Below are positions 1 to 64,000 of a stretch of DNA of 64,000 nt, one piece after another (positions within the stretch are counted from its first letter, which is position 1; the number at the start of each line of letters is the position of its first letter). The notes below the pieces were generated by a model. It was given only the letters and a program-made list of their open reading frames with translations. It searched no databases and was not told the origin of the DNA. The position numbers and the translations under genes are program-made. Source of the stretch: Cytophagales bacterium (GTDB lineage: Bacteria > Bacteroidota > Bacteroidia > Cytophagales > UBA9547); NCBI GenBank assembly GCA_013297755.1, contig JAAFIH010000009.1, forward strand, positions 62,001 through 126,000, written 5' to 3'.

Positions 1-1
1 T

Positions 2-682
2 GATACTTCTATTTTTTTGGAGCATCAAATTCCTATAAAAGGCAAGCCTATGCTGCACCACGATATGGTAAGGGATTATTTCAATGCCTATCAATTTTTG
101 AAAAATCATATTCAAAATAAGCCAAAATTTGAGCTTTCTATCGATTTTATAAAGCAAATCAATCGATTGGTTATGAAAAACTCTGGCTCTATCGTTCATA
201 ATGCCTTGGGTACTATCGATACAGGAAATGGAGAAATCAGAAATTTTGCAGTAAGGGCTGGCACAGGCGGCTATTATATGGCACATAATAAAGTAGAATC
301 GGCTTTGATCCAACTGATAAAAGATGTAAATAAATCTTTTATTGATGCAAAAACAACCATGCAAAAACACCACCTTGCCTTTGATTTGCACTACAATTTT
401 GTAACAATCCATCCTTTTGGAGATGGTAATGGTAGAACATCTCGTTTGCTAATGAATTTTGTTCAGATGTGTTTTGGCGAACCACTTTCTATTGTTTTTG
501 TAGAAGATAAAGTAGAATACATAAAAGCGTTAATGGAAACAAGAGAAAAAGAAGATATTTCTATTTTTAGAACATTTATGGAGCAGCAACATGTCAAATT
601 TTTAGAAAACGAAATAGCACTAGCCCAAAAAGAGCACATCCAAAAGAAGCCTTTTGATAAAGGAATGACATTTTTTTTCTAG
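2..682 (+). CDS. Fic domain protein (5'-partial)
   Basis: Fic-domain protein, expected to transfer AMP or a related group from a nucleotide to a hydroxyl side chain of a target protein. The core motif HPFGDGNGRTSR is complete, about 135 residues into the readable part, and starts with the catalytic His. The frame is open to the left edge at base 2, so the N-terminus, where an inhibitory helix often sits, is missing; the TTG at base 17 is probably internal. The gene ends 56 bp before a RhuM gene on the same strand. Fic, RhuM and WYL genes together suggest an accessory island, perhaps linked to a type I restriction system to the left. The target is unknown. Confidence 0.9.
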   Translation, partial: DTSIFLEHQIPIKGKPMLHHDMVRDYFNAYQFLKNHIQNKPKFELSIDFIKQINRLVMKNSGSIVHNALGTIDTGNGEIRNFAVRAGTGGYYMAHNKVESALIQLIKDVNKSFIDAKTTMQKHHLAFDLHYNFVTIHPFGDGNGRTSRLLMNFVQMCFGEPLSIVFVEDKVEYIKALMETREKEDISIFRTFMEQQHVKFLENEIALAQKEHIQKKPFDKGMTFFF

Positions 683-738
683 TTTTAAAAAAAAGTACTA
701 TGCAATCTATTTGCATATAATTATTTAACCAAAAACGT

Positions 739-1734
739 ATGGAAACCGAAATCAATAAATTTTTACTTTATACCACACCCAATGGCGAGGTGAGGGTAGA
801 TGTTTTTTTAGAAAACGAAACCCTTTGGCTTACCCAAAAGGCTATGGGTCTGTTGTTTGATGTCTCAAAATCAACTATTAGCGAACATCTAACCAATATT
901 TATGCAGCTCAAGAGCTTTCAGAAACAGCAACCGTTCGGAATTTCCGAACAGTTCAAATGGAGGGTTCTCGTGAGGTAAAAAGAGAATTAGAATACTACA
1001 ATCTCGATGCCATAATTTCGGTTGGCTATCGTGTAAATTCATCAAAGGCTACTCAATTTAGGATTTGGGCCACTCAAACCCTCAAAGAATATATCATCAA
1101 GGGTTTTGTGATGGATGACAAACGTCTAAAACAAGGTCAAACCGTTTTTAGCAAAGATTATTTCAAAGAATTATTACAACGTGTACGCTCCATTAGAGCC
1201 AGCGAACGCAGAATTTACCAACAAATAACCGATATTTTTGCTGAATGTAGCCTTGATTATGACAAAAATTCGGAAACTACCAAAATGTTTTATGCCACTG
1301 TGCAAAACAAGTTTCATTTTGCTATTACTGGTAAAACAGCTGCCGAAATCATATACCACACTGCCGATAGCCAAAAAGGAAACATGGGACTTAGCACCTG
1401 GAACAATGCTCCCGAAGGTAGAATACTGAAATCAGACGTAATCATTGGCAAAAACTATTTAAAAGAAAATGAAATCAAGCAATTGGAGCGAACCGTAACA
1501 GGTTATTTTGATTATATCGAGGGACTAATCGAGCGAGAAAACACGTTTACCATGACTCAGTTGGCTACAAGTGTAAACGATTTTTTGGCATTTAATAAAT
1601 ATAAAATCCTAGAAAACAATGGCTCTATTTCAAAACTAAAAGCCGATAAAAAAGCTATTTCAGAATATGATACCTTTAATAAAACTCAAAAAATAGTATC
1701 AGATTTTGATAAATTAATTTTGAAAATGAAGTAA
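739..1734 (+). CDS. RhuM family protein (first paralogue)
   Basis: RhuM (virulence_RhuM) family protein of 331 residues, close to the usual family length. The N-terminal third looks like a DNA-binding helix-turn-helix: TLWLTQKAMGLLF followed by VSKSTISEHL. A conserved block follows (YNLDAIISVGYRVNS, then FRIWATQTLKEYIIKGF), and the C-terminal part carries the Fic/DOC-like ITGKTAAEIIY segment typical of the family. The biochemical role is not established; relatives sit beside type I restriction genes and in genomic islands. It is clearly paralogous to the next gene, with the same motif order. A palindromic repeat lies between the two. ATG start at 739. Confidence 0.88.
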   Translation: METEINKFLLYTTPNGEVRVDVFLENETLWLTQKAMGLLFDVSKSTISEHLTNIYAAQELSETATVRNFRTVQMEGSREVKRELEYYNLDAIISVGYRVNSSKATQFRIWATQTLKEYIIKGFVMDDKRLKQGQTVFSKDYFKELLQRVRSIRASERRIYQQITDIFAECSLDYDKNSETTKMFYATVQNKFHFAITGKTAAEIIYHTADSQKGNMGLSTWNNAPEGRILKSDVIIGKNYLKENEIKQLERTVTGYFDYIEGLIERENTFTMTQLATSVNDFLAFNKYKILENNGSISKLKADKKAISEYDTFNKTQKIVSDFDKLILKMK

Positions 1735-1741
1735 TAATTTA

Positions 1742-1868
1742 TTAAGGGAACTTCTAAAAACCTCAATTCCGTTGAAGCCCTCCCTCTTGGATTCTGTGGC
1801 ATCGTAACAGAAATTGGTTTGGGTGGGGTTTTTGAAAATAAATTTGGGGTTTTTAAAAGTTCCCTTAA
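1742..1868. repeat. MITE-like palindromic repeat with G-rich core
   Basis: About 127 bp with inverted ends: TTAAGGGAACTTCTAAAAACC on the left matches GGTTTTTAAAAGTTCCCTTAA on the right with one or two mismatches. The core around 1789-1834 (CTTGGATTCTGTGGCATCG, then GGTTTGGGTGGGG) recurs at 28760-28801 inside a repeat with different ends. The element fills most of the space between the two RhuM genes. Confidence 0.7.
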
Positions 1869-1899
1869 TTTTAAAATAAATATTATAATTTTAAAACCA

Positions 1900-2886
1900 A
1901 TGAAAGCAAGAGATTTATTACTGTTTAGTACCAGCGACAAAGCAACCAAAGTATCGGTTTATTTTCAAAATGGCACATTTTGGCTTACTCAAAAGGCTAT
2001 TGCAGAGTTGTTTGCAGTTAATGTACCAGCAGTTAGCAAACATTTGAAAAATATCTTTGAAACTGGTGAATTATTATCAGATTCAGTTATTTCCATTTTG
2101 GAAACAACTGCCGAAGACGGCAAAAACTATAATACCAAATTTTACAGGCTCGAAGCCATATTGGCTGTTGGCTACAGAGTAAACTCCACACAAGCTACCG
2201 ATTTTAGAAAATGGGCTACCCAAACGCTCAACGAATATATTATCAAAGGTTTTATATTAGACGATGAGCGATTAAAACAGGGCAAAAACTTGGGTCAAGA
2301 TTATTTTGACGAACTCTTAGAACGCATCAGAGATATACGCTCAAGCGAACGAAGATTTTACCAAAAAATTACTGATTTGTATGCCCTAAGCTTAGATTAC
2401 GACAAAGAAAGCCAGCAAACCAAAGATTTTTTTGCTTACGTACAAAACAAATTGCATTGGGCAATAACAGGCAAAACAGCAGCTGAAATTATTTATACAG
2501 AAGCCGATGCCACCAAATTGTACATGGGTTTGAAAACTTGGAAAGATGCACCAGAGGGCAAAATTATGAAAAGCGATGTAACTATTGCCAAAAATTACCT
2601 TTCGCACAAGCATATTGCAGAGCTCAATAGGGTAGTTTCGGCTTATTTAGACCTTGCCGAAAACAATGCCCAACGGGGTATTGCGTTCAATATGGCTCAA
2701 TGGATACATTTTTTAGACCGTTTTTTAGAACTTTCTGATTATCCTATTTTGATAGACAAAGGAAAAATATCTATGCTCGAAGCCAAACTAAAAGCAACCC
2801 AAGAGTATGATAAATTCAAAATTATTCAAGACCAAAACTATGAAAGCGATTTTGATAAAGAAATAAAAAAATTATCAAAAAAGTAA
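1900..2886 (+). CDS. RhuM family protein (second paralogue)
   Basis: Second RhuM-family protein, 328 residues when started at the ATG at 1900. An upstream TTG at 1819 would place about 27 residues inside the palindromic repeat and is unlikely. It has the same layout as its neighbour: GTFWLTQKAIAELF and VPAVSKHL (helix-turn-helix-like), LEAILAVGYRVNS, FRKWATQTLNEYIIKGF, and AITGKTAAEIIY. The two diverge enough to be an old duplication. The WYL gene follows after 24 bp on the same strand, so the pair is probably co-transcribed. Function unknown beyond the family link to accessory and restriction loci. Confidence 0.88.
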   Translation: MKARDLLLFSTSDKATKVSVYFQNGTFWLTQKAIAELFAVNVPAVSKHLKNIFETGELLSDSVISILETTAEDGKNYNTKFYRLEAILAVGYRVNSTQATDFRKWATQTLNEYIIKGFILDDERLKQGKNLGQDYFDELLERIRDIRSSERRFYQKITDLYALSLDYDKESQQTKDFFAYVQNKLHWAITGKTAAEIIYTEADATKLYMGLKTWKDAPEGKIMKSDVTIAKNYLSHKHIAELNRVVSAYLDLAENNAQRGIAFNMAQWIHFLDRFLELSDYPILIDKGKISMLEAKLKATQEYDKFKIIQDQNYESDFDKEIKKLSKK

Positions 2887-2910
2887 TATTTTATAAACTT
2901 AATATATAAA

Positions 2911-3933
2911 ATGTCAGAAATAAAACACGCCACTACACGCTACAAAATATTAGATGAATGTTTTAGAACAACATACAAAAAATATACCATAGACGATTTA
3001 GTACAAGTATGTAATGCTAAATTGATAGAATTTGGCTTAGATTCAGAAGTAAAAAAACGTACCATTCAGTATGATATAGCTTTTATGGCCAGCGACAAAG
3101 GTTGGCAAATAGAACTAGACGAAACCCTAAAAGAAGGCAAAAAACGCTTTTATAGATACAAAAACACCCATTTTAGCATCTATAATACTCCCTTGCGGCC
3201 TGATGAGGTTGTCCAACTAAAATCCACCTTGGATTTGCTCAAAAAAATAGAAGGACTGCCATTGATGGATTGGATGTATGAAATTTTGCCAAAACTATCC
3301 AAACAAAATTATACCACAAAAGATAGCTTTATAAGTCTCGACCATAATATAGATTTGATGGGATATGATTATTTGAAAGAATTGTTTTTTGCCATAGAAA
3401 ACAAAACTGTGCTGCAAATTGAGTATCAACCTTTCGATAAAGACGAACCTTATTCGCTTACTTTTCATCCCTATTTTCTGAAAGAGTACAACAACCGTTG
3501 GTTTGTGCTAGGATTAAATCCCTACACCAACAAATCAAATTATATTTTGGCCTTTGATAGAATCAAATCTATGAAACCGACCAATTTGCATTACATTGAC
3601 AATAATTCTATTGATTTTAAGGATTATTTTGAAGACATGATTGGCGTTTCAAAACCCGAAAATGCAGTTTGCCAAAAAATAATTTTACATATTTCTGGCA
3701 AAACGGCCCATTATGTAGCCACCAAAACTTGGCACAGCACCCAAAATCATCAATGGATTTCAGAAAATCTGTTGGAAGTAAAGCTAGATATAGTAATCAA
3801 TATTGAATTAAAAAAACTAATACTAGCACACGGAAAATATATAAAAGTGATAGCTCCAGAATCATTGATAGATGACATAAAACAGGAAATTAGAGAAATG
3901 GATAAAATGTATGAAAATAAGGATACAGATTAG
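2911..3933 (+). CDS. WYL-domain transcriptional regulator
   Basis: Transcription regulator of 340 residues. The N-terminal ~85 residues form a winged helix-turn-helix (TIDDLVQVCNAKL and VKKRTIQYDI), followed by the WYL domain. There, FHPYFLKEYNNRWFVLG, with a nearby YILAFDRI, matches the WYL core of the YafY/PafC type, and a WCX-like C-terminal extension follows. WYL domains are thought to sense nucleotide-like ligands, and such proteins often control phage-defence operons (BrxR/CapW type). It follows RhuM by 24 bp, so it may regulate the Fic-RhuM cluster; that link is inferred from position only. Confidence 0.88.
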   Translation: MSEIKHATTRYKILDECFRTTYKKYTIDDLVQVCNAKLIEFGLDSEVKKRTIQYDIAFMASDKGWQIELDETLKEGKKRFYRYKNTHFSIYNTPLRPDEVVQLKSTLDLLKKIEGLPLMDWMYEILPKLSKQNYTTKDSFISLDHNIDLMGYDYLKELFFAIENKTVLQIEYQPFDKDEPYSLTFHPYFLKEYNNRWFVLGLNPYTNKSNYILAFDRIKSMKPTNLHYIDNNSIDFKDYFEDMIGVSKPENAVCQKIILHISGKTAHYVATKTWHSTQNHQWISENLLEVKLDIVINIELKKLILAHGKYIKVIAPESLIDDIKQEIREMDKMYENKDTD

Positions 3934-3967
3934 ATATTTTTTCTATAAAATATTACCTAATCTGTAT
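3923..3967. terminator. Convergent hairpin terminator
   Basis: Inverted repeat ATACAGATTAG / CTAATCTGTAT with a T-rich loop lies at the end of the WYL gene, and its left arm includes the TAG stop codon. It sits between two convergent genes and could terminate both. Confidence 0.5.
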
Positions 3968-3992
3968 GGCTTACATACATCAAATATTTTTA

Positions 3993-5237
3993 TCAACCTC
4001 TTTTGGCTTGTCTTGGTGGGCCAGATCTAGCACTTGAGTTTGGTTTTGGTTTGCTACTGCTATTGCGTCTTCCTTTGTTAAATTGGACTGGTTTTGGTGG
4101 AATAGGACCGCTAAAAGTTACCGTAAATGGGTTGATATGGCCTTTGGGTACTGGTTTACCTATCAATTTTTCTATATCTTTGAGGTAGCTTTGCTCTTCT
4201 GCATCACAAAACGAGTAAGCTATGCCGCTAGCTCCAGCTCTGCCTGTGCGACCTATTCTATGGACATACGTTTCGGGTACGTTGGGCAATTCATAATTGA
4301 TAACATGGCTCAAATTATCTACATCTATGCCTCGAGCGGCAATATCTGTGGCTACCAACACCCTAGTTTCGCCTTCTTTAAAATTGTTGAGTGCCCTTTG
4401 GCGTGCATTTTGCGATTTGTTGCCATGAATAGCCTCTGTAGAAACTCCAATTCTGAGCAAATCTTTGACTACTTTGTCGGCTCCATGTTTGGTTCTTGTA
4501 AAAACCAAGGCACTTACTACATTTTTTTCTTTTAATAAATGAGCCAAAAGTGCTCTTTTATTACTTGTTTCGACACAAAAAACAGTTTGATTTATTTTTT
4601 CGGCAGTCGAAGATATAGGAGCAACTTCTACTTTCGATGGGTTTTGCAAAATAGAGTTGGCCAGAGCCATAATTTCTTTGGGCATAGTGGCCGAAAAAAA
4701 CAAGGTTTGTCGCTTTTCGGGAATTTTGGCTATAATTCGTTTTACGTCTTGCACAAAACCCATATCCAACATTCGATCGGCTTCGTCAAGCACCAATATT
4801 TGCAATTCGTTTAATTTAACCCAATTTTGATTCATCAAATCCATCAATCGGCCAGGCGTGGCCACCATAATATCTACTCCTTTTTTGATTTTTTCGACCT
4901 GAGGCACTTGCGATACTCCCCCAAAAATTACGACATGACGTAGATCTGTAAACTGACTGTATATTTCTAGGTTTTCTTGTATTTGGATGGCAAGCTCACG
5001 TGTGGGCGTAAGAATAAGTGCTTTTATGGCTTTACTTCTGGTCTGGGCAGCAAGTTTTTGTATGATAGGAATAGCAAAAGCTGCTGTTTTGCCTGTACCT
5101 GTTTGGGCACAACCCAATATATCTTTTCCGTCTAATATAATAGGAATGGCTTGGCTCTGAATGGGAGTGGCTTCTTTGTAGCCTGCTTGTTTTACAGCTT
5201 TTAAAATAGGCTCTATTAATTGTAAATTCTCGAACAA
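3993..5237 (-). CDS. rhlE: DEAD-box RNA helicase, RhlE type
   Basis: ATP-dependent RNA helicase of about 414 residues, acting in the cytosol on structured RNA (ribosome assembly or mRNA decay in the family). Motifs are in order: Q motif (GYKEATPIQSQAIP), Walker A AQTGTGKT, PTRELAIQ, DEAD box VLDEADRMLDMGF, SAT, and YVHRIGRTGRAG. A basic Ser/Pro/Lys tail replaces the longer tails of some relatives. No in-frame ATG lies near the expected N-terminus; the family-like start LFENLQL is preceded by TTG at 5237, and an earlier TTG lies at 5297. A single-base change upstream would bring an ATG at 5265 into frame, so the true start is uncertain. Confidence 0.9.
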   Translation of the reverse strand: MFENLQLIEPILKAVKQAGYKEATPIQSQAIPIILDGKDILGCAQTGTGKTAAFAIPIIQKLAAQTRSKAIKALILTPTRELAIQIQENLEIYSQFTDLRHVVIFGGVSQVPQVEKIKKGVDIMVATPGRLMDLMNQNWVKLNELQILVLDEADRMLDMGFVQDVKRIIAKIPEKRQTLFFSATMPKEIMALANSILQNPSKVEVAPISSTAEKINQTVFCVETSNKRALLAHLLKEKNVVSALVFTRTKHGADKVVKDLLRIGVSTEAIHGNKSQNARQRALNNFKEGETRVLVATDIAARGIDVDNLSHVINYELPNVPETYVHRIGRTGRAGASGIAYSFCDAEEQSYLKDIEKLIGKPVPKGHINPFTVTFSGPIPPKPVQFNKGRRNSSSKPKPNSSARSGPPRQAKRG

Positions 5238-5297
5238 CAAAATATCGTGTATTGAAATAAGGCATACATTACTACTATATAATGTATTTATTTCCAA

Positions 5298-5763
5298 AAT
5301 TACAACTAAAAAACCATTATTTACTAAAATTCAAAAAAAACATATCAAAATTAAAGTGATATATAATAATTAGTCAATGTCGTTTACTAAAGAATACGAT
5401 TAACTTTATCCTTTGCAGAAATACTAAGATATAGGCAATAAAGTATACTTAAATATATATCATTGAAAAATAAATTTTAATATTACTTACCTTTTTGCAA
5501 ACAACAAATGGCAGTATCCCAAAACCATTTATAGGTTGATTCTTATTTGTCTAAAAATTTAACTAAAGTATTACTAAAAGCAATATTATTACAAAAAATG
5601 TAAGAATTTATTAAATAAATATTATGTTTTTTTGAAGTACATTCAAAGAACTTCACAACATTTTCATTAAAATCTTAAAAAACTTTCGACCAAAATTTAT
5701 TTTTTTTATATGAATTGAAATATATTTACAATTATTTTCTAAAATAAATTTTAAAACAAGCCA
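5298..5763. other. AT-rich intergenic region with a repeat relic
   Basis: A 460-bp gap between divergent genes. At about 5376-5452 it holds a degenerate copy of the repeat whose ends read CAATGTCGTTTACT (a complete copy is at 11223-11313); the right end has decayed. The rest is very AT-rich, with no gene that can be supported. Confidence 0.5.
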
Positions 5764-8754
5764 ATGAAAAAGTTTTTTATCATACTCGCAAGCACTATTG
5801 TATTGATTGTAGTTGCCTTAGCGGTTGCACCTTTCTTATTCAAAGATAAAATAAAAGCAAAAGTAGACGAAGCCATAGCTCAAAACGTAAATGCCAAAGT
5901 GTACTACGATTTAGATAAATTTAGTTTGTCGTTTTTCAAAAATTTTCCAAACATAAGTCTTACTCTTGGCGATTTTGGGGTAATCAACAATGCTCCTTTC
6001 GAGGGCGATACCCTCACAAATATCAAAGAATTTGTGGTTGTAGTTGATTTAATGTCAGCCATAAAAGGTCAGAATCTTGTTATTCGTAAAATTTCGTTGG
6101 TAGAACCTTATATCTTTATCCAAAAAAATGTAGATGGTGTAGCCAATTATGATATTGCTAAACCTTCGTCTGATACTGCCAAAGCTGCTCCATCCGAAAA
6201 ATCTACCATGAAAACCTCCATCAACAAATGGGAAATTATACGTGGAAAAGTAATATATGATGATAAAACTACACCAACTTTTGCTCAAATACTAGACCTA
6301 AATCATTCAGGTTCAGGCGATTTTTCGGCCGATGTGCTTGATTTGGCCACCCAAACCAATATATCTTCTATCACGGTCAGGTATGATTCGGTATCTTATT
6401 TGAATGACAAAAAAATGGATATCAAATTGGTACTAAATATGGATAATGCCAATGCTAAATATACTTTCAAAGAAAATAGCATCAAAATTAATGATTTTGC
6501 ATTTGCTTTTGATGGATGGCTACAAATGAAAAAAGATAGTAGCATAGATTTGGATTTGACTTACAAAGTTCAAGAAACAGACTTTAAAAACATACTTTCG
6601 CTTGTGCCTGGTATGTACACAGCTAGTTTCAAAGATGTAGAATCGAGCGGCTCGTTGGCCTTTGATGGTTTTGCTAAAGGAACTTATTTTAAAGATAAAC
6701 TTCCTGCTTTTGGTCTTAATTTATTAGTAAAAGATGGCAAATTTCAATATCCAAAACTGCCAACACCTGTCAAAAACGTGCAATTAGATTTGAATGTAGC
6801 CAATAAAGATGGCGTAATCGACAATACATTTATTAATCTCAAAAATTTACATTTTGAAATGGGTTCTAATCCTATTGATGCCAAAATGATTGTAAAAGGC
6901 CTCAAATCAATGGATTTGGATGGACAAGTGAAAGCAAAACTTAATCTAGCAGAAGTAACACAAATATTTCCTTTAGATAGCCTTACCCTCAAAGGAATTT
7001 TTGATTTAGATGCCAAAGTAAAAGGGATTTACAAAAGTGCAAATCAACTACCTGCCCTTGATGTAAAAATGGCTATGAAAGATGGCTATGTAAAAACCCT
7101 AAAAATGCCCAATACACCACTCGAACAAATCAATTTTTCATCCACTGTAAAAAATGCCACTGGCACCATGAAAGATATGGTGGCCACTTTGGATAATTAC
7201 ACGATGCTGCTTGATGGCGAAAAATTTGTAGCCAATGCCAAAGTCGAAAATTTTGAAGATTATACCTATTCAGCCAATGTAAAAGGGAATTTAGATATGG
7301 ATAAAATTACTAAAATTTATCCATTACAAGATATGACTTTGGGTGGCAAAATTCTTACAGACATTACCACAAGCGGCAAAATGTCGTTGATAAAGGCTGG
7401 AAAATACGACCAACTGCCCACCAGTGGTTCTATGGATTTTAATAAGTTTTCGTTTGTAAGCAAATCTATGCCACAAGGTATAAAATTGACTTCTGCTCAC
7501 ATGGCTTTTGATCCACAAAAAATAACGGTTAGCAATATGCAGGGATTCTTAGGAAAAAGCGATTTTGCAGCTTCTGGTATTTTTACCAACTATATGGCCT
7601 ATGTTTTTCAAAGCAAAACTTTGGTAGGAAAACTTGATTTTAGTACTCAAAATTTTGATGTAAACGAGTGGGTACCAGCCTCAGACCCCAACGCCCCAAA
7701 ACCTGAAGAAAAACTAGAAGACCCAACACCAATTCCTCAAAACATAGACTTTACAATGAACTCCTCGCTCAAAAAAGTACTATACACCAACATGACCATG
7801 ACAGATATGAAAGGCATCATTACCCTAAAAGATGGTATTTTCAAACTTAGTAATGGTAATTTTGATATGATTGGCGGCCACTTTGTTACCAATTGTAGCT
7901 ACAACACACAAAATCCTAAAAATCCTAAATTTGATTATGATTTGGATATGAAAAATGTAGATATACAAGCAGCAGTAAAAACATTTGAAAGCATCAAAAA
8001 ATTTGCTCCAATTGCCGAAAAAATCGAAGGTCGCCTTAGTACAAACTTTGCTATCAAAAGTGATTTGACAAAAGGATATGCGCCAGTGTATAATACACTT
8101 TTTGGAAATGGACTTGCCCTTACTTTTGATGCCAAAATGAAAGATGGCGGATTTTTAAACAAAATAAATAGTGCAGCCAAATTTTCTAGTCCAAACTCTG
8201 GTGGCGACAAAGGTGTAAATATAGGCAATACAAGAGTACAATTCGATATTGCCAATGGACGAATCAAATTCAAACCATTTGATATGAAAATGGGCGATAA
8301 TATCATAAATATAGGGGGTAGCAGTGGCTTAGACAAAACACTAGATTTTGATGTAATTTCGCAGATGCCAGCGGCAGCAGCTGGGGCAGCTCTTGGCGAT
8401 GTGATGACTAAATTGGGTGGTCAAAATATGGGAATATCCAAAGTGCTAGCAAATATCAAAGTTACTGGCTCGCACGATAATCCTAAGTTTTCGCTTCTAG
8501 GTATAACCACCGACAAAGGTAAGCCTGAAGATATGGTAAAAAATGCTTTGGTAGATAAAGCCAAACAAGAAGGCGAAAAATTAAAACAACAAGCCATACA
8601 AAAAGCACAAGAAGAAGCCACCAGGTTGTTGCAACAACAAGCCTCTGAAAAAGCCAAACAAGAAGCCGAAAAATTGCTACAACAGCAAGGTGCCCAAAAA
8701 GCAAAAGAAGAAGCCGAAAAATTACTTAAAAATAAAGTTAAATTACCTTTTTAA
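5764..8754 (+). CDS. AsmA-like protein
   Basis: Large protein (996 residues) of the AsmA/TamB-like group, whose members are thought to bridge inner and outer membranes and handle lipid transfer or outer-membrane assembly. It starts with an N-terminal membrane anchor (residues ~4-26, FFIILASTIVLIVVALAVAPF). Long beta-rich repeats follow (LTGDFG-like and VKDGKFQYPKLPTP segments), then an AsmA C-terminal region around residues 700-920. The last ~80 residues are a Lys/Gln/Glu/Ala coiled coil with repeated KAKQEAEKLLQQQ units. It stands alone on the plus strand, 33 bp before the M48 protease gene, so the two may be co-transcribed. Confidence 0.85.
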   Translation: MKKFFIILASTIVLIVVALAVAPFLFKDKIKAKVDEAIAQNVNAKVYYDLDKFSLSFFKNFPNISLTLGDFGVINNAPFEGDTLTNIKEFVVVVDLMSAIKGQNLVIRKISLVEPYIFIQKNVDGVANYDIAKPSSDTAKAAPSEKSTMKTSINKWEIIRGKVIYDDKTTPTFAQILDLNHSGSGDFSADVLDLATQTNISSITVRYDSVSYLNDKKMDIKLVLNMDNANAKYTFKENSIKINDFAFAFDGWLQMKKDSSIDLDLTYKVQETDFKNILSLVPGMYTASFKDVESSGSLAFDGFAKGTYFKDKLPAFGLNLLVKDGKFQYPKLPTPVKNVQLDLNVANKDGVIDNTFINLKNLHFEMGSNPIDAKMIVKGLKSMDLDGQVKAKLNLAEVTQIFPLDSLTLKGIFDLDAKVKGIYKSANQLPALDVKMAMKDGYVKTLKMPNTPLEQINFSSTVKNATGTMKDMVATLDNYTMLLDGEKFVANAKVENFEDYTYSANVKGNLDMDKITKIYPLQDMTLGGKILTDITTSGKMSLIKAGKYDQLPTSGSMDFNKFSFVSKSMPQGIKLTSAHMAFDPQKITVSNMQGFLGKSDFAASGIFTNYMAYVFQSKTLVGKLDFSTQNFDVNEWVPASDPNAPKPEEKLEDPTPIPQNIDFTMNSSLKKVLYTNMTMTDMKGIITLKDGIFKLSNGNFDMIGGHFVTNCSYNTQNPKNPKFDYDLDMKNVDIQAAVKTFESIKKFAPIAEKIEGRLSTNFAIKSDLTKGYAPVYNTLFGNGLALTFDAKMKDGGFLNKINSAAKFSSPNSGGDKGVNIGNTRVQFDIANGRIKFKPFDMKMGDNIINIGGSSGLDKTLDFDVISQMPAAAAGAALGDVMTKLGGQNMGISKVLANIKVTGSHDNPKFSLLGITTDKGKPEDMVKNALVDKAKQEGEKLKQQAIQKAQEEATRLLQQQASEKAKQEAEKLLQQQGAQKAKEEAEKLLKNKVKLPF

Positions 8755-8787
8755 TTATTAATTCAATCACTATTAAAAAATTAAATT

Positions 8788-9624
8788 ATGAAAAAATCCA
8801 TTGTATCAACCCTTGCTCTAGGTTCACTCTTATTGTTCAATAATTGCAAAAAAGACAAAAATAGTATAGATGCCAATGTAAAAAATTGCATTGATATTCC
8901 TATTATTGGCTTTTCACTTTCTGATGATGTAGCCCTAGGAGCTCAAACTGCTGCACAAATAGATGCAGAAACTGCCGAATTTCCGATTTTAGATTCAGCA
9001 AGCAACCCTACACCATACCGAATTTTGTATAAAATAAGAAATAACATTTTAAATTCTGGTAAAGTAAAACACAAGGCCGATTTTCCTTGGCGATTACGCA
9101 TTATCAACAAACCTGATGTGCAAAATGCTTTTTGTACTCCTGGTGGTTTTATATATGTGTACACAGGTATAATCAAAGTTTTGGATAACGAAAGCCAACT
9201 GGCAGGAGTAATGGGCCACGAAATGGGGCATGCAGATTTGCGTCATTCTGTAAGTTCAATTATGAACGAAAATGGTGTTGGTATATTATTGCAAATAGCC
9301 AGTGGAGGCAATCCAGGAGCATTAACCCAAATGGCAAACCAACTTCGTGGGCTCAAAAACAGCCGTTGCCACGAAATTCAGGCTGACGATGCTTCTGTGT
9401 TTTATTTGGCTTCTACAGATTATCCATGCAATTCGGCAGCAGCTTTTTTTAGAAAAATAGTTGCCTCTGGTGCTCAAACTCCACCAGAAATACTAAGTAC
9501 TCACCCAGACCCAGGCAATAGAGTAGAAAGTATAGACAAAAAAGCTGCCGAAAACGGTTGTAGCACTACCAAAGTACCCACCAACGATGAGTATGCTTTG
9601 CTCAAAAGTAGTTTAAGACTATAA
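8788..9624 (+). CDS. M48 family metalloprotease, lipoprotein
   Basis: Zinc metalloprotease of the M48 (BepA/Oma1-like) family, 278 residues. The N-terminal signal ends in a lipobox (LLLFNNC, Cys 20), so it should be a lipoprotein in the cell envelope. The zinc site HEMGH is at about residue 146, and the third ligand Glu lies in CHEIQADDASVFYLAS. FCTPGGFIYVYTGII and the C-terminal STHPDPGNRVESI motif are typical of periplasmic M48 proteases that degrade misfolded outer-membrane proteins. It follows the AsmA-like gene closely, which fits a joint role in envelope quality control. Confidence 0.92.
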   Translation: MKKSIVSTLALGSLLLFNNCKKDKNSIDANVKNCIDIPIIGFSLSDDVALGAQTAAQIDAETAEFPILDSASNPTPYRILYKIRNNILNSGKVKHKADFPWRLRIINKPDVQNAFCTPGGFIYVYTGIIKVLDNESQLAGVMGHEMGHADLRHSVSSIMNENGVGILLQIASGGNPGALTQMANQLRGLKNSRCHEIQADDASVFYLASTDYPCNSAAAFFRKIVASGAQTPPEILSTHPDPGNRVESIDKKAAENGCSTTKVPTNDEYALLKSSLRL

Positions 9625-9673
9625 AAATAGCATCAACCTCAAAAAACCTATTTTAAACAAAAATGCTTTAAAT

Positions 9674-9758
9674 AACTTCTAAAAACCGCAATTCCTATAA
9701 AGTCCCCTCCCTTGGGGGAGTTGGGGGGGGAAATATAAATTTGGGGTTTTTAGAAGTT
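9674..9758. repeat. MITE-like palindromic repeat with G-rich core
   Basis: 85 bp with inverted ends AACTTCTAAAAACC / GGTTTTTAGAAGTT and a core with CCCCTCCCTTGGGGGAG. Same end type as the repeat at 1742-1868. It could fold into a strong hairpin downstream of the M48 gene. Confidence 0.7.
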
Positions 9759-9823
9759 TCCTTAAGATAGGTTTTTTTATAATATTACCTTTTTTTCAAA
9801 TCTATTCTTAATTAATAAACAAT

Positions 9824-10231
9824 ATGCCAACCTCAAAAATAATATACCTAGGTGATTTGCGTACCCAATGCACTCATTTACAATCAAATACAAATATACT
9901 TACAGATGCTCCAGTAGATAATCATGGCAAAGGCGAGGCTTTTTCGCCCACTGATTTGGTTGCAACAGCTCTTGGTTCTTGTATGCTTACAACTATGGCC
10001 ATAGTAGCCAAACGAGAACAACTAGAACTCAAAGGAATTTCGATGGAAGTTACCAAAGTTATGACCAGCCAACCACCAAGAGCCATTTCCGAAATTCATA
10101 TTGTTTTCGACTTTAATGGTCTCAAACTGACCGAAGACCAACAAATAAAATTAAAAAATACAGCCCTTACCTGTCCTGTATCGCTAAGCCTTGATCCAGA
10201 GATTAAACAGATTATTGATTTTAATTATTAG
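9824..10231 (+). CDS. OsmC family peroxidase-like protein
   Basis: OsmC/Ohr-family protein (135 residues, full length), a thiol peroxidase reducing organic hydroperoxides. Both redox cysteines are present: the first in the ATALGSCMLTTMAI helix after FSPTDLV, the second in LTCPVSLSLDP near the C-terminus. The layout matches the YhfA/OsmC subgroup more than classical Ohr. It is a stand-alone cytosolic gene preceded by a palindromic repeat. No linked regulator is seen. Confidence 0.92.
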   Translation: MPTSKIIYLGDLRTQCTHLQSNTNILTDAPVDNHGKGEAFSPTDLVATALGSCMLTTMAIVAKREQLELKGISMEVTKVMTSQPPRAISEIHIVFDFNGLKLTEDQQIKLKNTALTCPVSLSLDPEIKQIIDFNY

Positions 10232-10377
10232 ATAATTTTCAAGAAATTCTGTTCTTTTGATACTATTATCGTTACTACAAAACGATAGTTTTGATAGAGC
10301 AAATGGGTAGTGTTTGGTTTAATTTTTTGAAAAACAATAAAGAGGTTTTTATATTTTCATTAATGCTTCAAAATAAA

Positions 10378-10950
10378 TTACACATACCCAAGTCCATTTT
10401 CGATAAGACCAATAAAAGTATGGATGATTTTGATATGAATCTCTTGAATCCTATCTGCATATCCAAAATGTGGCACAATTATTTCAACGTCAGCTAAGCC
10501 TTTCATTTTTCCTGCGTCTTTTCCTGTTAGCAACACAGTTTTGATTCCTTTTTGCTTGGCAGTTTCTATGGCCAAATGAATATTTTTGGAGTTGCCAGAC
10601 GTACTTATACCCAAAAAAATATCGCCACTTTGGCCTACACTTTCCAAAAACCTTGAAAAAATAAAATCAAACCCATAATCATTGCCCACACACGTGATGT
10701 GCGATGGATCCGAAATGGAGATGGCTGCAATAGATGGGCGATTGTTTTTGTAGCGACCTGTAAGTTCTTCGGCAAAGTGCATGGCATCGCACATAGAGCC
10801 ACCATTGCCTGCACTTATTATTTTGCGACCCGATTTTGAGGCTTCTATCATCAACTGAGCTGCGTCTTCTATTTTTTTGAAATTTTCTGGCGTAGAAAAA
10901 TCAACCAATACTTTGGCCATTTCAGCAAAACTATCTTGTATTTTTATCAT
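10378..10950 (-). CDS. gmhA: D-sedoheptulose 7-phosphate isomerase (SIS domain)
   Basis: Phosphosugar isomerase of the SIS fold, 190 residues as in GmhA. It converts sedoheptulose 7-phosphate to D-glycero-D-manno-heptose 7-phosphate, the first step to ADP-heptose for lipopolysaccharide. GmhA signatures: [21 protein letters not shown], then GVSTSGNS-like [12 protein letters not shown], a short sugar-phosphate loop, and the C-terminal [15 protein letters not shown] helix carrying Glu/His of the active site. It is transcribed alone; no other heptose genes are in the window. Confidence 0.92.
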
Positions 10951-11060
10951 ATTAAATAAGAGAAATATTACTTTTTATTTTTAAATTTTATTAAAAAAAT
11001 AAATGCTCACAAAAATAGAGTTTAAATTTAATTCTTACAAAAAAATAATTCTTTCATATC

Positions 11061-11161
11061 AAACCAAAAAATTAAAATTACATTCCTATAATTTTTCTCC
11101 CACTTGGGGAGAAATTAAAAGAGGGGTTTAAAATAAAATTGTAATATTTGTTTTTCGGTTT
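11061..11161. repeat. MITE-like palindromic repeat, AACC-AAAAA end type
   Basis: About 100 bp with ends AAACCAAAAAATTAAAATTACA / TGTAATATTTGTTTTTCGGTTT (imperfect inverted repeat) and core TTCTCCCACTTGGGGAGAA. The copy at 28718-28835 has the same ends but a different core. Confidence 0.65.
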
Positions 11162-11222
11162 AATATTATGATAACTCGATTAATATTGTAAAAAATCCTC
11201 AAATAAATAATAACATAAACAG

Positions 11223-11313
11223 CAATGTCGTTTACTTAAGCATTTTATTTTGCCTCTATCTTAGACTTTCTCCAAAGGAGAAAGATAATCTGATTCTTTA
11301 GTAAACGACATTG
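11223..11313. repeat. MITE-like repeat, CAATGTCGTTTACT end type
   Basis: 91 bp with perfect outer inverted ends CAATGTCGTTTACT / AGTAAACGACATTG and an inner palindrome TTTCTCCAAAGGAGAAA. Degenerate or interrupted copies lie at 5376-5452, 24316-24552 and 28848-28934. It lies just 18 bp beyond the lysS stop codon and could serve as its terminator. Confidence 0.75.
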
Positions 11314-11331
11314 ACTTAAAAAGCCTAATTT

Positions 11332-12849
11332 CTAAATTTCTGGCCTCATTTGAGGAAAAAATAGTACATCTTGTATCGAATTTTGATTTGTCATAAGCAT
11401 ACAAAGCCTATCTATACCTATACCAATACCTGCGGTGGGTGGCATACCATATTCTAAAGCTCGTAAGAAATCATGGTCTATAAACATAGCTTCGTCATCG
11501 CCACGTTCCATCAATTTTACTTGCTCTTCAAATCGCTCCTTTTGGTCTATGGGGTCGTTGAGTTCTGAGTAGGCGTTGGCTACTTCTTTGCCATTTATCA
11601 TCAATTCAAAACGCTCTACTAAACCAGGTTTTGAGCGATGTTTTTTGGTCAGTGGGCTCATTTCTACTGGATAATCAGTAATAAATGTAGGTTGAATAAA
11701 TGATTTCTCACATAAAGTGCCAAATATTTCATCAATTATCTTACCTTTTCCGATTTTATCGGTAATGTGTATGTTTTGATTTTTGCAAAAGTTACGCAGT
11801 TGTAATTCGTCCATTTCTGAAATATCGACAGAGGTTTTTTCTTTGATTGCATCCAAAATACTGATTCTTTTGAATGGAGCTTCAAAATTTATCTTTTTAT
11901 CGCCCACTTGTACTTCTGTAGTTCCGTGTAAGTTTATGGCAATTTTTTCTAAAAGTTTTTCAGTAAAATCCATCATCCAAAAATAATCTTTATAGGCTAC
12001 ATAAAATTCCAAAACCGTAAATTCAGGATTGTGTGTACGATCCATGCCTTCGTTGCGGAAGTTGCGAGAAAACTCATAAACGAAATCAAAACCACCCACG
12101 ATGAGTCGTTTTAGGTACAATTCGTTGGCAATTCTTAAATAAAAAGGCACATCCAAAGTGTTGTGATGGGTTACAAAAGGGCGTGCTGCTGCTCCACCAG
12201 GTATATTTTGAAGCACAGGTGTATCTACCTCCAAGGCGCCATGGTCGTTGAGATAATCTCTGATGGTTCGCACCAAAGCCGAGCGTTTAATAAAAACATC
12301 TTTTACTCCTGGCGTAACTACCAAGTCTGCATAGCGTTGTCTGTACCTAAATTCAGCATCTGTTACAGCATCAAATGTAGTTTTATTACCTTGCTCATCA
12401 ACCAATTCTTTTACTATGGGCAATGGTTTGAGCGATTTGGCGAGCAGTTGTAGTTCTGTAACGTGTATAGAAATTTCGCCAGTTTGAGTCGTAAATACAT
12501 ACCCTTTTACACCAACATAATCGCCAATATCCATCAATTTTTTGAATACTACGTTGTATAAATCCTTGTTTTCGCCTGGGCAAATGTCATCCCTGCTGAT
12601 ATACATTTGTATTTTGGCACGCTCGTCTTGCAGCACAGCAAACGATGCTTTACCCATGATTCTGCGTGTCATCAATCGACCAGCAATGGCAATATTTTTG
12701 TATTCAATTTTTTGAGATTCGTAATTTTTGAGAATATCGTATGCCGAAGCATTTACCTCAAAAGTAGCAGCTGGATATGGGTCGATTCCCATTTTAGATA
12801 ACTCTTCCCTTGATTGTCTGCGTAATAATTCTGGTTCAGATAATTGCAT
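11332..12849 (-). CDS. lysS: Lysyl-tRNA synthetase, class II
   Basis: Class II lysyl-tRNA synthetase (505 residues, normal length), charging tRNA-Lys in the cytosol. The N-terminal OB-fold anticodon-binding domain (residues ~55-150, AGRLMTRRIMGKASFAVLQD) precedes the catalytic domain. Motif 2 is FRNEGMDRTHNPEFT and motif 3 is GIGIGIDRLCML near the C-terminus. The serine-rich KHRSKPGLVERFELMINGKE block and EVANAYSELNDP are characteristic of LysS. Single-gene unit, ATG at 12849. Confidence 0.97.
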   Translation of the reverse strand: MQLSEPELLRRQSREELSKMGIDPYPAATFEVNASAYDILKNYESQKIEYKNIAIAGRLMTRRIMGKASFAVLQDERAKIQMYISRDDICPGENKDLYNVVFKKLMDIGDYVGVKGYVFTTQTGEISIHVTELQLLAKSLKPLPIVKELVDEQGNKTTFDAVTDAEFRYRQRYADLVVTPGVKDVFIKRSALVRTIRDYLNDHGALEVDTPVLQNIPGGAAARPFVTHHNTLDVPFYLRIANELYLKRLIVGGFDFVYEFSRNFRNEGMDRTHNPEFTVLEFYVAYKDYFWMMDFTEKLLEKIAINLHGTTEVQVGDKKINFEAPFKRISILDAIKEKTSVDISEMDELQLRNFCKNQNIHITDKIGKGKIIDEIFGTLCEKSFIQPTFITDYPVEMSPLTKKHRSKPGLVERFELMINGKEVANAYSELNDPIDQKERFEEQVKLMERGDDEAMFIDHDFLRALEYGMPPTAGIGIGIDRLCMLMTNQNSIQDVLFFPQMRPEI

Positions 12850-13137
12850 ATATTAGTAATAATACTTATTTTTTAAATTGAGATATTTATGAATTTAAAA
12901 TAAATATACAAAAATTGATTTTTTCCAATCATCAATTTTTTTTATATTATTTATAAAAGTTTGCAAATATAAATATTAAAATTTACAAATTGTCCATTAA
13001 TATTGTTTGATTGAAATTACTAACACATTATTTTTATTTTAATAATTTTGAATCAATTTTTAAAAACAAATGGCAATTCACGTTGTCATTTTCATATTAT
13101 TGCAAATAAATTTAATCAATTAATAAAAAAATGTAAT

Positions 13138-13241
13138 AAAGGGTACCTCTAAAAACTCTGATATTTATTTTAAAAACCCCACCCAAACCTTCCCACAAGG
13201 GGAGGGCTTTAAGAAAAAGGAGGTTTTTGAGATGCTCTTAA
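13138..13241. repeat. MITE-like palindromic repeat with G-rich core
   Basis: About 104 bp with ends AAGGGTACCTCTAAAAAC / GGTTTTTGAGATGCTCTT (imperfect) and core CCCACCCAAACCTTCCCACAAGGGGAGGG. The core is in the opposite orientation to the copies at 1742 and 9674. The rest of the 12850-13257 gap is AT-rich with no supportable gene. Confidence 0.6.
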
Positions 13242-13257
13242 AATAAAACTAAAAAAT

Positions 13258-14004
13258 ATGACATTTAGATTTTCAAATAACAAAAATGCCCAAGAAAATA
13301 TTTTTCATTTGAAAAAGCCCTTTTCAATTTCTGATAGAAATTGGATTGAAGCTAAAATAAATCAATTGATTGCTATGTGTGTATTTATATCAAATAATGT
13401 AATTAAAATCAATGTTTTACAAAAAATATTACTTCTTGTTTTGATAATAACCTTTTTTTTGGCTTGCAAAAGCACAAAATCTATTCAAAGCAAAAGTCAA
13501 TTTATATCTTATGACAAACAATTAGACAAAAAAATTGAAAAACAAAATAATATAAATATATATTGGAAAGACGAAAAATTAGATTTTGAGTATCAAAAAC
13601 TAGGTTTTGCACAAATAAAACTCAAAAATACAACCAAAGAAAACACATTAAGTTACCTAAAAAACTTGGCTAGGCAACATGGTGGCGATGCAGTTATTTT
13701 CACAGAATTGAAAACAGGAAGGCTTAAAAATAACAACTTAGATGCTGATAAAGCACAAAAAAAAAGAAGCCTAATATATCATGGATCAAGACCACAAATA
13801 TCAGGAATTGTAGTAAAACGTATCTTTAAAGATACAATTTACAAATCAAAAATAGATACAAGTTTTGTAGAAGATGTAAAAAGAGAAAATGTAAAATTAC
13901 AAATCAAAGTAAAAAACAAAATCAATTTTTTAGCTTTTATTACAGGTTCAGTTTTATTTTTGTTATTTTTAGTTTTTGTTTATTTCATTGTAAAACAAGA
14001 CTAA
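13258..14004 (+). CDS. Putative membrane-anchored protein or lipoprotein, unknown
   Basis: Not recognised. From the ATG at 13258 the product has 248 residues. A hydrophobic stretch KILLLVLIITFFLAC at residues ~56-70 ends in a lipobox-like LAC. A start at the ATG at 13375 would make this a normal lipoprotein signal, so the first 39 residues may not be translated. The central part is hydrophilic and Lys-rich, and a second membrane segment (FITGSVLFLLFLVFVYFIV) lies at the C-terminus, which is unusual for a lipoprotein. It is an isolated gene following a palindromic repeat. Confidence 0.6.
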   Translation: MTFRFSNNKNAQENIFHLKKPFSISDRNWIEAKINQLIAMCVFISNNVIKINVLQKILLLVLIITFFLACKSTKSIQSKSQFISYDKQLDKKIEKQNNINIYWKDEKLDFEYQKLGFAQIKLKNTTKENTLSYLKNLARQHGGDAVIFTELKTGRLKNNNLDADKAQKKRSLIYHGSRPQISGIVVKRIFKDTIYKSKIDTSFVEDVKRENVKLQIKVKNKINFLAFITGSVLFLLFLVFVYFIVKQD

Positions 14005-14153
14005 CTAACAATAAAATTGTTGTGTAATAAAATACAGTTTTAATCTTTTTTTATGATTTTAAAATTCTGATTATAAAACCACATTTTTGAGTCAGAATAT
14101 AAAAATAACTCTTTAAATAATTTTTTAAATAGTATTTCAATTTAATATTTTTA

Positions 14154-14161
14154 TACATTTG
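14154..14161 (+). promoter_or_regulatory. Possible -7 element of the esterase gene
   Basis: TACATTTG matches the Bacteroidota -7 consensus TAnnTTTG, 17 bp before the ATG at 14179. No clear TTG -33 box lies 19-20 bp upstream, so support is partial. Confidence 0.35.
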
Positions 14162-14178
14162 TACTTTAAAACATTCAA

Positions 14179-15066
14179 ATGACAACAAGAAATAGTATTC
14201 TATTCATATTGATTCTACTCTATACTTCAGTATTTGCACAAACCAAATCAGACCATGGCTATAACATAACTGCTGCCGACAAAAACTATGGCGACTATGT
14301 AGTTTTACACAGCGACACCATGCAAAAAGATTTTCCTATGTTGGTTTTTTTACCCGAAAATTATAAGACTTCCAAAAAAGAATTTCCAGTTGTTTACTCT
14401 TTGCATGGCTATAACGAATCGCCACTTACAGAAGAAGGTATTAGGAGTATGTATTCGCCTATTCAGAAAGTAAAAGAAGCAGCCAACGAATTTCAAGTAA
14501 TCATAGTGTGTCCTTTGATTGGAAATCATTATTATATAGACTCGCCTTTGTACAAAAACCAAAAATATGCTACTTTAATTGCCAAAGAATTAGTAACATT
14601 AATGGATAAAAATTATAGAACAATCAAAGATAGAAAAGGTAGAATATTACAAGGATTTAGTATGGGTGGATATGGCTCTGTGAGTCTTTTGTGTCGTTAT
14701 CCAGACGTTTTTTCGGCAGCTCTTAGTAGAGGTGGTGCACTTTCTAACACTACATTACTTACTGACTTACACTGGGATGATATTTCGCTAGATATTTTGG
14801 GTAACTATTGGCAAAATCAAAATCAATACCATTTGCATGAAGTTACAAATTTACTGAACAAAATAAAAGAACGTAAAGATGTTTTTATAGTATTAGAAAT
14901 TGGTCGTGAAGATTATTTATATTCTGCCAATAAAAAAGTAGAAAATAAACTTCAAACTTGTAGTTTTCCATACATTTTTGCAGAATATCCTCGTGGGCAC
15001 GAATGGACTCGAAAAGCACTTTATAGCATGCTTACCCATTTGCAATATTTTATCGAAACTAAGTAA
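14179..15066 (+). CDS. Secreted esterase of the alpha/beta-hydrolase fold (esterase D-like)
   Basis: Exported alpha/beta-hydrolase of 295 residues. The signal peptide covers residues ~1-20 (ILFILILLYTSVFAQ). The core has YSLHGYNES (oxyanion region), the nucleophile elbow GFSMGGYGS with the catalytic Ser near residue 159, an acidic residue in GREDYLY, and the final His in PRGHEWTRKA. This order fits the putative esterase family (Esterase D, feruloyl-esterase-like, PF00756), which cleaves acyl esters or acts as S-formylglutathione hydrolase; the signal peptide favours an extracytoplasmic polysaccharide or acyl esterase. Substrate unknown. Confidence 0.85.
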   Translation: MTTRNSILFILILLYTSVFAQTKSDHGYNITAADKNYGDYVVLHSDTMQKDFPMLVFLPENYKTSKKEFPVVYSLHGYNESPLTEEGIRSMYSPIQKVKEAANEFQVIIVCPLIGNHYYIDSPLYKNQKYATLIAKELVTLMDKNYRTIKDRKGRILQGFSMGGYGSVSLLCRYPDVFSAALSRGGALSNTTLLTDLHWDDISLDILGNYWQNQNQYHLHEVTNLLNKIKERKDVFIVLEIGREDYLYSANKKVENKLQTCSFPYIFAEYPRGHEWTRKALYSMLTHLQYFIETK

Positions 15067-15300
15067 TTTAGTTATCTAAAGCTCTTTTTTAAAAATAATT
15101 ATATATTTTGATCTTTGATATTAATATGTAGAGTTTTTTGTTTTTGCCATCTACATTTAACATTTAATAATAATTTTAAAAATCTTTTTTTTTGTAAATC
15201 TTAATAAGGTTATAACACAATACTGGTGTTTGTATCTGTTAATAATAACCATAATAATAAAGATTGCTATTAAAATTAGTTTTCCAAATCCTAATGGCTT
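15067..15300. other. AT-rich intergenic region
   Basis: Between the esterase gene and an IS66 remnant. No gene, RNA or repeat can be supported. Confidence 0.4.
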
Positions 15301-15822
15301 ACCAAACGCCATCGTTTGCACGATGCATATTCGGCATGGTTTAAACTTAGTTGTCGAAAACACCAACTTTGCATGGCACATTTGCTCAGAGACTTAAAAT
15401 ATTTTGTAGATTATGAACCTTGCAAATGGGTGGAGCAAATAAAAAACCATTTTTATGAAGCGTTAGAATGGAAAAAAAATCCCCAAAATGTTACCCATAC
15501 TTTTAGAGAACAACTTTTGAAAATACAAGAAAATCCGCCAGATAATCCCTCCAAAAAGTTAAAAGCTTTTGTAAAAAGGCTAAAAAGGTATGAAAACGCA
15601 CTTTTTAATTTCTTAGACCACAAACACGTGCCGCCAGATAATAACGGCAGTGAGCAAGCAATTAGAAATGTAAAAGTGAAATCTAAAATATCTGGTCAGT
15701 TCAAATCCATCGAAAATGCCAATATTTTTGCCGTTTTGAGGTCAGTTATTGATACCCTTATTAAAAACAATCAACCTGTTTTTGATAATTTAGATTTAGT
15801 TACTAATTTTAAGGCTGAATAG
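15301..15822 (+). pseudogene. IS66 family transposase, 5'-truncated remnant
   Basis: C-terminal fragment (about 170 residues) of an IS66 transposase. CMAHLLRDLKYFVD matches the C.AHlLRdL block, and PPDNNGSEQAIRNVKVKSKISGQF is the conserved catalytic-Glu region followed by the usual RSVIDTLIK tail. The N-terminal two thirds, including the first catalytic Asp residues and helix-turn-helix, are missing, and no accessory IS66 genes lie nearby. It therefore cannot transpose. The remnant ends 248 bp before the large secreted protein gene. Confidence 0.85.
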
Positions 15823-16070
15823 TTACCTTTTTTTAATAATTTTTATTTTTACGAAATCTTATTTTTTGAAATAATTTAAAGTCCTCATTTTTAGTTTTTT
15901 AAGTCAAATATTGAAATGCCATAAACAAGTAATTTTAAAATTCTATTGGCTTTATTTTTTAAAATTTCTTTGAATTGCACAAAAAAATAATGAAATTATA
16001 CAATAATTTAAAAAATTAGTATTACTTTTGCACGTACACAACAATCTTTTTTTTAATAAACATTAAAAAT

Positions 16071-19000
16071 ATGAAAAAATATCTTAGACTTTCTGTAACA
16101 CTATTTTTGTCATCAATAGTAAGTTTTGCTCAAATAGATGAGTGGGTACAATATGGTGGTGGAAATGGAGAGCAATCGATGTCGAGCAAAGCCACACTTG
16201 GCACATTTCCATTAACTCAAAAATGGTCGGTAGACAAAACCTCTCATGGTGGATTGATTCCAAATTCTACTATTTTTTATGGAGGCACCAATGATTATCT
16301 CATTGTTTCTCGAGAAAGCTCTGGCCCACTTTATTATAATCCTGATAATGGTAATTTTATAGATGCTGTATCAGTAGCTACAAATGATTGGTTTTTTAAT
16401 GGAGCAAATGCCATATTAGACAATTCTTATTTTTTGAATAATGATATTATGGGTCATGTAGATATTGCAAACGCTAAATATTATGAAAAACCTGGATTTT
16501 CGCCTTTATCTTATGACAGATGGGATAATTGGGGTTTAGTACATGTTGATACCAAAACAAAAGAAGTATATGCAAGCTCAGTGATTATGGCTGATCAGAG
16601 CTATTTAGGTGGCTGGGCACCCATAGCCATTACCAGATATGAATTTCAGGTAGATGAAATACCAAGAATGTGGCAATTTCCTAACAAAGACCCTGACAAA
16701 AATGGTGCTGTCAATTGGAACTCAGCTTCTGTAAACACTGACCGTTCGTTTTTAGATAATTCGTATCTGTTGATGGGAGACAAAATTATTTCAAGTCATA
16801 AAATAAAAGGTGCTGCTACGTTTTCGAGTGGCTCTTATTGGCCCAATGGCATTTATGGATTAAAAAAAGTAGATGGAAATCCAGCTTGGAATATTTTGGG
16901 AGATTGGGGGGGTATTTCTTCGGATGGCAAATTTGTATATTGTGTAAAAAATAGCGACAAAAAACTATATTGCATTGATGGAAATGGCAATATAATATGG
17001 AGTAGTATGGCTTTGGATGCTATTGCAAATCATCCTCCAGCTGTAAAAAATGGTGTAGTAGTCGTAGTTACCGACAATGGTTCTTTGTATGCTTTTGATA
17101 CCAATGGAAATGGCTCTAGTACTTTGTGGACAGGCACACTTGGTGGTGGTGCACCTTTTGCAAGTGGATATATAAATGAATCAGTAGCCAATTTGATTCC
17201 TTATGCCAGACAGATGTATTACTCTCGCTCAGTCATGGCCATAGCCAACGATGTATTGGTATTGGCCAATAATACATCAATCAAAGCACTTAATTTGGCT
17301 ACTGGCCTTCAGATTTGGAACACTACTTGGAATGCAGGTTCTTATGGCCCAGTGTGTAATCCTATTATTGCAAAAAACAGGTTGTATGTTAATTCAAATA
17401 GTAGGGTTGCTTGCTTTGAGGGTACATTTAATAATTATACTCTGACAGTAAATACTGGCTCTGGAGATGGTACTAGAGCTGCTGGGTCTAATATTAATAT
17501 TATGGCAGATGTGGCCCCCATGGGTCAAGTTTTTGACAAATGGACTGGTGATGTTTCGTCTATAGAAGATATTTTCTCTTCAAATACCATCATGGATATG
17601 CCAGCCAAAAATGCTTCTATTACGGCAACATACAAAACTATAATTCCTGTACAAACGATTGATGTTTCGCCAAAAGTATCACAAATATATGCTCGATTGA
17701 GAGATGACTATGATTATCCACAGCAAATTCAACTAAAAGCAACTTTAAATCCTCTCAACAGTACAGAAAATAAACTAGTCTGGACATCAAGCAACCCATC
17801 TATAGCAAATGTTAATTCATTGACAGGAGAGGTGCATGCTGGGTTTGTAAATGGAGAAGTTACTATCACTTGCACATCTGAAAGTGGTAAAATTGGAACC
17901 TCAAAAGTTACAGTTTCTTTGCCAAGAATTGTGGCATTGAGGCAAAGCCCTGACCCAGATTATGATGTATTTCAGTTGGATGACAACGATCCTCAAAGCT
18001 GTTGGTACGACCAATATGCTACCTCGTCAAGGCCAGTATGGGTAATGTGGAACAATCCTATACCAGTAGTTTGGAACTCTTATGTGATAAAAGCACAACA
18101 ACCGTGGGGTTCTACCATGTACGACCCCAGAAGTTGGATCATACAAGGTTCAAACGATGGCTCTAGTTGGACAACCCTCGATACTCGAAACAATGAAACT
18201 TTCACTTCTGCAAACAAAACCTATAATTTTGCTAATAATGCTGCATATTCCTATTATAGGTGGTATGTTTCAGCAACAAGTGGTGGTGGTGGTGCTCAAT
18301 CAATTCAGGTTTCTACTTTCAAATTTTCTAATACAAGTAATATTGCTCCTACATCTCTCACAATAAATCCATCAAGTGGATTAGTGCCTGTTTATACTTC
18401 TACTACAATTGTAGGTACTATTCTGCCAAATAATACCACAAACAAAAATGTAATGTATACCTCATCCAATGTCAATATTGCGTATGTTAATAATTATGGA
18501 GAAGTTACTGGCGTTTCGCCAGGTGTAGTTACAATTAGTGGCGTAGCAGATACAGATGCAACCAAAAAAGGAATCTGCGTAATTACGGTAACCAATGGTG
18601 CATTTGTTTCTGTGAGTGGCCTTGTTTTGAATCCATCTACAAAAACGATAACTATAGCTAGTTCATTTGTAGTTGCAGCGTCAGTTAATCCATCAAATGC
18701 TACAAACTCTAATGTGATTTTTGCAAGTAATAATACTAATGTTGCCTCTGTAAACCCTAGCTCTGGCTTGGTAAGTGGCTTGTTGGCTGGTATAGCAACC
18801 ATTACAGGAACTACCCAAAGTGGTGGTTTTAAATCTATTTGTGTTGTAACTGTTGTTTCTGGTCCACCAGCATTGAGTGCAAATCCAAACAATATCAATT
18901 TTTTAATCAATGGTGGTGTTCAAAACATCAATTTAATATCCAATGTATATTGGACAATAGCAAATAACCAATCTTGGCTATCTTTGAGTTCCTTGACTGG

Positions 19001-22000
19001 CTCTGGCAATGCAACTATTAATGTAACTGCTACCACCAATAATTCAATGCTTAGAACTGCTCAAATTACTTTTATAGGAGTTGGTGGTCTTAGTCAAATC
19101 ATTAATATTACTCAAACTGGAATAATTCCAGTAGCTGGAGTTTCAGTTTCGCCCACTACTATTTCGATTCAAGAAGGAATGACATCAACTTTGGGTGCAA
19201 ATGTAATGCCAACAAATGCTACTAATGCCAATATAAATTGGACATCGTCTGATGCAAATATAGCAACTGTAAATAATATGGGTAATGTCAATGCCATAGC
19301 TCCTGGAGTAGTTACAATTACTGCTATTACTCAAGATGGAGGGTTTGCTTCTATAGCCCTTGTTACAGTTACGGCTATTCCACCTTTACCTACCATTTAT
19401 ATACCCTCCTCAAAACCAATTATCAATGGTATATTAAACGAATCTGCTTGGCAGGTTACCACTATTGTTAATAAATTAACATCTGGTTCTGCACCAAACA
19501 ATACCATTACTTTTGGGGCACTTTGGGACAATAATTATTTATATGTAGCCGTCAATGTATTAGACAACAATCTTTTTGCAGGAAATGCTAATCCTTGGGA
19601 TGACGATGCCATAGAATTTTTTATAGACGCAAATAATAGCAAAGGCAATACTTATGATGCTTTTGATTTTCAATTTGCAAAAAGTATTTCTAATGCTTTA
19701 ATTTGGGAGGCTAATAATAGAAAAGCTGGAGTAATGGCTGCTGTAAATACCCTATCAGGTGGATTTACGATGGAAGTAGCTTTTCCTTGGTCTGTTTTGG
19801 GTGTAACACCTTTCAATAACATGACTTTAGGTTTCGACCTAGCCAACGATGACAATGATGCTGGTACTGGCCGTACAAGACAAAGTGTTTGGAAAGGAAA
19901 TGCTAATAATTGGTCTAATACTTCTACATGGGGCACAATATTGCTTTCTAATCAAACTGTAGGTGGTGCAGCCGCTAGTCTTGTAGTCTCGCCCAGTACC
20001 CAAACCCACCCAAGTGCTGGAGCTACCCAAGCAGCCAGTGTATTGAGCAATCTAAATTGGACTATTACAGGATTACCATATTGGATAACTTCAAACATAA
20101 CCAATGGAGCAAACAATGGTACTATCAACTTTACTACTGCCAACAATACAAGTACAGGCATCAGAACTGCTACTATAAATGTCTCATCTCAAAACCCAGT
20201 TATCGTGCAAACGATTACTATTACTCAAACAGGTGCAGCTGCTAGTCTTGTAGTCTCGCCCAGTACCCAAACCCACCCAAGTTCTGGAGCTACCCAAGCA
20301 GCCAGTGTATTGAGCAATCTAAATTGGACTATTACAGGATTACCATATTGGATAACTTCAAACATAACCAATGGAGCAAACAATGGTACTATCAACTTTA
20401 CTACTGCCAACAATACAAGTACAGGCATCAGAACTGCTACTATAAATGTCTCATCTCAAAACCCAGTTATCGTGCAAACGATTACTATTACTCAAACAGG
20501 TGCAGCTGCTAGTCTTGTAGTCTCGCCCAGTACCCAAACCCACCCAAGTTCTGGAGCTACCCAAGCAGCCAGTGTATTGAGCAATCTAAATTGGACTATT
20601 ACAGGATTACCATATTGGATAACTTCAAACATAACCAATGGAGCAAACAATGGTACTATCAACTTTACTACTGCCAACAATACAAGTACAGGCATCAGAA
20701 CTGCTACTATAAATGTGTCATCTCAAAACCCAGTTGTGGTGCAAACGATAACTATTACCCAAACAGGTGCAGCTGCTAGTTTAATTATCAATCCATCTGC
20801 ATTAAACTATGTATCAACAGGAGGGATTCAGGTATTGTCGATAACAAGTAATCTCAATTGGAGTATTAGTGGCTTGCCTTCTTGGCTTAGTGTAGCAACT
20901 ACATCAGGTTTTGCACACAATCAAGTAGTTTTTACTGCAAATGCCAACAACACAATAAGTGGTAGATCTGCAACTATCATGGTGTCATCGTCTAATCCTG
21001 TAATAACCCAAACATTAAACATCACTCAATCTGGTGCTTCAGAAGTTTTAATTGTAAATACAAATACCTTGAATTTTCCTTCTTCTGGCAATATTTCAAG
21101 CATAAATATTACTGCCAATACGCCCTGGACAATAAATAATATCTACTCCTGGTTGAGTATTAGTGGAATTTCAGGCTCTGGAAATGGAGCTATTTCAGTT
21201 GTTGCTTTCAGCAATAGTAGTGTTACTGGCAGGTCTGGAAGTTTTACTATTACTGGTACAACTAAAAATCAAATTGTTTCAGTCAATCAAAATGCTTCCT
21301 CAGCAGTACTTACTCTGACCTCAAGTAATCTATCGTTTGCATCTGCAGTTGCTACACAAACATTCAATATCCTAACCAACAGCAACTGGGTAATTACAAG
21401 CAGTGGCACTTGGCTAGCCATCAACCCAACCAGTGGTAATTCTAATGCCACCATTACCATAACAGCATCTGCCAATTTGAGCACATTTCCTAGAAGTACA
21501 CAAGTGTTGGTAAGCGTGCCTGGGTCTGTGCAGTATATATCAGTAAATCAAGCAGGTGCAACTCCTTACACAATTATACAACCTGCCAATATAAATTATA
21601 ATGCAAGTGGAGGACTACAAGTACTGACCATAACTAGCAATACCAACTGGACAATAAGCAAAAACTTGACTTGGGCAACAATAGATGTTGTATCGGGAAC
21701 TGGAAATGGATTTATAACCATCAATGCCATTTCAAATACTGGAATCAATGCTTTGAAAGGCAGCATTACTTTTAGTGATGGCATCAACAATCAGATGGCC
21801 AACCTAACCCTATCTGGTGCTACACCTACATTGTCTATGGCAATAGTCAATACTAATACTTTTGCTGCCCAAGGTGGTGTTCTTACTTTTGTTATCAATA
21901 GTAATTCTGATTGGAATTTGAGTGGTTTGCCAAGTTGGGCTACTGTCAATGTATTGAATAATTTTGGAAATCAAACAATTACAATCACTGCATTAAATAA

Positions 22001-23402
22001 TCCTACCACAACTACAAGAAATATCCAACTTTCACTAAGTGGTATTGCAAATAATGTTGTTTTTCCAATCAATCAACTTGGGGCCGTGCCTGTATTATCG
22101 CCCAATTTTAGTTCTATACATTTTCTCGCTAATGATATTGCTCAAGTTTTGTCTATTACATCAAATATTGATTGGAGCTTGAGTGTTTTACCTACATGGA
22201 TTTCAGTAAGTACTCTCAATGGTTTTGGAGATGGTTCTATGTCAATATTACCACAAGAAAATACTTCTACTACAACAAGAACTTATAATTTGACAATTGT
22301 AGGTGCAAATGTAAATACATATCAAATAGTTAGCATAACCCAAGCTGGAGCCACTCCTATACTAAACATTACTCCTAATACTCAAATCCACCCAAGTAGT
22401 GGCCAAACGCAAACACTGATAATTACAAGCAATACCAGTTGGACAATTTCTGGCATACCCTCTTGGCTCACTCCAAGCAAATCCAATGGCTTAAATGACG
22501 AAACTATTGATTTTACAACTGCTGCCAATACCACTTCTGAAGCTAGAATAGCTACCATTTCGATAACTACAGCTATTCCTTTAATTACTCAATCGATTAC
22601 AATTACTCAATCTGGAGTAAACCCAACTGTAAATATAGGGGTTGGAACAGCCAATTTTACAGCCTTGGGTGGCTCTCAAACTATAACTATTTCCTCTAAT
22701 AGTACTTGGAGTGTGCTTGGTGTTCCAACTTGGGTTACAATCAATCCTGCTACTGGTTTTGGCAATGGAGTTATTACTCTAACAGCACCATTAAACCAAA
22801 ATATCAATCCAAATACTGGTATAATAACAATAACTTCTGGCAGTATTTCACAAACTTTAATTTTAAATCAAACTGGGGGAGCTTCAATCTTATCAGCTTC
22901 GCCATCTGTTATAGTATATGCTACATCTGGCGGAAGTCAAATCATAAATATTACTAGCAATACAAACTGGACTATCTTAGGATTACCAACTTGGCTCGTA
23001 CCAAGCCAAGCCAATGGGTTTGGAAATACTACAATTTCGCTTTTATGTCAAACAAATAGCCTGAGTGTGGAAAGAGCTGCCATGATTACTGTTTCTGCTC
23101 CCAATTTTATACAAAGTCAAGCCATATATATAAGCCAAGCTCCTCTGGCGAGTGCTACTGGCATTAACTACATAAATCCCTCAAGTGCAGAACTCCTCGT
23201 TGTTATACCAAACCCAGTAGAAAACACCAAAATTATAAAATTCAATAAATATATAAACTTTGTAATTTATGATTTATTGGGCCATAAAATGGCTTCTTCT
23301 GATGGTTTAAAATTAATTGAATACCCACTAGGATCGCTTCCTGTTGGTATTTATTTTCTTAAAACAACCGAAAACGAGGTCAGAAAATTAATTATAAAAT
23401 AA
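16071..23402 (+). CDS. Very large secreted multidomain protein with BACON repeats and T9SS sorting domain
   Basis: 2443 residues. Signal peptide (1-21, LFLSSIVSFAQ). Residues ~30-460 form a PQQ-type beta-propeller (LYCIDGNGNIIWSS, LYAFDTNGNGSST). Then come a divergent InlB-type repeat (~465-525), a Big_2 domain, an F5/8C-like lectin fold (~620-760), two more Big_2 domains, a BACON domain, another Big_2, and a family 9 carbohydrate-binding-like domain (~1115-1290, DDDAIEFFIDANNSKG). Twelve further BACON domains (~85-90 residues each) follow, then a type IX sorting domain (~2370-2443: VIPNPVENTKI, VYDLLGHK-like, LPVGIYFLK). It is likely exported across the outer membrane and attached or released; a carbohydrate-binding adhesin role is inferred. 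Confidence 0.9.
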   Translation: MKKYLRLSVTLFLSSIVSFAQIDEWVQYGGGNGEQSMSSKATLGTFPLTQKWSVDKTSHGGLIPNSTIFYGGTNDYLIVSRESSGPLYYNPDNGNFIDAVSVATNDWFFNGANAILDNSYFLNNDIMGHVDIANAKYYEKPGFSPLSYDRWDNWGLVHVDTKTKEVYASSVIMADQSYLGGWAPIAITRYEFQVDEIPRMWQFPNKDPDKNGAVNWNSASVNTDRSFLDNSYLLMGDKIISSHKIKGAATFSSGSYWPNGIYGLKKVDGNPAWNILGDWGGISSDGKFVYCVKNSDKKLYCIDGNGNIIWSSMALDAIANHPPAVKNGVVVVVTDNGSLYAFDTNGNGSSTLWTGTLGGGAPFASGYINESVANLIPYARQMYYSRSVMAIANDVLVLANNTSIKALNLATGLQIWNTTWNAGSYGPVCNPIIAKNRLYVNSNSRVACFEGTFNNYTLTVNTGSGDGTRAAGSNINIMADVAPMGQVFDKWTGDVSSIEDIFSSNTIMDMPAKNASITATYKTIIPVQTIDVSPKVSQIYARLRDDYDYPQQIQLKATLNPLNSTENKLVWTSSNPSIANVNSLTGEVHAGFVNGEVTITCTSESGKIGTSKVTVSLPRIVALRQSPDPDYDVFQLDDNDPQSCWYDQYATSSRPVWVMWNNPIPVVWNSYVIKAQQPWGSTMYDPRSWIIQGSNDGSSWTTLDTRNNETFTSANKTYNFANNAAYSYYRWYVSATSGGGGAQSIQVSTFKFSNTSNIAPTSLTINPSSGLVPVYTSTTIVGTILPNNTTNKNVMYTSSNVNIAYVNNYGEVTGVSPGVVTISGVADTDATKKGICVITVTNGAFVSVSGLVLNPSTKTITIASSFVVAASVNPSNATNSNVIFASNNTNVASVNPSSGLVSGLLAGIATITGTTQSGGFKSICVVTVVSGPPALSANPNNINFLINGGVQNINLISNVYWTIANNQSWLSLSSLTGSGNATINVTATTNNSMLRTAQITFIGVGGLSQIINITQTGIIPVAGVSVSPTTISIQEGMTSTLGANVMPTNATNANINWTSSDANIATVNNMGNVNAIAPGVVTITAITQDGGFASIALVTVTAIPPLPTIYIPSSKPIINGILNESAWQVTTIVNKLTSGSAPNNTITFGALWDNNYLYVAVNVLDNNLFAGNANPWDDDAIEFFIDANNSKGNTYDAFDFQFAKSISNALIWEANNRKAGVMAAVNTLSGGFTMEVAFPWSVLGVTPFNNMTLGFDLANDDNDAGTGRTRQSVWKGNANNWSNTSTWGTILLSNQTVGGAAASLVVSPSTQTHPSAGATQAASVLSNLNWTITGLPYWITSNITNGANNGTINFTTANNTSTGIRTATINVSSQNPVIVQTITITQTGAAASLVVSPSTQTHPSSGATQAASVLSNLNWTITGLPYWITSNITNGANNGTINFTTANNTSTGIRTATINVSSQNPVIVQTITITQTGAAASLVVSPSTQTHPSSGATQAASVLSNLNWTITGLPYWITSNITNGANNGTINFTTANNTSTGIRTATINVSSQNPVVVQTITITQTGAAASLIINPSALNYVSTGGIQVLSITSNLNWSISGLPSWLSVATTSGFAHNQVVFTANANNTISGRSATIMVSSSNPVITQTLNITQSGASEVLIVNTNTLNFPSSGNISSINITANTPWTINNIYSWLSISGISGSGNGAISVVAFSNSSVTGRSGSFTITGTTKNQIVSVNQNASSAVLTLTSSNLSFASAVATQTFNILTNSNWVITSSGTWLAINPTSGNSNATITITASANLSTFPRSTQVLVSVPGSVQYISVNQAGATPYTIIQPANINYNASGGLQVLTITSNTNWTISKNLTWATIDVVSGTGNGFITINAISNTGINALKGSITFSDGINNQMANLTLSGATPTLSMAIVNTNTFAAQGGVLTFVINSNSDWNLSGLPSWATVNVLNNFGNQTITITALNNPTTTTRNIQLSLSGIANNVVFPINQLGAVPVLSPNFSSIHFLANDIAQVLSITSNIDWSLSVLPTWISVSTLNGFGDGSMSILPQENTSTTTRTYNLTIVGANVNTYQIVSITQAGATPILNITPNTQIHPSSGQTQTLIITSNTSWTISGIPSWLTPSKSNGLNDETIDFTTAANTTSEARIATISITTAIPLITQSITITQSGVNPTVNIGVGTANFTALGGSQTITISSNSTWSVLGVPTWVTINPATGFGNGVITLTAPLNQNINPNTGIITITSGSISQTLILNQTGGASILSASPSVIVYATSGGSQIINITSNTNWTILGLPTWLVPSQANGFGNTTISLLCQTNSLSVERAAMITVSAPNFIQSQAIYISQAPLASATGINYINPSSAELLVVIPNPVENTKIIKFNKYINFVIYDLLGHKMASSDGLKLIEYPLGSLPVGIYFLKTTENEVRKLIIK
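19966..20766 (+). repeat. Three near-identical 267-bp tandem repeats
   Basis: Three head-to-tail units of exactly 267 bp (starts 19966, 20233, 20500) inside the large secreted protein gene. Each codes one 89-residue BACON domain starting AASLVVSPSTQTHPS. They differ at only a handful of positions, while the neighbouring BACON domains are highly diverged, so this is a recent expansion. Confidence 0.95.
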
Positions 23403-23438
23403 AGTATCGTTACCCTGAAAACAATAGGAACATTCTTT

Positions 23439-23933
23439 TTGGCCGTACTCTTGCTGATGCAATCAGCAGGAGTATTCATTGTGTTTAAGATACAGCAATG
23501 TGCCATAAAAGCCGACATGAGATCCAAAATCAAGGATTCAAATTTAGATTTATTTCAAATAAAATTACCAATAGAAGTATATAATAAATCAATGATTGAT
23601 GACAATGAAATAACATTTCAAGGAAAAATGTATGACATCAAATCAATAAAAATTGTCCAAAATCAAGTGTATCTTTTGGTGCTATTAGATACTTTTGAAC
23701 AAGAAATCATCAACAAAATCAAGTCTTTTTTTTCTGAAACATCTGATAATGCTACTGCTGGAATAGTTTATGAAATAATCAAAATGATGAAGTTGGTATA
23801 TCAAAATAATATTAAACATCATTTGAGCAAACCAATTATTACAGTTTTTTTGCTTCATAACTCCAAAAACAAATTAATTACTCTTTTTTCAATAACAAAT
23901 AAACCATCCTATCCACCACCTCAATATTCTTAA
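23439..23933 (+). CDS. Small membrane-anchored protein, unknown
   Basis: Not recognised. 164 residues from a TTG at 23439. The frame is open back to the stop codon of the large secreted protein and is the same frame, so the real start may be a few codons earlier. One N-terminal hydrophobic segment (LAVLLLMQSAGVFIVFKI) is followed by a soluble domain with mixed alpha/beta character. The gene directly follows the T9SS-exported protein, but no functional link can be shown. Confidence 0.55.
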   Translation: MAVLLLMQSAGVFIVFKIQQCAIKADMRSKIKDSNLDLFQIKLPIEVYNKSMIDDNEITFQGKMYDIKSIKIVQNQVYLLVLLDTFEQEIINKIKSFFSETSDNATAGIVYEIIKMMKLVYQNNIKHHLSKPIITVFLLHNSKNKLITLFSITNKPSYPPPQYS

Positions 23934-24315
23934 AAAAGGGAATTAAAAGAAAAATAATTATTTAATTCCAATATATTTTTTAAAAAAAGTAAGATTATAT
24001 TTTCGATTTCTCTAAAAGTTAAAATAAAATTATTAAATCTCAAAAAAGTCATCTTATCAATTAATTAATCTAATTTTTGAGTTGAAGTCAATTCTAAAAT
24101 TAATGTTTGCAATTCTTGATTGATTTTAGATTTTGAGAAAATTTTTAAAACTTTTATTTCTTTGATTCTTTTGATTCCTATCATTTGTACGTTGTGTAAC
24201 ATACAGAAATAGGTTTTCAATAGGGTTTTGAACTAGCTTTGTATTAAAAAAAACTTTTTTTGGCATGAATAAAGAGGTAATAATTCTACTTTTTTTAATT
24301 TAAATATATGATTCT
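23934..24315. other. AT-rich intergenic region
   Basis: No convincing gene. On the minus strand around 24110-24260 a short open stretch reads NPIENLFLYVTQ, which could be a transposase relic, but it is too short and degraded to call. Confidence 0.35.
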
Positions 24316-24552
24316 ATGTCGTTTACTTAAGAATCCGTTTACTTTCTCTTTTGGAGCAGGGCAAACGCATTTAAAAAGGCATTAGTGTTTTTAAAATACT
24401 TTTAGCTCAAAAATTGCAGAAATCAAAGCCCTTTCCCCTTGGGGAAAGGGTTGGGATAGGGGTTTTTTGAGTGATTTAATTTAAATGCGTTTGCCCTGCT
24501 TTTGAAGAAAGAATAAGATAGAGGCAATAATAATGCTAAAGTGAACAACATT
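24316..24552. repeat. MITE-like element interrupted by a second element
   Basis: Copy of the CAATGTCGTTTACT-ended repeat (left end ATGTCGTTTACTTAAG; right end degraded to AAAGTGAACAACAT). It is split at 24356/24499 by another element with its own inverted ends. Removing the inner element and one duplication restores a sequence like the intact copy at 11223-11313. Confidence 0.75.
24357..24498. mobile_element. Nested MITE with CAGGGCAAACGCATTTAAA ends
   Basis: 142 bp. Terminal inverted repeats CAGGGCAAACGCATTTAAA / TTTAAATGCGTTTGCCCTG (19 bp, perfect). It is flanked by CTTTTGGAG and CTTTTGAAG, a probable 9-bp target duplication with one later change. The core has CCCTTTCCCCTTGGGGAAAGGG. There is no coding capacity, so it needs a transposase from elsewhere. 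Confidence 0.8.
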
Positions 24553-24834
24553 GATATTTTACTAGCCAATTCCATCAATCAACTCTTCTTTTGATAAAAG
24601 AGCTACTCTTTTTTGGAGTTCTACACATAACCTAGAAATTGCTGGGGGTGTGGCTTTATCAAGCTGATTGATAGTAGTCTAGGTTTTACAAAATTTAATT
24701 ATTCTTACAAAATTTTTGTTTTTCATTATTTAGAAACAAAAACTGAATTTAAAATTTAATAAAGCAAGTCTATGCTAATATAATAATTTGACTTTTTCTT
24801 AATCAATAAATATCACTTTAAAAAAATTAATATC

Positions 24835-27105
24835 ATGCGTTTCACATATACAATTATAATTCTATTTCAAATTTCAATTCTTCCATCCATAGCTCAAACT
24901 ACAGCAAGCGACACCACAATTAAAGATTTGTCAATCAACAAACCAAAGATGAAAGACACAACAACAATAAAATCAGTTAAAATAGGTGAGGTTGTGGTCT
25001 CTGCCAATAGGGTTGAAGAGAACAAAAAAAATGTGGCACAACAATTACTTGTGATAGACAAAAATGAAATCGAAAACGCCCAAGCTCAAACCACACCTGA
25101 TTTGCTGGCTAATTCAGGAAATGTGTTTGTACAAAAAAGTCAAATGGGTGGTGGCAGTCCTGTTATACGTGGTTTTGAGGCCAATAGAATACTCCTAGTC
25201 GTTGATGGAGTAAGAATGAATAATTTAATATATAGAGGTGGACATTTGCAAAATTCTATGACCCTCGACAACAATTCATTGGATAGGGTTGAAATCCTTT
25301 CTGGGCCCTCGTCTACCGTTTATGGTAGCGATGCACTTGGCGGGGTTATACATTTTTATACAAAAAGACCATTTTTTGCGGATAGTTCTCGCAAAAATAT
25401 TTTCAAAATAAATGCCAGTTCTAGGTATGGAAGTGTAAACAATGAATCTACAACCCATGTAGATTTTAACTTAGGTACTTCTAAGTTTGCTTCCATGAGT
25501 TCGTTTACTTATTCCAATTTTAGTGATTTGATGTCTGGAAAAAATCAAAATCCTTTTTACGATGGAAAATACCCAGAAAGGCCTTTTTATGCTGAACGAG
25601 TAAATGGAAAAGACACTTTATTGAAAAATAATAACAAATATCTACAAACCCCTTCTGCATACCAGCAATATGATATGATTCAAAAATTTGCCTTTAAACA
25701 AAGCAATTCTATTGTCCATAACCTCAATTTGCAATTTTCAAATTCTTCAAATATACCACGATATGATAGACTTACAGACCCCAGCTCAGCAGTTAATGGC
25801 CTCAATTCAGCTCAATGGTATTATGGACCACAACAAAGAGCCTTGGCTGCATATAATTTGAATATTCAAAATGAAAATTTATTCTTCCAAACCATGCACT
25901 TAGGTATAAATTACCAAAACCTAGAAGAGAGCAGACACAATAGAAGGTTTAAAAGCAATAATTTGAATCATAGAATTGAACACGTGCAAGTCGTTGGATT
26001 AAACGCTGATATACAACGAAATATAGCTAAACATACGTTAAGATTTGGAATAGATGCTCAGTACAATACCTTAAAATCTACTGCAAATATTCAAAATATC
26101 CAAACCAATACGACCAAACCTCTCGATACCCGATACCCAGATGGTAATAATTCTATGTTAAATACGGCTTTTTATGTATCAAATTCTTGGAAAATTTCCG
26201 AAAAATTAACATTAAAATATGGAGCAAGGGCTGGATATGTTACTTTAAATGCTACTTTTGTAGATACTACATTTTTTAAATTTCCTTTCAAAAATGTATC
26301 CCAAAACAATCCAGTATATTCTGGCAGTTTGGGTATAGTTCACAATCCTAGCGAGGATTTAAAACTTTCATTTCTTGTATCTACAGGTTTTCGTACACCA
26401 AATATTGACGACCTAAGTAAGATTTTTGAAACCACAAAAGGAAAAGTAATTGTTCCTAATGCAAATTTAAAACCCGAAAAAACTATAAATGCAGAAATTG
26501 GGGTTACTAAAATTATTAACCAGAAAACTAGTTGGGAAAACACTTTTTATTATACCCATTTTTCTGATGCAATTATTACTAATAAATTTCAATATGCAGG
26601 AAATGATTTTATCATCTATGATGGCACAAAAAGTCAGGTTTATGCCAATCAAAATCAACAAAAAGCATATATTTATGGATTTACCTCAAACCTAAAATCG
26701 CAATTTAACCCACATTTGTTTATGGCATTTACCCTCAATTACACATTTGGTCGTATCAAAACTGATTCTACTGATTACCCTCTAGACCATATTTCTCCTT
26801 TGCTCTCAAGAGTTCAGTTTACATATACAAATCAAAAATTTTCAACAGATTTTTTTATAAATTATAATGGATGGAAACGACTTAGCGATTATAATTTAGT
26901 TGGAGAAGACAATCAGCAATATGCTACAAAAGACGGCACTCCAGCTTGGATTACACTAAACCTAAGGGCAACTTATAAATTCCAAAAATATGTATCAATT
27001 CAGGCGGGCATAGACAACATCTTGGATACCCAGTATAGAACTTTCTCGAGTGGTATAAATGCCCCTGGTAGAAATATGTTCGCTTCTTTGAGATTTAGTT
27101 ATTAG
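24835..27105 (+). CDS. TonB-dependent outer-membrane receptor
   Basis: TonB-dependent receptor of 756 residues in the outer membrane. Signal peptide (residues ~1-21), short linker, TonB-box-like segment (KIGEVVVSANR), plug domain (~60-180) with MGGGSPVIRGFEANRILLVVDGVRMNN and VEILSGPSSTVYGSDALGGVIHF, then a beta-barrel ending in the aromatic terminal strand FASLRFSY. The plug pattern (VIRGFEANRILLVVDGVRMNN, YRGGHLQN) resembles haem/haemoglobin receptors of the HmuR/HemR group, so iron or haem uptake is plausible but unproven. No SusD partner follows. Confidence 0.92.
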   Translation: MRFTYTIIILFQISILPSIAQTTASDTTIKDLSINKPKMKDTTTIKSVKIGEVVVSANRVEENKKNVAQQLLVIDKNEIENAQAQTTPDLLANSGNVFVQKSQMGGGSPVIRGFEANRILLVVDGVRMNNLIYRGGHLQNSMTLDNNSLDRVEILSGPSSTVYGSDALGGVIHFYTKRPFFADSSRKNIFKINASSRYGSVNNESTTHVDFNLGTSKFASMSSFTYSNFSDLMSGKNQNPFYDGKYPERPFYAERVNGKDTLLKNNNKYLQTPSAYQQYDMIQKFAFKQSNSIVHNLNLQFSNSSNIPRYDRLTDPSSAVNGLNSAQWYYGPQQRALAAYNLNIQNENLFFQTMHLGINYQNLEESRHNRRFKSNNLNHRIEHVQVVGLNADIQRNIAKHTLRFGIDAQYNTLKSTANIQNIQTNTTKPLDTRYPDGNNSMLNTAFYVSNSWKISEKLTLKYGARAGYVTLNATFVDTTFFKFPFKNVSQNNPVYSGSLGIVHNPSEDLKLSFLVSTGFRTPNIDDLSKIFETTKGKVIVPNANLKPEKTINAEIGVTKIINQKTSWENTFYYTHFSDAIITNKFQYAGNDFIIYDGTKSQVYANQNQQKAYIYGFTSNLKSQFNPHLFMAFTLNYTFGRIKTDSTDYPLDHISPLLSRVQFTYTNQKFSTDFFINYNGWKRLSDYNLVGEDNQQYATKDGTPAWITLNLRATYKFQKYVSIQAGIDNILDTQYRTFSSGINAPGRNMFASLRFSY

Positions 27106-27583
27106 GCCTTTCATTTTGTTACGAATCCTTAAACCCTAACCCCAAATCGAAATAGGCAACTGATAGTTACAAAATAACTTTGTCCCTAAAACAACATTGT
27201 TTTTTTTTGTTTTTTCGGTTAAATCTTTTTTAAAAGTGCTAACAGAAAATGCTTAATTTTGCCTAACTATCCTTAGTTTTGTGTGTATATTTTAGCGTGG
27301 CAGACTAATAATAAGTAATAAAATGTAGTTTTAAAGCCACATATAAAACATAAAAAGTCCATATATTTTATCTCAAACAACCATTTATCGTGTTTCTTAC
27401 CAAAACCCCAAAAAAAGGAAAAAAAACAAAAGTGGCTTTGCCACTAATAAATCTTTTGCAGGGACAATTGTAAAGACAGGCTATGCCCAGTCCTTACAAT
27501 AAAATGCCACTATTTATGATTTCCTTGGTCGCCATAATGGCAAACAAGAGTGATTTGGGGAAATTACTTTTCAAACGATCTAT
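27106..27583. other. Intergenic region
   Basis: About 480 bp without a supportable gene. A motif near 27462-27520 (GACAGGCTATGCCCAGTCCTTACAAT) resembles the short repeats at 32186-32260. Low-complexity A/T runs elsewhere. Confidence 0.4.
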
Positions 27584-28022
27584 TTATTCATAGATATTTT
27601 TTCTATGCCCAATTTTTATGATTTCAACCATCTTTCAGGGCAAACGCATTTAAAAATATTATAGTTTAAAATAGTAAAATATTACTAAAAAACAATGTTT
27701 TTATAATAGTTGAATGTAAAGTCCCTCCCTTTGGGGAGGGATTTAGGGTGGGGTTATTAAAATAATAGGTAATTTTATTAAAATATCTTAAATGCGTTTG
27801 CCCTGATCATCTTTACATCATCTTCAATGATATAAAAATTCTATAATTTCCTACTCTTATACGCCAAATAATTGCATTTTCGCCTTTTAGTTTTTTGCAA
27901 CCAATAGGTCTGGGGTTTGTAGCTAAGCTGTCGATGGTAGCACAAACACTTTCTAAAGCTATTGATGACAGACTATGTAATTCTTTTAAAGCAGATTTTT
28001 TTATGGATATTTCATAACTCAT
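27584..28022 (-). pseudogene. RelE/StbE-type toxin gene split by a MITE
   Basis: The N-terminal 60 residues of a RelE-family mRNA interferase are intact (YEISIKKSALKELHSL, NPRPIGCKKLKGENAIIWRIRVGNYRI). The frame is then lost by a base change after NYRIF, and the gene is cut at codon ~69 by the element at 27636-27805. The end of the gene (VEIIKIGHRKNIYE, stop at 27584) continues on the far side. A second copy of the 3' half at 28442-28598 shows the uninterrupted sequence. The toxin should be inactive. The start overlaps the antitoxin stop by ATGA. Confidence 0.85.
27636..27805. mobile_element. MITE with CAGGGCAAACGCATTTAAA ends, inserted in relE
   Basis: 170 bp with the same 19-bp terminal inverted repeats as the element at 24357-24498 (one end mismatch). 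It is flanked by ACCATCTTT and ATCATCTTT, a 9-bp duplication with one change. The core CCCTCCCTTTGGGGAGGG is shared with other repeat families here. The paralogous empty site is at about 28490-28500. Confidence 0.85.
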
Positions 28023-28213
28023 AATTTACCCTTGTCTTTTAGTTGTTGTTTTGCATCGTTCCAACTAATACTTGATTCTGATAAGCGACTTTCTGCAACC
28101 AATACATCAATAAAATCATGAATTGCATCTTGATTTTGATAAATTGTTTTAATATCAATAGCCACACTTTTTTTTAAACTATTATTATCGACCAAATAAC
28201 TTATTCCTTTCAT
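28019..28213 (-). CDS. Antitoxin of a RelE-type module
   Basis: 64-residue protein immediately upstream of, and overlapping by 4 bp, the broken relE-type toxin gene. This is the classical antitoxin-toxin order with translational coupling. The C-terminal half (LVAESRLSESSISWNDAKQQLK) resembles the toxin-binding tail of antitoxins paired with RelE/ParE in Bacteroidota; no clear DNA-binding domain can be assigned in the N-terminal half. With the toxin inactivated it is probably a relic, though its frame is intact. Confidence 0.7.
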   Translation of the reverse strand: MKGISYLVDNNSLKKSVAIDIKTIYQNQDAIHDFIDVLVAESRLSESSISWNDAKQQLKDKGKL

Positions 28214-28441
28214 GCTTTTTTTTGTAAAATTAATACATTTATATTTAAAATTTAATACAAATTTTTAAATTCTAATTCCTTCTAACAGCTATAAAAAAGT
28301 AAGTAATCAAAAATGTAATGCAATATTAGTATATAAAAAAAAATTGAGAAACCAAACACAAAATTTATTTGATTTTCAGGGACAGAAGGGTAAAATAGAT
28401 AACTTCTCTATCTTTGGGTAATTACTTTTTAAACAATCTAT

Positions 28442-28598
28442 TTATTCATAAATATTTTTTCTATGCCCAATTTTTATGATTTCAACCATCTTTACATCAT
28501 CTTCAATGATATATAAAATTCTATAATTTCCTACTCTTATACGCCAAATAATTTCATTTTCGCCTTTCAGTTTTTTGCAACCAATAGGTCTGGGGTAT
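28442..28598 (-). pseudogene. Duplicate 3' half of the RelE-type toxin gene
   Basis: Codes the last ~50 residues of the same toxin (KKLKGENEIIWRIRVGNYRI, then LYIIEDDVKMVEII, ending GHRKNIYE) without interruption. The homology to 27557-27635 and 27806-27920 continues into the downstream flank. It has no start, so it is a partial duplication; its value is that it shows the pre-insertion sequence. Confidence 0.8.
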
Positions 28599-28669
28599 TT
28601 TATATCTAAAGTCTCTCAATAATTCAATATTAAAAATATAAAAACAATATAAAATTTATTATAATAAAA

Positions 28670-28716
28670 AAAATTATAATAAATAATTTTATAATAAAAT
28701 TATTTATTATAATTTT
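28670..28716. repeat. Long AT palindrome
   Basis: Perfect 22-bp arms (AATTATAATAAATAATTTTA is part of the left arm) around a 3-nt centre, made of A and T only. No gene is attached. It could extrude as a cruciform or act as a weak hairpin. Confidence 0.6.
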
Positions 28717-28717
28717 G

Positions 28718-28835
28718 AACCGAAAAATTAAAATTACATTCCTATAATTTTTCTCCCACTTGGATTCTGTGGCATCGTAACAGAAATTGGTTTGGGTGGA
28801 GTTTAAAACAAAATTGTAATATTTGTTTTTAAGTT
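28718..28835. repeat. MITE-like repeat, AACC-AAAAA end type with exchanged core
   Basis: Ends nearly identical to the repeat at 11061-11161, but the core is the CTTGGATTCTGTGGCATCG...GGTTTGGGTGG block found at 1789-1834. This looks like a chimera of two repeat families. Confidence 0.65.
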
Positions 28836-28847
28836 CAATATAAATAA

Positions 28848-28934
28848 AAGTCGTTTACATAATAATCAGATAAACTTTCTCCTTTGGAAAACAAGATAGA
28901 GACAATATTAAATGCCTAAGTAAACCACATTGAA
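28848..28934. repeat. Degenerate MITE-like repeat, GTCGTTTAC end type
   Basis: Left AGTCGTTTACATAATAATCAG and right CCTAAGTAAACCACATTG with inner TTTCTCCTTTGG; a decayed relative of 11223-11313. The rest of 28214-29182 holds nothing else I can support. Confidence 0.55.
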
Positions 28935-29182
28935 TATTAAATTTTATTTTAATTCAGAATATAATTCTTTTATATGTAATAAACCAAATTTAATCAAGAA
29001 ATCATTTTGGTTGAAGATTAACCAAGAATAAGAAGAATTGTGATTTTTGAAAAGAAACAGAAAAAATAATTTAGTATTAATTCAAAAGATTTAACAAAAA
29101 AATCTCTGAGATTTAATAGAAATAAAAACCAAATTTCAAAAATACTCGCTTGCTTACTTAAAGCAAGCGAGTACAAACTAAC

Positions 29183-32047
29183 CTAAGCATAAGCCTCTAC
29201 AGGTATGCAACTGCAAACTAAGTTGCGGTCGCCATACGAATCGTCTATGCGACTAACCGAGGGCCAAAATTTTTGATTCTTGATATATGGTAATGGAAAA
29301 GCCGCTTTCTGACGACTATATGGATATTCCCATACATCTGAAACTGTAACTTCGGCCGTATGTGGTGCATTTTTGAGCACATTTTCGGTTTTGCTAAAAA
29401 CACCATTTTCTATTTCTGCTATTTCTTTGCGTATGCCTATCATGGCATCGCAAAATTTGTCCAATTCGGCTTTGCTTTCGCTTTCGGTAGGCTCTACCAT
29501 AAGCGTACCAGCTACTGGAAATGATACTGTGGGTGCATGAAAGCCATAATCCATCAATCGTTTGGCAATATCGGCAACTTCTATGCCTGCTGTGTTTTTG
29601 AAATTTCTACAATCCAATATCATTTCATGGGCACAACGTCCGTTTGTGCCAGTGTATAATATAGGGTAGTGTTTTTCTAATCTGGCTTTGATATAATTGG
29701 CATTGAGTATGGCGTATTCTGTGGCTGCTTTTAAGCCCAAGCCGCCCATCATGGCTATGTATGCGTACGAAATGGGTAGAATAGATGCACTACCCCAAGG
29801 TGCTGCCGATACTGCTCCATGTTTGCGGTCGTTGTCTACTACTGAGTGCCCAGCCAAAAACGGAGCCAAATGTGCTACTACACCTATAGGACCCATGCCT
29901 GGACCGCCACCACCATGAGGAATACAAAATGTTTTGTGTAAATTTAAGTGGCATACATCGGCTCCTATTGTGCCAGGACTAGTAAGACCCACTTGGGCGT
30001 TCATGTTGGCACCATCCATATATACTTGGCCTCCACGCTCGTGTATGATTTTGCATATTTCTTGAATACTCTCTTCAAACACTCCATGCGTAGACGGATA
30101 CGTTACCATAAGGCACGAAAGGTTGTCTTTGTGCAAATCTGCGTGCATTTTCAAATCGACTAAATCTATATTTCCACGCTCATCGCATTTGGTAACAACT
30201 ACTTTCATGCCTGCCATAACAGCACTTGCAGGATTTGTGCCATGGGCCGAGGAAGGTATAAGGGCAATATTACGGTGAGCATCGCCACGTGACAGATGAT
30301 ATTCTCTGATAACCATTAAGCCTGCATACTCGCCCTGAGCACCAGAGTTGGGCTGTAGCGATACATCTGCAAAGCCTGTAACTTGACATAGCCATTTTTT
30401 GAGGTTTGCAAACATTTCGGTATATCCTTGGGCTTGGTTGCGAGGCACAAATGGATGTATGCTGCCAACTTCTGGCCAAGTTACAGGTATCATTTCGGTT
30501 GTAGAGTTCAATTTCATGGTACAAGAACCCAACGAAATCATGCTATGAACCATAGATAAATCTTTGTTTTCGAGCCTTTTCATATACCTCAACATCTCGT
30601 GTTCGGTATGATAAGAACTAAAAACTGGATGTGTCATAAAACTAGATTTTCTGGCCAAGTCAGAATCATAGCTAGCATCAATGGCAAACATTGTTTCTGA
30701 TATTTGGCGTTCTTTTACGCCAAGTGCATGAGAAAAAATAGTTAAAATAGCATTTAAGTCAGCCAAAGTTGTAGTTTCATCTAAAGAAATACTTACCAAA
30801 TTATGGCGATAAAAGAAGTTAATATTGGCTTCTTCGGCCATTTTTCTGAATCGTTCTATGGCAATGATTTCAAATGTTAATGTATCAAAATAAGTTTGAT
30901 GCAATGGTTTAAAGCCCATCTCTTCTAACGTGATTTCTAAAGCTCTAGCAAAAGTATGCACTCTACGTGCAATCGTTTTGAGCCCCTCGGCACCATGATA
31001 TACAGCATACATACCTGCAATTACCGAAAGTAAAACTTGGGCTGTGCATATATTAGATGTTGCTCGTTCCCGTTTGATGTGTTGCTCTCGAGTTTGTAGC
31101 GACATACGATAGGCTTTTTGGCCTTTGGCATCTTGCGACACCCCTATAATACGACCAGGCATAGAGCGCTTGAAAGCATCTTTTGTGGCAAAAAAGGCAG
31201 CATGTGGTCCACCATAACCCATAGGCACACCCAGTCTTTGAGAAGAGCCAAAGGCTACATCGGCACCCATTTCTCCTGGCGAGGTCAGTAGAGTAAGAGC
31301 TAATAAGTCTGTGGCACAAGCCACAAAAACATCGTTTTCTTTGGCAGTAGCAATTAAATTAGTAAAATTATCAACTTTTCCTTCAGTATCTGGATACTGC
31401 AATATAAGAGCATAGATATTTTCGTTAGTTATATCAACTTTGTGTATGTTGCCAACCTCTATTTCTATCCCAAGTGGCAATGCTCTGGTGCGTAGCACAT
31501 CTATTGTTTGAATAAAACATTTGTCAGACACAAAAATAGTATTTGCATTTTTCTTTTTGTTACTTCTGAGACCATGCAGCATGGTCATAGCCTCGGCAGC
31601 TGCTGTGGCTTCGTCAAGCAACGAAGCATTGGCTATATCCATACCAGTGAGTTCTATAACCATCGTTTGATAGTTGATAAGAGCCTCCAATCTACCTTGA
31701 GCTATTTCTGCCTGATAAGGTGTATAGGCAGTATACCATCCTGGATTTTCTAAAATATTTCGTAAAATTACAGTTGGAGTGATAGTATTGTAATACCCCT
31801 GACCAATATGAGATTTAAAAATCTTATTTTTTTGCATCAATTTCTTAAAAGTGTCTAGAAATTGACTTTCAGATATAGCATCAGGAATATCCAGAGGCTT
31901 AGGCAAACGAATAGCCGCAGGTACTGTCTGAGAGATAAGCTCATCTACAGATTGAGCACCAATAAGAGCCAACATTTGAGAGATTTCTGACTCAGATTTG
32001 CCCATGTGTCGAGCAATAAAAGCAGGAGATTTAATGGATGGATTCAA
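29183..32047 (-). CDS. gcvP: Glycine dehydrogenase (decarboxylating), P protein
   Basis: PLP-dependent P protein of the glycine cleavage system, 954 residues in a single chain (the fused form). It decarboxylates glycine and passes the aminomethyl group to lipoyl-GcvH. The N-terminal half begins [17 protein letters not shown] and contains [32 protein letters not shown]. The C-terminal half carries the PLP site [21 protein letters not shown] (Lys of HKTF) and ends [24 protein letters not shown]. gcvT and gcvH are not in the window. ATG at 32047. Confidence 0.97.
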
Positions 32048-32185
32048 GAGATTATGATTTATCAGTTTATGGTGTACAAAGTTATGATAAAATAAAATGT
32101 TTGTGTTATTGTTAATAAAAAAAATTAGAAAATAATAAATATGGCTATGCCATTTACCATTTTTTTAAAAACCTTGTTGATACCG

Positions 32186-32260
32186 TAGGGACAGGGCATG
32201 CCCTGTCCTTACAATCAGGGCATGCCCTGTCCTTACAATCAAGACCCTGCCCTGTTCTTA
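32186..32260. repeat. Short tandem palindromic repeats
   Basis: Two and a half units of CAGGGCATGCCCTGTCCTTACAATC in tandem, each containing the palindrome AGGGCATGCCCT. They abut the truncated start of the first toxin cassette. Confidence 0.7.
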
Positions 32261-32283
32261 AATGCAGATAAAAAGATGTAGAT

Positions 32284-32790
32284 TTGCCTATGCAAAATGA
32301 AAAAATACTCAAATACAAGACATTTAAAACGCCAAAAGGTAATAAATACGAAATTCATTCTACGCACACTGGCGAGGAATTTACTAAAAATAAGCCCATT
32401 TTAGAGTTTTTAATTGACAAGTATGGAGGTAATGGGCAATTATTGCCAAACAATATTACAGATAAAGAAAATTACAAAAAATTAATGCCTAAAGGAGTTA
32501 AAGAAGGCAAATTTCCAGATGCGTTTTGGAAAAATGAAATTTGGGAATTTAAAACCAATAATACAGGTAAACTATCAACAATTGAAGATGAGTTAAAAAA
32601 AGGTTATAAACAAGCCAATAAGCTAATAATTAGGTTTGATTTTGAAGCAACAACCAAAGAATTATATAGAATTGCTAAAGGAAAACTAAACTCATTATCC
32701 GAACTTGAAAGTATTTGGTTTTGGATAAATGGTAAGATGATACGATTTGATAAAAAATATATTTATAAAAAAATACCTCGTAAAAATTAA
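32284..32790 (+). CDS. Orphan polymorphic-toxin C-terminal module 1 (CdiA-CT tRNase-like)
   Basis: 168 residues. The fold resembles the C-terminal tRNA-nuclease domain of contact-dependent inhibition and MuF toxins: GVKEGKFPDAFWKNEIWEFKTN is the acidic/Lys catalytic-type strand pair of a PD-(D/E)XK-like nuclease, followed by KKGYKQANKLIIRFD and a C-terminal strand. There is no signal peptide or delivery domain. The DNA just before the start (ATGCAGATAAAAAG...TAGATTTGCC, 32262-32290) also occurs before the variable part of module 2 (33108-33132), so this is a detached cassette with part of the constant linker. Start uncertain (TTG 32284 or ATG 32290). Function inferred from fold. Confidence 0.55.
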   Translation: MPMQNEKILKYKTFKTPKGNKYEIHSTHTGEEFTKNKPILEFLIDKYGGNGQLLPNNITDKENYKKLMPKGVKEGKFPDAFWKNEIWEFKTNNTGKLSTIEDELKKGYKQANKLIIRFDFEATTKELYRIAKGKLNSLSELESIWFWINGKMIRFDKKYIYKKIPRKN

Positions 32791-32800
32791 TTTTACGAGG
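32776..32800 (+). terminator. Hairpin at the end of toxin module 1
   Basis: CCTCGTAAAA / TTTTACGAGG, perfect 10-bp arms, overlapping the stop codon of the module. Confidence 0.6.
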
Positions 32801-32843
32801 TCGAGTTGCAACGGTTGGTTCTTATGATGTCAACCTTTCCGAT

Positions 32844-32934
32844 ACAAATATACGAATAAATTTAATATTTGTTTAATAAACTTAAAAAAATCAAATAATT
32901 CATTTAATCATATAAATCTTAGTTCAGACAAATG
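32844..32934. repeat. Conserved cassette 3' flank, copy 1
   Basis: ACAAATATACGAATAAATTT ... TTGTTTAATAAACTTAAAAA ... AGTTCAGACAAATG. The same block follows toxin module 2 (33715-33807), and part of it, inverted, follows module 3 (34681-34729). In copy 2 it leads into a tape-measure start codon; here it leads into a CRISPR-type repeat. Confidence 0.75.
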
Positions 32935-33029
32935 TTGTGATTTGCTTTAATCGAAAGTTAATGATTGATTTTAAAGGATTTCTCATTCGCTCCGCAGACA
33001 AAATTGTGTCTTTGCCATTGATAAACAAC
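32934..33029 (+). repeat. CRISPR repeat with 50-nt insertion, detached copy
   Basis: GTTGTGATTTGCTTT (repeat bases 1-15), 50 nt of unrelated sequence, then repeat bases 16-46 ending CATTGATAAACAAC. Same structure and insertion as the first repeat of the array at 35004-35099. One base in the -7-like TATCTTTG is changed (TGTCTTTG). Confidence 0.9.
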
Positions 33030-33033
33030 TGAG

Positions 33034-33639
33034 GTGCTAAAACCACGCCAAGAAGCCGCCAACAACCTATTTGAAACCCTAGCAGATGTACTCAAAAATG
33101 CCCAAAATGCAGATAAAAAGGTAGATTTGCCACCAAATATGGGATATACACAAATTTATAAAAGCAAAAAAGGAGGCACTTTGCATTTACACAAAGATGC
33201 AAAACCAGACGAAATTGAACTTTTAACCCAAAAAGGCAAAATATTGGCTGATTATGGACACAAAGTAGAAATTAGACCACATTACAGCAATAATGAAGGG
33301 ATTAAAAACCCTGATTATAACATTAATGGCAAAATTGCAGATTTGAAATCGCCTAATTTAGCCAAAAATATTCAAAATCGTATTGAAAAAGATATTTCGG
33401 ATGCTAAAATTCAAAATGCTAAAGTCATAGTAATAGAGCTTGAAAATCCTAATATGACTAAGCGTACATTAAAACGAGCTATTGGTGGCAAATTAACAAA
33501 TACTGGACAATACAAAATAATAGAAGAAATATGGCTTATAGGCAAAAATAATAAATTGTACACAATGAATAGAAATGATATAGTTAGTAAAAAATATTTA
33601 GACATAATAAACACAATAGATGATTTGCCATTGGAATAA
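33034..33639 (+). CDS. Orphan polymorphic-toxin C-terminal module 2 (CdiA-CT tRNase-like)
   Basis: 201 residues from a GTG placed right after a CRISPR-type repeat. The first ~35 residues (RQEAANNLFETLADVLKNAQ, then ADKKVDLP) look like the constant part of a larger phage-type carrier such as a MuF head protein. The rest is a nuclease-like toxin domain: HYSNNEGIKNPDYNINGKIADLKSP, then AKVIVIELEN. PDYNINGKIADLK is the core of CdiA-CT tRNase-like domains. It is truncated at its 5' end and has no secretion signal, so it is an orphan module. An identifiable immunity gene is not seen. Confidence 0.6.
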   Translation: MLKPRQEAANNLFETLADVLKNAQNADKKVDLPPNMGYTQIYKSKKGGTLHLHKDAKPDEIELLTQKGKILADYGHKVEIRPHYSNNEGIKNPDYNINGKIADLKSPNLAKNIQNRIEKDISDAKIQNAKVIVIELENPNMTKRTLKRAIGGKLTNTGQYKIIEEIWLIGKNNKLYTMNRNDIVSKKYLDIINTIDDLPLE

Positions 33640-33645
33640 AAACCA

Positions 33646-33678
33646 AAAAGCCTTTCATACAGGGTACAAAAGGCTTTT
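33646..33678 (+). terminator. Terminator of toxin module 2
   Basis: AAAAGCCTTT / AAAGGCTTTT hairpin with a 13-nt loop and T-run, 7 bp after the stop codon. Confidence 0.7.
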
Positions 33679-33714
33679 CTTGTCTGCCAAAGAAGAGTTA
33701 CCTTCTTCGACACC

Positions 33715-33807
33715 ACAAATATACGCATTAATTTAATACTTGTTTAATAATCTTAAAAAAAAATCATATAAATCATTTAATCCTATAAATCATAGTTCAG
33801 ACAAATG
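33715..33807. repeat. Conserved cassette 3' flank, copy 2
   Basis: Same block as 32844-32934 (ACAAATATACGCATTAATTT ... CAGACAAATG). Its last three bases are the ATG of the tape-measure fragment at 33805. Confidence 0.75.
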
Positions 33808-33981
33808 AAACAATCAGGCATAGAATTTCTTCTTAAACTCAAAGACAAACTAACCGCTCCCCTCAAAAATATCCAAAAAATAAAGGATGATTTGAAAAAG
33901 GGCATTACTATTGATTTTAAAGGATTTCTCATTCGCTCCGCACACAAAATTGTATCTTTGCCATTGATAAACAACAAGTGA
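33805..33981 (+). pseudogene. Phage tape-measure N-terminus fused to a CRISPR-repeat tail
   Basis: 58 codons. The first ~38 residues (SGIEFLLKLKDKLTAPLKNI) match the start of tail tape-measure proteins. After the IDFKG codons the frame runs into the 66-bp block that ends with CRISPR repeat bases 16-46 and stops. It is a recombination product and is not expected to function. Confidence 0.65.
33910..33975 (+). repeat. 3' part of the interrupted CRISPR repeat, second detached copy
   Basis: Starts at ATTGATTTTAAAGG inside the 50-nt insertion and continues to the end of the CRISPR repeat (bases 16-46, 33945-33975, intact). The 5' half of the repeat is replaced by tape-measure codons. Confidence 0.85.
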
Positions 33982-33984
33982 GGG

Positions 33985-34302
33985 CTGCAATGGCTTGTGC
34001 TGCCAAAAAACCTTTGGCACTATCAAACAAGCTACTAATACCCGATTTGGAGTTTGTGTGTGTTTTTATTTTGCCTTGCGTTCGGTCTATTTAGGCATTG
34101 TAGAGGTTGGTACTTCCAGTGTCGTTGGAACTATTATTCAAGGCTGAGAGCTTTTTCATTTGTCCGTTCAATTCATTGATATTTTTACCTTTGAAATCAA
34201 TGGTAGTACCATTTTTTTAGTCATCTTTTTTTTAGTGTTGCAGTGAGCATATCTTTTAATTTTAAGAGGAATTCTATACCTGATAGTTTCATTTACGTAT
34301 AT
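33985..34302 (-). pseudogene. Phage tape-measure protein remnant
   Basis: Minus-strand relic: the start MKLSGIEFLLKLKDMLTA is at 34302. Downstream fragments in shifted frames read TIDFKGKNINELNGQMKKL and FDSAKGFLAAQAIAAL, as in tape-measure proteins. Frameshifts and stops break it. Homologous to, and inverted relative to, the fragment at 33805. Confidence 0.7.
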
Positions 34303-34309
34303 TTGAATT

Positions 34310-34537
34310 ATGGAAATAATAGTTGGTGTTTTTGTTGTTTATTTTTTATGTCATTTTATTCGACTATATGCTGTTAAGTGGGTTGTATATCCGATTGGTT
34401 TTGTGTTGTTGTTGCCTATTTTGCTGCCTATAGTTTGTATAAATGGTATCAGACAAAAACAAAACGCTTGGATATATTATGTTTTATTGGGTTGTTATTT
34501 TTTCATTTGTTTGTTGTTTTTGGTTGCGTATTTGTGA
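34310..34537 (+). CDS. Small membrane protein, unknown
   Basis: 75 residues with two predicted membrane segments (VGVFVVYFLCHFIRLY and VVYPIGFVLLLPILLPIV) and a third at the C-terminus (YVLLGCYFFICLLFLVAYL). Not recognised. It lies among phage and toxin relics and could be an immunity or holin-like protein, but nothing proves that. ATG at 34310, only 8 bp from the divergent tape-measure relic. Confidence 0.4.
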   Translation: MEIIVGVFVVYFLCHFIRLYAVKWVVYPIGFVLLLPILLPIVCINGIRQKQNAWIYYVLLGCYFFICLLFLVAYL

Positions 34538-34680
34538 GATGCAGATAGTTTTGTGCACCAAATGACTCCTTGTCTCCATTGTATATTCATCTGATGAATT
34601 TGGTTTGATAACCATTTAATAAGAAAGTAATTGTTATATTTTTTTGTAGCAATTTTCGCAAGGCATAATTTGATTTTCCA

Positions 34681-34729
34681 TATTTTTTTAAGTTTATTAA
34701 ACAAGTATTTAATTAATAAGTATATTTGT
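34681..34729. repeat. Conserved cassette 3' flank, copy 3 (inverted)
   Basis: Read on the minus strand: ACAAATATACTTATTAATTA ... TTGTTTAATAAACTTAAAAA. It follows toxin module 3 in the same relative place as copies 1 and 2. Confidence 0.7.
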
Positions 34730-34770
34730 AAAAGATTGAAAAGGGTTTATACCCTGAACGATCAACCATA

Positions 34771-34802
34771 AATGGCTATTTAATCAAAGTTAAGTAGCCA
34801 TT
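34771..34802 (-). terminator. Terminator of toxin module 3
   Basis: AATGGCTA / TAGCCATT hairpin just beyond the stop codon of the minus-strand module, with a smaller GGGT/ACCC hairpin further on. Confidence 0.5.
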
Positions 34803-34807
34803 CGTAT

Positions 34808-35003
34808 TTATTGATTATCATAAATATTTTCAAATATTGACAGATAACTTTTATTTTTTATAGATTCACTTTTGATATAATGCAATCTATTTTTTGAATC
34901 TACAAGCCAAACCTCATCAATTATTTTATTATAATTATCAGGAGTTAGATTTGCAGCAATAGCTCTTTTTTGGTCTGTTATTATAACAATTTTGCTTGAA
35001 ATA
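34808..35003 (-). pseudogene. Orphan toxin module 3, C-terminal fragment
   Basis: Codes about 62 residues (KIVIITDQKRAIAANL, IIDEVWLVDSKNRLHYIK) that align with the last third of module 2 (KVIVIELENPNMTKRTL, IIEEIWLIGKNNKLYTMN). The 5' part is missing because the first CRISPR repeat starts at 35004. The open frame that continues upstream is only a reading of the repeat and is not protein. Confidence 0.65.
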
Positions 35004-36844
35004 GTTGTAATTGGCTTTAATCGAAAATGAATGATTGATTTTAAAGGATTTCTCATTCGCTTCGCAGACAAAATTGTATCTTTGCCATTGATAAACAACA
35101 ATAAGGTTTAAGGGCTTTACTCCTTGATGGTTGTGATTTGCTTTCAAAATTGTACCTTTGCCATTGATAAACAACTTAGCTCGTGTAATGGAATGGCCTT
35201 GCTTTGTTGTGATTTGCTTTCAAAATTGTATCTTTGCCATTGATAAACAACAGAAAGATACTAATATTTGACCCCAACAACGTTGTGATTTGCTTTCAAA
35301 ATTGTATCTTTGCCATTGATAAACAACGTAGCTTTTTGTTTTGACAAAATCGAAGATGTTGTGATTTGCTTTCAAAATTGTATCTTTGCCATTGATAAAC
35401 AACAGGATAAATTTGTATGTAACATACATCATCGTTGTGATTTGCTTTCAAAATTGTATCTTTGCCATTGATAAACAACTTTCAAGTTTATTTCAAAATT
35501 CAGTAAGTGGTTGTGATTTGCTTTCAAAATTGTATCTTTGCCATTGATAAACAACGTGCATCATTTTTAAATAATGATTGATGTTGTTGTGATTTGCTTT
35601 CAAAATTGTATCTTTGCCATTGATAAACAACGCAGGTAGCGTTGATAAATTAGCTAACAGTGTTGTGATTTGCTTTCAAAATTGTATCTTTGCCATTGAT
35701 AAACAACAAACCATAGTTTCGGATACTTACATAGGTAGTTGTGATTTGCTTTCAAAATTGTATCTTTGCCATTGATAAACAACGGACGACCCTCAAAACC
35801 AAAAACTACCTTTGTTGTGATTTGCTTTCAAAATTGTATCTTTGCCATTGATAAACAACGTACGTACTCGGCAAGAGGCTTTGACAATTGTTGTGATTTG
35901 CTTTCAAAATTGTATCTTTGCCATTGATAAACAACTTTGATTTACAAATTGCTTCGAAATCCTTTGTTGTGATTTGCTTTCAAAATTGTATCTTTGCCAT
36001 TGATAAACAACAAATGTAGTGGTAAGTAATATTTCTTCTTCGTTGTGATTTGCTTTCAAAATTGTATCTTTGCCATTGATAAACAACCTAAAATTAGAAA
36101 TCAAAAATGAATCTAAGTTGTGATTTGCTTTCAAAATTGTATCTTTGCCATTGATAAACAACAGTAATCCTTGTGATGAGTATTCTATCGGTGTTGTGAT
36201 TTGCTTTCAAAATTGTATCTTTGCCATTGATAAACAACTTTTTTTGAAATAATTGCTTCATAATTTATGTTGTGATTTGCTTTCAAAATTGTATCTTTGC
36301 CATTGATAAACAACTGTAAGAGTTTCGTGTTCATTGCTCTCTTGTTGTGATTTGCTTTCAAAATTGTATCTTTGCCATTGATAAACAACCTATATAAATT
36401 AAATATTGATTTCTATTTGTTGTGATTTGCTTTCAAAATTGTATCTTTGCCATTGATAAACAACCAATAGTAGTTGAATTATTAATCATTGCGTGTTGTG
36501 ATTTGCTTTCAAAATTGTATCTTTGCCATTGATAAACAACACCATACATTATAAGTAGATACTACACCATGTTGTGATTTGCTTTCAAAATTGTATCTTT
36601 GCCATTGATAAACAACAAATTAATAAAAATAACGATGGAATATAAAGTTGTGATTTGCTTTCAAAATTGTATCTTTGCCATTGATAAACAACTTTACAGG
36701 ATAAAAATGTGCCAATCTCACTGTTGTGATTTGCTTTCAAAATTGTATCTTTGCCATTGATAAACAACCGAAATTTTAGCTTCTTGTATCACCGATGAGT
36801 TGTGATTTGCTTTCAAAATTGTATCTTTGCCATTGATAAACAAC
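35004..36844 (+). CRISPR. Type II-C CRISPR array, 24 repeats
   Basis: 46-nt repeats (GTTGTGATTTGCTTTCAAAA, then TTGTATCTTTGCC, ending ATTGATAAACAAC) with spacers of 29-30 nt. 23 regular repeats start at 35130 and recur every 75-76 bp to 36799. A further repeat at 35004-35099 carries a 50-nt insertion after base 15 and is followed by a normal 30-nt spacer. The first regular repeat has one change (TATC to TACC). All others appear identical. The ends GTTGT/ACAAC are complementary. The crRNA direction is inferred as plus: the 5' half of the repeat pairs with the tracrRNA candidates, and each repeat holds a promoter-like TTG-N19-TATCTTTG. Confidence 0.97.
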
Positions 36845-36888
36845 CGATTGCTTACAAGCGTTTGACTTTCAGGTAGTTAGGACGAAGA

Positions 36889-36947
36889 TTACAAATTCAA
36901 AAATCAAGGTTTAAAGATAAAAAAAGCTCCTCTTTAGGGGGCTTTTT
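36889..36947 (+). terminator. Array-end block with hairpin terminator, copy 1
   Basis: A 43-bp block (starting TTACAAATTCAAAAATCAAG) leads into AAAAAAGCTCC...GGGGGCTTTTTT, an intrinsic terminator 75 bp beyond the last repeat. The block is repeated at 37047. Confidence 0.75.
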
Positions 36948-37004
36948 TTATTTCTATCAGACCAAACTTAGATTCGTTTTTCAAAATAATTTCAATTCTA
37001 ATCT

Positions 37005-37037
37005 AACTTTTGGAAAGTTTTAAACTTTCCAAAAGTT
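37005..37037. terminator. Perfect 16-bp hairpin
   Basis: AACTTTTGGAAAGTTT and its exact complement around one T, between the two copies of the array-end block. It could terminate RNA or mark the leader boundary. Confidence 0.55.
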
Positions 37038-37046
37038 GAAAAAATT

Positions 37047-37109
37047 TTACAAATTCAAAAATCAAGGTTTAAAGATAAAAAAAGCTCCTTTAATCGAAGA
37101 GGCTTTTTT
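37047..37109. terminator. Array-end block with hairpin terminator, copy 2 (cut by IS)
   Basis: Same 43-bp block as 36889, then AAAAAAGCTCC...GAGGCTTTTTT. The IS starts at 37110 and has copied GCTTTTTT. Without the IS the T-run would lie about 4 bp from the stop of the HIRAN gene, so this was a bidirectional terminator between array and cas operon. Confidence 0.75.
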
Positions 37110-37143
37110 GGGTCAATTGTAATTACTGGGGGGAGACTGTATA

Positions 37144-38079
37144 TCAAGCGAATAGTTTTTCTAATCTAAACAGAAAGAATTTTGAATCTCTTACTCCTCT
37201 TACTTCAGACCTAAATTGTTTTATTTTAGAGTTGAATGATTCTGCATTTGCATTGGTTTCTCTATTTGCGAAGAAGTTTAATATCTCTTCTAAATGATAC
37301 TCTAAAGAATTTACGCATGTATTGAATACTTCTATTTTAGACTTTGTTACTTCATATAACCAGTGATTAAATCCAAGTCTAGCTTTCTGAATGGAGGTAG
37401 ATTTATAAATATTTCTAAAAATATTGACCAAGTTATAGGCTTCTTTTAGCTTGGGATATAGCTCAAATAGAATTTTTGCTCTTTTAGTTTGGCTGTTTGT
37501 CCAATCTGTTTTGAACTTATAAAATAGGTATTTACTTCTAGCAAGAAGTTCTTTGATAGTATCTCCATTTTCATATATCTTTGGTAAATACTTTTCTCCT
37601 TTTTGTTTGGCTTCTTTTATGTTTTTATTTTCTTGCTCTATAGCCTGCCATCTATATTGAACCCTCAAATGTTGCATAGCATCCATGACCAATCTTACTA
37701 CATGAAATCTATCAATTACTTTTTGTGCTTTTGGGAAACAAACATCCGCTGATGCCCCCATATTCCTAGCCATATCCATGGTTATTTCCTTCACGTTATG
37801 TCTTGCAGATAGAGGAATTTTGTTCAATACTTCTATGATTTTTTTTGATTCAGTGCCATTAATCATGGCAACTAAGGATCCCTTGTTACTAACTCCTTCA
37901 TTTTTATTGGTAACTACCGTATAAAGTTCTCCCTTGGAAAGACAAACCTCATCAATACTCAATGATTCTGTTACATTATGGGGATATAATATATAGTCCT
38001 CTGCATGAGCCTTTTGATCCCAATTATCAAATCCACTCGTGTTTTTCTTATAATGTCGTTGCAGTTTTGATGCATCCAC
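37144..38079 (-). CDS. ISAon1 family transposase (catalytic subunit, ISL3-type DDE)
   Basis: Transposase of 311 residues from a GTG at 38079; the frame is open upstream to about 38125 and overlaps the end of the first IS gene. DDE_Tnp_ISL3 signatures: SIDEVCLSKGELYTVV with the first Asp, KEITMDMARNMGASA, KVIDRFHVVRLVMDAM with the second Asp, and the C-terminal ETNANAESFNSKIKQFRSEVRGVRD with the catalytic Glu. All catalytic residues are present, so the element may be active. Translation is probably coupled to the upstream gene through the overlap. Confidence 0.9.
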   Translation of the reverse strand: MDASKLQRHYKKNTSGFDNWDQKAHAEDYILYPHNVTESLSIDEVCLSKGELYTVVTNKNEGVSNKGSLVAMINGTESKKIIEVLNKIPLSARHNVKEITMDMARNMGASADVCFPKAQKVIDRFHVVRLVMDAMQHLRVQYRWQAIEQENKNIKEAKQKGEKYLPKIYENGDTIKELLARSKYLFYKFKTDWTNSQTKRAKILFELYPKLKEAYNLVNIFRNIYKSTSIQKARLGFNHWLYEVTKSKIEVFNTCVNSLEYHLEEILNFFANRETNANAESFNSKIKQFRSEVRGVRDSKFFLFRLEKLFA

Positions 38080-38110
38080 ATCGTAAAAACTAGCGATGTT
38101 TGATATCGTA

Positions 38111-38507
38111 TCAACCCTCGTATTGACCTGTATATTTTAAAAAATCTGACAACTCTTGGGTCAGTTTTACTCCTTTTGCTACAAAGTCATAGTTGTTTTT
38201 TACAATCTTTCCTGTCTGTTTATGCCGCCAGGACCTCGTTCGTATATTCAAATAAACTGCCTTGCCCCTGATAGGAAAATCTTGAACCGTTTTACCATGT
38301 GTAAAACCTTTACTTTCATATTCAGCCAATGAAATAGTTGATGGTGGAATATTCTGTTCTTCTATGTGGATTAAATAATAAACAGTTCTAGTCTCAATCT
38401 CACATAATTGAGTGTAATCTACAATAGTGAAATATTCGAGAAATTCTGATGGAAATACTTCTTTTAGAAAATTGATGCTTGGTGCGATATGATATAATTT
38501 TAGACTA
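38111..38507 (-). CDS. ISAon1 family transposase N-terminal-region protein
   Basis: First gene of the IS. The open frame runs from inside the right inverted repeat to 38111, but no ATG is present; a TTG at 38329 would give only 72 residues. Conserved-looking sequence extends upstream of it (KLYHIAPSINFLKEVFPSEF, then CEIETRTVYYLIH), so translation probably starts near 38500 at a non-standard codon. The C-terminal part has RSWRHKQTGKIVKNNYDFVAKG, a zinc-less DNA-binding-like region seen in ISAon1 first genes. It likely supplies end recognition for the DDE subunit. Confidence 0.7.
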
Positions 38508-38557
38508 CAAATATACAGTTTCCCCCCAGTAATTACAATTGACCCGCTTTTTTGTAT

Positions 38558-39445
38558 CTAGATACTATGGATTATTTCTTTAGCTTCTATTATTTCTTTA
38601 AAAACCATTTCATAAAACTCTCTGCCTTGGTCGTCTACTATTTTTCTAAATTCTTTTATTTCGTTTACCAATTCGGGCATTCTATCCATATTAATAAAAA
38701 TATATTTTTTTCCCTCTATGGCGTTTTCTAGATATAATTTGGCATCTTCTACCGCAAATAGCAACTTGTCTTCGTACAAATGTTGCGGTATTTTCTCGGT
38801 ATTCATAATTATTTTTGCTTCACTCAAGGCTTGCTCAAAGGCCTCAGAATTAGCAAAACTATTATGAATCAACGTATACACTTCGTCTGTTTGGCTGTGC
38901 TCTACCATCAAATCATATATACTTTCGGCTCTCGATGGCTTAGATTTTATTTTAGAATATCGGTCATTTTTGTTTTCTAATGTGTAATATATTGGATTTT
39001 CAATTTCAGATAAATATGTAGGTATATTACTATCTTTTGAACTTTTATTTACTATTTTTTTGAGAATAAAAATGGCACAACAGCAATTTTCCCAGCTTTC
39101 GGATTGTAGTTCTACATGAGTGATTTCGGCCATTATTTCCATCATATTTGCATCCATAAGCCTTGCCAAAACTTCGTTTTTTTCGGCTGGTACAAATCCT
39201 ATTTTGAAATTTTGGTAATAAATAGCTATAGCAAAGTTGTCGTACTGATTGTAGGGTTCTCGTTTAAGCTCCAACAGGTCGGTAGATTTCATGAGGTGTA
39301 ATATTTTTTTGCCTTCGTTAAATTGAAATCCTCGAACAAAAAATTGTAATAAATATATTTTTTGATACTGAATTTGTAAGTTTTTTGGAATGGCCGCCAT
39401 TCCTACTAAACTTACTAGATTGGTCAGAAATAATTGCCTGTTCAT
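38558..39445 (-). CDS. HIRAN-domain protein, last gene of the cas operon
   Basis: 295 residues. A HIRAN domain spans residues ~30-115: FVRGFQFNEGKKIL, LLELKREPYNQYDNFAIAIY and KIGFVPAEKNEVLARLMD are the core strands. HIRAN domains bind DNA ends, notably 3' single-stranded ends in HLTF/Rad5. No helicase or nuclease motif follows; the C-terminal half is helical and acidic. The N-terminal 20 residues are weakly hydrophobic. It starts 33 bp after cas2 and ended, before the IS insertion, right at the operon terminator, so it looks like a true operon member. A role in handling DNA ends during spacer capture is inferred only. Confidence 0.8.
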   Translation of the reverse strand: MNRQLFLTNLVSLVGMAAIPKNLQIQYQKIYLLQFFVRGFQFNEGKKILHLMKSTDLLELKREPYNQYDNFAIAIYYQNFKIGFVPAEKNEVLARLMDANMMEIMAEITHVELQSESWENCCCAIFILKKIVNKSSKDSNIPTYLSEIENPIYYTLENKNDRYSKIKSKPSRAESIYDLMVEHSQTDEVYTLIHNSFANSEAFEQALSEAKIIMNTEKIPQHLYEDKLLFAVEDAKLYLENAIEGKKYIFINMDRMPELVNEIKEFRKIVDDQGREFYEMVFKEIIEAKEIIHSI

Positions 39446-39478
39446 CTTTTTTCTAAAATTTTATCAAATGTAGGTTTT

Positions 39479-39814
39479 CTAAAACAATTCCAACTGTTGT
39501 GGCATATTTTCACGGTGTTTTTTTTCTCTGCAATAAAATATTTTCATGTCGCCAAACTGCTTGTCGGTAATTTTTGTAATGACTACGTGCCCTTTTTCGG
39601 GTAGTAAATCTTGTACACGTTTGATGTGCACATCGGCATTTTCGCTACTAAAGCAATGTCGCATATACATGCTGTACTGAAACATCGTAAATCCATCTCT
39701 CATTATTTCTGTACGAAATTTTGTGGCTGCTTTTCGCTCCTTGGTTTCTACCACTGGCAAATCAAAATATACCATTACCCACATGATTCTATATTGGTTT
39801 AGTCGGTCCAACAT
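39479..39814 (-). CDS. cas2: CRISPR-associated endonuclease Cas2
   Basis: Cas2 of 111 residues, the structural partner of Cas1 in spacer integration. The beta-alpha-beta ferredoxin fold is seen in MWVMVYFDLPVVETKERKAATKFR (Asp of the first strand at YFDLP) and in GHVVITKITDKQFGDMKIFY. This subtype II length and the LDRLNQYR leader are typical of type II-C. It lies 56 bp after cas1 and 33 bp before the HIRAN gene, all on the minus strand. ATG is at 39814; a second ATG a few codons in is possible. Confidence 0.95.
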   Translation of the reverse strand: MLDRLNQYRIMWVMVYFDLPVVETKERKAATKFRTEIMRDGFTMFQYSMYMRHCFSSENADVHIKRVQDLLPEKGHVVITKITDKQFGDMKIFYCREKKHRENMPQQLELF

Positions 39815-39870
39815 GGCTTTAAATATTTGGTCTATTCAAAGTTAATGATAATGTGGATAACTACAAAACT

Positions 39871-40797
39871 TTATTGTATAAAATTTGGGTAAATTATTTT
39901 TCTATAATCGCCTTCAAAACATTTATAGACAGAAAATGTAGTTTTTTGCACTCCCACCATCAATGGACTTTTGGTGCCTTCTATTTCTATATCCAATGTA
40001 GGTATTTGCAAAAGTTGGGCTTTTATTTCTTTAGAAATTTCAACAGTTGTGGGATGTTTTGATATAATCTGCAAAACCAGTGCATCAACTATGGGTCTGT
40101 AGGGTTCCATAATATCATCGGCCAAGCAATAAGCGTTGTATTGATTGCGATGATGAATACCTAGAGTGGGCAAAAGCCCAGAACCTACCAAGCTGCGTGC
40201 CACTGTGGCCCGCAAAATGGCATAGCCATAGTTTAGAAAATTATTGGGATAAAAACCCTCTCGCTCACGCACAAAGTCTTGTATATTAGCATGATTAATA
40301 AAAATATTTTTCCAATAATAAGCTGCTGCTCGAGCCTCGTGGTTGTCGCTGTCTCCTGATTTTACATCGTCTTCCCAGCGTTTCATGTTGCCTGTTTCTA
40401 TGCCTTGCGATGCCAGCAAAAGGGCTTGGTTGTGTATTTTGGCTTTGATGGTTTGTTGCCACAGTTGTTTTTTGAGCGGTTCAGTGGCTTCTATTTGGGC
40501 TTTAAATCTGGCAGATTGCAACGTATGTCCATCCAAATTGAGCATCAAGCCTGTGGGGTGGTGGGTGGCGTTGCAAGTAATCAAAGCCACATTATTTGCT
40601 AATAATTTATCTATCAAACCATGTGAGATAGTAATTTGTTGATTATCCAAAATCACTATACCAATATCTTCGATAGGGATAGTATTCAACTCCCCAATCT
40701 CGTCCAGACCATTCGCATTTGGCAAATTAAATACCAGTTGCTCGTTTTTGGTTCGCAAATATACAGGGTTTGAAAATGAAAGTGTGCGTTTTAACAT
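39871..40797 (-). CDS. cas1: CRISPR-associated integrase Cas1
   Basis: Cas1 of 308 residues, subtype II form. With Cas2 it integrates new spacers at the leader end of the array. The N-terminal beta domain begins LKRTLSFSNPVYLRTKNEQL. The catalytic helical domain has NHEARAAAYYWKNIF with the metal-binding Glu, GIHHRNQYNAYCLADDIMEPYRP with the His and Asp, and the late KTTFSVYKCFEGDYRK region. Only 6 bp separate it from the ATPase gene upstream, so the two are co-transcribed. Confidence 0.97.
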   Translation of the reverse strand: MLKRTLSFSNPVYLRTKNEQLVFNLPNANGLDEIGELNTIPIEDIGIVILDNQQITISHGLIDKLLANNVALITCNATHHPTGLMLNLDGHTLQSARFKAQIEATEPLKKQLWQQTIKAKIHNQALLLASQGIETGNMKRWEDDVKSGDSDNHEARAAAYYWKNIFINHANIQDFVREREGFYPNNFLNYGYAILRATVARSLVGSGLLPTLGIHHRNQYNAYCLADDIMEPYRPIVDALVLQIISKHPTTVEISKEIKAQLLQIPTLDIEIEGTKSPLMVGVQKTTFSVYKCFEGDYRKIIYPNFIQ

Positions 40798-40803
40798 TTT
40801 TTC

Positions 40804-41940
40804 TTAGAATTTAATTTTAAGCCATCGCATCAAAAATTTATCATATACTTGATAAAATGGTTCGTCAATTCCTGTTTGATAATAAATCATCTCTTTTTCT
40901 AGCAGTGCATCTAGGCTTCTTTTTACAGCAGCTGGTGTGCCTAAATTATTTTTTGAAATAAAATTTTTTGACTGAGGCTGAAATACTTTTTCTTCTTTCG
41001 CAATCGCACACAGCAAATTCCATTGTGCCTGTGTGAGCAAATTTTTATACTGAAAATACACATTTTCGTTTAGTTTTAAAATTTCATGTGCTGTTTCGTG
41101 GGCAATCGCAAGCGTATTGTGGGTGTGGTTTTTGAAAAATAATTGCGAGCAAAAATATTGCGTATAAAACGTATGTAAGCCTGTCCAATCACAAATAAAA
41201 TCTAAACAGTCTGGCGTTATTTCTTTTTTGCAAGATGCAAATTTTTGGAGTATAAATTGCTTATAAATTTCAGCATCGATAAAGTCTAAATTTATGTTTG
41301 TACAACTCGCAAAAAAAGGTCTTTTAGCAGAATTGAATATTTCGTTCATCATTTTCTGGTTGCTTCCACAAAATATAAACGATGTGTTTTTAAGCGTTTG
41401 AATCGAAGTGCGTAGCAATGATTCAACATTTTTTTCTGGATATGACAATACTTGCTGAAACTCATCTATGGCAAATACTATTTTGATATTTTGGCTGTCT
41501 AAAAAACTTAAAATTTGCCCAATCGTGTTTTCTTTTTGGGCTTTTGTTTCCATCGTTAAACTCAGCGATGGCGTGCCAGTGAGTTCATCAAAAGATATAA
41601 CAGGTCTAAATAGTTGAAAAATATCTGTTATTTTTCTTCCAAAATGCTTCTTTTTAGGGAAATAATTGTATACTTCTGTAGCAATTTGGTTCGTAAAATC
41701 AGCTAAATTCTGGGTTGAAAGTATATCAATATAGATACAAACGATATCAGAATTGTCTTTATATTGATTAAAAACATGATGAATTAAGCCTGTTTTCCCA
41801 ATTCTTCTAACAGCAAAAAGAGCAATATGAGTGCCATTTTGAATGAAATTTGCCATTTGTTGGGTTTCTTCAATGCGGTCGCAAAAATAATCAGGACCGT
41901 TATATCCTGCGGATAAGAATGGATTCGATAGCTTTTTCAT
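40804..41940 (-). CDS. AAA ATPase (archaeal-ATPase type) inside the cas operon
   Basis: P-loop ATPase of 378 residues from the ATG at 41940. An earlier ATG at 42024 adds 28 residues that only translate a palindromic promoter region. Walker A is FAVRRIGKTGLI (residue ~50), Walker B VFAIDEFQQ, a sensor follows at SFIFCGSNQKMM, and the C-terminal winged helix ends DEPFYQVYDKFLMRWLK. This is the Arch_ATPase (PF01637)-like family common in Bacteroidota, with no agreed role. It sits between cas9 and cas1 with 6 bp to cas1, and has its own promoter-like sequence. It is not a known core component of type II-C. Confidence 0.85.
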   Translation of the reverse strand: MKKLSNPFLSAGYNGPDYFCDRIEETQQMANFIQNGTHIALFAVRRIGKTGLIHHVFNQYKDNSDIVCIYIDILSTQNLADFTNQIATEVYNYFPKKKHFGRKITDIFQLFRPVISFDELTGTPSLSLTMETKAQKENTIGQILSFLDSQNIKIVFAIDEFQQVLSYPEKNVESLLRTSIQTLKNTSFIFCGSNQKMMNEIFNSAKRPFFASCTNINLDFIDAEIYKQFILQKFASCKKEITPDCLDFICDWTGLHTFYTQYFCSQLFFKNHTHNTLAIAHETAHEILKLNENVYFQYKNLLTQAQWNLLCAIAKEEKVFQPQSKNFISKNNLGTPAAVKRSLDALLEKEMIYYQTGIDEPFYQVYDKFLMRWLKIKF

Positions 41941-41944
41941 ACCC

Positions 41945-41974
41945 CAAATATATACAACATTTTGTATGATACAA
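41945..41974 (-). promoter_or_regulatory. Promoter of the ATPase gene
   Basis: On the minus strand: TTG (41972-41974), 19 bp, TATATTTG (41945-41952), matching the Bacteroidota consensus TTG-N19-TAnnTTTG. The ATG at 41940 is only 4 bp beyond the -7 box, so the transcript would be almost leaderless. Confidence 0.6.
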
Positions 41975-41998
41975 AATGTATGATACAAAATGTTGTAT
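41952..41998. promoter_or_regulatory. Operator-like overlapping palindromes
   Basis: ACATTTTGTAT, G, ATACAAAATGT at 41957-41979 is a perfect 11+1+11 palindrome. A second half site ATACAAAATGTTGTAT at 41983-41998 pairs with 41952-41967. The motif ATACAAAATGT is thus repeated and lies across the promoter spacer, as a repressor site would. Confidence 0.6.
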
Positions 41999-42085
41999 GA
42001 AATTTCATTTTCACTTGCAACCATCTATAAAAATAGCAAATCGTAATGCTGTTTTCGTGGATGATTAGGCTTTGGAGATATTCAA

Positions 42086-45000
42086 TTATACTTTCCATTT
42101 TATTTCTCCATCTGGCATCATTTCAAAGTGTTTGTGTTCTATGGCAAAATTGAAGTTTCCTTTAGTTAATAAATACCTATGTTTGGGTTTATTAAAATCA
42201 ATTTTACTATATCCAAATGAGTAAATTTTATCTTCCAATTCTTTTCCTTTCTTTGAAATTTCATCGGCTGAACGTGCTTCTAAATGATATTCAAATGTCA
42301 TTTGTATACCTTTAAACTTTAAAATTCTATACAGCCTTTTATTTAAGGTAGTTTTATCTAACCCCTTTAATTCTTCTAATTTCTGTTCAAAGAAAATAAC
42401 TTTAGTTCCAGGCTTAAGTAAAGCATAAGGCTGGATAGTCTCACCTGCTTTATTCAATTTTGAGATAGAAATTTCTCCTTTCTCATTGAGTAGTTTATGA
42501 GAAACCAGATAAGCTGCATCCAATAAATTTATAATTTCGAATTCTCTTTCTTGTTTTCCTAAATAATCGTATTGATAAAAAGCACAAATAATATTTGCCC
42601 CTTTAGCAGTGTCTGCATAGTAGTATTTTTTGTATTCTTTTTCAGATTCAAAAACGTGTTTTCGAATCTGTAGAGGATTTTTCAAGTCTGTTTTTACCCT
42701 TACTTTATTTATTCTTATGACTTTTTCTTCGTTCATCCAAATGGGATTCTTAAAGGTTTCCTTGTTTAATCCGTATTTTTCTATATGGTCAAGTACTTTT
42801 TTGCGAACGACTGGGTCTATTATGTCTTCCAATGCTTTTTTATCTTTAAATCCTAAATCGCTGAACTCTAATTTTTTTCTAATAACGTAAACACGCTTTG
42901 CATTTTCCTCATATTCAAATTCGCCAGAATCATTTCGTAAAGGGTTTCCTTCTACATCTAATTTTGGCAAAATGATAGCCCCAAGCATTGATTCATTATG
43001 TAATTGCCCTCTTATGGTATCACCAGTAGCTACTTTTGGTATTTTTTTACCTTCATTATCTAATATAAATTGCCCTGATTTATCTGTGAGGTAGACTATC
43101 TTACCTCGTTTCCGCACATACTTCACAGTTTGAATTACGGCTTTGTCTCTAGTAGAATTTTGAATTAGTGTTTCATCATCCAATTTTAATAATTGACTTT
43201 GATGGAAATTTTTCCATGGTTTTTTATGGAATTTAATTTTTTGCTCTTGTGCCTCAAAATATTGTTTCAGAATGCTTTCTCTTTCAGCTGCCTTAGGAAT
43301 GAGGGTAAGCACAGCAGCATCTATGGTATGGTGGGTGTGTTTACTTCGGTTTTTTTCTTCATTTATCTCAAATATTTTCCTAAATATAGATGTTACCTCC
43401 CCCTTTTGAACATCTACACGCTTAAAAACTGACTTCATGTAATGAAACGCATACTTGGTAATAATTTGGGTATCAACCAAATTTGCATTTCTGAAACCCC
43501 CTTTAACTTCTGTCATTTGAAATCGGTAGAGTTTGTTTTTCCAATAATCCAATTCAAACCTAATTATGTGTTTTTCTTGAATGGCTAAATCCTTAGAGTC
43601 CTTTGACTGGGCAGATTTAGACTTTTTCTTAGCCAGTTCGTACCTAAATTTTAGTTTTTCTACTTTATCAATCCAAGGCGTAAGTCTGGCTTCTATTTCC
43701 GTATAGTTTTCCAGTTGGGTGGGTATTCTATTATTTTTCCTGGCATTAAAGGCAGTTTCGCAAAGTGTCTTATTTTCCATTGAATCGTCAAATGATTGAC
43801 TGGCTGGAATAGTGTGCTCAATTTGAAATTTCATCCCATCAAACACATCTGCGATACTTATCATTTCTCCTGTGTAGATGCTCATTTTGCCCTGTTCATT
43901 CCAAAGCCGTACTTTTTGAATGAGATCTTTATCGTTTTTATTATATCCATGTCTTTCTATTTCAACCTTGTATTCTTCGTTTTTCTTTTCATTAGCATTT
44001 TGCCATTTTTCGATAGCCACCCTCATATTTGCATCATTAAGGTCTCTAGCAAGTTCCACTACCACTCTATCATCTTCATCTATTTTTTCAGTTTCTATCA
44101 AATAATTCATCAATCTTTTGAGCTCATGCAATGTTCGCATTGCCATTGGATTCTTGAACGAACCTGTTTTGGGGCTTTGCAAATATTTTTTATGGTCTTC
44201 TTTATCGGGAAGAGAAGGTTGATAAATGTCGTTGTCTGATGGATGATATAGTTTTTCTATATCTTTATCCGTAATGTGGTCAAAATTATTTCTTAAAAAC
44301 TGAATGACCGCTTCATCCAATCGTGGAATGGGTAAAAATGTTTTAGCTTTTGTTCCCCGTGGATATTGCAAGAACTTCAGGTACAAATCCGAAACCGTTT
44401 TAGTTATGAAATCTTGTTTCTCTTTTGGAAATTCATTCCAAGATTTTTGTCCAAAATAGTCTAAAATTGAATCATTTATTTCTTTTTTGTCATTCGCATC
44501 CAATTGGTACGAATTGTCCCAACCAAATTGCTCTTCATTTGGCAATGCAAGAAATTTGCCAATCAAATTATTGACAATCTTTAAGGTGTCATTTATACTG
44601 TTTTGATATTTAAAGATATATGTAATCCCTTCTTGTATTACGGACTTATGCGTATTGTAAAATTCTACTCCTACAACTTTTGGCATATTTGCATATAGTA
44701 CTGCTTCTGTATATATAAAACCTTGAAGTAGGTACTCATTGATTTTTGTAATTGCATTTAAGCTCAGTTGTGCATATCCATCAGGTGTCTTTTTCCAAAG
44801 AATTACAAATTTATCAGCCATTTTGGGTTCTAACCCCAGTTTTTCAATTGCGAACAATTCAACTCTATCTTTATCATCAAAATTAAAAAGAACATGCCAA
44901 ATATCTTCAAGAGTGTATTTTCCTATTTTTTGCGTTTGCCAATTTTCTCCAAATATTTCATATAATCCTGCACAAATTGGACTTGCAGCAATGTTTTGAT

Positions 45001-46054
45001 GAGTTTTATAATTGAAATCGTATCCTCCATCCAGCAATTTGATAATCTCTTCAAAATCAAAAGAAGTATCTTTCTTTTTAAGAAATTTTTCTTTCCAAAT
45101 TTTCTCTTTCCATTCAGTTGGTATGGTTCGAAAATTATTTTTTTCTTCGCTTTTATATTTGTATTTGATGTTGTTAATCACGCTCCAAGCCCTAAAAACT
45201 TCAAATTGAGGGTGGCTAATAGGACAACGTGTTTTGTTTTTTTCTAAGGTACATTTACCTACCAAGCCTTTTTGTGAACGCAGTGGTCTTTGCCAAATAA
45301 TTGCTTTATGGATGTTTTTATAAAAATCAGAATCTTTTGATATGCCTTGAACCTCACAAATTAGATTTAATTCATGCTCTACTTGTTTGCGAAGTATATA
45401 CCTGTTTCTAATTCTATCAAATCTAGTATCTAATGTAGCCAATGCAGCTCCCAAACTTCCTTCAGTTTCTATTAAATTAGTAATTGCATCTGATCCAGGT
45501 CTGCCTTCTATTCCTTTAGAAATGGTTTCACTTTCATTTCCTTGCTCTTTTCTACCACTCAAAAAACCTCTTCTTTGAACCAAATGGTATAAAGCCCTAC
45601 CTATTTCTAAATTTGAGAGTTTTTCTCTAATAGCTTTAGCTCTCAATTGATACGGATTTTCATATTCACTTACCGAATCGTTGTTGAAATCTAGTTTCAA
45701 CCAATTGTGAAATAGAGTAGAAGTAGGATAAACACGTTTTCTAATTGCTTTATCATAATGATACCAAGCCTCAAAATCTTTTTTTGAAAGTGGACAAAAT
45801 TGACTTTCAGTTTCAATAAGTGTTTTTATGAGTTGCCATTTTTGGTATTTCTTTACTTGATAGTTTCTTCGTATGCCCCGATTTTTAGTTCGTTTAAAAA
45901 CCATTGGCTCTTCATTTCCAGAACTATCTTGTCCAACTCCCTTTTTGAAAATCAAAACACCATTATCAATAATCTGATTTTCTTCCAACTGAGGGTTTCT
46001 AATTGCCCAACCAATAGAATTTGTTCCTAAATCTAGTCCAATAATTTTGTTCAT
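42086..46054 (-). CDS. cas9: CRISPR-associated endonuclease Cas9, type II-C
   Basis: Cas9 of 1322 residues, the RNA-guided double-strand DNA nuclease. RuvC-I is at the N-terminus (IIGLDLGTNSIGWAI, Asp ~8), followed by the Arg-rich bridge helix (RTKNRGIRRNYQVKKYQKWQ). RuvC-II is at ~665 (VVVELARDLN), HNH at ~745 (IEHTIPASQSFDDSMENKTL) and RuvC-III at ~910 (THHTIDAAVLTL). All catalytic residues appear intact. No csn2 or cas4 is present, so the locus is type II-C, in the long Bacteroidota branch. It is divergent from tracrRNA candidate A. ATG at 46054. The guide pairing and PAM cannot be read from this sequence. Confidence 0.97.
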   Translation of the reverse strand: MNKIIGLDLGTNSIGWAIRNPQLEENQIIDNGVLIFKKGVGQDSSGNEEPMVFKRTKNRGIRRNYQVKKYQKWQLIKTLIETESQFCPLSKKDFEAWYHYDKAIRKRVYPTSTLFHNWLKLDFNNDSVSEYENPYQLRAKAIREKLSNLEIGRALYHLVQRRGFLSGRKEQGNESETISKGIEGRPGSDAITNLIETEGSLGAALATLDTRFDRIRNRYILRKQVEHELNLICEVQGISKDSDFYKNIHKAIIWQRPLRSQKGLVGKCTLEKNKTRCPISHPQFEVFRAWSVINNIKYKYKSEEKNNFRTIPTEWKEKIWKEKFLKKKDTSFDFEEIIKLLDGGYDFNYKTHQNIAASPICAGLYEIFGENWQTQKIGKYTLEDIWHVLFNFDDKDRVELFAIEKLGLEPKMADKFVILWKKTPDGYAQLSLNAITKINEYLLQGFIYTEAVLYANMPKVVGVEFYNTHKSVIQEGITYIFKYQNSINDTLKIVNNLIGKFLALPNEEQFGWDNSYQLDANDKKEINDSILDYFGQKSWNEFPKEKQDFITKTVSDLYLKFLQYPRGTKAKTFLPIPRLDEAVIQFLRNNFDHITDKDIEKLYHPSDNDIYQPSLPDKEDHKKYLQSPKTGSFKNPMAMRTLHELKRLMNYLIETEKIDEDDRVVVELARDLNDANMRVAIEKWQNANEKKNEEYKVEIERHGYNKNDKDLIQKVRLWNEQGKMSIYTGEMISIADVFDGMKFQIEHTIPASQSFDDSMENKTLCETAFNARKNNRIPTQLENYTEIEARLTPWIDKVEKLKFRYELAKKKSKSAQSKDSKDLAIQEKHIIRFELDYWKNKLYRFQMTEVKGGFRNANLVDTQIITKYAFHYMKSVFKRVDVQKGEVTSIFRKIFEINEEKNRSKHTHHTIDAAVLTLIPKAAERESILKQYFEAQEQKIKFHKKPWKNFHQSQLLKLDDETLIQNSTRDKAVIQTVKYVRKRGKIVYLTDKSGQFILDNEGKKIPKVATGDTIRGQLHNESMLGAIILPKLDVEGNPLRNDSGEFEYEENAKRVYVIRKKLEFSDLGFKDKKALEDIIDPVVRKKVLDHIEKYGLNKETFKNPIWMNEEKVIRINKVRVKTDLKNPLQIRKHVFESEKEYKKYYYADTAKGANIICAFYQYDYLGKQEREFEIINLLDAAYLVSHKLLNEKGEISISKLNKAGETIQPYALLKPGTKVIFFEQKLEELKGLDKTTLNKRLYRILKFKGIQMTFEYHLEARSADEISKKGKELEDKIYSFGYSKIDFNKPKHRYLLTKGNFNFAIEHKHFEMMPDGEIKWKV

Positions 46055-46077
46055 ATCATTTTATTTATTTATGTTTG
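46047..46077 (+). promoter_or_regulatory. Promoter of tracrRNA candidate A
   Basis: TTG (46047-46049), 20 bp, TATGTTTG (46070-46077), a full match to the Bacteroidota consensus. The -33 box lies within the first codons of cas9 on the other strand. Transcription would start near 46083, at the anti-repeat. Confidence 0.7.
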
Positions 46078-46082
46078 TATCA

Positions 46083-46167
46083 GTTTTGAAAGACTTATCA
46101 CAATAAGGCTATAAGCCGAAGATAATCTCATCCCTGCATCGTTTACGCTCTGTGGGGCTTTTTTTTT
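46083..46167 (+). ncRNA. tracrRNA candidate A
   Basis: The anti-repeat 46081-46104 pairs with repeat bases 1-8 (ATCACAAT with GTTGTGAT) and 12-23 (CAGTTTTGAAAG with CTTTCAAAATTG), leaving a 3x4 internal loop as in known crRNA:tracrRNA duplexes. A GGCT-ATA-AGCC hairpin follows (nexus-like), then a G/C-rich stem and a T-run at 46160-46167. A consensus promoter lies just upstream. It is placed beside cas9 in divergent orientation, the common place for tracrRNA. About 85 nt. Confidence 0.8.
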
Positions 46168-46259
46168 CAATATTAATTACTAATTTCTATTTTTCAAATA
46201 TCTTTTAAAGTATTTTAAATCATCTACATTTATAGCTTTTTAAAAATATTTTACCTAAA

Positions 46260-46535
46260 ATGCCCTTCGACCTCGACTACTCGCAGCTAAATTTATCCTC
46301 AGACCCTGATAAAATAACCCCTATTGAGATTAAAAGTGTTATTGATAATCCTAAATACAGGTTTTTTTGGTTAGATGGTTATTCTTTAAAAGATAACTAT
46401 AGTATTATTTGTGGTTATAGCAATAAAAAACGAATTTTATTGATTGCTTCTTGTATCTTAGATAATAAATGCGTAATTCTTCAAGTAAATGTGGCAGACG
46501 ATGAACAAATTGAAATGTATTATTGCAAATCTTAA
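46260..46535 (+). CDS. Small protein, BrnT-like toxin candidate
   Basis: 91 residues, not firmly recognised. The pattern PIEIKSVIDNPKYRFFWLDG, IICGYSNKKRILLIASCI, VNVADDEQIEMYY has the same order of short strands and spacing as BrnT/DUF4258-like ribonuclease toxins (binding strand, R-x-L-L-I strand, final A..EI..Y), but the key catalytic residues cannot be confirmed. It is followed 42 bp later by a 52-codon gene whose product has an antitoxin-like charged helix. Both lie between two tracrRNA candidates upstream of cas9. Confidence 0.5.
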   Translation: MPFDLDYSQLNLSSDPDKITPIEIKSVIDNPKYRFFWLDGYSLKDNYSIICGYSNKKRILLIASCILDNKCVILQVNVADDEQIEMYYCKS

Positions 46536-46553
46536 TTAATATTTTTATATTTG
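46523..46553 (+). promoter_or_regulatory. Promoter before the 52-residue gene
   Basis: TTG (46523-46525), 20 bp, TATATTTG (46546-46553), 24 bp before the ATG at 46578. It could also feed transcription into tracrRNA candidate B. Confidence 0.6.
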
Positions 46554-46577
46554 TAGTGATATAAATATAGGATTCCT

Positions 46578-46736
46578 ATGCAAATAGAAACAACTCCATT
46601 CAACCCATTTACTGGCAAAAACCCTGACGAAGTATGGCGTGAATTGCATAAAATAGCCGTTCCAGTTGATAGAGTAACAGCCATGAAACAAATCGAAGAA
46701 ATTATCAAAGAACGAAAAGCACAAGCGAAAAAATAA
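46578..46736 (+). CDS. 52-residue protein, possible antitoxin partner
   Basis: Starts METQ-like as MQIETTPFNPFTGKNP and ends in a charged helix (VTAMKQIEEIIKERKAQAKK). It has its own consensus promoter, and the frame has no rare features. Not recognised. Its size, charge and position after a BrnT-like gene suggest an antitoxin or small DNA-binding partner. It ends about 60 bp before tracrRNA candidate B, so both could share a transcript. Confidence 0.5.
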   Translation: MQIETTPFNPFTGKNPDEVWRELHKIAVPVDRVTAMKQIEEIIKERKAQAKK

Positions 46737-46789
46737 TAACAGCCAAAATCTGAGTGCAAATCAAATGAAACTCCCCTCAAAATCAATCT

Positions 46790-46882
46790 TTGTCGAATAA
46801 AGCAAATCACAATAAGGATTATTCCTTAGTGCAAACATCTAAGTCGCCTCATCTTACCTTACTGAGCTTTTTTATTTTTTTT
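46790..46882 (+). ncRNA. tracrRNA candidate B
   Basis: AAAGCAAATCACAAT (46799-46813) is complementary to repeat bases 1-15 without a bulge (one G-U). AAGGATTATTCCTT forms the next hairpin. GTGCAAACATCTAAG and a weak CTCA/TGAG stem follow, ending in TTTTTTATTTTTTTT. The AAUAAGGAUUAUUCC...AAACAU order is that of known Bacteroidota II-C tracrRNAs. AATCTTTG at 46785-46792 is a one-mismatch -7 box. Same direction as candidate A, about 700 bp further from cas9. Confidence 0.7.
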
Positions 46883-47025
46883 TAATCTATATTTGCAACT
46901 AATCTTTTAACTAAATGCTCATTATTACACTCAAAAAACGAGTAATCGTATATTTAGCTGACAAATCTAAAAATTATTTTTATAGTAATTTTATTATAAA
47001 AGTAATATTTATCTAAAAATTAACT
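46883..47025. other. AT-rich intergenic region
   Basis: Between tracrRNA candidate B and the murG stop; no feature seen. Confidence 0.4.
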
Positions 47026-48114
47026 TTATTTTTGATTACCTACCAAGTCCAAAATATGGTTTGCAATTTCATCAGATGCGTTGGGTTTGCCCATTTTCAA
47101 AATATTATTTTTAAGCGAATTACAGAGGTCTTCTTGGGCTATCAAAGCCAAGATTTTATCTACCAATTCGGTTTTGGCATTGCTATCTTTTACCAAAAGG
47201 GCTGCATTTTTTTCGACTAAGGCCATGGCGTTTTTGGTTTGGTGGTCTTCGGATACATTGGGCGAAGGTACCAAAATAGCAGGTTTGCCTACCAAAGCTA
47301 ATTCGCTGATAGACAAGGCTCCAGCCCTCGAAATTACCACATCTGCACAGGCATAGGCCCAGTGCATTTCTTTTATAAATGGTAAGATATTGAATTTTGG
47401 AAATTGAATTGATGTATTAAAATTTTTGCCTGTTTGCCAAATCAGCTGAAAGCCCGAATTTTTGAGTTTTTCTATGTCATTTTCTATGGCTTCGTTGATG
47501 GTTTTGGCTCCCAAACTGCCCCCAATGACCAATATTGTCTTGAGTTGTGGGTTGATTTTAAAATGAACACAGCCTGCCAATTTTACTAAATCAGCATCGA
47601 GAATATCTTTGCGAACGGGGTTTCCTGTAATTACTATTTTATCTTTTGGAAAATATTTTTCCATGCCCTCATAGGCCACACATATTTTGTTGGCTCTACG
47701 TGCCAGCAGCTTGTTGGTAAGGCCAGCATAACTATTTTGTTCTTGTATCAGTGTAGGTATGCGTAGGTTTTGGGCAGCCCACAATATAGGACCACTGGCA
47801 TATCCACCTACGCCAATGACCACATCAGGCTTAAAATTTTTAACTATATTTTTGGCTTCCGACAAGCTACTGATGAGCTTAAAAGGAAAAAGTAGATTTT
47901 TTTTTATAGCCTCGAGCGACAAACTGCGTTGTATACCTGCAATGTTCAATCCTTTGATTGGGTAGCCTGCTTGAGGCACTTTTTCCATCTCCATTCTGCC
48001 ATTGGCACCTACAAAAAGGATTTCAGCACTAAGTTTTGATTTTAAACTATTGGCAATGGCAATGGCCGGGAATATATGTCCACCAGTGCCACCACCTGAG
48101 ATAATTATTTTCAT
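47026..48114 (-). CDS. murG: UDP-N-acetylglucosamine--N-acetylmuramyl-(pentapeptide) pyrophosphoryl-undecaprenol GlcNAc transferase
   Basis: MurG, 362 residues, adds GlcNAc to lipid I to make lipid II on the inner face of the cytoplasmic membrane. Signatures: N-terminal SGGGTGGHIFPAIAIA glycine-rich loop, VGVGGYASGPILWAAQ, IQEQNSYAGLTNKLLA, then the nucleotide-sugar site GGSLGAKTINEAI and SRAGALSISELALVGKPAILVPSP. Full length with ATG at 48114. Other mur/fts genes are not adjacent here, so the usual dcw order is broken or lies elsewhere. Confidence 0.97.
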   Translation of the reverse strand: MKIIISGGGTGGHIFPAIAIANSLKSKLSAEILFVGANGRMEMEKVPQAGYPIKGLNIAGIQRSLSLEAIKKNLLFPFKLISSLSEAKNIVKNFKPDVVIGVGGYASGPILWAAQNLRIPTLIQEQNSYAGLTNKLLARRANKICVAYEGMEKYFPKDKIVITGNPVRKDILDADLVKLAGCVHFKINPQLKTILVIGGSLGAKTINEAIENDIEKLKNSGFQLIWQTGKNFNTSIQFPKFNILPFIKEMHWAYACADVVISRAGALSISELALVGKPAILVPSPNVSEDHQTKNAMALVEKNAALLVKDSNAKTELVDKILALIAQEDLCNSLKNNILKMGKPNASDEIANHILDLVGNQK

Positions 48115-48746
48115 GTCTTTTTTTGAAAATCCAAATATAAATTATTTTGGATAGTATTTTAATGATGTTTTTTACTAAAATAAGTAAAATTTCGGAGCTT
48201 GGCTCAAATACTTTTCAAATAAGCTATTTTGGCCTAATCTCAACAAATTTTAAAGAATTTTTCAAATCAAGCGATGTGCTTTTTTACGAAAGTTTAACTA
48301 TTTGGGGTCTACTACATTTTTATCAACACTTTTAACCAAAAAAGTAATTTTTTTAGCATAAATCATCTTTTCATTAAAAAAGCCATAATTGATAACTATG
48401 GCTCGTTTATATGTTGAAAATGATATTTTAAACTAGCCTTAAAGTAAATTTATAGATTTAAACTGTACTAAATTATATATCAAAATAAACCGTAAAATCT
48501 TTTAGTAAAGCCCAAATAACTACACTTCCTTTGAAAAAAGTATATTTCCTTTTGAAGTTCTACACATTAAGTAGAATTTGTAGTTGAAAGGCTTGAAAAG
48601 GCTGAATGATTCTTATCTAGGTTTTATGAAAGTCTTTTTTAAAGACTAAATATGTACAAATTTCACAAATTAATCTACAAGGTTTAGTTTATGAAATTTG
48701 TATTTTTTTTAATTTTTACCTAATTAATGATACATTTTTAGCAAGC
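48115..48746. other. Intergenic region without a clear feature
   Basis: 632 bp. A possible 62-codon frame at 48147-48335 lacks a good start context and recognisable sequence. No RNA or repeat seen. Confidence 0.45.
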
Positions 48747-49337
48747 CTAAAATTTCACTTCAGGAGCTTTTTCGGCACCAGCAGTAGCTTCAAAATAACC
48801 TTTTGGGTCGAAACCATACATTCCTCTGAGTATATTTCTAGGAAATGCTCGCACATATCCATTATAGTCTTGTACTACAACATTATATTTTTGGCGTTCT
48901 ACAGTGATTCTGTTTTCGGTGCCTTCGAGTTGTGATTGCAATTCCAAAAAGTTTTGGTTTGCTTTCAAATCAGGATAATTTTCAACAACAGAAAGCAATC
49001 TACCCAGGGCTTGGCTCAATCCATCTTGTGCTCCTTGAAATTTTTTAATCTCTTCAGGAGATAAATTTTGGGGACTGATATTTACAGAAGTTGCCTTAGC
49101 ACGAGCTTCAACTATTTTGGTCAGTGTTTCTTGTTCAAAATTAGCATAACCTTTGACAGTGTTTACTAAATTAGGTATCAAATCCATTCTTCGTTGGTAT
49201 ACATTTTGTACTTGGGCCCATGCACTTTTCACTGCCTCATCTTTGGCCACCATATTGTTGTAAGAACCTGCAAAAAAACTATACAAAAACAACACCACTA
49301 CTAATACTATACCACCTATAATTAATAATTTTTTCAT
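48747..49337 (-). CDS. lemA: LemA family protein
   Basis: LemA family, 196 residues. A single N-terminal membrane anchor (IGGIVLVVVLFLYSFFAGSYN) is followed by the four-helix LemA domain with YNNMVAKDEAVKSAWAQVQNVYQRRMDLIPNLVNTVKGYA, and by ENRITVERQKYNVVVQDYNGYVRAFPRN. The protein is probably anchored in the inner membrane facing the periplasm; function is not established. In many Bacteroidota it is followed by TPM-domain (YgcG) genes, which are absent here. Confidence 0.95.
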   Translation of the reverse strand: MKKLLIIGGIVLVVVLFLYSFFAGSYNNMVAKDEAVKSAWAQVQNVYQRRMDLIPNLVNTVKGYANFEQETLTKIVEARAKATSVNISPQNLSPEEIKKFQGAQDGLSQALGRLLSVVENYPDLKANQNFLELQSQLEGTENRITVERQKYNVVVQDYNGYVRAFPRNILRGMYGFDPKGYFEATAGAEKAPEVKF

Positions 49338-49552
49338 TTTTTTGTTATTTTTAATGAATTATAAAATAAAATATCTTAAACTTGACTATAAAACTATTTT
49401 CAATTCAAAAGTATGCAATTTATTAGTTTTGCAAATTATTTTTTTAAAATAATTTATATGAAAATAGTAAAATCAATGATTTTAACTTGGAATTAATTGT
49501 TTTTAGCTAACGAACTAATATAATTCATTATTTTGCTTAATATTTCTTTTAT

Positions 49553-50971
49553 ATGGAAACTATAGAAACCCTAAGTACTACTCAAGTTCAATTGATTACA
49601 CCAGTAGAAGCATGGCACTATAAAATTATCCCTTCTAATAAAAACACTTTTTTTTGTAGCCAATCTTCTTCTATTGCTCAGCTAAAAGAGGAGCTAGAAA
49701 TGATTTGGGATAGAAAAATTGCATTAGTACCTATTTCAGACGAGGCATTGACCAAAGCCCTCAATACTTATTATCGTAAATCTAATGGCTCACAAACTTC
49801 TAGTTCCACTGGGCAAAACTATACAGGTGGTAGCGACAATTTTTTGCCATTTATGATTGCAGAAGCTCGAAATCTAAGAAGTAGTGATATTCATATAGAA
49901 GTATATGATGCCAAATGTCGTGTGCGTATTCGCATAGATGGTATGTTGGTTGAGCGATTTAAGATTGATAAAAACGAATACCCAAGTATTATCAACAAAA
50001 TTAAAATTATGTCTCAATTGGATATTGCAGAAAAGCGATTACCCCAAGATGGACGTATATTTTTTAATAAAGAAGGGATGAAATTTGATATCAGGGTGAG
50101 TGTACTCCCTACCTTGCATGGCGAAAAAGTAGTCATGCGTTTACTGAGTAACGATTCTACCAATATTGACATAGAAAAACTAGGTTTTGAGCAAGAAGAT
50201 TTAGACAATTACTTAGAAGGAATTCGTAAACCCAATGGTATTTTGCTCATTTCAGGACCTACAGGAAGTGGGAAAACCACCACATTGTATGCTACTCTTA
50301 AATTATTAAATAAAGAAAGTAGAAATATTGTTACTATCGAAGATCCTATTGAATACACGTTAGAAGGCATCAATCAAGTACAATTAAAAGAAGTCATAGG
50401 ACTTACTTTTTCAAGTGCTTTGCGTTCTTTTTTACGACAAGATCCAGATGTAATCATGGTAGGAGAAATTCGTGATACAGAAACAGCCACTATGGCGATA
50501 AGAGCCTCACTCACAGGGCATTTGGTGTTGAGTACTATTCACACCAACTCAGCATGGGGTACTATTTCTCGTTTGATAGACATGGGTGTACCTCCTTTTT
50601 TGGTAGCTAATACACTCAATACTTCTGTAGCACAGCGTTTGGTTCGTTTGCTTTGTGATGAGTGCAAAGAGCAGCAACCTTTTGAAAGTAAACTTTATCC
50701 TAAACATTTTACTGCTCCTAGACATTTGGTACACCATCATACACCCAAAGGTTGTGCTTCTTGCCACTATACAGGCTACAAAGGCAGAAAAGCTGTGTAT
50801 GAAGTAATTCCCATAGACAAAACGCTTTCTGACCAAATCAAAAACAACAATATGCAAGTAGATGCCATTCTTGCTGAAAAAGGAATAAAAACTCTTTCTC
50901 AAAATGCTTTTGAACTTTTCGAAAATGGCAAAACAAGTTTAGAAGAAATTTATAGTTTGTTGTTTGCGTGA
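49553..50971 (+). CDS. Type II secretion / type IV pilus assembly ATPase (GspE/PilB)
   Basis: Secretion ATPase of 472 residues, a cytoplasmic hexamer that powers pseudopilus or pilus assembly. N-terminal domain to ~95, then EARNLRSSDIHIEVYDAKCRVRIRIDG. Walker A GPTGSGKTTT (~235), Asp box, DPIEYTLEGINQVQL, Walker B LRQDPDVIMVGEIRD, His box TGHLVLSTIHTN. The zinc-binding CDECK...CASC is near the C-terminus, as in GspE and PilB. It faces the secretin-PilNOP gene group across an island. The last 100 bp of this gene occur again at 53271 and 54020. Confidence 0.93.
   Translation: METIETLSTTQVQLITPVEAWHYKIIPSNKNTFFCSQSSSIAQLKEELEMIWDRKIALVPISDEALTKALNTYYRKSNGSQTSSSTGQNYTGGSDNFLPFMIAEARNLRSSDIHIEVYDAKCRVRIRIDGMLVERFKIDKNEYPSIINKIKIMSQLDIAEKRLPQDGRIFFNKEGMKFDIRVSVLPTLHGEKVVMRLLSNDSTNIDIEKLGFEQEDLDNYLEGIRKPNGILLISGPTGSGKTTTLYATLKLLNKESRNIVTIEDPIEYTLEGINQVQLKEVIGLTFSSALRSFLRQDPDVIMVGEIRDTETATMAIRASLTGHLVLSTIHTNSAWGTISRLIDMGVPPFLVANTLNTSVAQRLVRLLCDECKEQQPFESKLYPKHFTAPRHLVHHHTPKGCASCHYTGYKGRKAVYEVIPIDKTLSDQIKNNNMQVDAILAEKGIKTLSQNAFELFENGKTSLEEIYSLLFA
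50872..50971 (+). repeat. gspE 3' end, direct repeat copy 1 (native)
   Basis: Native end of the ATPase gene (…GCTTTTGAACTTTTCGAAAA…TTGTTGTTTGCG). Copies 2 and 3 follow downstream, bounding inserted cargo. Confidence 0.85.
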
Positions 50972-51030
50972 GAAAACTATATATTATAAAAGCTTTTTTT
51001 TTATTAAAAATTTAAAATTTAGTAAAGTCT

Positions 51031-51366
51031 ATGAATAAAGAAATGCTAAATATAGAAGATAAAATCTTAAATATTGATAGTTTATTAAATTGGTTAAATA
51101 ACCAAAAAATTACTTTCTTAGCTGGTGCTGGAATTTCATTTGATTCTGGTATCCCTATAGTATCTGAATTTTATATTCAGTTTTTATCTAAATTTTATTC
51201 TAATAAAGATGCTAAGATTTTAAATGAAGAAATTAAAAAAAATAGAATACCATTTGAAAGAATGATTGAACATATTTTTAGCTATACAAATAATGATTAT
51301 TCGCTATTAAATATTTTTTTAAAAGGCAATCCAAACATAAATCATATGGTTTTAGCAAAATGTTAA
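51031..51366 (+). CDS. SIR2-domain protein, N-terminal part (frameshifted)
   Basis: 111 residues with the start of a SIR2 fold: ITFLAGAGISFDSGIP carries the NAD-binding GAGIS motif. The frame stops at 51364-51366. The next frame (51360 on) continues exactly where a SIR2 domain should (INHMVLAK, then NDTINEIYTTNFDLLIE), so the two frames are one gene shifted by -1 at an AAAA run. Either a mutation or programmed frameshifting. Base composition is markedly more AT- and Lys/Asn-rich than the flanking genes, pointing to transfer. It sits directly after the secretion ATPase in the same direction. Confidence 0.8.
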   Translation: MNKEMLNIEDKILNIDSLLNWLNNQKITFLAGAGISFDSGIPIVSEFYIQFLSKFYSNKDAKILNEEIKKNRIPFERMIEHIFSYTNNDYSLLNIFLKGNPNINHMVLAKC

Positions 51367-53147
51367 TTAATGATACTATTAATGAAATATATACAACAAA
51401 CTTTGATTTATTAATTGAAGCTGCATTAGAAAAAAATGGTTTTATTCAAAATAATTATTATTATAAATATATTGCTGAGTCAGAATTTCAAAAGAAAAAT
51501 CTTGATAATAATAAAAGAAAAATTATAAAAATTCATGGCTCAATTGATAAATTTGATTCTATTAGAACAACACTAGAGTCAATAAATACTCCTCAACTTT
51601 TAAATTTACGTGAACAAATTTTTAAAAGATTGTTTTCAACTGGTAGTCATGAAACTGTTATAACTATTGGTTATAGCTTTTCTGATGAATTTGACGTCAA
51701 TTTATATTTAGAAAAGAATGAAGTAAAAAAATATATCATTATAGTTGAACATACTAATGATACTACAATTACAATAAATCAGTTAAAAGATTATAAAAAC
51801 GGCAACAATTTTCCTGTTTTTTCTAATACGAATTGTAAAGGCTTTGCAATTAAAGTTAACACAACATTTTTTCTTAAAAAGTTATATGAGTTAAAAAAAA
51901 ACGAAAAATTATCTTTGAAAGTAGATAAGATTAATTGGAAAAATTTTCTAAATTCTTGGCATTCCCAATTTGATGAATTTCAAATTAAATGTATTGCTGG
52001 GGGCATTTGTAATTCTATGAATTTATTTCCATTTGGTAAAAAATATTTGAAAAATGCCTACAAATTAGCAGTCCAATCAAATGAAATAGAACAAATTGCC
52101 AATGTATTAAATCAATATTCCTTATCTATTTTCAGAACTAGTAATAACAAAAAGAAATTAATAAAAATTATTGAAGATTGTAAATATGCAATTGAAATAA
52201 TGAAAAAAAATAAAACTAAAATATTAAATGAAAATTTTATAAAATTATATTATGATTTAAATTACAGAATAGGTAGAATATACAAAGATGGTTTAAATGA
52301 ATATGAAAAAGCATTACAGTTTTACTATTTGGTATATAAAAAAGAGTATAAGTTAAACGAAACCAAATCAATGTCTCAAACTTTACATGAGATTGGAAAT
52401 ACATACAAATTTTTAAAAAACTTTAAGTTATCGGAAAAGTGTTTTATAAAAAGCATTAAACTAAAAAAAGATTCTGGATATATTGGAGGCTTAGCTAGAA
52501 CGTATTTTGAAATGGCAACATTAAATTATGTTGATTGTAAAGTTAACATAAAAAAAATCAAATTTTATTTGAAAGAAGCCGAAAAAATTGCTTTGAAGGC
52601 TGGCGAAATTGATTTAGTCCCATTAATAGAAAATTTTAAGGGAAACTTATTTATATTACAACAAAAATGGGTTGATGGACTTAATGTATATAAAAAAAAT
52701 TTACCACTTTGTAAAAAATATTTTTATCATAATATGATAAAAACAGCGAATTTTAATATGGCACTTTGTGAAATAAGATTAAAAAAATATGATAATGCAA
52801 TTAAACTTTTAGAAGAAAATCTTAAAAAAATTGGAGACAATAAAATAAAAGTTTTTAAACATAACCAGGAACTAGCTTTTGCATTTTTATTAAATAATAA
52901 ACCTATAGAATCTAAGGTTTATTTTCAAAAAAATGAAAAGAATATTAAAACGCTTCAACTTGAAGATGAAGATCTTGCTAGATTTTTTTTATATTCTTCT
53001 TTTTACTTTAAAAAGGAAAATGAATTTGAAAAGTCTAAAACATATCAGACAAAATCTAAAAATATTTTTTTAAAAATAAATAAAACGAGAACATTTGCTT
53101 CTTTAAAGAAACTCTTTGATCTGGAGTTGTTCAATGACGATTATTAA
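51360..53147 (+). CDS. SIR2-TPR protein, C-terminal part (frameshifted)
   Basis: 595 residues. Residues 1-~150 complete the SIR2 fold (YTTNFDLLIEAALEKNG, KIIKIHGSIDKF with the catalytic-type His, TVITIGYSFSD). The rest is a helical array of TPR-like repeats (ALQFYYLVYKKE, QTLHEIGNTYKFLKNFKLSE, IGGLARTYFEMATLN, TANFNMALCEIRLKKYDNAI). SIR2 joined to repeats is the layout of several phage-defence NADases (for example DSR- or ThsA-like). It is inserted between the ATPase gene and a duplicated fragment of its 3' end. Function inferred; activity doubtful unless the frameshift is bypassed. Confidence 0.8.
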   Translation: MLINDTINEIYTTNFDLLIEAALEKNGFIQNNYYYKYIAESEFQKKNLDNNKRKIIKIHGSIDKFDSIRTTLESINTPQLLNLREQIFKRLFSTGSHETVITIGYSFSDEFDVNLYLEKNEVKKYIIIVEHTNDTTITINQLKDYKNGNNFPVFSNTNCKGFAIKVNTTFFLKKLYELKKNEKLSLKVDKINWKNFLNSWHSQFDEFQIKCIAGGICNSMNLFPFGKKYLKNAYKLAVQSNEIEQIANVLNQYSLSIFRTSNNKKKLIKIIEDCKYAIEIMKKNKTKILNENFIKLYYDLNYRIGRIYKDGLNEYEKALQFYYLVYKKEYKLNETKSMSQTLHEIGNTYKFLKNFKLSEKCFIKSIKLKKDSGYIGGLARTYFEMATLNYVDCKVNIKKIKFYLKEAEKIALKAGEIDLVPLIENFKGNLFILQQKWVDGLNVYKKNLPLCKKYFYHNMIKTANFNMALCEIRLKKYDNAIKLLEENLKKIGDNKIKVFKHNQELAFAFLLNNKPIESKVYFQKNEKNIKTLQLEDEDLARFFLYSSFYFKKENEFEKSKTYQTKSKNIFLKINKTRTFASLKKLFDLELFNDDY

Positions 53148-53157
53148 TCTACCCTTA

Positions 53158-53240
53158 CCCTATAACTTTTTCCACCCCTTTATGAACTAACTTATAATTT
53201 GATTTTGATAGTTTAATGATTTTAAACTCTTCATTATTCA
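53158..53240. repeat. Duplicate of the PilP-like gene 3' end
   Basis: Resembles 56780-56860, the 3' end of the minus-strand PilP-like gene (TTTCCACCCCTTTATGAACT ... TGATTTTGATAGTTTA). It is followed at once by gspE copy 2, i.e. the junction expected from a tandem duplication of the locus ends. Confidence 0.7.
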
Positions 53241-53270
53241 ATCTCAAAATAAATACTATTCATTTTTTTA

Positions 53271-53372
53271 GTCGAAAAAGGAATAAAAACCTTTTCTCAA
53301 AATGCTTTTGAACTTTTCGAAAATGGCAAAACGAGTTTAGAATAAATATATAAGTTTGTTGTTTGCTTGATG
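53271..53372 (+). repeat. gspE 3' end, direct repeat copy 2
   Basis: About 100 bp, roughly 90% identical to 50872-50971, with a premature stop (TTTAGAATAAAT). Not a functional gene. Confidence 0.85.
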
Positions 53373-53416
53373 GTTAAAATTATTGATGTAAACGGTTAAA
53401 CTTTATAGTCTAGATT

Positions 53417-53710
53417 TTAAATTTTTAGGGTTGCGAGCGGTGTGCCAAATAGCGAAAAGATTGTAGCCTTAATAATCTCATCTACAAAAAAAGCAATTAT
53501 AAACGGAAACCTTTCAACAGATGCATACCTTATTTCCTGGCCTTTTCGTTTATATCTTGTTTGATATGAATATGGATTTTGATCTACATGAAGCATGGTC
53601 TTTTTAATTTCTAATAGAAAATCATTTTCAAGTCCTGCATTTTGGATATAATACCAGTCCATACTTTCGTGAATATCAATTTCAGCAAAAGGCAAAATTT
53701 TGTAAGCCAT
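53417..53710 (-). CDS. RelE/ParE family toxin
   Basis: 97 residues of the RelE/ParE fold: YKILPFAEIDIHESMDWYY, then FLLEIKKTMLHVDQNPYSYQ, YKRKGQEIRYASVERFPFIIAFFV. ParE poisons gyrase and RelE cuts mRNA; this fold alone does not tell which. The C-terminal active-site-like residues are changed relative to classical members (ATIFSLFGTPLATLKI), so its activity may be weak. It overlaps the upstream antitoxin gene by one base. The pair lies between gspE repeat copies 2 and 3. Confidence 0.88.
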   Translation of the reverse strand: MAYKILPFAEIDIHESMDWYYIQNAGLENDFLLEIKKTMLHVDQNPYSYQTRYKRKGQEIRYASVERFPFIIAFFVDEIIKATIFSLFGTPLATLKI

Positions 53711-53943
53711 TATTTTTGATTTCTTACAAGAAGTCTTTTTTCCATTTCATCCCAATCTAAAACAATGTTTGGGTTTTTAAAATAATGGTCAATACGATAG
53801 TCCACCTCTTTTAAGTGGGCTTGACTTAATTCAAAATCATCTTCAGGGAGATGGTAGTGTTCTTTGAGTTTTGTCCATTCTTGAATGGGTATAAACACCC
53901 CAGTTGTAATTCCTTTTTTGTCTGAAATGTATTGTATGTTCAT
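53710..53943 (-). CDS. Antitoxin partner of the RelE/ParE toxin
   Basis: 77 residues. The N-terminal YISDKKGITTGVFIPIQEWTKLK is a strand-helix antitoxin fold of the kind paired with this ParE subgroup, and the C-terminal half (LKEVDYRIDHYFKNPNIVLDWDEMEKRL) is the toxin-binding helix. It precedes the toxin gene in the same operon, with the stop and start sharing a base. Binding to its own promoter is expected for such antitoxins but no operator is clear. Confidence 0.8.
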   Translation of the reverse strand: MNIQYISDKKGITTGVFIPIQEWTKLKEHYHLPEDDFELSQAHLKEVDYRIDHYFKNPNIVLDWDEMEKRLLVRNQK

Positions 53944-54019
53944 ATAAATGATTTCATAATAATACTTATGTAAATTAGTAGATTATTTTGACAAAATCAA
54001 AGTAATTTGCTTAAATAAT

Positions 54020-54096
54020 TTCTCAATTAAAAATCCTTTTGAACTCCTCGAAAATGGCAAAACGAATTTACAAGAAATTTATATTTTGTTGTTTGC
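54020..54096 (+). repeat. gspE 3' end, direct repeat copy 3
   Basis: About 75 bp related to 50895-50971 (CTTTTGAACTCCTCGAAAAT...TTGTTGTTTGCTTATG), more diverged than copy 2. Confidence 0.75.
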
Positions 54097-54156
54097 TTAT
54101 GAAATATTTTTACAATTCAAAACAAATTTGTATTATTGCTTTCAAATATTAATAAT

Positions 54157-55149
54157 ATGAAATTAATACACAAACTATTGCTTCTAATATTAAGCTTATC
54201 TGCTAATATTTTTGCCCAAGATTATAATCCATACACCCAATTTGGCTATCAGGGCACTATGATGCAATCCCAACAGGAGAAAATTAAAAACCAACATTTG
54301 GTACTTATAAATGCTGATACCACTGCAAAAATTCAAAGCATAAAATTTGATACCAAAAATCAAATAGTAACCTATTTTGATAAAAATAATGTTGCCATAG
54401 GTACTGATAGCATACATTCTACAGATATGCTAAAGTTTTTGAGTGTAGATCCACTCGCGAAAGATTACCCTAATATTTCAACGTATGGTTTTGCAGAGGA
54501 AGATCCAATTAATTTTGTTGATTTAGATGGACTTGAACGTGCTTATAAAGTGCCAGGCTCTACATTTGTTATACCTGCATCTGATTATAATAGACATACC
54601 CCTCCTAGCAATGCTGTTTATGTTAATAGAGCAATGCTAAGACAGCCAACCCAAATAGAAACAGGAGCTACTAATATTGCTTTAGGGATTGCAGGGGCAG
54701 TAGGTTCTACATACACAATTGCACAAAGTGCTGGAGTTGCAGCACCACTTGGGGGCACATTGGCATTAACAACCTCAATTATTCAAATTGGCTTAGGAAT
54801 GTCTCAAGTTGGTGATGGTATTAAAAATCCAAATAATCCTAAAATTACAGATGCTAATGGTATTGGTGGCATGATTACGTCAAAATCACAAAATGATAAT
54901 ATTAAACTAGCTGGTGCTGTTTTCGATGTTGTAACAGGTGTAACTCCAGGAGTTGTAGCGAATCAAGGAGTAGCTAAATTGCCAATATTGGGTTCTGCAA
55001 AGGATTTAGTTAGTTCTACCAAAACATCAGAAACTATTTTGAGCACAGCATCTGTCATTAGTGATTATATGACTGTAAAAGATATTTATGCAACTAGCAA
55101 TGATGTAGTTGATTTAACAAAAAAATCTATTCCTAAATATGATAAATAA
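54157..55149 (+). CDS. RHS-core-like secreted protein, possible polymorphic toxin
   Basis: 331 residues from the ATG at 54157; an ATG at 54136 is also in frame but lies before the signal peptide (IHKLLLLILSLSANIFAQ). Residues ~95-130 hold the RHS repeat-associated core motif (LSVDPLAKDYPNISTYGFAEEDPINFVDLDGLE). The C-terminal two thirds are Ala/Gly/Val-rich with hydrophobic stretches (LALGIAGAVGSTYTIA) and no identifiable catalytic motif. It looks like a short secreted RHS-type effector whose N-terminal repeats are missing. The next gene may be its immunity partner. Confidence 0.65.
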   Translation: MKLIHKLLLLILSLSANIFAQDYNPYTQFGYQGTMMQSQQEKIKNQHLVLINADTTAKIQSIKFDTKNQIVTYFDKNNVAIGTDSIHSTDMLKFLSVDPLAKDYPNISTYGFAEEDPINFVDLDGLERAYKVPGSTFVIPASDYNRHTPPSNAVYVNRAMLRQPTQIETGATNIALGIAGAVGSTYTIAQSAGVAAPLGGTLALTTSIIQIGLGMSQVGDGIKNPNNPKITDANGIGGMITSKSQNDNIKLAGAVFDVVTGVTPGVVANQGVAKLPILGSAKDLVSSTKTSETILSTASVISDYMTVKDIYATSNDVVDLTKKSIPKYDK

Positions 55150-55217
55150 AAGTAAATAATCTAGTTAAAATTTAATTGGTATAATATTCTTTTTCTTATT
55201 ATTAATTAGCATTTACA

Positions 55218-55676
55218 ATGAAATTTAAACACAAAAACAAAAATTTAAGGAGTGATTTCATTATAAAAAATCTATTAATATTATCCGTTTTTAATGCAGT
55301 TTTTTTAATAAATTTTATTATCAATGACTCGTATTTTTTTATTGTAGTTAGTGTTATATTTTCTTCAATATACTTATATGTATTGAAAACGCCATATCTA
55401 ATTGAATTTAACGAATATGATAAATCATTTAGTATTTACTATTACAAAATAATATCAGAAAGAAAACTCACTTTAAATTTTGATGAATTGCAGTTTCAGT
55501 ATTGTTTTGATGCAGTTTCAAAAGGTATTGTTAGGCAGGTTTTACGTTTTTTTAAAAAGAATAAAGAAATTTATGTAGTTATTGAAGGTAGAGATGAGTG
55601 GGATAAAGAATCATTAGAACAGATTTTTGATTATTTAACTCTTATTAAAATAGAACAAATTAAATGTAACCATTGA
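55218..55676 (+). CDS. Small membrane protein, possible immunity protein
   Basis: 152 residues. Two adjacent membrane segments (residues ~20-60, LLILSVFNAVFLINFIIN and YFFIVVSVIFSSIYLYVL) are followed by a soluble beta-rich domain (FNEYDKSFSIYYYK, KEIYVVIEGRDEWDK) of PH-like appearance. Not recognised. It follows the RHS-core gene by 68 bp and precedes the transglutaminase-like gene, and small two-TM proteins are common immunity partners of secreted toxins; that role is inferred from position. Confidence 0.6.
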   Translation: MKFKHKNKNLRSDFIIKNLLILSVFNAVFLINFIINDSYFFIVVSVIFSSIYLYVLKTPYLIEFNEYDKSFSIYYYKIISERKLTLNFDELQFQYCFDAVSKGIVRQVLRFFKKNKEIYVVIEGRDEWDKESLEQIFDYLTLIKIEQIKCNH

Positions 55677-55730
55677 AAACAGTTTTCTAATTTCAACTAT
55701 CCAAAAAAGTTATTACATAGTATTTATTCA

Positions 55731-56744
55731 ATGAAAAACCTCCTCTCAGTTCTACTCTTACTTTTTACACTCTCCCTTTCAGCCAAAGAAAAAACACCCA
55801 AACAAAAATATGAACAAGCTTATATTCAATTGTCTGATATGCTAGAAGGAAAAAAGCCTTTAGATTACAAAAAAGCAGTATTTATAGTAGAAGACACTTA
55901 CTTAAACAACACTCTCAATTACAAAGAATTTTCAGATTATTTTTCTACTTTAGCTCAAAAAATAAAAGAATATATAGCAGCTAAAGGATTGGAAAAATAC
56001 AAAACAGCCTATCATTATGGCATCTTTAGCTATATGACAGAACCTAGCTATATCAACAACCAACAAACATGTACTTATGATTTTGAAGACATTATGGGAG
56101 ACAAAGATTGGACTAAAATGTTTGTAACCAAACTCATCAAAACTAAAAAAGGAAATTGCAATTCTTTGCCTACATTTTACAAAATAATGGCAGAAGAACT
56201 ACATATAGAAGCCTTTTTGGCAGAAGCACCCAATCATTTGTACATCAAACATTTAGATGAAAACAACAAATGGGTAAACCTAGAACTCACCAATGGGCAT
56301 CCTTCTTCAGATGCATGGATGATATCTTCTCTGGGGATTTCAGCAGAAGCCATCAAGCAAGGCATATACATGAATGGACTTACACTCAAACAATCTGTAG
56401 CCCTATGTTTGTTCAACCTCTGTCAAGCCTACCACAAAGAATATGGAGATGATTGGTTTGTGCTTAAATGCACCAACCAAGTATATAAACATTATCCACT
56501 TGGAATACACAATTTAATGGCAAAATACAATTGTTTAAGAGAAATGGGAGTAAAAATGCAAGCAGAAGCAAAGATAAAAGGCATTATAAAAAGTGATTTG
56601 ATGGATGCCAACTACAGAGAATTTAAAATCACAGAACAATACATCAATACACTTGGCTATAGAGAACTTCCTGCTGATAAATATGCAGATTGGGTAAAAT
56701 CTGTTGAAACCGAAAAGGAAAAACAAAATATACTTAAAAAGTAA
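55731..56744 (+). CDS. Secreted transglutaminase-like protein
   Basis: 337 residues with a signal peptide (LLSVLLLLFTLSLSA). The centre shows a transglutaminase-like Cys/His core: KKGNCNSLPTFYKIMAEELHI with the nucleophile-type Cys (~150), then APNHLYIKH with the His and WVNLELTNG with the Asp/Asn position. The C-terminal half is helical. It probably acts in the periplasm on peptide or envelope substrates. It is convergent with the PilP-like gene and is the last cargo gene of the island. Confidence 0.75.
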   Translation: MKNLLSVLLLLFTLSLSAKEKTPKQKYEQAYIQLSDMLEGKKPLDYKKAVFIVEDTYLNNTLNYKEFSDYFSTLAQKIKEYIAAKGLEKYKTAYHYGIFSYMTEPSYINNQQTCTYDFEDIMGDKDWTKMFVTKLIKTKKGNCNSLPTFYKIMAEELHIEAFLAEAPNHLYIKHLDENNKWVNLELTNGHPSSDAWMISSLGISAEAIKQGIYMNGLTLKQSVALCLFNLCQAYHKEYGDDWFVLKCTNQVYKHYPLGIHNLMAKYNCLREMGVKMQAEAKIKGIIKSDLMDANYREFKITEQYINTLGYRELPADKYADWVKSVETEKEKQNILKK

Positions 56745-56770
56745 TAAATTATAACTTCACCCTTTAATTT

Positions 56771-57271
56771 CTATCCCCTCCCAATAACTTTCTCCACCCC
56801 TTTATAAACTAACGTAATATTTGATTTTGTTAGTTTAAGGATTTTAAATTCTTCAATAATCATTCCTTCTGTTACCGTATACTCTTTGTTATTGATGTTA
56901 ATAATACCCATGTGTTTGGCATTAGCTTGATGAGAAATCAAACCTAGATATTTTACATCTGGCCAAACGATGGCTGAAACTGTTGTAATAATAGGTATAT
57001 TAAGTTTTGATATTTTAGGTACTGTGAGCTTACGTTTTATGGTTGATAAACTAGAATTTGAAAACGCAGTGCCTAAAAAAGGGTCTTTATAATTTGCCAT
57101 TAAAACATAAACAGTATCCTTTGTTTCTTCAATTTTAGCAAACTGGATTGGGTTTGTATTTACTTCAACTGCTTTTTCGGGATTCAAATCCGAAAAAAAC
57201 TTGTAAAATAAATATCCCCAAATACCTGCTACCAACACTAAAAGTAAATACGTAACGTTCTTTTTTTTCAT
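56771..57271 (-). CDS. PilP/GspC-like inner-membrane protein
   Basis: 166 residues with an N-terminal membrane anchor (VTYLLLVLVAGIWGYLFYKFF). The soluble HR-type domain (residues ~55-165: YKDPFLG, VWPDVKYLGLISHQ, INNKEYTVTEG, FKILKLTKSNITLVYKGVEKVI) matches the fold of PilP/GspC, which links the inner-membrane platform to the secretin. It is the last gene of the minus-strand secretion operon. A fragment of its 3' end is duplicated at 53158. Confidence 0.75.
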   Translation of the reverse strand: MKKKNVTYLLLVLVAGIWGYLFYKFFSDLNPEKAVEVNTNPIQFAKIEETKDTVYVLMANYKDPFLGTAFSNSSLSTIKRKLTVPKISKLNIPIITTVSAIVWPDVKYLGLISHQANAKHMGIININNKEYTVTEGMIIEEFKILKLTKSNITLVYKGVEKVIGRG

Positions 57272-57338
57272 AAGTGTGACAGAAGTGAGATTGTCAGATG
57301 TGAGATTGTGAAAAAAACTCGCACCATCTCACATCTAA

Positions 57339-58607
57339 TTAAGGCGTTGCAAATCTTCGAGTGATAGAAACTGGACTAGTATTTCCAAAAACATCTTTTG
57401 CTTTAATTTTCCAAAAATAGGTACCAGAAGCAGGAGCATTGAAGGTGTAAAATTGGTTGGTGGTGCTGTAAATTGGAAAGCCAGCAACTAAGTTTGTTGT
57501 GTTATTGGCATATACCCATAAACTATCGCCTTCTATTAGTGTACTTGAACCTCTATCCCAACGTAAGGTTACAGACGAAGTTACTGTTGCCAAGTCATCA
57601 GGAGCTACAAATGCTGATGCAGATGGCGATGGTGGCGAGACACTAAATGTCCGAATTTCAGATGGAATACTTCCAGAAGAGGTTATGGCTGTGGCTCGCC
57701 ATTGATGCTGACCAGTAGTGTTAAAAACTACGCGAGCAATCTGTGCTGAATCGGGCGAAACTAAGGTGTTTAAAACGGTAGAAGTTGGATTTGCAAAGGT
57801 ATTTGCTACAATCTCAATTCTATAGTTTACTGCTGAACCAATCCTAGTCCATCTAAATGGTATTCGATTGGTATTCACAAACGATTCGTTTTGAGCAGGA
57901 GCATTTAATAACATACTTTGATTATTAACCACAAAATTTCTGGTTTCAGAACTTGAAGTATCTGAAAAGTTACTGTTAAACGCATTTACTTTCCATTCAT
58001 AGTTTCCAACACCTGGCAATGTGCCCACACCTGTTAAACTCATGCTAAATGAAGTCGAGTTTCCATTATCAATGGTATATGTACTTGTTGGACTTGTAAA
58101 ATTTGGTGTTGCCAAAATCAATTGATAACGAGTAGCCCCAATAATGCTTTGCCAACTAAAATTTTGGATTAAAGATGTAATCAACGAACCACTCGATGGC
58201 GAATTGAGTATCACTGTACTAGATTGCAATTGTCTGGATGTATCTACACGAAAAGTTCGGGTACTAAAAGGCGAAAAATAGCCTCCATTTTGCACCCTAA
58301 CCCGCCAAGTGTAATTTGCATTATTATTTAAGCGAATGGTGTATTTTAATTTTGTGGTAATGGTATCTGTCCAAAGTCTGCCCCTGTCGTCTTCTATTTG
58401 AATGGTGTATCTTACAGGATTAGAAACCCTTATTTCTTCCCATGTAAAAGTTTGGCTGAGAGTACTAGAACGGATTTTATCAGCTGGTGATGTTAAAACC
58501 ACAACAGTTTTTTCTAAATTATCTTCTCTAAACACTGTGCAAGAAGCTATTCCAGCCAATGCACAGAATATGATATACATTTTATTTTTTATACTTTTCA
58601 TTTTCAA
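57339..58607 (-). CDS. Lipoprotein with fibronectin-III-like domains
   Basis: 422 residues. A lipoprotein signal ends in IASC at residue ~23. About four FN3-like beta-sandwich units follow, each with a WxxxxxxxxYxxxI type strand pair (FTWEEIRVSNPVRYTIQI, FSWQSIIGATRYQLIL, FRWTRIGSAVNYRIEI, LRWDRGSSTLIEGDS). Not a standard secretion component; its position between PilO- and PilP-like genes suggests an accessory envelope part of the system. Confidence 0.8.
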   Translation of the reverse strand: MKMKSIKNKMYIIFCALAGIASCTVFREDNLEKTVVVLTSPADKIRSSTLSQTFTWEEIRVSNPVRYTIQIEDDRGRLWTDTITTKLKYTIRLNNNANYTWRVRVQNGGYFSPFSTRTFRVDTSRQLQSSTVILNSPSSGSLITSLIQNFSWQSIIGATRYQLILATPNFTSPTSTYTIDNGNSTSFSMSLTGVGTLPGVGNYEWKVNAFNSNFSDTSSSETRNFVVNNQSMLLNAPAQNESFVNTNRIPFRWTRIGSAVNYRIEIVANTFANPTSTVLNTLVSPDSAQIARVVFNTTGQHQWRATAITSSGSIPSEIRTFSVSPPSPSASAFVAPDDLATVTSSVTLRWDRGSSTLIEGDSLWVYANNTTNLVAGFPIYSTTNQFYTFNAPASGTYFWKIKAKDVFGNTSPVSITRRFATP

Positions 58608-58616
58608 ATTTTCATT

Positions 58617-59129
58617 TTAAATAACTGTTTGAACGATTATTTTCAGAGTCAATATTTTTTTTCGGGTATTGTAATCCATACTGGTTTCAAATAATGTATG
58701 TACAACTCTGCCAAGTCCATCTGTATTTTCGAGTTTGTTTGATACTTTTAGTAAATTTATATAATTTCCTTGTAAATAAAGAACTGTTGTGTTGATTTCT
58801 CCGTTGGTTTTTGGAGGTTCATAGCTTTTTAGCATAACTGTTTTTGTAGATGTAAAACTACTAATGGTTTTCAAAAGTTTATCTTGTGCTTTTCCTGAGC
58901 TGTCTGCGTAAGCAGCCAACGATTTTTGTATTTTCATCAATTGATATTCTAGCATAGCTTTGTTTTGAGGTTCTGCAATTGCCTTTTCATGAATGGCTTC
59001 CATGTCAATAGCTTTAGCTTTTACATCTATTGTTTTTTTTATTGCCAAAATGTAAACTAAAAACAATACCACCCCTATCCCAATAAGGAGATAGTTAAAT
59101 CTTTGCTTTGATGATAAATTGTTGAACAC
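58617..59129 (-). CDS. PilO/GspM-like inner-membrane protein
   Basis: 170 residues. One N-terminal membrane segment (LLIGIGVVLFLVYILAI) is followed by a coiled coil (~30-90) and a ferredoxin-like domain (MLKSYEPPKTNGEINT, YLQGNYINLLKVSNKLE, VHTLFETSMD). This is the PilO/GspM layout. It follows the PilN-like gene and a tandem heptamer repeat. Confidence 0.75.
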   Translation of the reverse strand: MFNNLSSKQRFNYLLIGIGVVLFLVYILAIKKTIDVKAKAIDMEAIHEKAIAEPQNKAMLEYQLMKIQKSLAAYADSSGKAQDKLLKTISSFTSTKTVMLKSYEPPKTNGEINTTVLYLQGNYINLLKVSNKLENTDGLGRVVHTLFETSMDYNTRKKILTLKIIVQTVI

Positions 59130-59133
59130 CTAC

Positions 59134-59224
59134 TTAATTGTTAATTGTTAATTGTTAATTGTTAATGTGTAATGTGTAATGTGTAATGTGTAATGTGTAA
59201 TGTGTAATGTGTAATGCGTAATGT
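59134..59224. repeat. Heptamer tandem repeats between PilN- and PilO-like genes
   Basis: About four to five units of TTAATTG, then about eight of TAATGTG, in a 164-bp gap inside the operon. All are 7 bp. Copy-number change would alter the distance between the two genes on the transcript. Confidence 0.85.
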
Positions 59225-59293
59225 ATTTTTTTTAAATGATAATTTCAAAATCGTAAATCTCAAATCGTAATTTATAAATCGTTAATATAAAAT

Positions 59294-60520
59294 TTATTTA
59301 ATTTTTATTAAAATACTAAATAATCCCTTTTGAGTTGTTTCTTCTAGTTTATAGTTTATGATTTCAGCATCTGATACAAATTTTTGTTGCTTAAGCACTT
59401 GTAACCAGTCGTTTAAGGTATTTCCATTGGGTGTTTGTCCTTCAACTATAATGGTTTTAGCATCAAATTTATATTCCTTTTTGTCTCTCTCTGCTTTTTT
59501 ATCTTGTTCTGCAATTTCTAGTTTAGTAAGAGAAATTTCTTGTGGCACATTTGCTGCTATGCAATCTGCATAATAACTCATTTTCGGGCTTTGACTCCAA
59601 CCTTCTTGTATCAGAAAGGCATTTTTCGAGGCTAATTTTTGTTTCATATCTTCAACTTCTTTCATTTCAATGGATGTCTGAGCGTATGAAAGTTCTAACG
59701 ATTGTGCTTTTTTGAAATAATATTGAAATGCAACTGTGTTCAACAATACAATACATAAAATGGCAACTAAAGCTATTATTCCTAGCTTTTTGAAAGCATA
59801 ATCATATATTGTTTGTTCTCTAGCATTTTCAAATCGACTATTTTCAACTCCCTTTTCAGGTTGAAGCAAAGCATTCAAACCTGTTGCGTAAGTAATGGCC
59901 GTATTTGCAGAAATTATTTCAGTATCTATAACTAAATCGTGGGATTGCATGGCATACTGCCAAGATATTATTTTGTAAATTCCCTGTTTGTCTTTAGCTA
60001 GATTAAATGTAAAATTCCCTGCATCCCAAGTTTCATGGTAATTATTTTGAGGAATTAAAGAAAATAAATTTGCTAAAGCCAAAGACCCCAACGAGAAAAA
60101 GATTATCACATTTCCTTCGTTCTCAACTTCTTGAAGTATAGGGTCTATCAATGATTTTCGAGCAAAAGCTACTTGCTTTTGATTTTCATCTCCAAAAATT
60201 TGAATATAAAAATCGCTTGCGATTGCTCCAGGAACAAGTTTTGAAAACCAATCTATATTTTCTTCATTTTCTTCAAACGTATACGATTTGATTAAAATCC
60301 CTTTGCCTTTTATAGTAAGTGCTATTGGCGTTTTTGTTTCTTTTTTTGAAGTTGTATTTTTGGCTGACAATTGTTCTATGTTAGCTACTTCAATTCCTTT
60401 TTTGGTTTGAATAAGGGTAATTTCTTTTCTATCTCTAGTATCATCTATTAGTTTTATATGTATTGCCTTTAGCTGAGGAAGTGTAAAAAAATAGCCTTTA
60501 ATATTAGAAAGAATCTGCAT
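59294..60520 (-). CDS. PilN/GspL-like protein with actin-like cytoplasmic domain
   Basis: 408 residues. The N-terminal ~250 residues look like the actin-like cytoplasmic domain of PilM/GspL (VIIFFSLGSLALANLF, DAGNFTFNLAKD). A membrane segment at ~265 (LGIIALVAILCIVLLNTVAF) leads into a coiled coil and a PilN-like domain (MSYYADCIAANVPQEISLTKLEI, QTPNGNTLNDWLQVL). It thus combines PilM- and PilN-type parts, as GspL does. It is 8 bp after the secretin gene. Confidence 0.8.
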   Translation of the reverse strand: MQILSNIKGYFFTLPQLKAIHIKLIDDTRDRKEITLIQTKKGIEVANIEQLSAKNTTSKKETKTPIALTIKGKGILIKSYTFEENEENIDWFSKLVPGAIASDFYIQIFGDENQKQVAFARKSLIDPILQEVENEGNVIIFFSLGSLALANLFSLIPQNNYHETWDAGNFTFNLAKDKQGIYKIISWQYAMQSHDLVIDTEIISANTAITYATGLNALLQPEKGVENSRFENAREQTIYDYAFKKLGIIALVAILCIVLLNTVAFQYYFKKAQSLELSYAQTSIEMKEVEDMKQKLASKNAFLIQEGWSQSPKMSYYADCIAANVPQEISLTKLEIAEQDKKAERDKKEYKFDAKTIIVEGQTPNGNTLNDWLQVLKQQKFVSDAEIINYKLEETTQKGLFSILIKIK

Positions 60521-60528
60521 TTTATCTA

Positions 60529-62661
60529 TTAGTAAATAATTGTTGGTCTAATAAATACCAATAATTTACTTTTCTTTTTTGTTTTTTCCCTGCTACTAAA
60601 CAACCATTTTAGAATAGGAATTCTTGATAAAAATGGGATTCCAGAACCTGATTCGCTTTTTTGTATACCTTCAAGTCCTCCAAGTACTATCATCTCTTCA
60701 TTCTTTACGCGAATCATGGATTTGAATGTTTGTGTAAATGTTCCAACGGGTGCATTGGCAGCTGTTCGGGGTTTGAAACTGGAGTTTTCAAATTCAATAT
60801 CCATGGTTACTTGATCATCGCCACTTACAATTGGGTTGATTTTAATCGATAAATTAGCTTGTATCTGATTCCACTGGATGGTTTTGATTGTATTGGTAGT
60901 AAGCGACCCTAATGTATTTTGGGTTTCTATGCTATAATAATCAGTTTCTCCAATTTTGAGTGTGGCTTCATGCCCATTTAAAGTTGAAAGTTTTGGGGTT
61001 TGTTTTACATCTACATCGCCTTGACTTTCTAATGCACTAAGAGTTAAATAAAAACTGCTATTTATTTTTCCAATATTAACAGCATTTCCTAAAAATGGAA
61101 TCCCTGCCAATAGTTCGTTAAACTTTCTAGAGTTAAAAGTATAATCCAATCCATTGGCCCCTAATACGTTTCCGCCTGATTTTACGGTATCTCTAAATCC
61201 AGCACTTATACCTGTTTTTGATGTGCGAGATTTTGATACATTTACAAAAATGGCTTCTAATTGAATTACTGGAACAAGTCTGTCTAGTTTTTTGATTAAT
61301 AGTTTCAATTCAGCTATTTGTGGAGCCGAGCCACTCATGATTAAGCTATTCAATTCTTTAAAATATTTGATATCAACACCTTTTTTAAGGTCTGAAGGGA
61401 TGTTATCTAGCATGATTTCTGCACTGCGGTATTGCAACTGCACCACTTCACTTTCTCTAAAGCCTTCATTGCCTCTTTCGCCAATCAGATAAGTATTGTC
61501 TCTATTTTTCCAAGTATGATCAGTGCCTTGCAACAACACTGACAACACATCGTCAAAAGGGGCTTTATTGATTTTTGTGGTAATATTTCCTTTGGGGTCA
61601 GAAAATAAATAAAAGTTTTTGCCTACGTCCTCTGACATACTTTTTACTAGTTCTGCAACTGGCAAATTATCTGCATCAATGCTTACCCATTTTTTACCTA
61701 AACTATCAGTAATTGTTATGGCTTTTTCTTCTGTTTCTTGTCCTTTTTTGGGTCTTGTTTTGGATTTTGAGGTTGTATTTGATTTTGAGCCTCTTGCATT
61801 TCTTGAATCATTACTTACACCACTAAAATTTACATCTCCAGCTTTGGTTGATGTTGTTTGCTCATATTCTACTTCATTTGGTTCGAGTGTTAAGTTTCCT
61901 TCTTTTGATTTTTCTAAGAGCATATTGTTGGCATAAGCCAATCGCTCAACAGCTTGTTCAAATGGCATAGCTTCTATGTAGCCACTAACTAGTTTGTTTT
62001 CTAATCCTGGAGCAAGTGTTACATTTTTTTTTGATAGCTTGATAATCTTTTTAATTACTTCTGTAAGGGTGTCTTTTCGTAAATCGGCACTCAATTTATC
62101 GTTATAGCTGTTATACTCAACATTAAAGGCTTTGGGTTTTACTTTTTCTGGCTCTGGTTTGGCTTCTTCAAATTTATAAAACGACATGATACTACCTGTA
62201 AATCTAATATCTAAATTATATTCTCTACACAAAAATAGGATGACATTCATCACTTTTTCGTTGTTGAAATTATAAATAACTTTGAAATTTAAGTTTGGGT
62301 CTATGCTTACATTCAGGTTGTGGGTTTCGGCTATTGCTCTCAAAAATTCGTGTATCGATGCCCCTGAAATCGAAAAATCTATTTTTTCTTTTAATCCTAA
62401 GGCTTCTTTTTTACTCAATTCTAATAGGCGGTCTTCTATCATTCGCCACCTACCTTCCATCATTGGTACATAAGGATATTCAGGCTCTTGTGCTTGATTT
62501 AAGTTTTGACTGGTTACAGTTGGTGTAGTTATAGCAGCTTTTGTTGATTTGTTATTTTTTTTAAGTTTAGTACTTTGTGAAAAAACCGATAAACAACCAA
62601 ACATCCATACGATAAAAAAAAATCTCAAAATTGCGTCCACCGTTTGTGCTCTGTTATCCAC
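60529..62661 (-). CDS. Secretin, GspD/PilQ type
   Basis: 710 residues. Signal peptide, then N-domains (STN-like FSISGASIHEFLRAIAETHNL at ~95), a Lys/Ser/Thr-rich disordered linker (~290-330), further N-domains (DVLSVLLQGTDHTWK, LLIKKLDRLVPVIQLEAIFV), and the secretin core with VDVKQTPKLSTLNGHEATLKIG and VLGGLEGIQKSESGSGIPFLSRIPILKWLF, the classic C-terminal signature. Forms the outer-membrane channel of the type II secretion or type IV pilus-like machine encoded here. Confidence 0.95.
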   Translation of the reverse strand: MDNRAQTVDAILRFFFIVWMFGCLSVFSQSTKLKKNNKSTKAAITTPTVTSQNLNQAQEPEYPYVPMMEGRWRMIEDRLLELSKKEALGLKEKIDFSISGASIHEFLRAIAETHNLNVSIDPNLNFKVIYNFNNEKVMNVILFLCREYNLDIRFTGSIMSFYKFEEAKPEPEKVKPKAFNVEYNSYNDKLSADLRKDTLTEVIKKIIKLSKKNVTLAPGLENKLVSGYIEAMPFEQAVERLAYANNMLLEKSKEGNLTLEPNEVEYEQTTSTKAGDVNFSGVSNDSRNARGSKSNTTSKSKTRPKKGQETEEKAITITDSLGKKWVSIDADNLPVAELVKSMSEDVGKNFYLFSDPKGNITTKINKAPFDDVLSVLLQGTDHTWKNRDNTYLIGERGNEGFRESEVVQLQYRSAEIMLDNIPSDLKKGVDIKYFKELNSLIMSGSAPQIAELKLLIKKLDRLVPVIQLEAIFVNVSKSRTSKTGISAGFRDTVKSGGNVLGANGLDYTFNSRKFNELLAGIPFLGNAVNIGKINSSFYLTLSALESQGDVDVKQTPKLSTLNGHEATLKIGETDYYSIETQNTLGSLTTNTIKTIQWNQIQANLSIKINPIVSGDDQVTMDIEFENSSFKPRTAANAPVGTFTQTFKSMIRVKNEEMIVLGGLEGIQKSESGSGIPFLSRIPILKWLFSSREKTKKKSKLLVFIRPTIIY

Positions 62662-62761
62662 ATAATTATTATAATCACAAATTAAGGAATTTTTTAATGC
62701 TTTCTGAAATTATTAAATGTTTTTTTTGAAAATTAATTTTTTGTTGAAGTCCTTTTAAAAT

Positions 62762-63514
62762 TTACTTGTGAGTTTGCAGTTTTTTCCATTCGTTTATTTT
62801 ATAGATAGCTTCTGAAATTCCAATTTTGGTTTTTGAAAAATCTAATATTTTTTTCTCTCCTTTTTCGTAAAATAGTGCAACGAAAGTTTTATTTTCAATA
62901 CCAAGCAATTCTTCTCCAACTTCTGAGGTATGATAAATTACTATTTTTTGGTTTGTGCACACTACAGGTATTTGCAAGGCTTTGGCTAAATCATTGGCAA
63001 AACTTTCGCCTTTTTGGTAGGTATTGCACCCAGCCAACACCACAATCGCATTTTCATCAAAAACAATACGCTTATTATTTTTTTCCTCAACCAAATGTTT
63101 GATTCTTGCTTCTTTACCTGTGAATTTAAGTTTTTTCCCTTCATCAGAATGACTATATGTATCTGTATAAAAACCAGATTCTTTTTCTACAAAAAAGCCT
63201 TTATATCCCGAATGCCCATAAAAAACCAAGTGCCTGATTTTTTTGCCATTTTTACATAATTCTTTCAATTTTTCAATACTTTCTTTTCCTGTATGAAAGG
63301 GGATAGCAATATTAAAATAAGGCGATTTTTCTACAAGTTCGATGCTTAATTCACAAAAAATTTTGCTATCAAACGGATAGACTGGATGGTTTATGCCAAA
63401 AAATATGACATCTATATAAGGTTGGGTTTTAAAATCTTGTTTGCGATAAATAAAAACGCTGTTACTGGCTAATAAATGTACTCTTTTGTTAGTGCTATTT
63501 GGAAAATATAACAT
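62762..63514 (-). CDS. Caspase-like (clan CD type) protein
   Basis: 250 residues. A His-Cys pair in the caspase-fold order is visible: LVFYGHSGYKGFF (His ~100) and AIVVLAGCNTYQKGESFANDLAKALQIPVV (Cys ~163). This fits CHAT/caspase-like peptidases or their inactive relatives, though the prodomain is not typical. The gene overlaps the short upstream gene by a TAATG stop-start, so both are translated together. It lies upstream of the secretin on the same strand. A role with the secretion system or in defence is open. Confidence 0.65.
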   Translation of the reverse strand: MLYFPNSTNKRVHLLASNSVFIYRKQDFKTQPYIDVIFFGINHPVYPFDSKIFCELSIELVEKSPYFNIAIPFHTGKESIEKLKELCKNGKKIRHLVFYGHSGYKGFFVEKESGFYTDTYSHSDEGKKLKFTGKEARIKHLVEEKNNKRIVFDENAIVVLAGCNTYQKGESFANDLAKALQIPVVCTNQKIVIYHTSEVGEELLGIENKTFVALFYEKGEKKILDFSKTKIGISEAIYKINEWKKLQTHK

Positions 63515-63648
63515 TATATCCCCAATTGTTTGTTTGAGGTATCTGTAATCAACTCAAAATTGGTTTGTTTATTATTTTGAGCGTTGATTTTTGAAAATGC
63601 AATTACAAATAATAAAATTAAAATTTTTAAGCTATTTAGGTTTATCAC
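63514..63648 (-). CDS. Short exported peptide
   Basis: 44 residues from a GTG at 63648: a signal peptide (LKILILLFVIAFSKINAQ) and about 20 further residues. Longer frames from 63774 overlap the neighbouring transposase gene and are unlikely. The stop overlaps the caspase-like gene start (TAATG), so it may serve mainly for translational coupling. Confidence 0.4.
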   Translation of the reverse strand: MINLNSLKILILLFVIAFSKINAQNNKQTNFELITDTSNKQLGI

Positions 63649-63760
63649 TTTTTTAGTTATATATATTTGCAAAATGCAACAATTAATGAAACTCAACTTT
63701 TGCAGTTTGTTCGTCTCCAGACCATGTCGAAGCGAAGGCAAATCTATGTTTTGCTTTTTA

Positions 63761-64000
63761 TCAAACAAAATCAATTTTTATTTTTCCTTTCAATCCAGCA
63801 TAATTCTTTGCACTACTATATATGTATTCTCCTTCTAATTCTACAATGCCTGCTCTTACTGGATTGTTATGAATGTAATTTAATTTTTGAGTTATGAAAT
63901 CATTACTAAACAACTCAATAGCATGATTTTCGTGCGTCCATACTTGATATTCACTGTTTCGTTGATGTGATTTTGCTGCAAATTCAAACCTTTTCAACAT
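63761..64000 (-). CDS. REP-associated tyrosine transposase (partial, cut by window edge)
   Basis: C-terminal ~79 residues of a Y1 (IS200/REP-associated) transposase: EYQVWTHENHAIELFSNDFITQKLNYIHNNPVRAGIVE is the typical end of these proteins (the NYIHNNPVRAG motif). The HUH motif and catalytic Tyr lie beyond base 64000. Such enzymes move or copy short palindromic elements, of which this window has many; that the two are linked here is speculative. Confidence 0.85.
   Translation of the reverse strand: MLKRFEFAAKSHQRNSEYQVWTHENHAIELFSNDFITQKLNYIHNNPVRAGIVELEGEYIYSSAKNYAGLKGKIKIDFV

Follow-up and report, generated by a model that had tools for sequence, protein, structure and literature searches.

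A given Cas9 is usually assumed to have one fixed type of tracrRNA. In Streptococcus pyogenes, the tracr-L that Workman reportedly described in 2021 is said to be a longer form of the same tracrRNA gene and to carry a guide. The CRISPR-Cas system analyzed here lies in a 64,000-nt stretch of DNA from a Cytophagales bacterium (hereafter the window), and by its repeat length we take it to correspond to clade X of Gasiunas 2020, type II-C systems of Bacteroidota with 46-47-nt repeats. The window locus resembles the tracr-L case in that its cas9 is accompanied by more than one form of tracrRNA. Unlike tracr-L, the two RNAs, here called A and B, come from separate genes, and the search for a guide match at the locus was negative.

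The accessible portions of the work on Bacteroidota type II-C systems with 46-47-nt repeats describe clade-typed tracrRNAs with exceptions and contain no mention of a locus with two types (Gasiunas 2020; PMC7606464). Such systems share with the window locus the cas9-cas1-cas2 order, 46-nt repeats, a tracrRNA divergently upstream of cas9 and a tracrRNA type tied to the Cas9 clade, whereas the window locus has two tracrRNA families. In Flavobacterium psychrophilum, Fp1Cas9 was replaced in place by Fp2Cas9 (PMC10309648). There, as at the locus presented here, cas9 was swapped between the tracrRNA and cas1 and the rest of the locus was kept. One tracrRNA is described in F. psychrophilum, whereas here the incoming cas9 appears to bring its own tracrRNA while the old type remains. 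A literature search recovered no paper on two tracrRNA families at one cas9, with most subscription journals outside its reach. Non-cognate tracrRNAs at single-Cas9 loci would record Cas9 exchanges in DNA, making swap histories readable from sequence.

Locus organization

The window carries the following features, with identities given to the sister species G005 (locus L019), which belongs to the same genus.

35130..36844, plus strand: CRISPR array with the 46-nt repeat GTTGTGATTTGCTTTCAAAATTGTATCTTTGCCATTGATAAACAAC
39479..39814, minus strand: cas2 (TIGR01573; 86% identity)
39871..40797, minus strand: cas1 (TIGR03639, 299.7 bits; 78% identity)
42086..46054, minus strand: cas9, 1322 aa, type II-C, A-type clade (TIGR01865, 391 bits; Cas9 tree)
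46046..46077, plus strand: promoter of A, TTTG at 46046-46049 and TATGTTTG at 46070-46077, overlapping the cas9 start
46083..46167, plus strand: tracrRNA A, with antirepeat at 46083-46104, nexus hairpin GGCTATAAGCC at 46107-46117 and terminator hairpin at about 46132-46158 plus T-run
46260..46535, plus strand: 91-aa ORF between A and B (60% identity to L019 8006-8281)
46578..46736, plus strand: 52-aa ORF between A and B (76% identity over 46 aa to L019 8318-8473)
46783..46791, plus strand: weak promoter-like box upstream of B, AATCTTTG (6.0 of 8 points, not above shuffles)
46794..46873, plus strand: tracrRNA B, with antirepeat AAAGCAAATCACAAT at 46799-46813, nexus GGATTATTCC at 46816-46825, a degenerate tail and a weak terminator to about 46882

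The minus strand has the order cas9, AAA ATPase gene, cas1, cas2 and HIRAN-domain gene, followed by an ISAon1-type transposase gene and the array. The array is thus near the cas genes, with the transposase gene between it and cas2, and the ORFs neighboring the cas genes encode the AAA ATPase and the HIRAN protein. Upstream of cas9, the plus strand reads A, 91-aa ORF, 52-aa ORF, B and murG. Cas9 contains HNH and RuvC domains (TIGR01865 as above; HNH_4, 1.5e-16). The locus is of type II-C, with matches to cas1_NMENI and cas2 and with csn2 and cas4 absent. A search of the genome for a second Cas9 found none, and a search for family matches to the 91-aa ORF was equally negative.

Several further elements accompany these genes. 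The AAA ATPase gene (40804-42024, minus strand, between cas9 and cas1) has a weak PADLOC match to PDC-S27, and relatives near cas9 in L086, L090 and L151 suggest a possible accessory gene. The HIRAN-domain gene between cas2 and the array (38558-39445, minus strand; 21-866 in L019) is also found in the B-type locus L207, with a weak match in L147. Every repeat of the window array holds TATCTTTG with TTTG before it, which constitutes a Bacteroidota promoter, and crRNAs may therefore start from every repeat. Identical 43-nt direct repeats lie between the array and the ISAon1 element (36889-36931 and 37047-37089), each followed by a terminator-like hairpin, AAAAAAGCTCCT...GGCTTTTTT.

Two tracrRNA families

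Hardly any other stretch of the window comes close to A and B in pairing with the repeat. Over its initial 24 nt, duplex energies are -19.7 kcal/mol for A and -19.5 for B, against a background of 2902 random window stretches with a mean of -7.1, a 1% quantile of -14.0 and a minimum of -20.5. Two covariance models were built with the window left out, R2 from 54 A-type tracrRNAs of other species and R1 from 27 B-type tracrRNAs found at other cas9 loci. R2 matched A at 46083-46162 (71.5 bits, E 2.4e-15) and R1 matched B (57.5 bits, E 1.7e-10), the E-values being rough for such short-calibrated models. Neither RNA had a match in Rfam at gathering thresholds. A and B are separate genes of different families, and neither is a copy of the other.

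A is the standard, cognate tracrRNA of the window Cas9 clade. It combines an antirepeat to its own repeat with the AAGGCTATAAGCC nexus, a terminator and a divergent position next to cas9. Pairing with the repeat spans 8 bp, an internal loop and then about 11 bp, with a cofold energy of -32.6 kcal/mol. The promoter is a perfect Bacteroidota match, TTTG - 20 nt - TATGTTTG (consensus TTTG/TAnnTTTG), and near-perfect promoters occur in 73% of the A set vs 3% of shuffles. We took 80 relatives of the window Cas9 from named genomes, and for 79 of them at least some upstream sequence is available. In 77 of these 79, cas9 is preceded at a distance of 35-125 bp by an A-type tracrRNA on the opposite strand.

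B-type tracrRNAs normally occur alone, at loci of a separate Cas9 clade. Its hallmarks are the AAGGATTATTCC nexus and the GTTGTGAAAACAT tail. A phylum-wide sample of 395 Bacteroidota genomes contained the B core in 29, nearly always adjoining a cas9 about 25-35% identical to the A-type cas9s. In a tree of 110 Cas9s, with A-type loci picked as best relatives of A-type Cas9s, B-only loci picked by the B core and other Cas9 clades unsampled, the B-only loci form one monophyletic clade (support 99). Window B has an antirepeat to the array repeat, pairing over 15 continuous bp, and the AAGGATTATTCC nexus. The tail reads TTAGTGCAAACAT instead, and the terminator hairpin is nearly gone, at -1.3 kcal/mol vs -10.6 in the sister species, which retains both the family tail and a stable terminator.

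The preliminary description of this stretch had proposed two distinct tracrRNA candidates upstream of a single cas9, A with a full consensus promoter and terminator and B with a continuous 15-bp pairing and a weaker promoter. Energies and covariance models, the latter a check that it had suggested, agree with this account; the near loss of the B terminator hairpin had been missed. It had also named a lack of conservation of one of the RNAs in relatives as part of what would speak against its proposal. The opposite was observed, as B is conserved in relatives, the sister species among them.

Recurrence of loci with both families

Using model R1 and direct inspection, we found A together with B in 16 of 87 A-type loci (the window, L019, L086, L091, L099, L103, L106, L109, L117, L121, L123, L132, L138, L146, L152 and L154), of which L146 is weak and two, L109 and L121, are truncated where their contigs end. 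Since many loci stem from metagenome bins whose contigs stop close to this region, all counts of B are minimum values. Most B copies at dual loci lie 90-850 bp beyond A, with L086 and L123 as tandem arrangements, and in L117 B is located at the cas9 3' end. Nine further A-type loci carry graded remnants of B in the same place, consisting of a B body that lacks the antirepeat (L111, L116, L125), of no more than tail and terminator or a decayed nexus (L114, L119, L137, L162), or of the antirepeat alone (L110, L126). The dual state shows no clustering on the Cas9 tree, with 16 changes vs 15.3 in shuffles. Several dual-locus B copies score like sole B tracrRNAs (67-88 vs 66-90 bits). Dual B promoters are weaker, with scores of at least 7 in 3 of 15 vs 17 of 28 at B-only loci (Fisher p 0.023). 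A single Cas9 is present in 15 of the 16 dual genomes, that is in the window genome and 14 of the 15 others.

The exception is the L099 genome (G1106), where one metagenome bin holds several Cas9 genes (C10, C23, C142, C148). Unusual arrangements occur at other loci as well. In L132 (10250-10640), the B antirepeat is the last repeat of the array and B continues from it. In L154 (2200-2530), the antirepeat consists of a complete 46-nt repeat, before which lie a spacer-like stretch and the end of a repeat. These array-derived antirepeats suggest that B-type tracrRNAs arise or renew at array ends. In L228 (12901 and 19305; G865), one B-type cas9 is flanked by two B-type tracrRNAs. L188/L222 (G783) carries an A-like tracrRNA with a changed nexus, followed directly by a B body with truncated antirepeat, and its long-branched Cas9 lies at the base of the B clade.

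Cas9 cassette exchange

The sister species shares the order A - 91-aa ORF - 51-aa ORF - B with the window. The array repeat is nearly identical, and the antirepeat and nexus core of B matches at 32 of 32 nt. Cas9 is only 34% identical and falls in another A-type subclade. Conserved flanks and B around such divergent Cas9s show that the [A-cas9] cassette was exchanged within the genus and that B stayed. Such swaps are frequent, as the Cas9 type requires a single change on the Cas9 tree (FastTree) vs 12 on the Cas1 tree (quick IQ-TREE run). The Cas1 of L103 is sister to two B-type loci (support 99), and that of L099 pairs with one B-type locus (94). Overall, the Cas1 of dual loci is no nearer to B-only Cas1 than that of loci without B (p 0.37 with remnants, 0.48 without). 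The Cas9s of L019 and L020 (G003) are sisters, and the Cas1s of the window, L019 and L020 form a clade (support 100) with G003 as outgroup. By parsimony, the common ancestor of the window and G005 therefore already had an A-type Cas9.

Origin and possible roles of B

We propose, with a probability of roughly 60%, that A guides the resident Cas9 and that B is a leftover tracrRNA of a former Cas9. A is predicted to be transcribed divergently from cas9, to pair with the crRNA repeats and to be loaded by the resident Cas9. Its universal position beside this Cas9 clade supports the earlier suggestion that one of the two RNAs guides interference. An [A tracrRNA - cas9] cassette would have replaced an earlier cas9, leaving cas1, cas2, the array and B behind. 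We infer that this earlier Cas9 belonged to the B clade. Since the two types have similar repeats, B would still be able to pair with crRNAs. With a weak promoter, a collapsed terminator and an altered tail, the decay of window B has likely begun, and B is probably not the main guide partner. The leftover origin is supported by the position of A beside cas9 in 77 of 79 relatives, the association of B alone with a distinct Cas9 clade, the graded remains at nine loci, the weaker dual B promoters and the single Cas9 of the window genome. The grouping of L103 and L099 Cas1 with B-type loci, the conserved flanks in G005 and the type changes on the Cas1 tree point in the same direction. The absence of an overall affinity of dual-locus Cas1 to B-only Cas1 (p 0.48) counts against a leftover origin.

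Selection might instead maintain B as a functional second tracrRNA, a possible though clearly less probable explanation. B would compete with A for crRNAs or serve the same Cas9 with a different outcome, such as crRNA maturation by RNase III, dampening or alternative targeting. The antirepeat and nexus show no decay in the window and G005, whose ancestor by parsimony already carried an A-type Cas9. B is also conserved between L152 and L154 in otherwise unalignable surroundings, with Cas9s separated by about 0.5 substitutions per site. The fit of B antirepeats is better to their own arrays than to those of other loci (p 0.008 with the two array-derived cases dropped), and the same holds for A antirepeats (p 0.0018). 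Conservation in L152 and L154 and the fit to own arrays point to use of B after the exchange, and the dual B copies that score like sole B tracrRNAs fit the same picture. Patchy presence, with as many tree changes as under shuffled labels, argues against selection, as do the graded remnants, the weak promoters and the nearly lost terminator in the window. Bacteroidota II-C loci in general might keep non-cognate B under selection, with B competing for crRNAs or changing Cas9 output and a cas1-cas2-array-B backbone accepting either Cas9 clade, yet we consider this doubtful. If still active, B would provide a naturally occurring Cas9 system with a second partner RNA. Because B pairs as well as A, tool builders should be aware that an antirepeat match alone can select the wrong tracrRNA.

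It is very unlikely that B serves another Cas9 in trans, encoded on a plasmid, in another strain or at a second locus. The earlier proposal of a second Cas9 allele was right insofar as the B type is used by a separate Cas9 clade, and the L099 genome has further Cas9 genes. The window genome and 14 of the 15 other dual genomes, however, encode a single Cas9. Even more improbable is a long tracrRNA role for A or B, as a natural single guide directing Cas9 to the cas promoter. This regulatory role, also raised in the preliminary description, draws on analogy with S. pyogenes tracr-L and found no support. No match of at least 9 nt connects the stretch upstream of B with the cas9 promoter zone, the stretches upstream of B and A share no words of at least 9 nt in reverse complement, and no 5' extension whose seed would match the cas promoter is present at the window locus. 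A chance antirepeat, conceivable in an AT-rich genome with many partial matches, is effectively ruled out by the R1 match (E 1.7e-10) and the conserved synteny with G005.

B-like RNAs in phages and an IMG/VR contig

Searching phage records with the B core revealed an unannotated B-like RNA in five Riemerella phages, namely PJR4 (L234 2492-2564), CRP19 (L235 2495-2571), GDF21 (L236), PJL1 (L237) and PQ820062. In this RNA, a strand upstream of the antirepeat pairs with it in cis (TTGCGAAATG...CATTTCGCAA in CRP19, TTATGAAATG...CATTTCATAA in PJR4), and the compensatory differences between these pairings indicate the layout of a single-guide RNA. A stretch of about 20 nt upstream is conserved. Two IMG/VR matches to B proved to be Cas9 loci (L229, L231). 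The word tracrRNA is absent from the Racr paper (PMC10651486). On the 61-kb IMG/VR contig IMGVR_UViG_3300013936_000003 (L233), which has no cas9, a B tracrRNA that is intact and has a perfect promoter (12769-12838, minus strand; 78 bits) adjoins an integrase gene. The phage and L233 RNAs may be RNA-based inhibitors (anti-CRISPR) of type II-C Cas9.

What the first reader, a model, noticed from the sequence alone, without database searches (positions are those of the whole stretch)
50872..54096. 3' end of a secretion ATPase gene used as a repeated insertion boundary
About 100 bp of the gspE/pilB 3' end recur at 53271 and 54020, and a piece of the convergent PilP-like gene end recurs at 53158, directly joined to copy 2. 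Between the copies lie different cargo: SIR2-TPR, then a toxin-antitoxin pair, then RHS/immunity/transglutaminase genes. This marks a cargo-exchange site built by duplication of the ends of two convergent genes instead of a tRNA site.
Basis: partly seen in the sequence, partly recalled or inferred. Interest (0 to 1): 0.7.

Follow-up and report, generated by a model that had tools for sequence, protein, structure and literature searches.

The report
Cargo genes stacked behind gene tails
In this bacterium, foreign genes (many of toxin or anti-virus type) have been slipped in just after the stop codons of ordinary genes, each time leaving a short stranded copy of the host gene's last 30-230 letters on the far side, and this locus is one of about nine such cases found in a third of the genome.

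Summary
The repeats are real. The last 96 bp of the T2SSE-type ATPase gene recur at 53274-53370 (90/97) and, shorter, at 54030-54104 (65/75). The end of the convergent PilP-like gene recurs at 53148-53243 (82/97). They occur nowhere else in the genome. The "conserved exchange site" claim cannot be tested here: in 9 of 9 inspected relatives gspE abuts the secretin gene, and both same-genus genomes lack it. The convergent interval exists only because the operon is broken up in this genome.

A scan of 1.28 Mb (30%) of this genome found the same signature elsewhere: metH, aspS (two remnants), miaA, a fadJ-like gene and three others. It is rare or absent in control genomes. Cargo is 0.3-2.9 kb, usually AT-richer than its host gene, and at six of eight loci includes toxin-antitoxin, restriction or anti-phage-like genes. 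No tyrosine integrase lies on these contigs. Sister species carry different genes behind the same host genes, and the sister aspS post-stop sequence survives behind the remnants, not behind the intact gene: remnants are displaced native ends. Best reading: one-sided insertion of DNA carrying the host gene's own end plus cargo, repeated outward. Mechanism unproven.

The parts
49553..50971 (+). host gene, T2SSE/PilB-type ATPase (gspE)
   Evidence: Pfam T2SSE 5.1e-129
50876..50971 (+). intact gene tail (T1)
   Evidence: aligned to T2 and T3
51031..53147 (+). cargo 1: SIR2-TPR gene split into two overlapping ORFs (51031-51366, 51360-53147)
   Evidence: SIR2_2 3.8e-14, TPR; PADLOC SIR2 models on both halves
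53148..53243 (-). remnant of the PilP-like gene end
   Evidence: 82/97 to 56770-56865
53274..53370 (+). gspE tail remnant T2 (in-frame stop and 1-bp insertion)
   Evidence: 90/97; translation
53417..53943 (-). cargo 2: ParE-like toxin (53417-53710) and antitoxin (53710-53943)
   Evidence: weak Pfam hits ParE_toxin E 0.092, Unstab_antitox E 0.0011, both below cut-off
54030..54104 (+). gspE tail remnant T3
   Evidence: 65/75
54136..55149 (+). cargo 3: secreted protein with an Rhs core-end and a variable C-terminal part
   Evidence: TIGR03696 E 5.7e-5, below cut-off
55218..55676 (+). cargo 3: small protein, putative immunity partner by position only
   Evidence: no family at E 0.1 (Pfam); position inference
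55731..56744 (+). cargo 3: secreted protein, transglutaminase-like at best
   Evidence: Transglut_core E 0.098, below cut-off
56771..57271 (-). PilP-like gene, convergent with gspE only in this genome among those read
   Evidence: homologues in the T2SS-like operons of relatives
57339..62661 (-). rest of the displaced operon piece: Ig-like protein, small protein, PilN-type, secretin
   Evidence: Secretin 9e-39, PilN 1e-4 just below cut-off; order in relatives

Best explanation
The tail copies are displaced native 3' ends. In this lineage, DNA made of [3' end of a host gene + cargo] is inserted at the same gene of the recipient. One side joins by homology inside the host gene; the other side joins without clear homology inside the recipient's last 30-230 bp of that gene. 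The host gene keeps an intact (possibly imported) end, cargo starts right after its stop codon, and the recipient's own end is left as a remnant on the far side, in front of the native downstream DNA. Repeating this gives outward stacks: gspE | SIR2-TPR | T2 | toxin-antitoxin | T3 | Rhs unit. The PilP remnant next to T2 suggests that the SIR2 unit came from a copy of this locus that already ended in PilP, so that two alleles of the interval were joined. Shown: repeats, orientation, genome-wide recurrence, variable cargo in sister species, remnants as native ends (at aspS). Inferred: one-sided homologous entry and its route (transformation or other).
For: Same signature at other host genes, always same strand and downstream: metH 45 bp, miaA 88 bp (98.9%), aspS 46 and 32 bp, fadJ-like 57 bp, C70 368-aa gene 52 and 63 bp, C3 surface gene 51 bp, C23 897-aa gene 230 bp. 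Scan: 14 of 821 genes in G000, 9 after by-eye removal of tandem duplications, against 0 of 290, 0 of 268 and 0 of 970 in three control sets and 1 of 224 in a same-genus genome. Stricter automatic rule: 9 of 769 against 2 of 1215, p = 0.0045; 7 against 2 without the window's own two genes, p = 0.02. With alignments free to run past the stop, matches end 0 to +8 bases after it in most pairs. Sister aspS tails plus up to 9 post-stop bases match the G000 remnants, but match G000's own aspS only up to the stop. In gspE and aspS the outer remnant is the more decayed one. A strong hairpin follows the metH remnant (fold -20.0 kcal/mol; -9.6 after the real metH). Cargo G+C is 0.22-0.30 versus 0.35-0.41 for the host genes at 7 of 8 loci. 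Cargo behind aspS, fadJ, metH and miaA differs among G000, G001 and G002. A ComEC-family competence protein is encoded. No Phage_integrase gene lies on the contigs of these loci.
Against: No empty/filled pair of close strains exists in the data; G000, G001 and G002 differ too much in gene order. Differences between tails and remnants are 25 synonymous, 30 non-synonymous and 1 nonsense, which does not separate imported tails from local duplications. At diagnostic sites the result is mixed: in aspS the remnant matches the sisters more often than the own tail does, in metH and fadJ it is split, and at miaA's single difference the own tail matches G002 (read by eye). Illegitimate joins would not be expected to fall so regularly in the last 100 bp. 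No convincing remnants were found behind the same host genes in G001 or G002 (only hits of at most 34 bp with E of 0.01 or more). In the C3 surface gene and the fadJ-like gene similarity runs about 30 bp past the stop.
Confidence: 0.45

Rival explanations
1. Insertion with long target duplication: each cargo unit inserts and duplicates about 30-100 bp of target; selection keeps only events whose duplicated target covers the end of the host gene, so the gene stays whole.
For: Direct repeats of the described size (order of 100 bp, variable) around restriction-modification-like cargo; reported for restriction-modification systems (PMC3874152, passages). Cargo here includes C5 and EcoRI-type methylases, GmrSD_N, Uma2, RhuM, MazF, PIN and zeta-toxin genes.
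Against: Most repeats end at or within a few bases of the stop codon instead of running a random distance past it, including the youngest one (miaA, 98.9%, +1). Start-anchored repeats upstream of genes are few (3 of 769).
Confidence: 0.3
2. Circular tail cassettes: excised circles of [tail + cargo] re-enter by recombination between the short tails, so the tail acts as a portable attachment site without an integrase.
For: Arrays of two cassettes bracketed by the same tail at gspE, aspS and the C70 gene; the PilP remnant next to T2 fits a closed circle of the whole interval.
Against: Tails of 32-96 bp and 87-95% identity are poor substrates for RecA (established knowledge, no call); no circle or second genomic site was seen.
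Confidence: 0.1
3. Integrase-driven islands that use protein-gene 3' ends as attachment sites and have lost their integrases.
For: Restored 3' end plus displaced end is the classical picture of such islands (established knowledge, no call).
Against: About nine unrelated host genes, no shared motif at the left edges (by eye), units of 0.3-2.9 kb with no integrase seen, and the six Phage_integrase genes lie on other contigs. Serine recombinases and transposases were not searched genome-wide.
Confidence: 0.07
4. Local tandem duplication of the gspE-PilP interval followed by loss and replacement of genes; no link to the other loci.
For: A tandem duplication would produce the PilP-end / gspE-end junction at 53243/53274.
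Against: Does not explain T3, the different cargo in each unit, or the same signature at other genes.
Confidence: 0.08

Closest known systems
Insertion with long target duplication (restriction-modification units; Nobusato et al. 2000, Furuta et al. 2010, both known to me only through citations)
   Same: Direct repeats in the order of 100 bp around toxin/defence-type cargo, no linked recombinase (PMC3874152, passages read)
   Different: Here the repeated piece is a host-gene 3' end that mostly stops at the stop codon, and units are stacked outward behind one gene
Sequential displacement of T6SS effector genes / orphan Rhs ends, explained by homology-facilitated illegitimate recombination (PMC5361080, passages read)
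   Same: One anchored side, one illegitimate side, outward stacks with remains of what was displaced
   Different: The anchor here is a housekeeping gene (aspS, metH, miaA, gspE) that is not itself the variable cargo
Minimal mobile elements of Neisseria (PMC3082526, passages read)
   Same: Different whole-gene cassettes next to conserved genes, incorporated by homologous recombination, no element-borne machinery
   Different: Defined by two conserved flanking genes; here the flank on one side is mostly not conserved between species and displaced tails are left behind
Genomic islands at 3' ends of tRNA or protein genes (recalled, no call)
   Same: Gene end restored, old end displaced
   Different: No integrase, many unrelated target genes, very small units

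Membership tests
Insertion with long target duplication | direct target repeat of about 100 bp on both sides of the insert | tested here: met
Insertion with long target duplication | repeat is a duplication of recipient DNA, shown by an empty site in a related strain | tested here: inconclusive
   no syntenic empty site among the nine relatives searched for miaA; G001/G002 too rearranged
Sequential displacement by homology-facilitated illegitimate recombination | outward stack with older remnants further from the anchor | tested here: inconclusive
   met at gspE and aspS, outer remnant shorter and more diverged; not at the C70 gene, where the outer remnant is the closer one
Sequential displacement by homology-facilitated illegitimate recombination | anchor-side sequence imported from the donor | tested here: inconclusive
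   diagnostic sites mixed
Minimal mobile element | two conserved genes with different cassettes between them in different strains | tested here: not met
   gspE-PilP interval absent in relatives; for aspS a 120-aa neighbour is shared in three species, so that locus comes close
Integrase-borne genomic island | linked site-specific recombinase | tested here: not met
   six Phage_integrase genes, none on C70, C3, C7, C23 or C67; serine recombinases not searched
tRNA-targeted island | tRNA gene at the boundary | tested here: not met
   no tRNA or tmRNA in the window

The most novel reading that the evidence does not exclude
A lineage-wide, integrase-free way of building defence islands: small cargo units carry the 3' end of a conserved housekeeping gene as their only passport, enter behind that gene in any strain that has it, restore the gene, and push the previous end and cargo outward, so that core genes such as aspS, metH and gspE become stacking platforms read like integron arrays.
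Probability: 0.25. Interest if true: 0.75.

Novelty: new variant of a known kind. Interest (0 to 1): 0.55.

Why it matters
How small defence and toxin genes without any transposase or integrase keep changing places is an open question. A displaced gene tail is a simple, searchable footprint of each event: it orders the insertions, marks the borders of the unit, and can be counted across genomes. If the reading holds, conserved core genes would serve as entry points for defence genes, and new systems could be found by scanning behind displaced tails.

Tried and rejected
Rejected: a tRNA site; a linked tyrosine integrase; other copies of the gspE or PilP ends in the genome (none); a common motif at the left edges (none seen by eye). 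Inversion as the direct cause of the repeats: the operon is split between contigs C70 and C49, but the repeats also occur at genes without any known inversion.

Led nowhere: the synonymous/non-synonymous test on tails; a miaA empty site in relatives; literature searches for the same pattern (no paper describing it in the listings; titles and beginnings of abstracts only).

Rows dropped by eye from the 14 G000 hits: C1 12513-13343 (148 bp away, local repeat), C56 48265-49632 (whole-region duplication), C56 second sample 21106-21663, C67 125929-126519 and 126529-127113 (tandem gene families). The automatic rule keeps 9, one of them weak (C23 second sample 6068-6715, 73%), and drops the C23 897-aa gene because its match covers the whole tail query. 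Of the two control hits, one (L020) belongs to a gene whose neighbours share repeats.

Only 30% of the genome was scanned; the host-gene counts are a sample. The control set of 80 loci comes from a gspE search, so it is not random.

Full report
Observation. The three gspE ends and two PilP ends were verified base by base and against the whole genome. They are far above chance (for the gspE tail) and unique to this locus. Layout: gspE T1 | SIR2-TPR (split reading frame) | PilP remnant, 30 bp, T2 | toxin-antitoxin pair on the other strand | T3 | Rhs-end protein, small protein, secreted protein | PilP-like gene on the minus strand.

Relatives of the locus. A search of 59 genomes found gspE matches in 12, G000 included. 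In the 9 relatives whose region I read, the secretin gene follows gspE directly on the same strand, and in 6 of them the PilP-like gene lies further down the same operon. In G006 the PilP-like gene sits in a separate piece. In G000 the operon is in two pieces: gspE facing PilP..secretin on C70, and pilin, prepilin peptidase and GspF with neighbours on C49. Both same-genus genomes lack gspE. The interval is therefore specific to this genome among those read, and whether it is an exchange site cannot be decided from relatives.

A genome-wide signature. I asked whether other genes have their 3' end repeated downstream. In 1,280,944 bases of G000 (821 genes of at least 150 aa), 14 genes have a same-strand, downstream match outside ORFs of 100 aa or more that reaches within 15 bp of the end of the gene; 9 remain after setting aside tandem gene families and local repeats by eye. 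Control sets with the same script gave 0 of 290 genes (G018), 0 of 268 (G006) and 0 of 970 (80 loci from other bacteria), and 1 of 224 in same-genus G001. A second, more sensitive scan with an automatic rule gave 9 of 769 in G000; 0 of 288, 0 of 255 and 2 of 672 in the controls; and 1 of 175 in G001. Fisher p is 0.0045, or 0.02 without the two genes of this window. In G000 the same rule gave 0 on the opposite strand downstream, 2 upstream, and 3 start-anchored matches of gene heads.

The other loci. metH (methionine synthase) is followed by a PD-T4-4-like AAA gene and a partner, then a 45-bp tail. aspS (class II D/K/N tRNA synthetase; the name aspS is recalled) is followed by two lipoprotein-like ORFs, a 46-bp tail, an antitoxin-like ORF with a PIN gene and one more ORF, a 32-bp tail, then a C5 methylase and a GmrSD_N gene. 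miaA (IPP transferase) is followed by two GT87 genes and an 88-bp tail with one difference. A fadJ-like gene is followed by three unknown ORFs and a 57-bp tail. A surface-protein gene on C3 is followed by zeta-toxin and MazF-type genes and a 51-bp tail. A 368-aa gene upstream of the window on C70 has two tails around a RhuM and a PD-(D/E)XK gene. An 897-aa gene on C23 has Uma2 genes and a 230-bp tail. Cargo G+C is clearly below that of the host gene at all but the C70 gene.

Polarity. In sister species G001 and G002 (aspS 94% and 91% identical as protein) the bases after the aspS stop resemble those after the G000 remnants, while the match to G000's own aspS stops at the stop codon. The remnants are thus the native end and the cargo lies between the intact gene and it. 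Behind the same host genes the sisters carry other genes: an EcoRI-type methylase with a GmrSD/HNH enzyme behind aspS in G001; an AbiLi-like AAA gene with RloB behind fadJ in G002 and none in G001; a YoeB toxin near miaA in G001. No convincing remnants were found there. So variable cargo behind fixed genes is real in this genus, while the tails are a G000-rich feature.

Mechanism. Two readings compete. In target duplication the repeat is copied from the recipient and may end anywhere past the stop. In one-sided insertion the incoming DNA carries the host gene's end followed at once by cargo, so similarity should stop at the stop codon. With alignments free to run past the stop, they end at 0 (gspE T2), +4 (gspE T3), +1 (PilP), +1 (miaA), 0 and +4 (the two C70 tails) and +8 (metH), but about 30 bp past it for the fadJ-like and the C3 surface gene. 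One search cut the gene side at the stop and cannot be used for this point. This favours, without proving, the one-sided reading, which is also the published model for stacked T6SS immunity genes (PMC5361080, passages). Codon statistics and diagnostic sites do not decide. A ComEC-family gene is present, which shows only that DNA uptake is possible.

At gspE the extra PilP remnant says more: the SIR2 unit arrived from, or was joined to, a copy of the interval that already ended in the PilP gene. Two alleles of the same interval would then lie in tandem. This is inference from the junction.

Known relatives. Restriction-modification units can insert with long, variable target duplications in the order of 100 bp (PMC3874152, passages); minimal mobile elements exchange cassettes between conserved genes (PMC3082526, passages). 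I found no paper describing stacks behind displaced ends of housekeeping genes in the searches, which cover only open PubMed Central text and of which I saw only the listings. I file this as a new variant of a known kind.

Noticed in passing
window 35130-36844 with 39479-46054: CRISPR array (about 76-bp period, 22.6 copies) with Cas1, Cas2 and a Cas9-type protein; an ATPase_2-family gene (40804-42024) sits between cas9 and cas1.
   Followed up: partly
L145:5718-11573 (metH, outside the window): Methionine synthase of 1951 aa with about 650 extra residues inside its activation domain: three tandem related units, one of them matching the phage/toxin-type nuclease family PBECR3 (just below its cut-off). 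Same-genus G002 has at least one such unit; none was seen at this threshold in the part of G001's gene held.
   Followed up: partly
window 51031-53147: The SIR2-TPR gene is interrupted by a frame change near 51360; it may be a pseudogene or an assembly error.
   Followed up: no
L120:1285-2593 (just right of the window): A second Rhs core-end protein (TIGR03696, E 5.1e-13) with a small downstream partner.
   Followed up: no
G000 C49 (L141) and C70: The T2SS-like operon is broken into two convergent pieces on two contigs; gene order also differs in G006.
   Followed up: partly
L234 (G001:C27:20802-24462): The same tail signature (39 bp, 92%) behind a 450-aa gene in a same-genus genome, with four unidentified ORFs in between.
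   Followed up: partly

Follow-up and report, generated by a model that had tools for sequence, protein, structure and literature searches.

Antiphage NADases with a SIR2_2-type domain include DSR2, ThsA of Thoeris, the SIR2 protein of SPARSA and Avs5. Motifs of the GAGxS, TTNxD and HG type are assigned to NAD+ binding and hydrolysis in the available part of a paper on Avs5 (PMC12931631) and, likewise, in that of a paper on DSR2 (PMC11087589), and TPR is named as a partner domain of this SIR2 subfamily in the available part of PMC12700824. Our literature search for the phrase SIR2-TPR returned no paper, which is weak evidence.

Insertion with a long target duplication was reportedly first described by Nobusato et al. 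in 2000 for restriction-modification genes of Helicobacter pylori. According to the accessible portions of three papers, some restriction-modification systems insert with long, variable target duplications of about 100 bp (PMC3874152, PMC3031569, PMC1643837). The minimal mobile elements of Neisseria are cassettes that lie between conserved genes and carry no integrase of their own (PMC3898611, as far as its available text goes), and homology-facilitated illegitimate recombination is treated in PMC3240628, of which a part was available.

A SIR2-TPR gene in two frames

The window, by which we mean the whole stretch of DNA analysed, comprises 64,000 nt of contig JAAFIH010000009.1 from the Cytophagales bacterium assembly GCA_013297755.1; coordinates are those of the window unless labelled otherwise. 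Three features make up the gene:

51031..51366, + strand: ORF1, 111 aa, the N-terminal part of a SIR2 domain with the GAGIS motif
51360..53147, + strand: ORF2, 595 aa, the remaining SIR2 domain (TTNFD, HG, GYSFSD) and TPR repeats
51357..51360, + strand: AAAA run, the meeting point of the ORF1 and ORF2 frames, placed by the sequence and by homologue alignments

The two frames are offset by one base and overlap by seven, such that the ATG of ORF2 (51360), right after the AAAA run, overlaps the TAA of ORF1 (51364-51366). In single comparisons with an intact homologue of 708 aa from a Fibrimonadales MAG (L021), ORF1 aligns to residues 6-101 (53% identity, E 1e-29) and ORF2 to residues 102-689 (39% identity, E 5e-119). 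The E-values exclude a chance fit and, because the aligned residues adjoin, the two ORFs abut on L021 without a gap; as judged from these alignments, they are halves of one SIR2-TPR gene. The first-pass annotation had described such a gene, split by a one-base offset at AAAA, and held that joining the frames restores a continuous SIR2 domain followed by TPR-like repeats. Both statements agree with the ORF coordinates and the fit to L021, and the A-run, given there as 51357-51363, is corrected to the four bases 51357-51360.

ORF2 matches Pfam SIR2_2 (E 3.8e-14, 53.4 bits against a curated cut-off of 24.5) as well as TPR families. For ORF1, Pfam gave nothing up to E 1; the ORF matches the N-terminal end of the PADLOC SIR2 model (1.8e-5), and its best score against NCBIfam sirtuin models (1.1e-5) lies far under the curated cut-offs. 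The GAGxS, TTNxD and HG motifs are all present but split, with GAGIS in ORF1 and TTNFD and HG in ORF2, and the SIR2 domain has no single continuous frame in the assembly. Downstream of the offset, ORF2 contains 0 stops in 595 codons, compared with 55 and 99 in the other two frames of the same stretch. This implies that the break is recent, that the C-terminal part is still kept, or that the gene is really intact; any decay would therefore be recent, as had been noted at first reading. The G+C content of the gene is 22%, whereas 20-kb segments of the genome have 31-34%.

Homologues and their neighbours

Homologues are rare. With ORF2 as query at E 1e-10, they were found in 2 of 291 genomes of the order and 3 of 395 of the phylum, the source genome included in both counts. 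We dropped plasmids and phages as carriers of the gene because tblastn at E 1e-3 gave no match in 72,556 plasmid and 50,697 phage records; viral contigs gave no match with ORF2 alone as query and two matches, of 59 residues only, with the family alignment. An alignment of four proteins collected 60 loci from 84,980 species genomes, and all 30 aligned sequences, ORF2 among them, agree fully in the TTNFD, K.HG and GYS.SD columns.

ORFs were listed around five of the 60 loci, and the neighbours of four were searched against PADLOC and Pfam; each of the four has a defence match. The homologue in a Treponema MAG (L020) lies downstream of GajA and GajB of Gabija (E 5e-201 and 5e-199) and upstream of an Avs4-like gene (1.9e-21), while L021 has Dsr2 upstream in two pieces (3.4e-185 and 4.2e-136) and a TIR-NB-ARC-TPR gene downstream. 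Neighbours at the other two loci are AbiJ (L022; 5.6e-20) and PDC-S49 (L036; 1.3e-251). At the fifth locus (L027), neighbours judged by eye resemble housekeeping genes. Since neighbours vary among the five loci, the SIR2-TPR gene looks self-standing, and a conserved partner gene was dropped as a candidate.

Two further observations concern related genes. The Dsr2 gene of the Fibrimonadales MAG (L021:1985-5701), which adjoins the open SIR2-TPR homologue, has one in-frame stop. The source genome encodes a second SIR2_2 gene (L002; G000:C67:73663-77124), which adjoins a HerA gene as in SIR2-HerA (PADLOC SIR2 7.4e-131, HerA 2.4e-116).

Structure and predicted function

We modelled L021 with AlphaFold2 from an alignment of 30 sequences that includes ORF2 (mean pLDDT 89.9, pTM 0.88). 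The model consists of a SIR2 part (residues ~1-280) and a helical repeat (~290 to 690). In VIA-align 2 comparisons, the SIR2 part resembles SPARSA (8y80_E; Z 21.0, rmsd 3.1, 258 aligned), ThsA (8bto_A; Z 18.7, rmsd 3.3, 241 aligned) and DSR2 (8wyc_C; Z 17.9, rmsd 3.1, 233 aligned), and the helical repeat is similar to Rap (8rsv_B; Z 18.6, rmsd 5.3, 352 aligned), NprR (5dbk_A; Z 18.6, rmsd 5.7, 350 aligned) and LGN (4wnd_A; Z 19.1, rmsd 6.5, 316 aligned), a common arrangement. Among the matches listed, a plant TPR protein (7t7t_A; Z 21.5, rmsd 3.0, 269 aligned) outranks the SIR2 rows because TPR proteins fill the list, and families outside it may match as well.

The predicted structure and the neighbours (Gabija, Dsr2, AbiJ) support a putative defence role of the SIR2-TPR family, in line with the defence-type gene that the first-pass annotation had suspected. 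When mapped onto the model, the break interrupts the helix formed by L021 residues 94-104, which lies after the GAGIS motif and ahead of TTNFD. Neither fragment is expected to act as an NADase, because the catalytic residues lie beyond the end of ORF1 and the first NAD-binding motif is missing from ORF2, and we infer loss of function for the locus as found.

Nature of the frame change

At the place of the A-run, which the ORF1 and ORF2 alignments fix in L021, the two closest homologues (L020 and L021) both read CAA ATG. The same spacing occurs in 34 of the 58 loci compared at this place, and AAAA is present in these codons in 8 of the 34. In 49 of the 60 loci, a single open frame contains both SIR2 motifs (GAG[IVA]S-like and TTNFD-like). 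All eight AAAA loci belong to these 49 and so need no shift. Another ten loci were left unjudged, either because one motif pattern is absent from the frame or because the locus is at a contig end, and the remaining one, from a Methanocellaceae MAG (L026:5600-7100), is broken at other places, with the motifs in different frames and a further stop. Inspection of the sequence revealed no X XXY YYZ slippery heptamer, and the 81 bases 3' of the junction carry no signal of a stimulatory RNA structure (z -0.19; 80 of 200 shuffled sequences fold with equal or greater stability). Because the closest homologues lack the A-run, 49 of 60 loci are open and the RNA folds like its shuffles, the shift at AAAA is, on these comparisons, not a conserved device.

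Programmed -1 ribosomal frameshifting at AAAA, which would yield a small amount of full-length NADase, had been offered at first reading as a way to limit a toxic product. The AAA followed by an early stop could permit a single-tRNA slip, and the run does recur in the eight equally spaced loci, but their frames are open and the run is absent from L020 and L021; with neither heptamer nor RNA structure signal, we dropped this candidate as highly improbable. The first-pass annotation had also named, as grounds against its reading, a missing conserved slip site together with further disruptions of the gene: the slip site is indeed not conserved, and no further disruption was seen. Just as slight are the odds of a two-protein version, in which ORF2 would be translated by coupling at the ATG/TAA overlap and the halves would reassemble as a split SIR2 enzyme. 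The overlap of start and stop and the fully open ORF2 agree with it; yet the ATG of ORF2 corresponds to a Met codon in both L020 and L021, the modelled cut runs through a helix of the SIR2 core, and a split at this place occurs in 0 of the 49 homologues judged to be open.

A sequencing or assembly error, with the real gene continuous and active, is unlikely but carries distinctly more weight. The assembly is a draft of 70 contigs, the single-base offset is the one lesion seen in the gene, and a stop-free ORF2 of 595 codons is expected of an error in an intact gene just as it is of a product still under selection. On the other side, the offset sits at a run of four A, while runs of up to nine A inside the same gene stay in frame. 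When proteins of relatives (508 ORFs of at least 200 aa) were compared with the sampled genome DNA, 61 places matched in a single frame and 0 in two adjoining frames, which makes mutation likelier than error, although the places are few and a rare error would still be compatible with them. Overall, the sequence comparisons point most likely to a recent, lineage-specific break in an abortive-infection NADase of predicted activity.

Repeats around the gene

Copies of gene ends flank the SIR2-TPR gene:

49553..50971, + strand: pilB/gspE-like ATPase gene, 472 aa, open, directly upstream of the SIR2 gene and named from its sequence
50876..50971, + strand: end of the pilB-like gene, first copy, its last 96 bp (repeat search)
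53158..53243, - strand: 86-bp copy of the 3' end of a convergent gene, 86% identical, just 3' of the SIR2 stop
53274..53370, + strand: end of the pilB-like gene, second copy, 97 bp, 93% identical, behind the SIR2 gene
53417..53710, - strand: ParE-like toxin (Pfam E 0.09, weak), located between pilB-end copies two and three
53710..53943, - strand: antitoxin-like partner (Unstab_antitox, E 0.001, below cut-off)
54030..54104, + strand: end of the pilB-like gene, third, shorter copy (75 bp), 87% identical (repeat search)
56771..57271, - strand: convergent 166-aa gene, whose 3' end (56780-56865) corresponds to the 86-bp copy

The second copy of the pilB-like end contains an in-frame stop change and a one-base insertion, and a genome search at E 0.001 found no copy beyond these three places. 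The pilB-like protein itself was matched at E 1e-60 in 10 of 39 genomes, the source genome included, with no match at that threshold in the same-genus genomes G020 and G065. The 166-aa gene, without a Pfam match up to E 0.1, clusters with a PilN-like gene (59294-60520). The resulting order (pilB-like gene, SIR2, convergent-gene end, pilB-like end, toxin-antitoxin pair, pilB-like end) would be expected if insertions had stacked in a single place. No integrase is encoded among the ORFs between the repeats, and inspection of the junctions by eye showed no shared motif. Integrase-driven integration was dropped as an explanation on the lack of an integrase ORF and on the variation of the copied ends in length and sequence between sites.

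Other elements of the window are recorded here. A 337-aa ORF at 54136-55149 resembles, by eye, the C-terminal fragment of an RHS-repeat protein and has no Pfam match over cut-off. A Type II CRISPR-Cas system (35069-36850 and 39479-46054) comprises an array of ~46-bp repeats, Cas2 (39479-39814), Cas1 (39871-40797) and Cas9 (42086-46054); Cas1 and Cas9 are separated by a 406-aa gene whose match to PADLOC PDC-S27 is weak (1.7e-6). Within 32844-35101, pieces of the CRISPR repeat and a shared flank recur at 32930-33029, 33910-33977 and 34999-35099, and amid them lies a 201-aa ORF (33034-33639) that looks by eye like the end of a polymorphic toxin. At 27555-28596, direct repeats of 81 and 110 bp (94-97%) flank a RelE-like toxin and antitoxin pair recognised by eye (27813-28213). 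Finally, a 2443-aa ORF (16071-23402) has an internal repeat at 97-99% (19965-20513 and 20232-20780).

Copied gene ends across the genome

We surveyed 1,285,241 of the 4,240,542 bases of the genome (30%), window included, for local repeat pairs (at most 10 kb apart, at least 30 bp, at least 80% identity) and scored those in which the copied gene end stops within 15 bp of the stop codon. Pairs with more than four overlapping matches, such as tandem repeats and CRISPR arrays, were removed, which kept 153 of 229 pairs in this genome and 16 of 31 in relatives. Eleven of the 153 pairs, at nine genes, copy a 3' end downstream of the gene, and the mirror case at 5' ends concerns one gene. When pairs were slid along their contigs under the 15-bp rule only, the mean was 0.60 genes and the maximum 3, with nine or more in 0 of 300 slides; the 3'-end position of the copies is thus above chance in this genome. 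Under a 5-bp rule the count is six genes at 3' ends versus one at 5' ends, and under a 30-bp rule 12 versus three; relatives have 0 and 1 genes at these two settings. The copied ends measure 45-143 bp. Twelve small contigs outside the main count (56,567 bp) added no case. With other limits, a first pass found 28 pairs in 300 kb of this genome versus 3 in 280 kb, and another count, over 885 kb, gave two pairs at 5' ends and 10 at 3' ends, one of the latter lying upstream of its gene.

Eight more distant relatives, some of higher G+C, have 16 pairs and one such gene in 766,978 bp. Within the genus, G020 has three pairs and two genes in 107,279 bp, and G065 three pairs and 0 genes in 57,307 bp. 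Pair density therefore differs (153 in 1.29 Mb here versus 16 in 0.77 Mb of distant relatives), whereas the 3'-end share per pair is alike (nine genes per 153 pairs versus one per 16), so that this genome is distinguished from distant relatives only by how many local repeat pairs it has.

Two of the nine genes, the pilB-like and the 166-aa gene, belong to one event, leaving eight sites, of which five hold defence-like or toxin-antitoxin cargo. The names pilB, metH, miaA and aspS are our reading of the sequences rather than the result of a family search.

pilB-like gene: SIR2-TPR gene and toxin-antitoxin pair
second site: RhuM (PADLOC PDC-S05, 1.4e-155) and a PDDEXK_3 protein
behind a metH-like gene: AAA_15 ATPase matching PD-T4-4_A (7.1e-38) and a second gene
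fourth site: YoeB-like toxin (2.7e-27) and a small partner
fifth site: restriction-modification set that includes an R.HinP1I-like endonuclease (1.3e-86) and part of a methyltransferase (2e-80)
behind a miaA-like gene: two membrane proteins, by eye; no defence-like cargo
behind an aspS-like gene: two lipoprotein-like ORFs, by eye; no defence-like cargo
at a surface-protein gene: subtilisin-like ORFs, by eye; no defence-like cargo

The case of a 362-aa surface-protein gene may be a paralogue duplication, and that of a 368-aa gene may be a dispersed repeat. At the miaA-like gene (L086, G000:C67, 13615-17353), a 99% identical copy of the last 89 bp of the gene lies 2.75 kb downstream, after two membrane-protein ORFs of low G+C.

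A broader and doubtful interpretation is that members of the genus take up defence and toxin-antitoxin genes in cassettes that lack an integrase and target core genes at their 3' ends. The core gene would be left whole, with a copy of 45-143 bp of its end placed behind the cargo, and more cassettes could stack there, as SIR2-TPR followed by a toxin-antitoxin pair would have done at the pilB-like gene. We lowered its odds because the 3'-end share of pairs is the same in distant relatives. If it were true, a cassette might be able to loop out through its repeats and then, by a single crossover, enter any cell that has the same core gene.

Proposed mechanism and history

For the locus itself, we propose, with a probability of roughly 0.68, that a one-gene SIR2-TPR abortive-infection system was inserted behind the pilB-like gene, leaving copies of gene ends, and later lost its activity through a one-base frame change. 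From the fold, motifs and neighbours, we infer that a single protein would serve intact relatives as both sensor and effector: the TPR superhelix may recognise something made during infection, the N-terminal SIR2 domain would then hydrolyse NAD+, and cell growth would halt before phage maturation. In the order of events that we favour, the gene would have entered a Bacteroidota chromosome behind the pilB-like gene, with copies of neighbouring gene ends left at its flanks, and the frame change would have followed in this lineage.

The flank copies provide a sequence mark that might help to find cargo delivered without an integrase; within this genome, the cargo so marked includes restriction-modification, toxin-antitoxin and NADase-type genes. 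If strain comparisons confirm the pattern, long target duplication, known for restriction-modification genes, would be a more general way in which defence genes move.

Comparison with known systems

The SIR2-TPR gene shares with the SIR2_2 antiphage NADases (DSR2, ThsA, SPARSA SIR2 and Avs5) the three sequence motifs, the SIR2 fold in the model of its intact homologue, and homologues that reside in defence neighbourhoods; it differs in being split by a frame change. Unlike DSR2, neither ORF1 nor ORF2 (up to E 1) nor the L020 and L021 homologues (up to E 1e-5) match the Dsr2 model. The STAND NTPase that Avs5 has between SIR2 and its repeats is absent: Pfam scans of ORF2 (up to E 1) and of the L020 and L021 homologues (up to E 0.001) gave no NTPase family. 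ThsA models are matched by L020 and L021 over the SIR2 part only (profile up to 237 of 242 and 210 of 478), after which TPR follows.

Among routes of insertion, the minimal mobile elements of Neisseria share the position of cassettes between conserved genes and the lack of an integrase of their own. As described in the available text of PMC3898611, they are defined by cassettes that differ from strain to strain and are swapped by homologous recombination, whereas here a single genome is considered; that text makes no mention of a copied gene end. Either these elements or homology-facilitated illegitimate recombination is plausible as the mechanism. Since the copy lengths span a narrow range, a random illegitimate join is a poorer fit, although loss of longer relics could also yield such a range.

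Insertion with a long target duplication likewise leaves direct repeats of target DNA of about 100 bp around the insert, here the 97-bp and 75-bp pilB-like ends, and one other site of this genome has restriction-modification cargo. In the titles and opening lines of abstracts reached by a narrow search, SIR2 cargo was not named for this kind of insertion. The differences are that the cargo is SIR2-TPR here and also toxin-antitoxin, RhuM and AAA genes elsewhere, that the copies are 3' ends of genes, and that cassettes look stacked at the pilB-like gene. In summary, the SIR2-TPR gene is one more defence-type protein of a known kind, apparently broken, and its flank pattern resembles insertion with a long target duplication, probably a known kind of insertion with a wider cargo.
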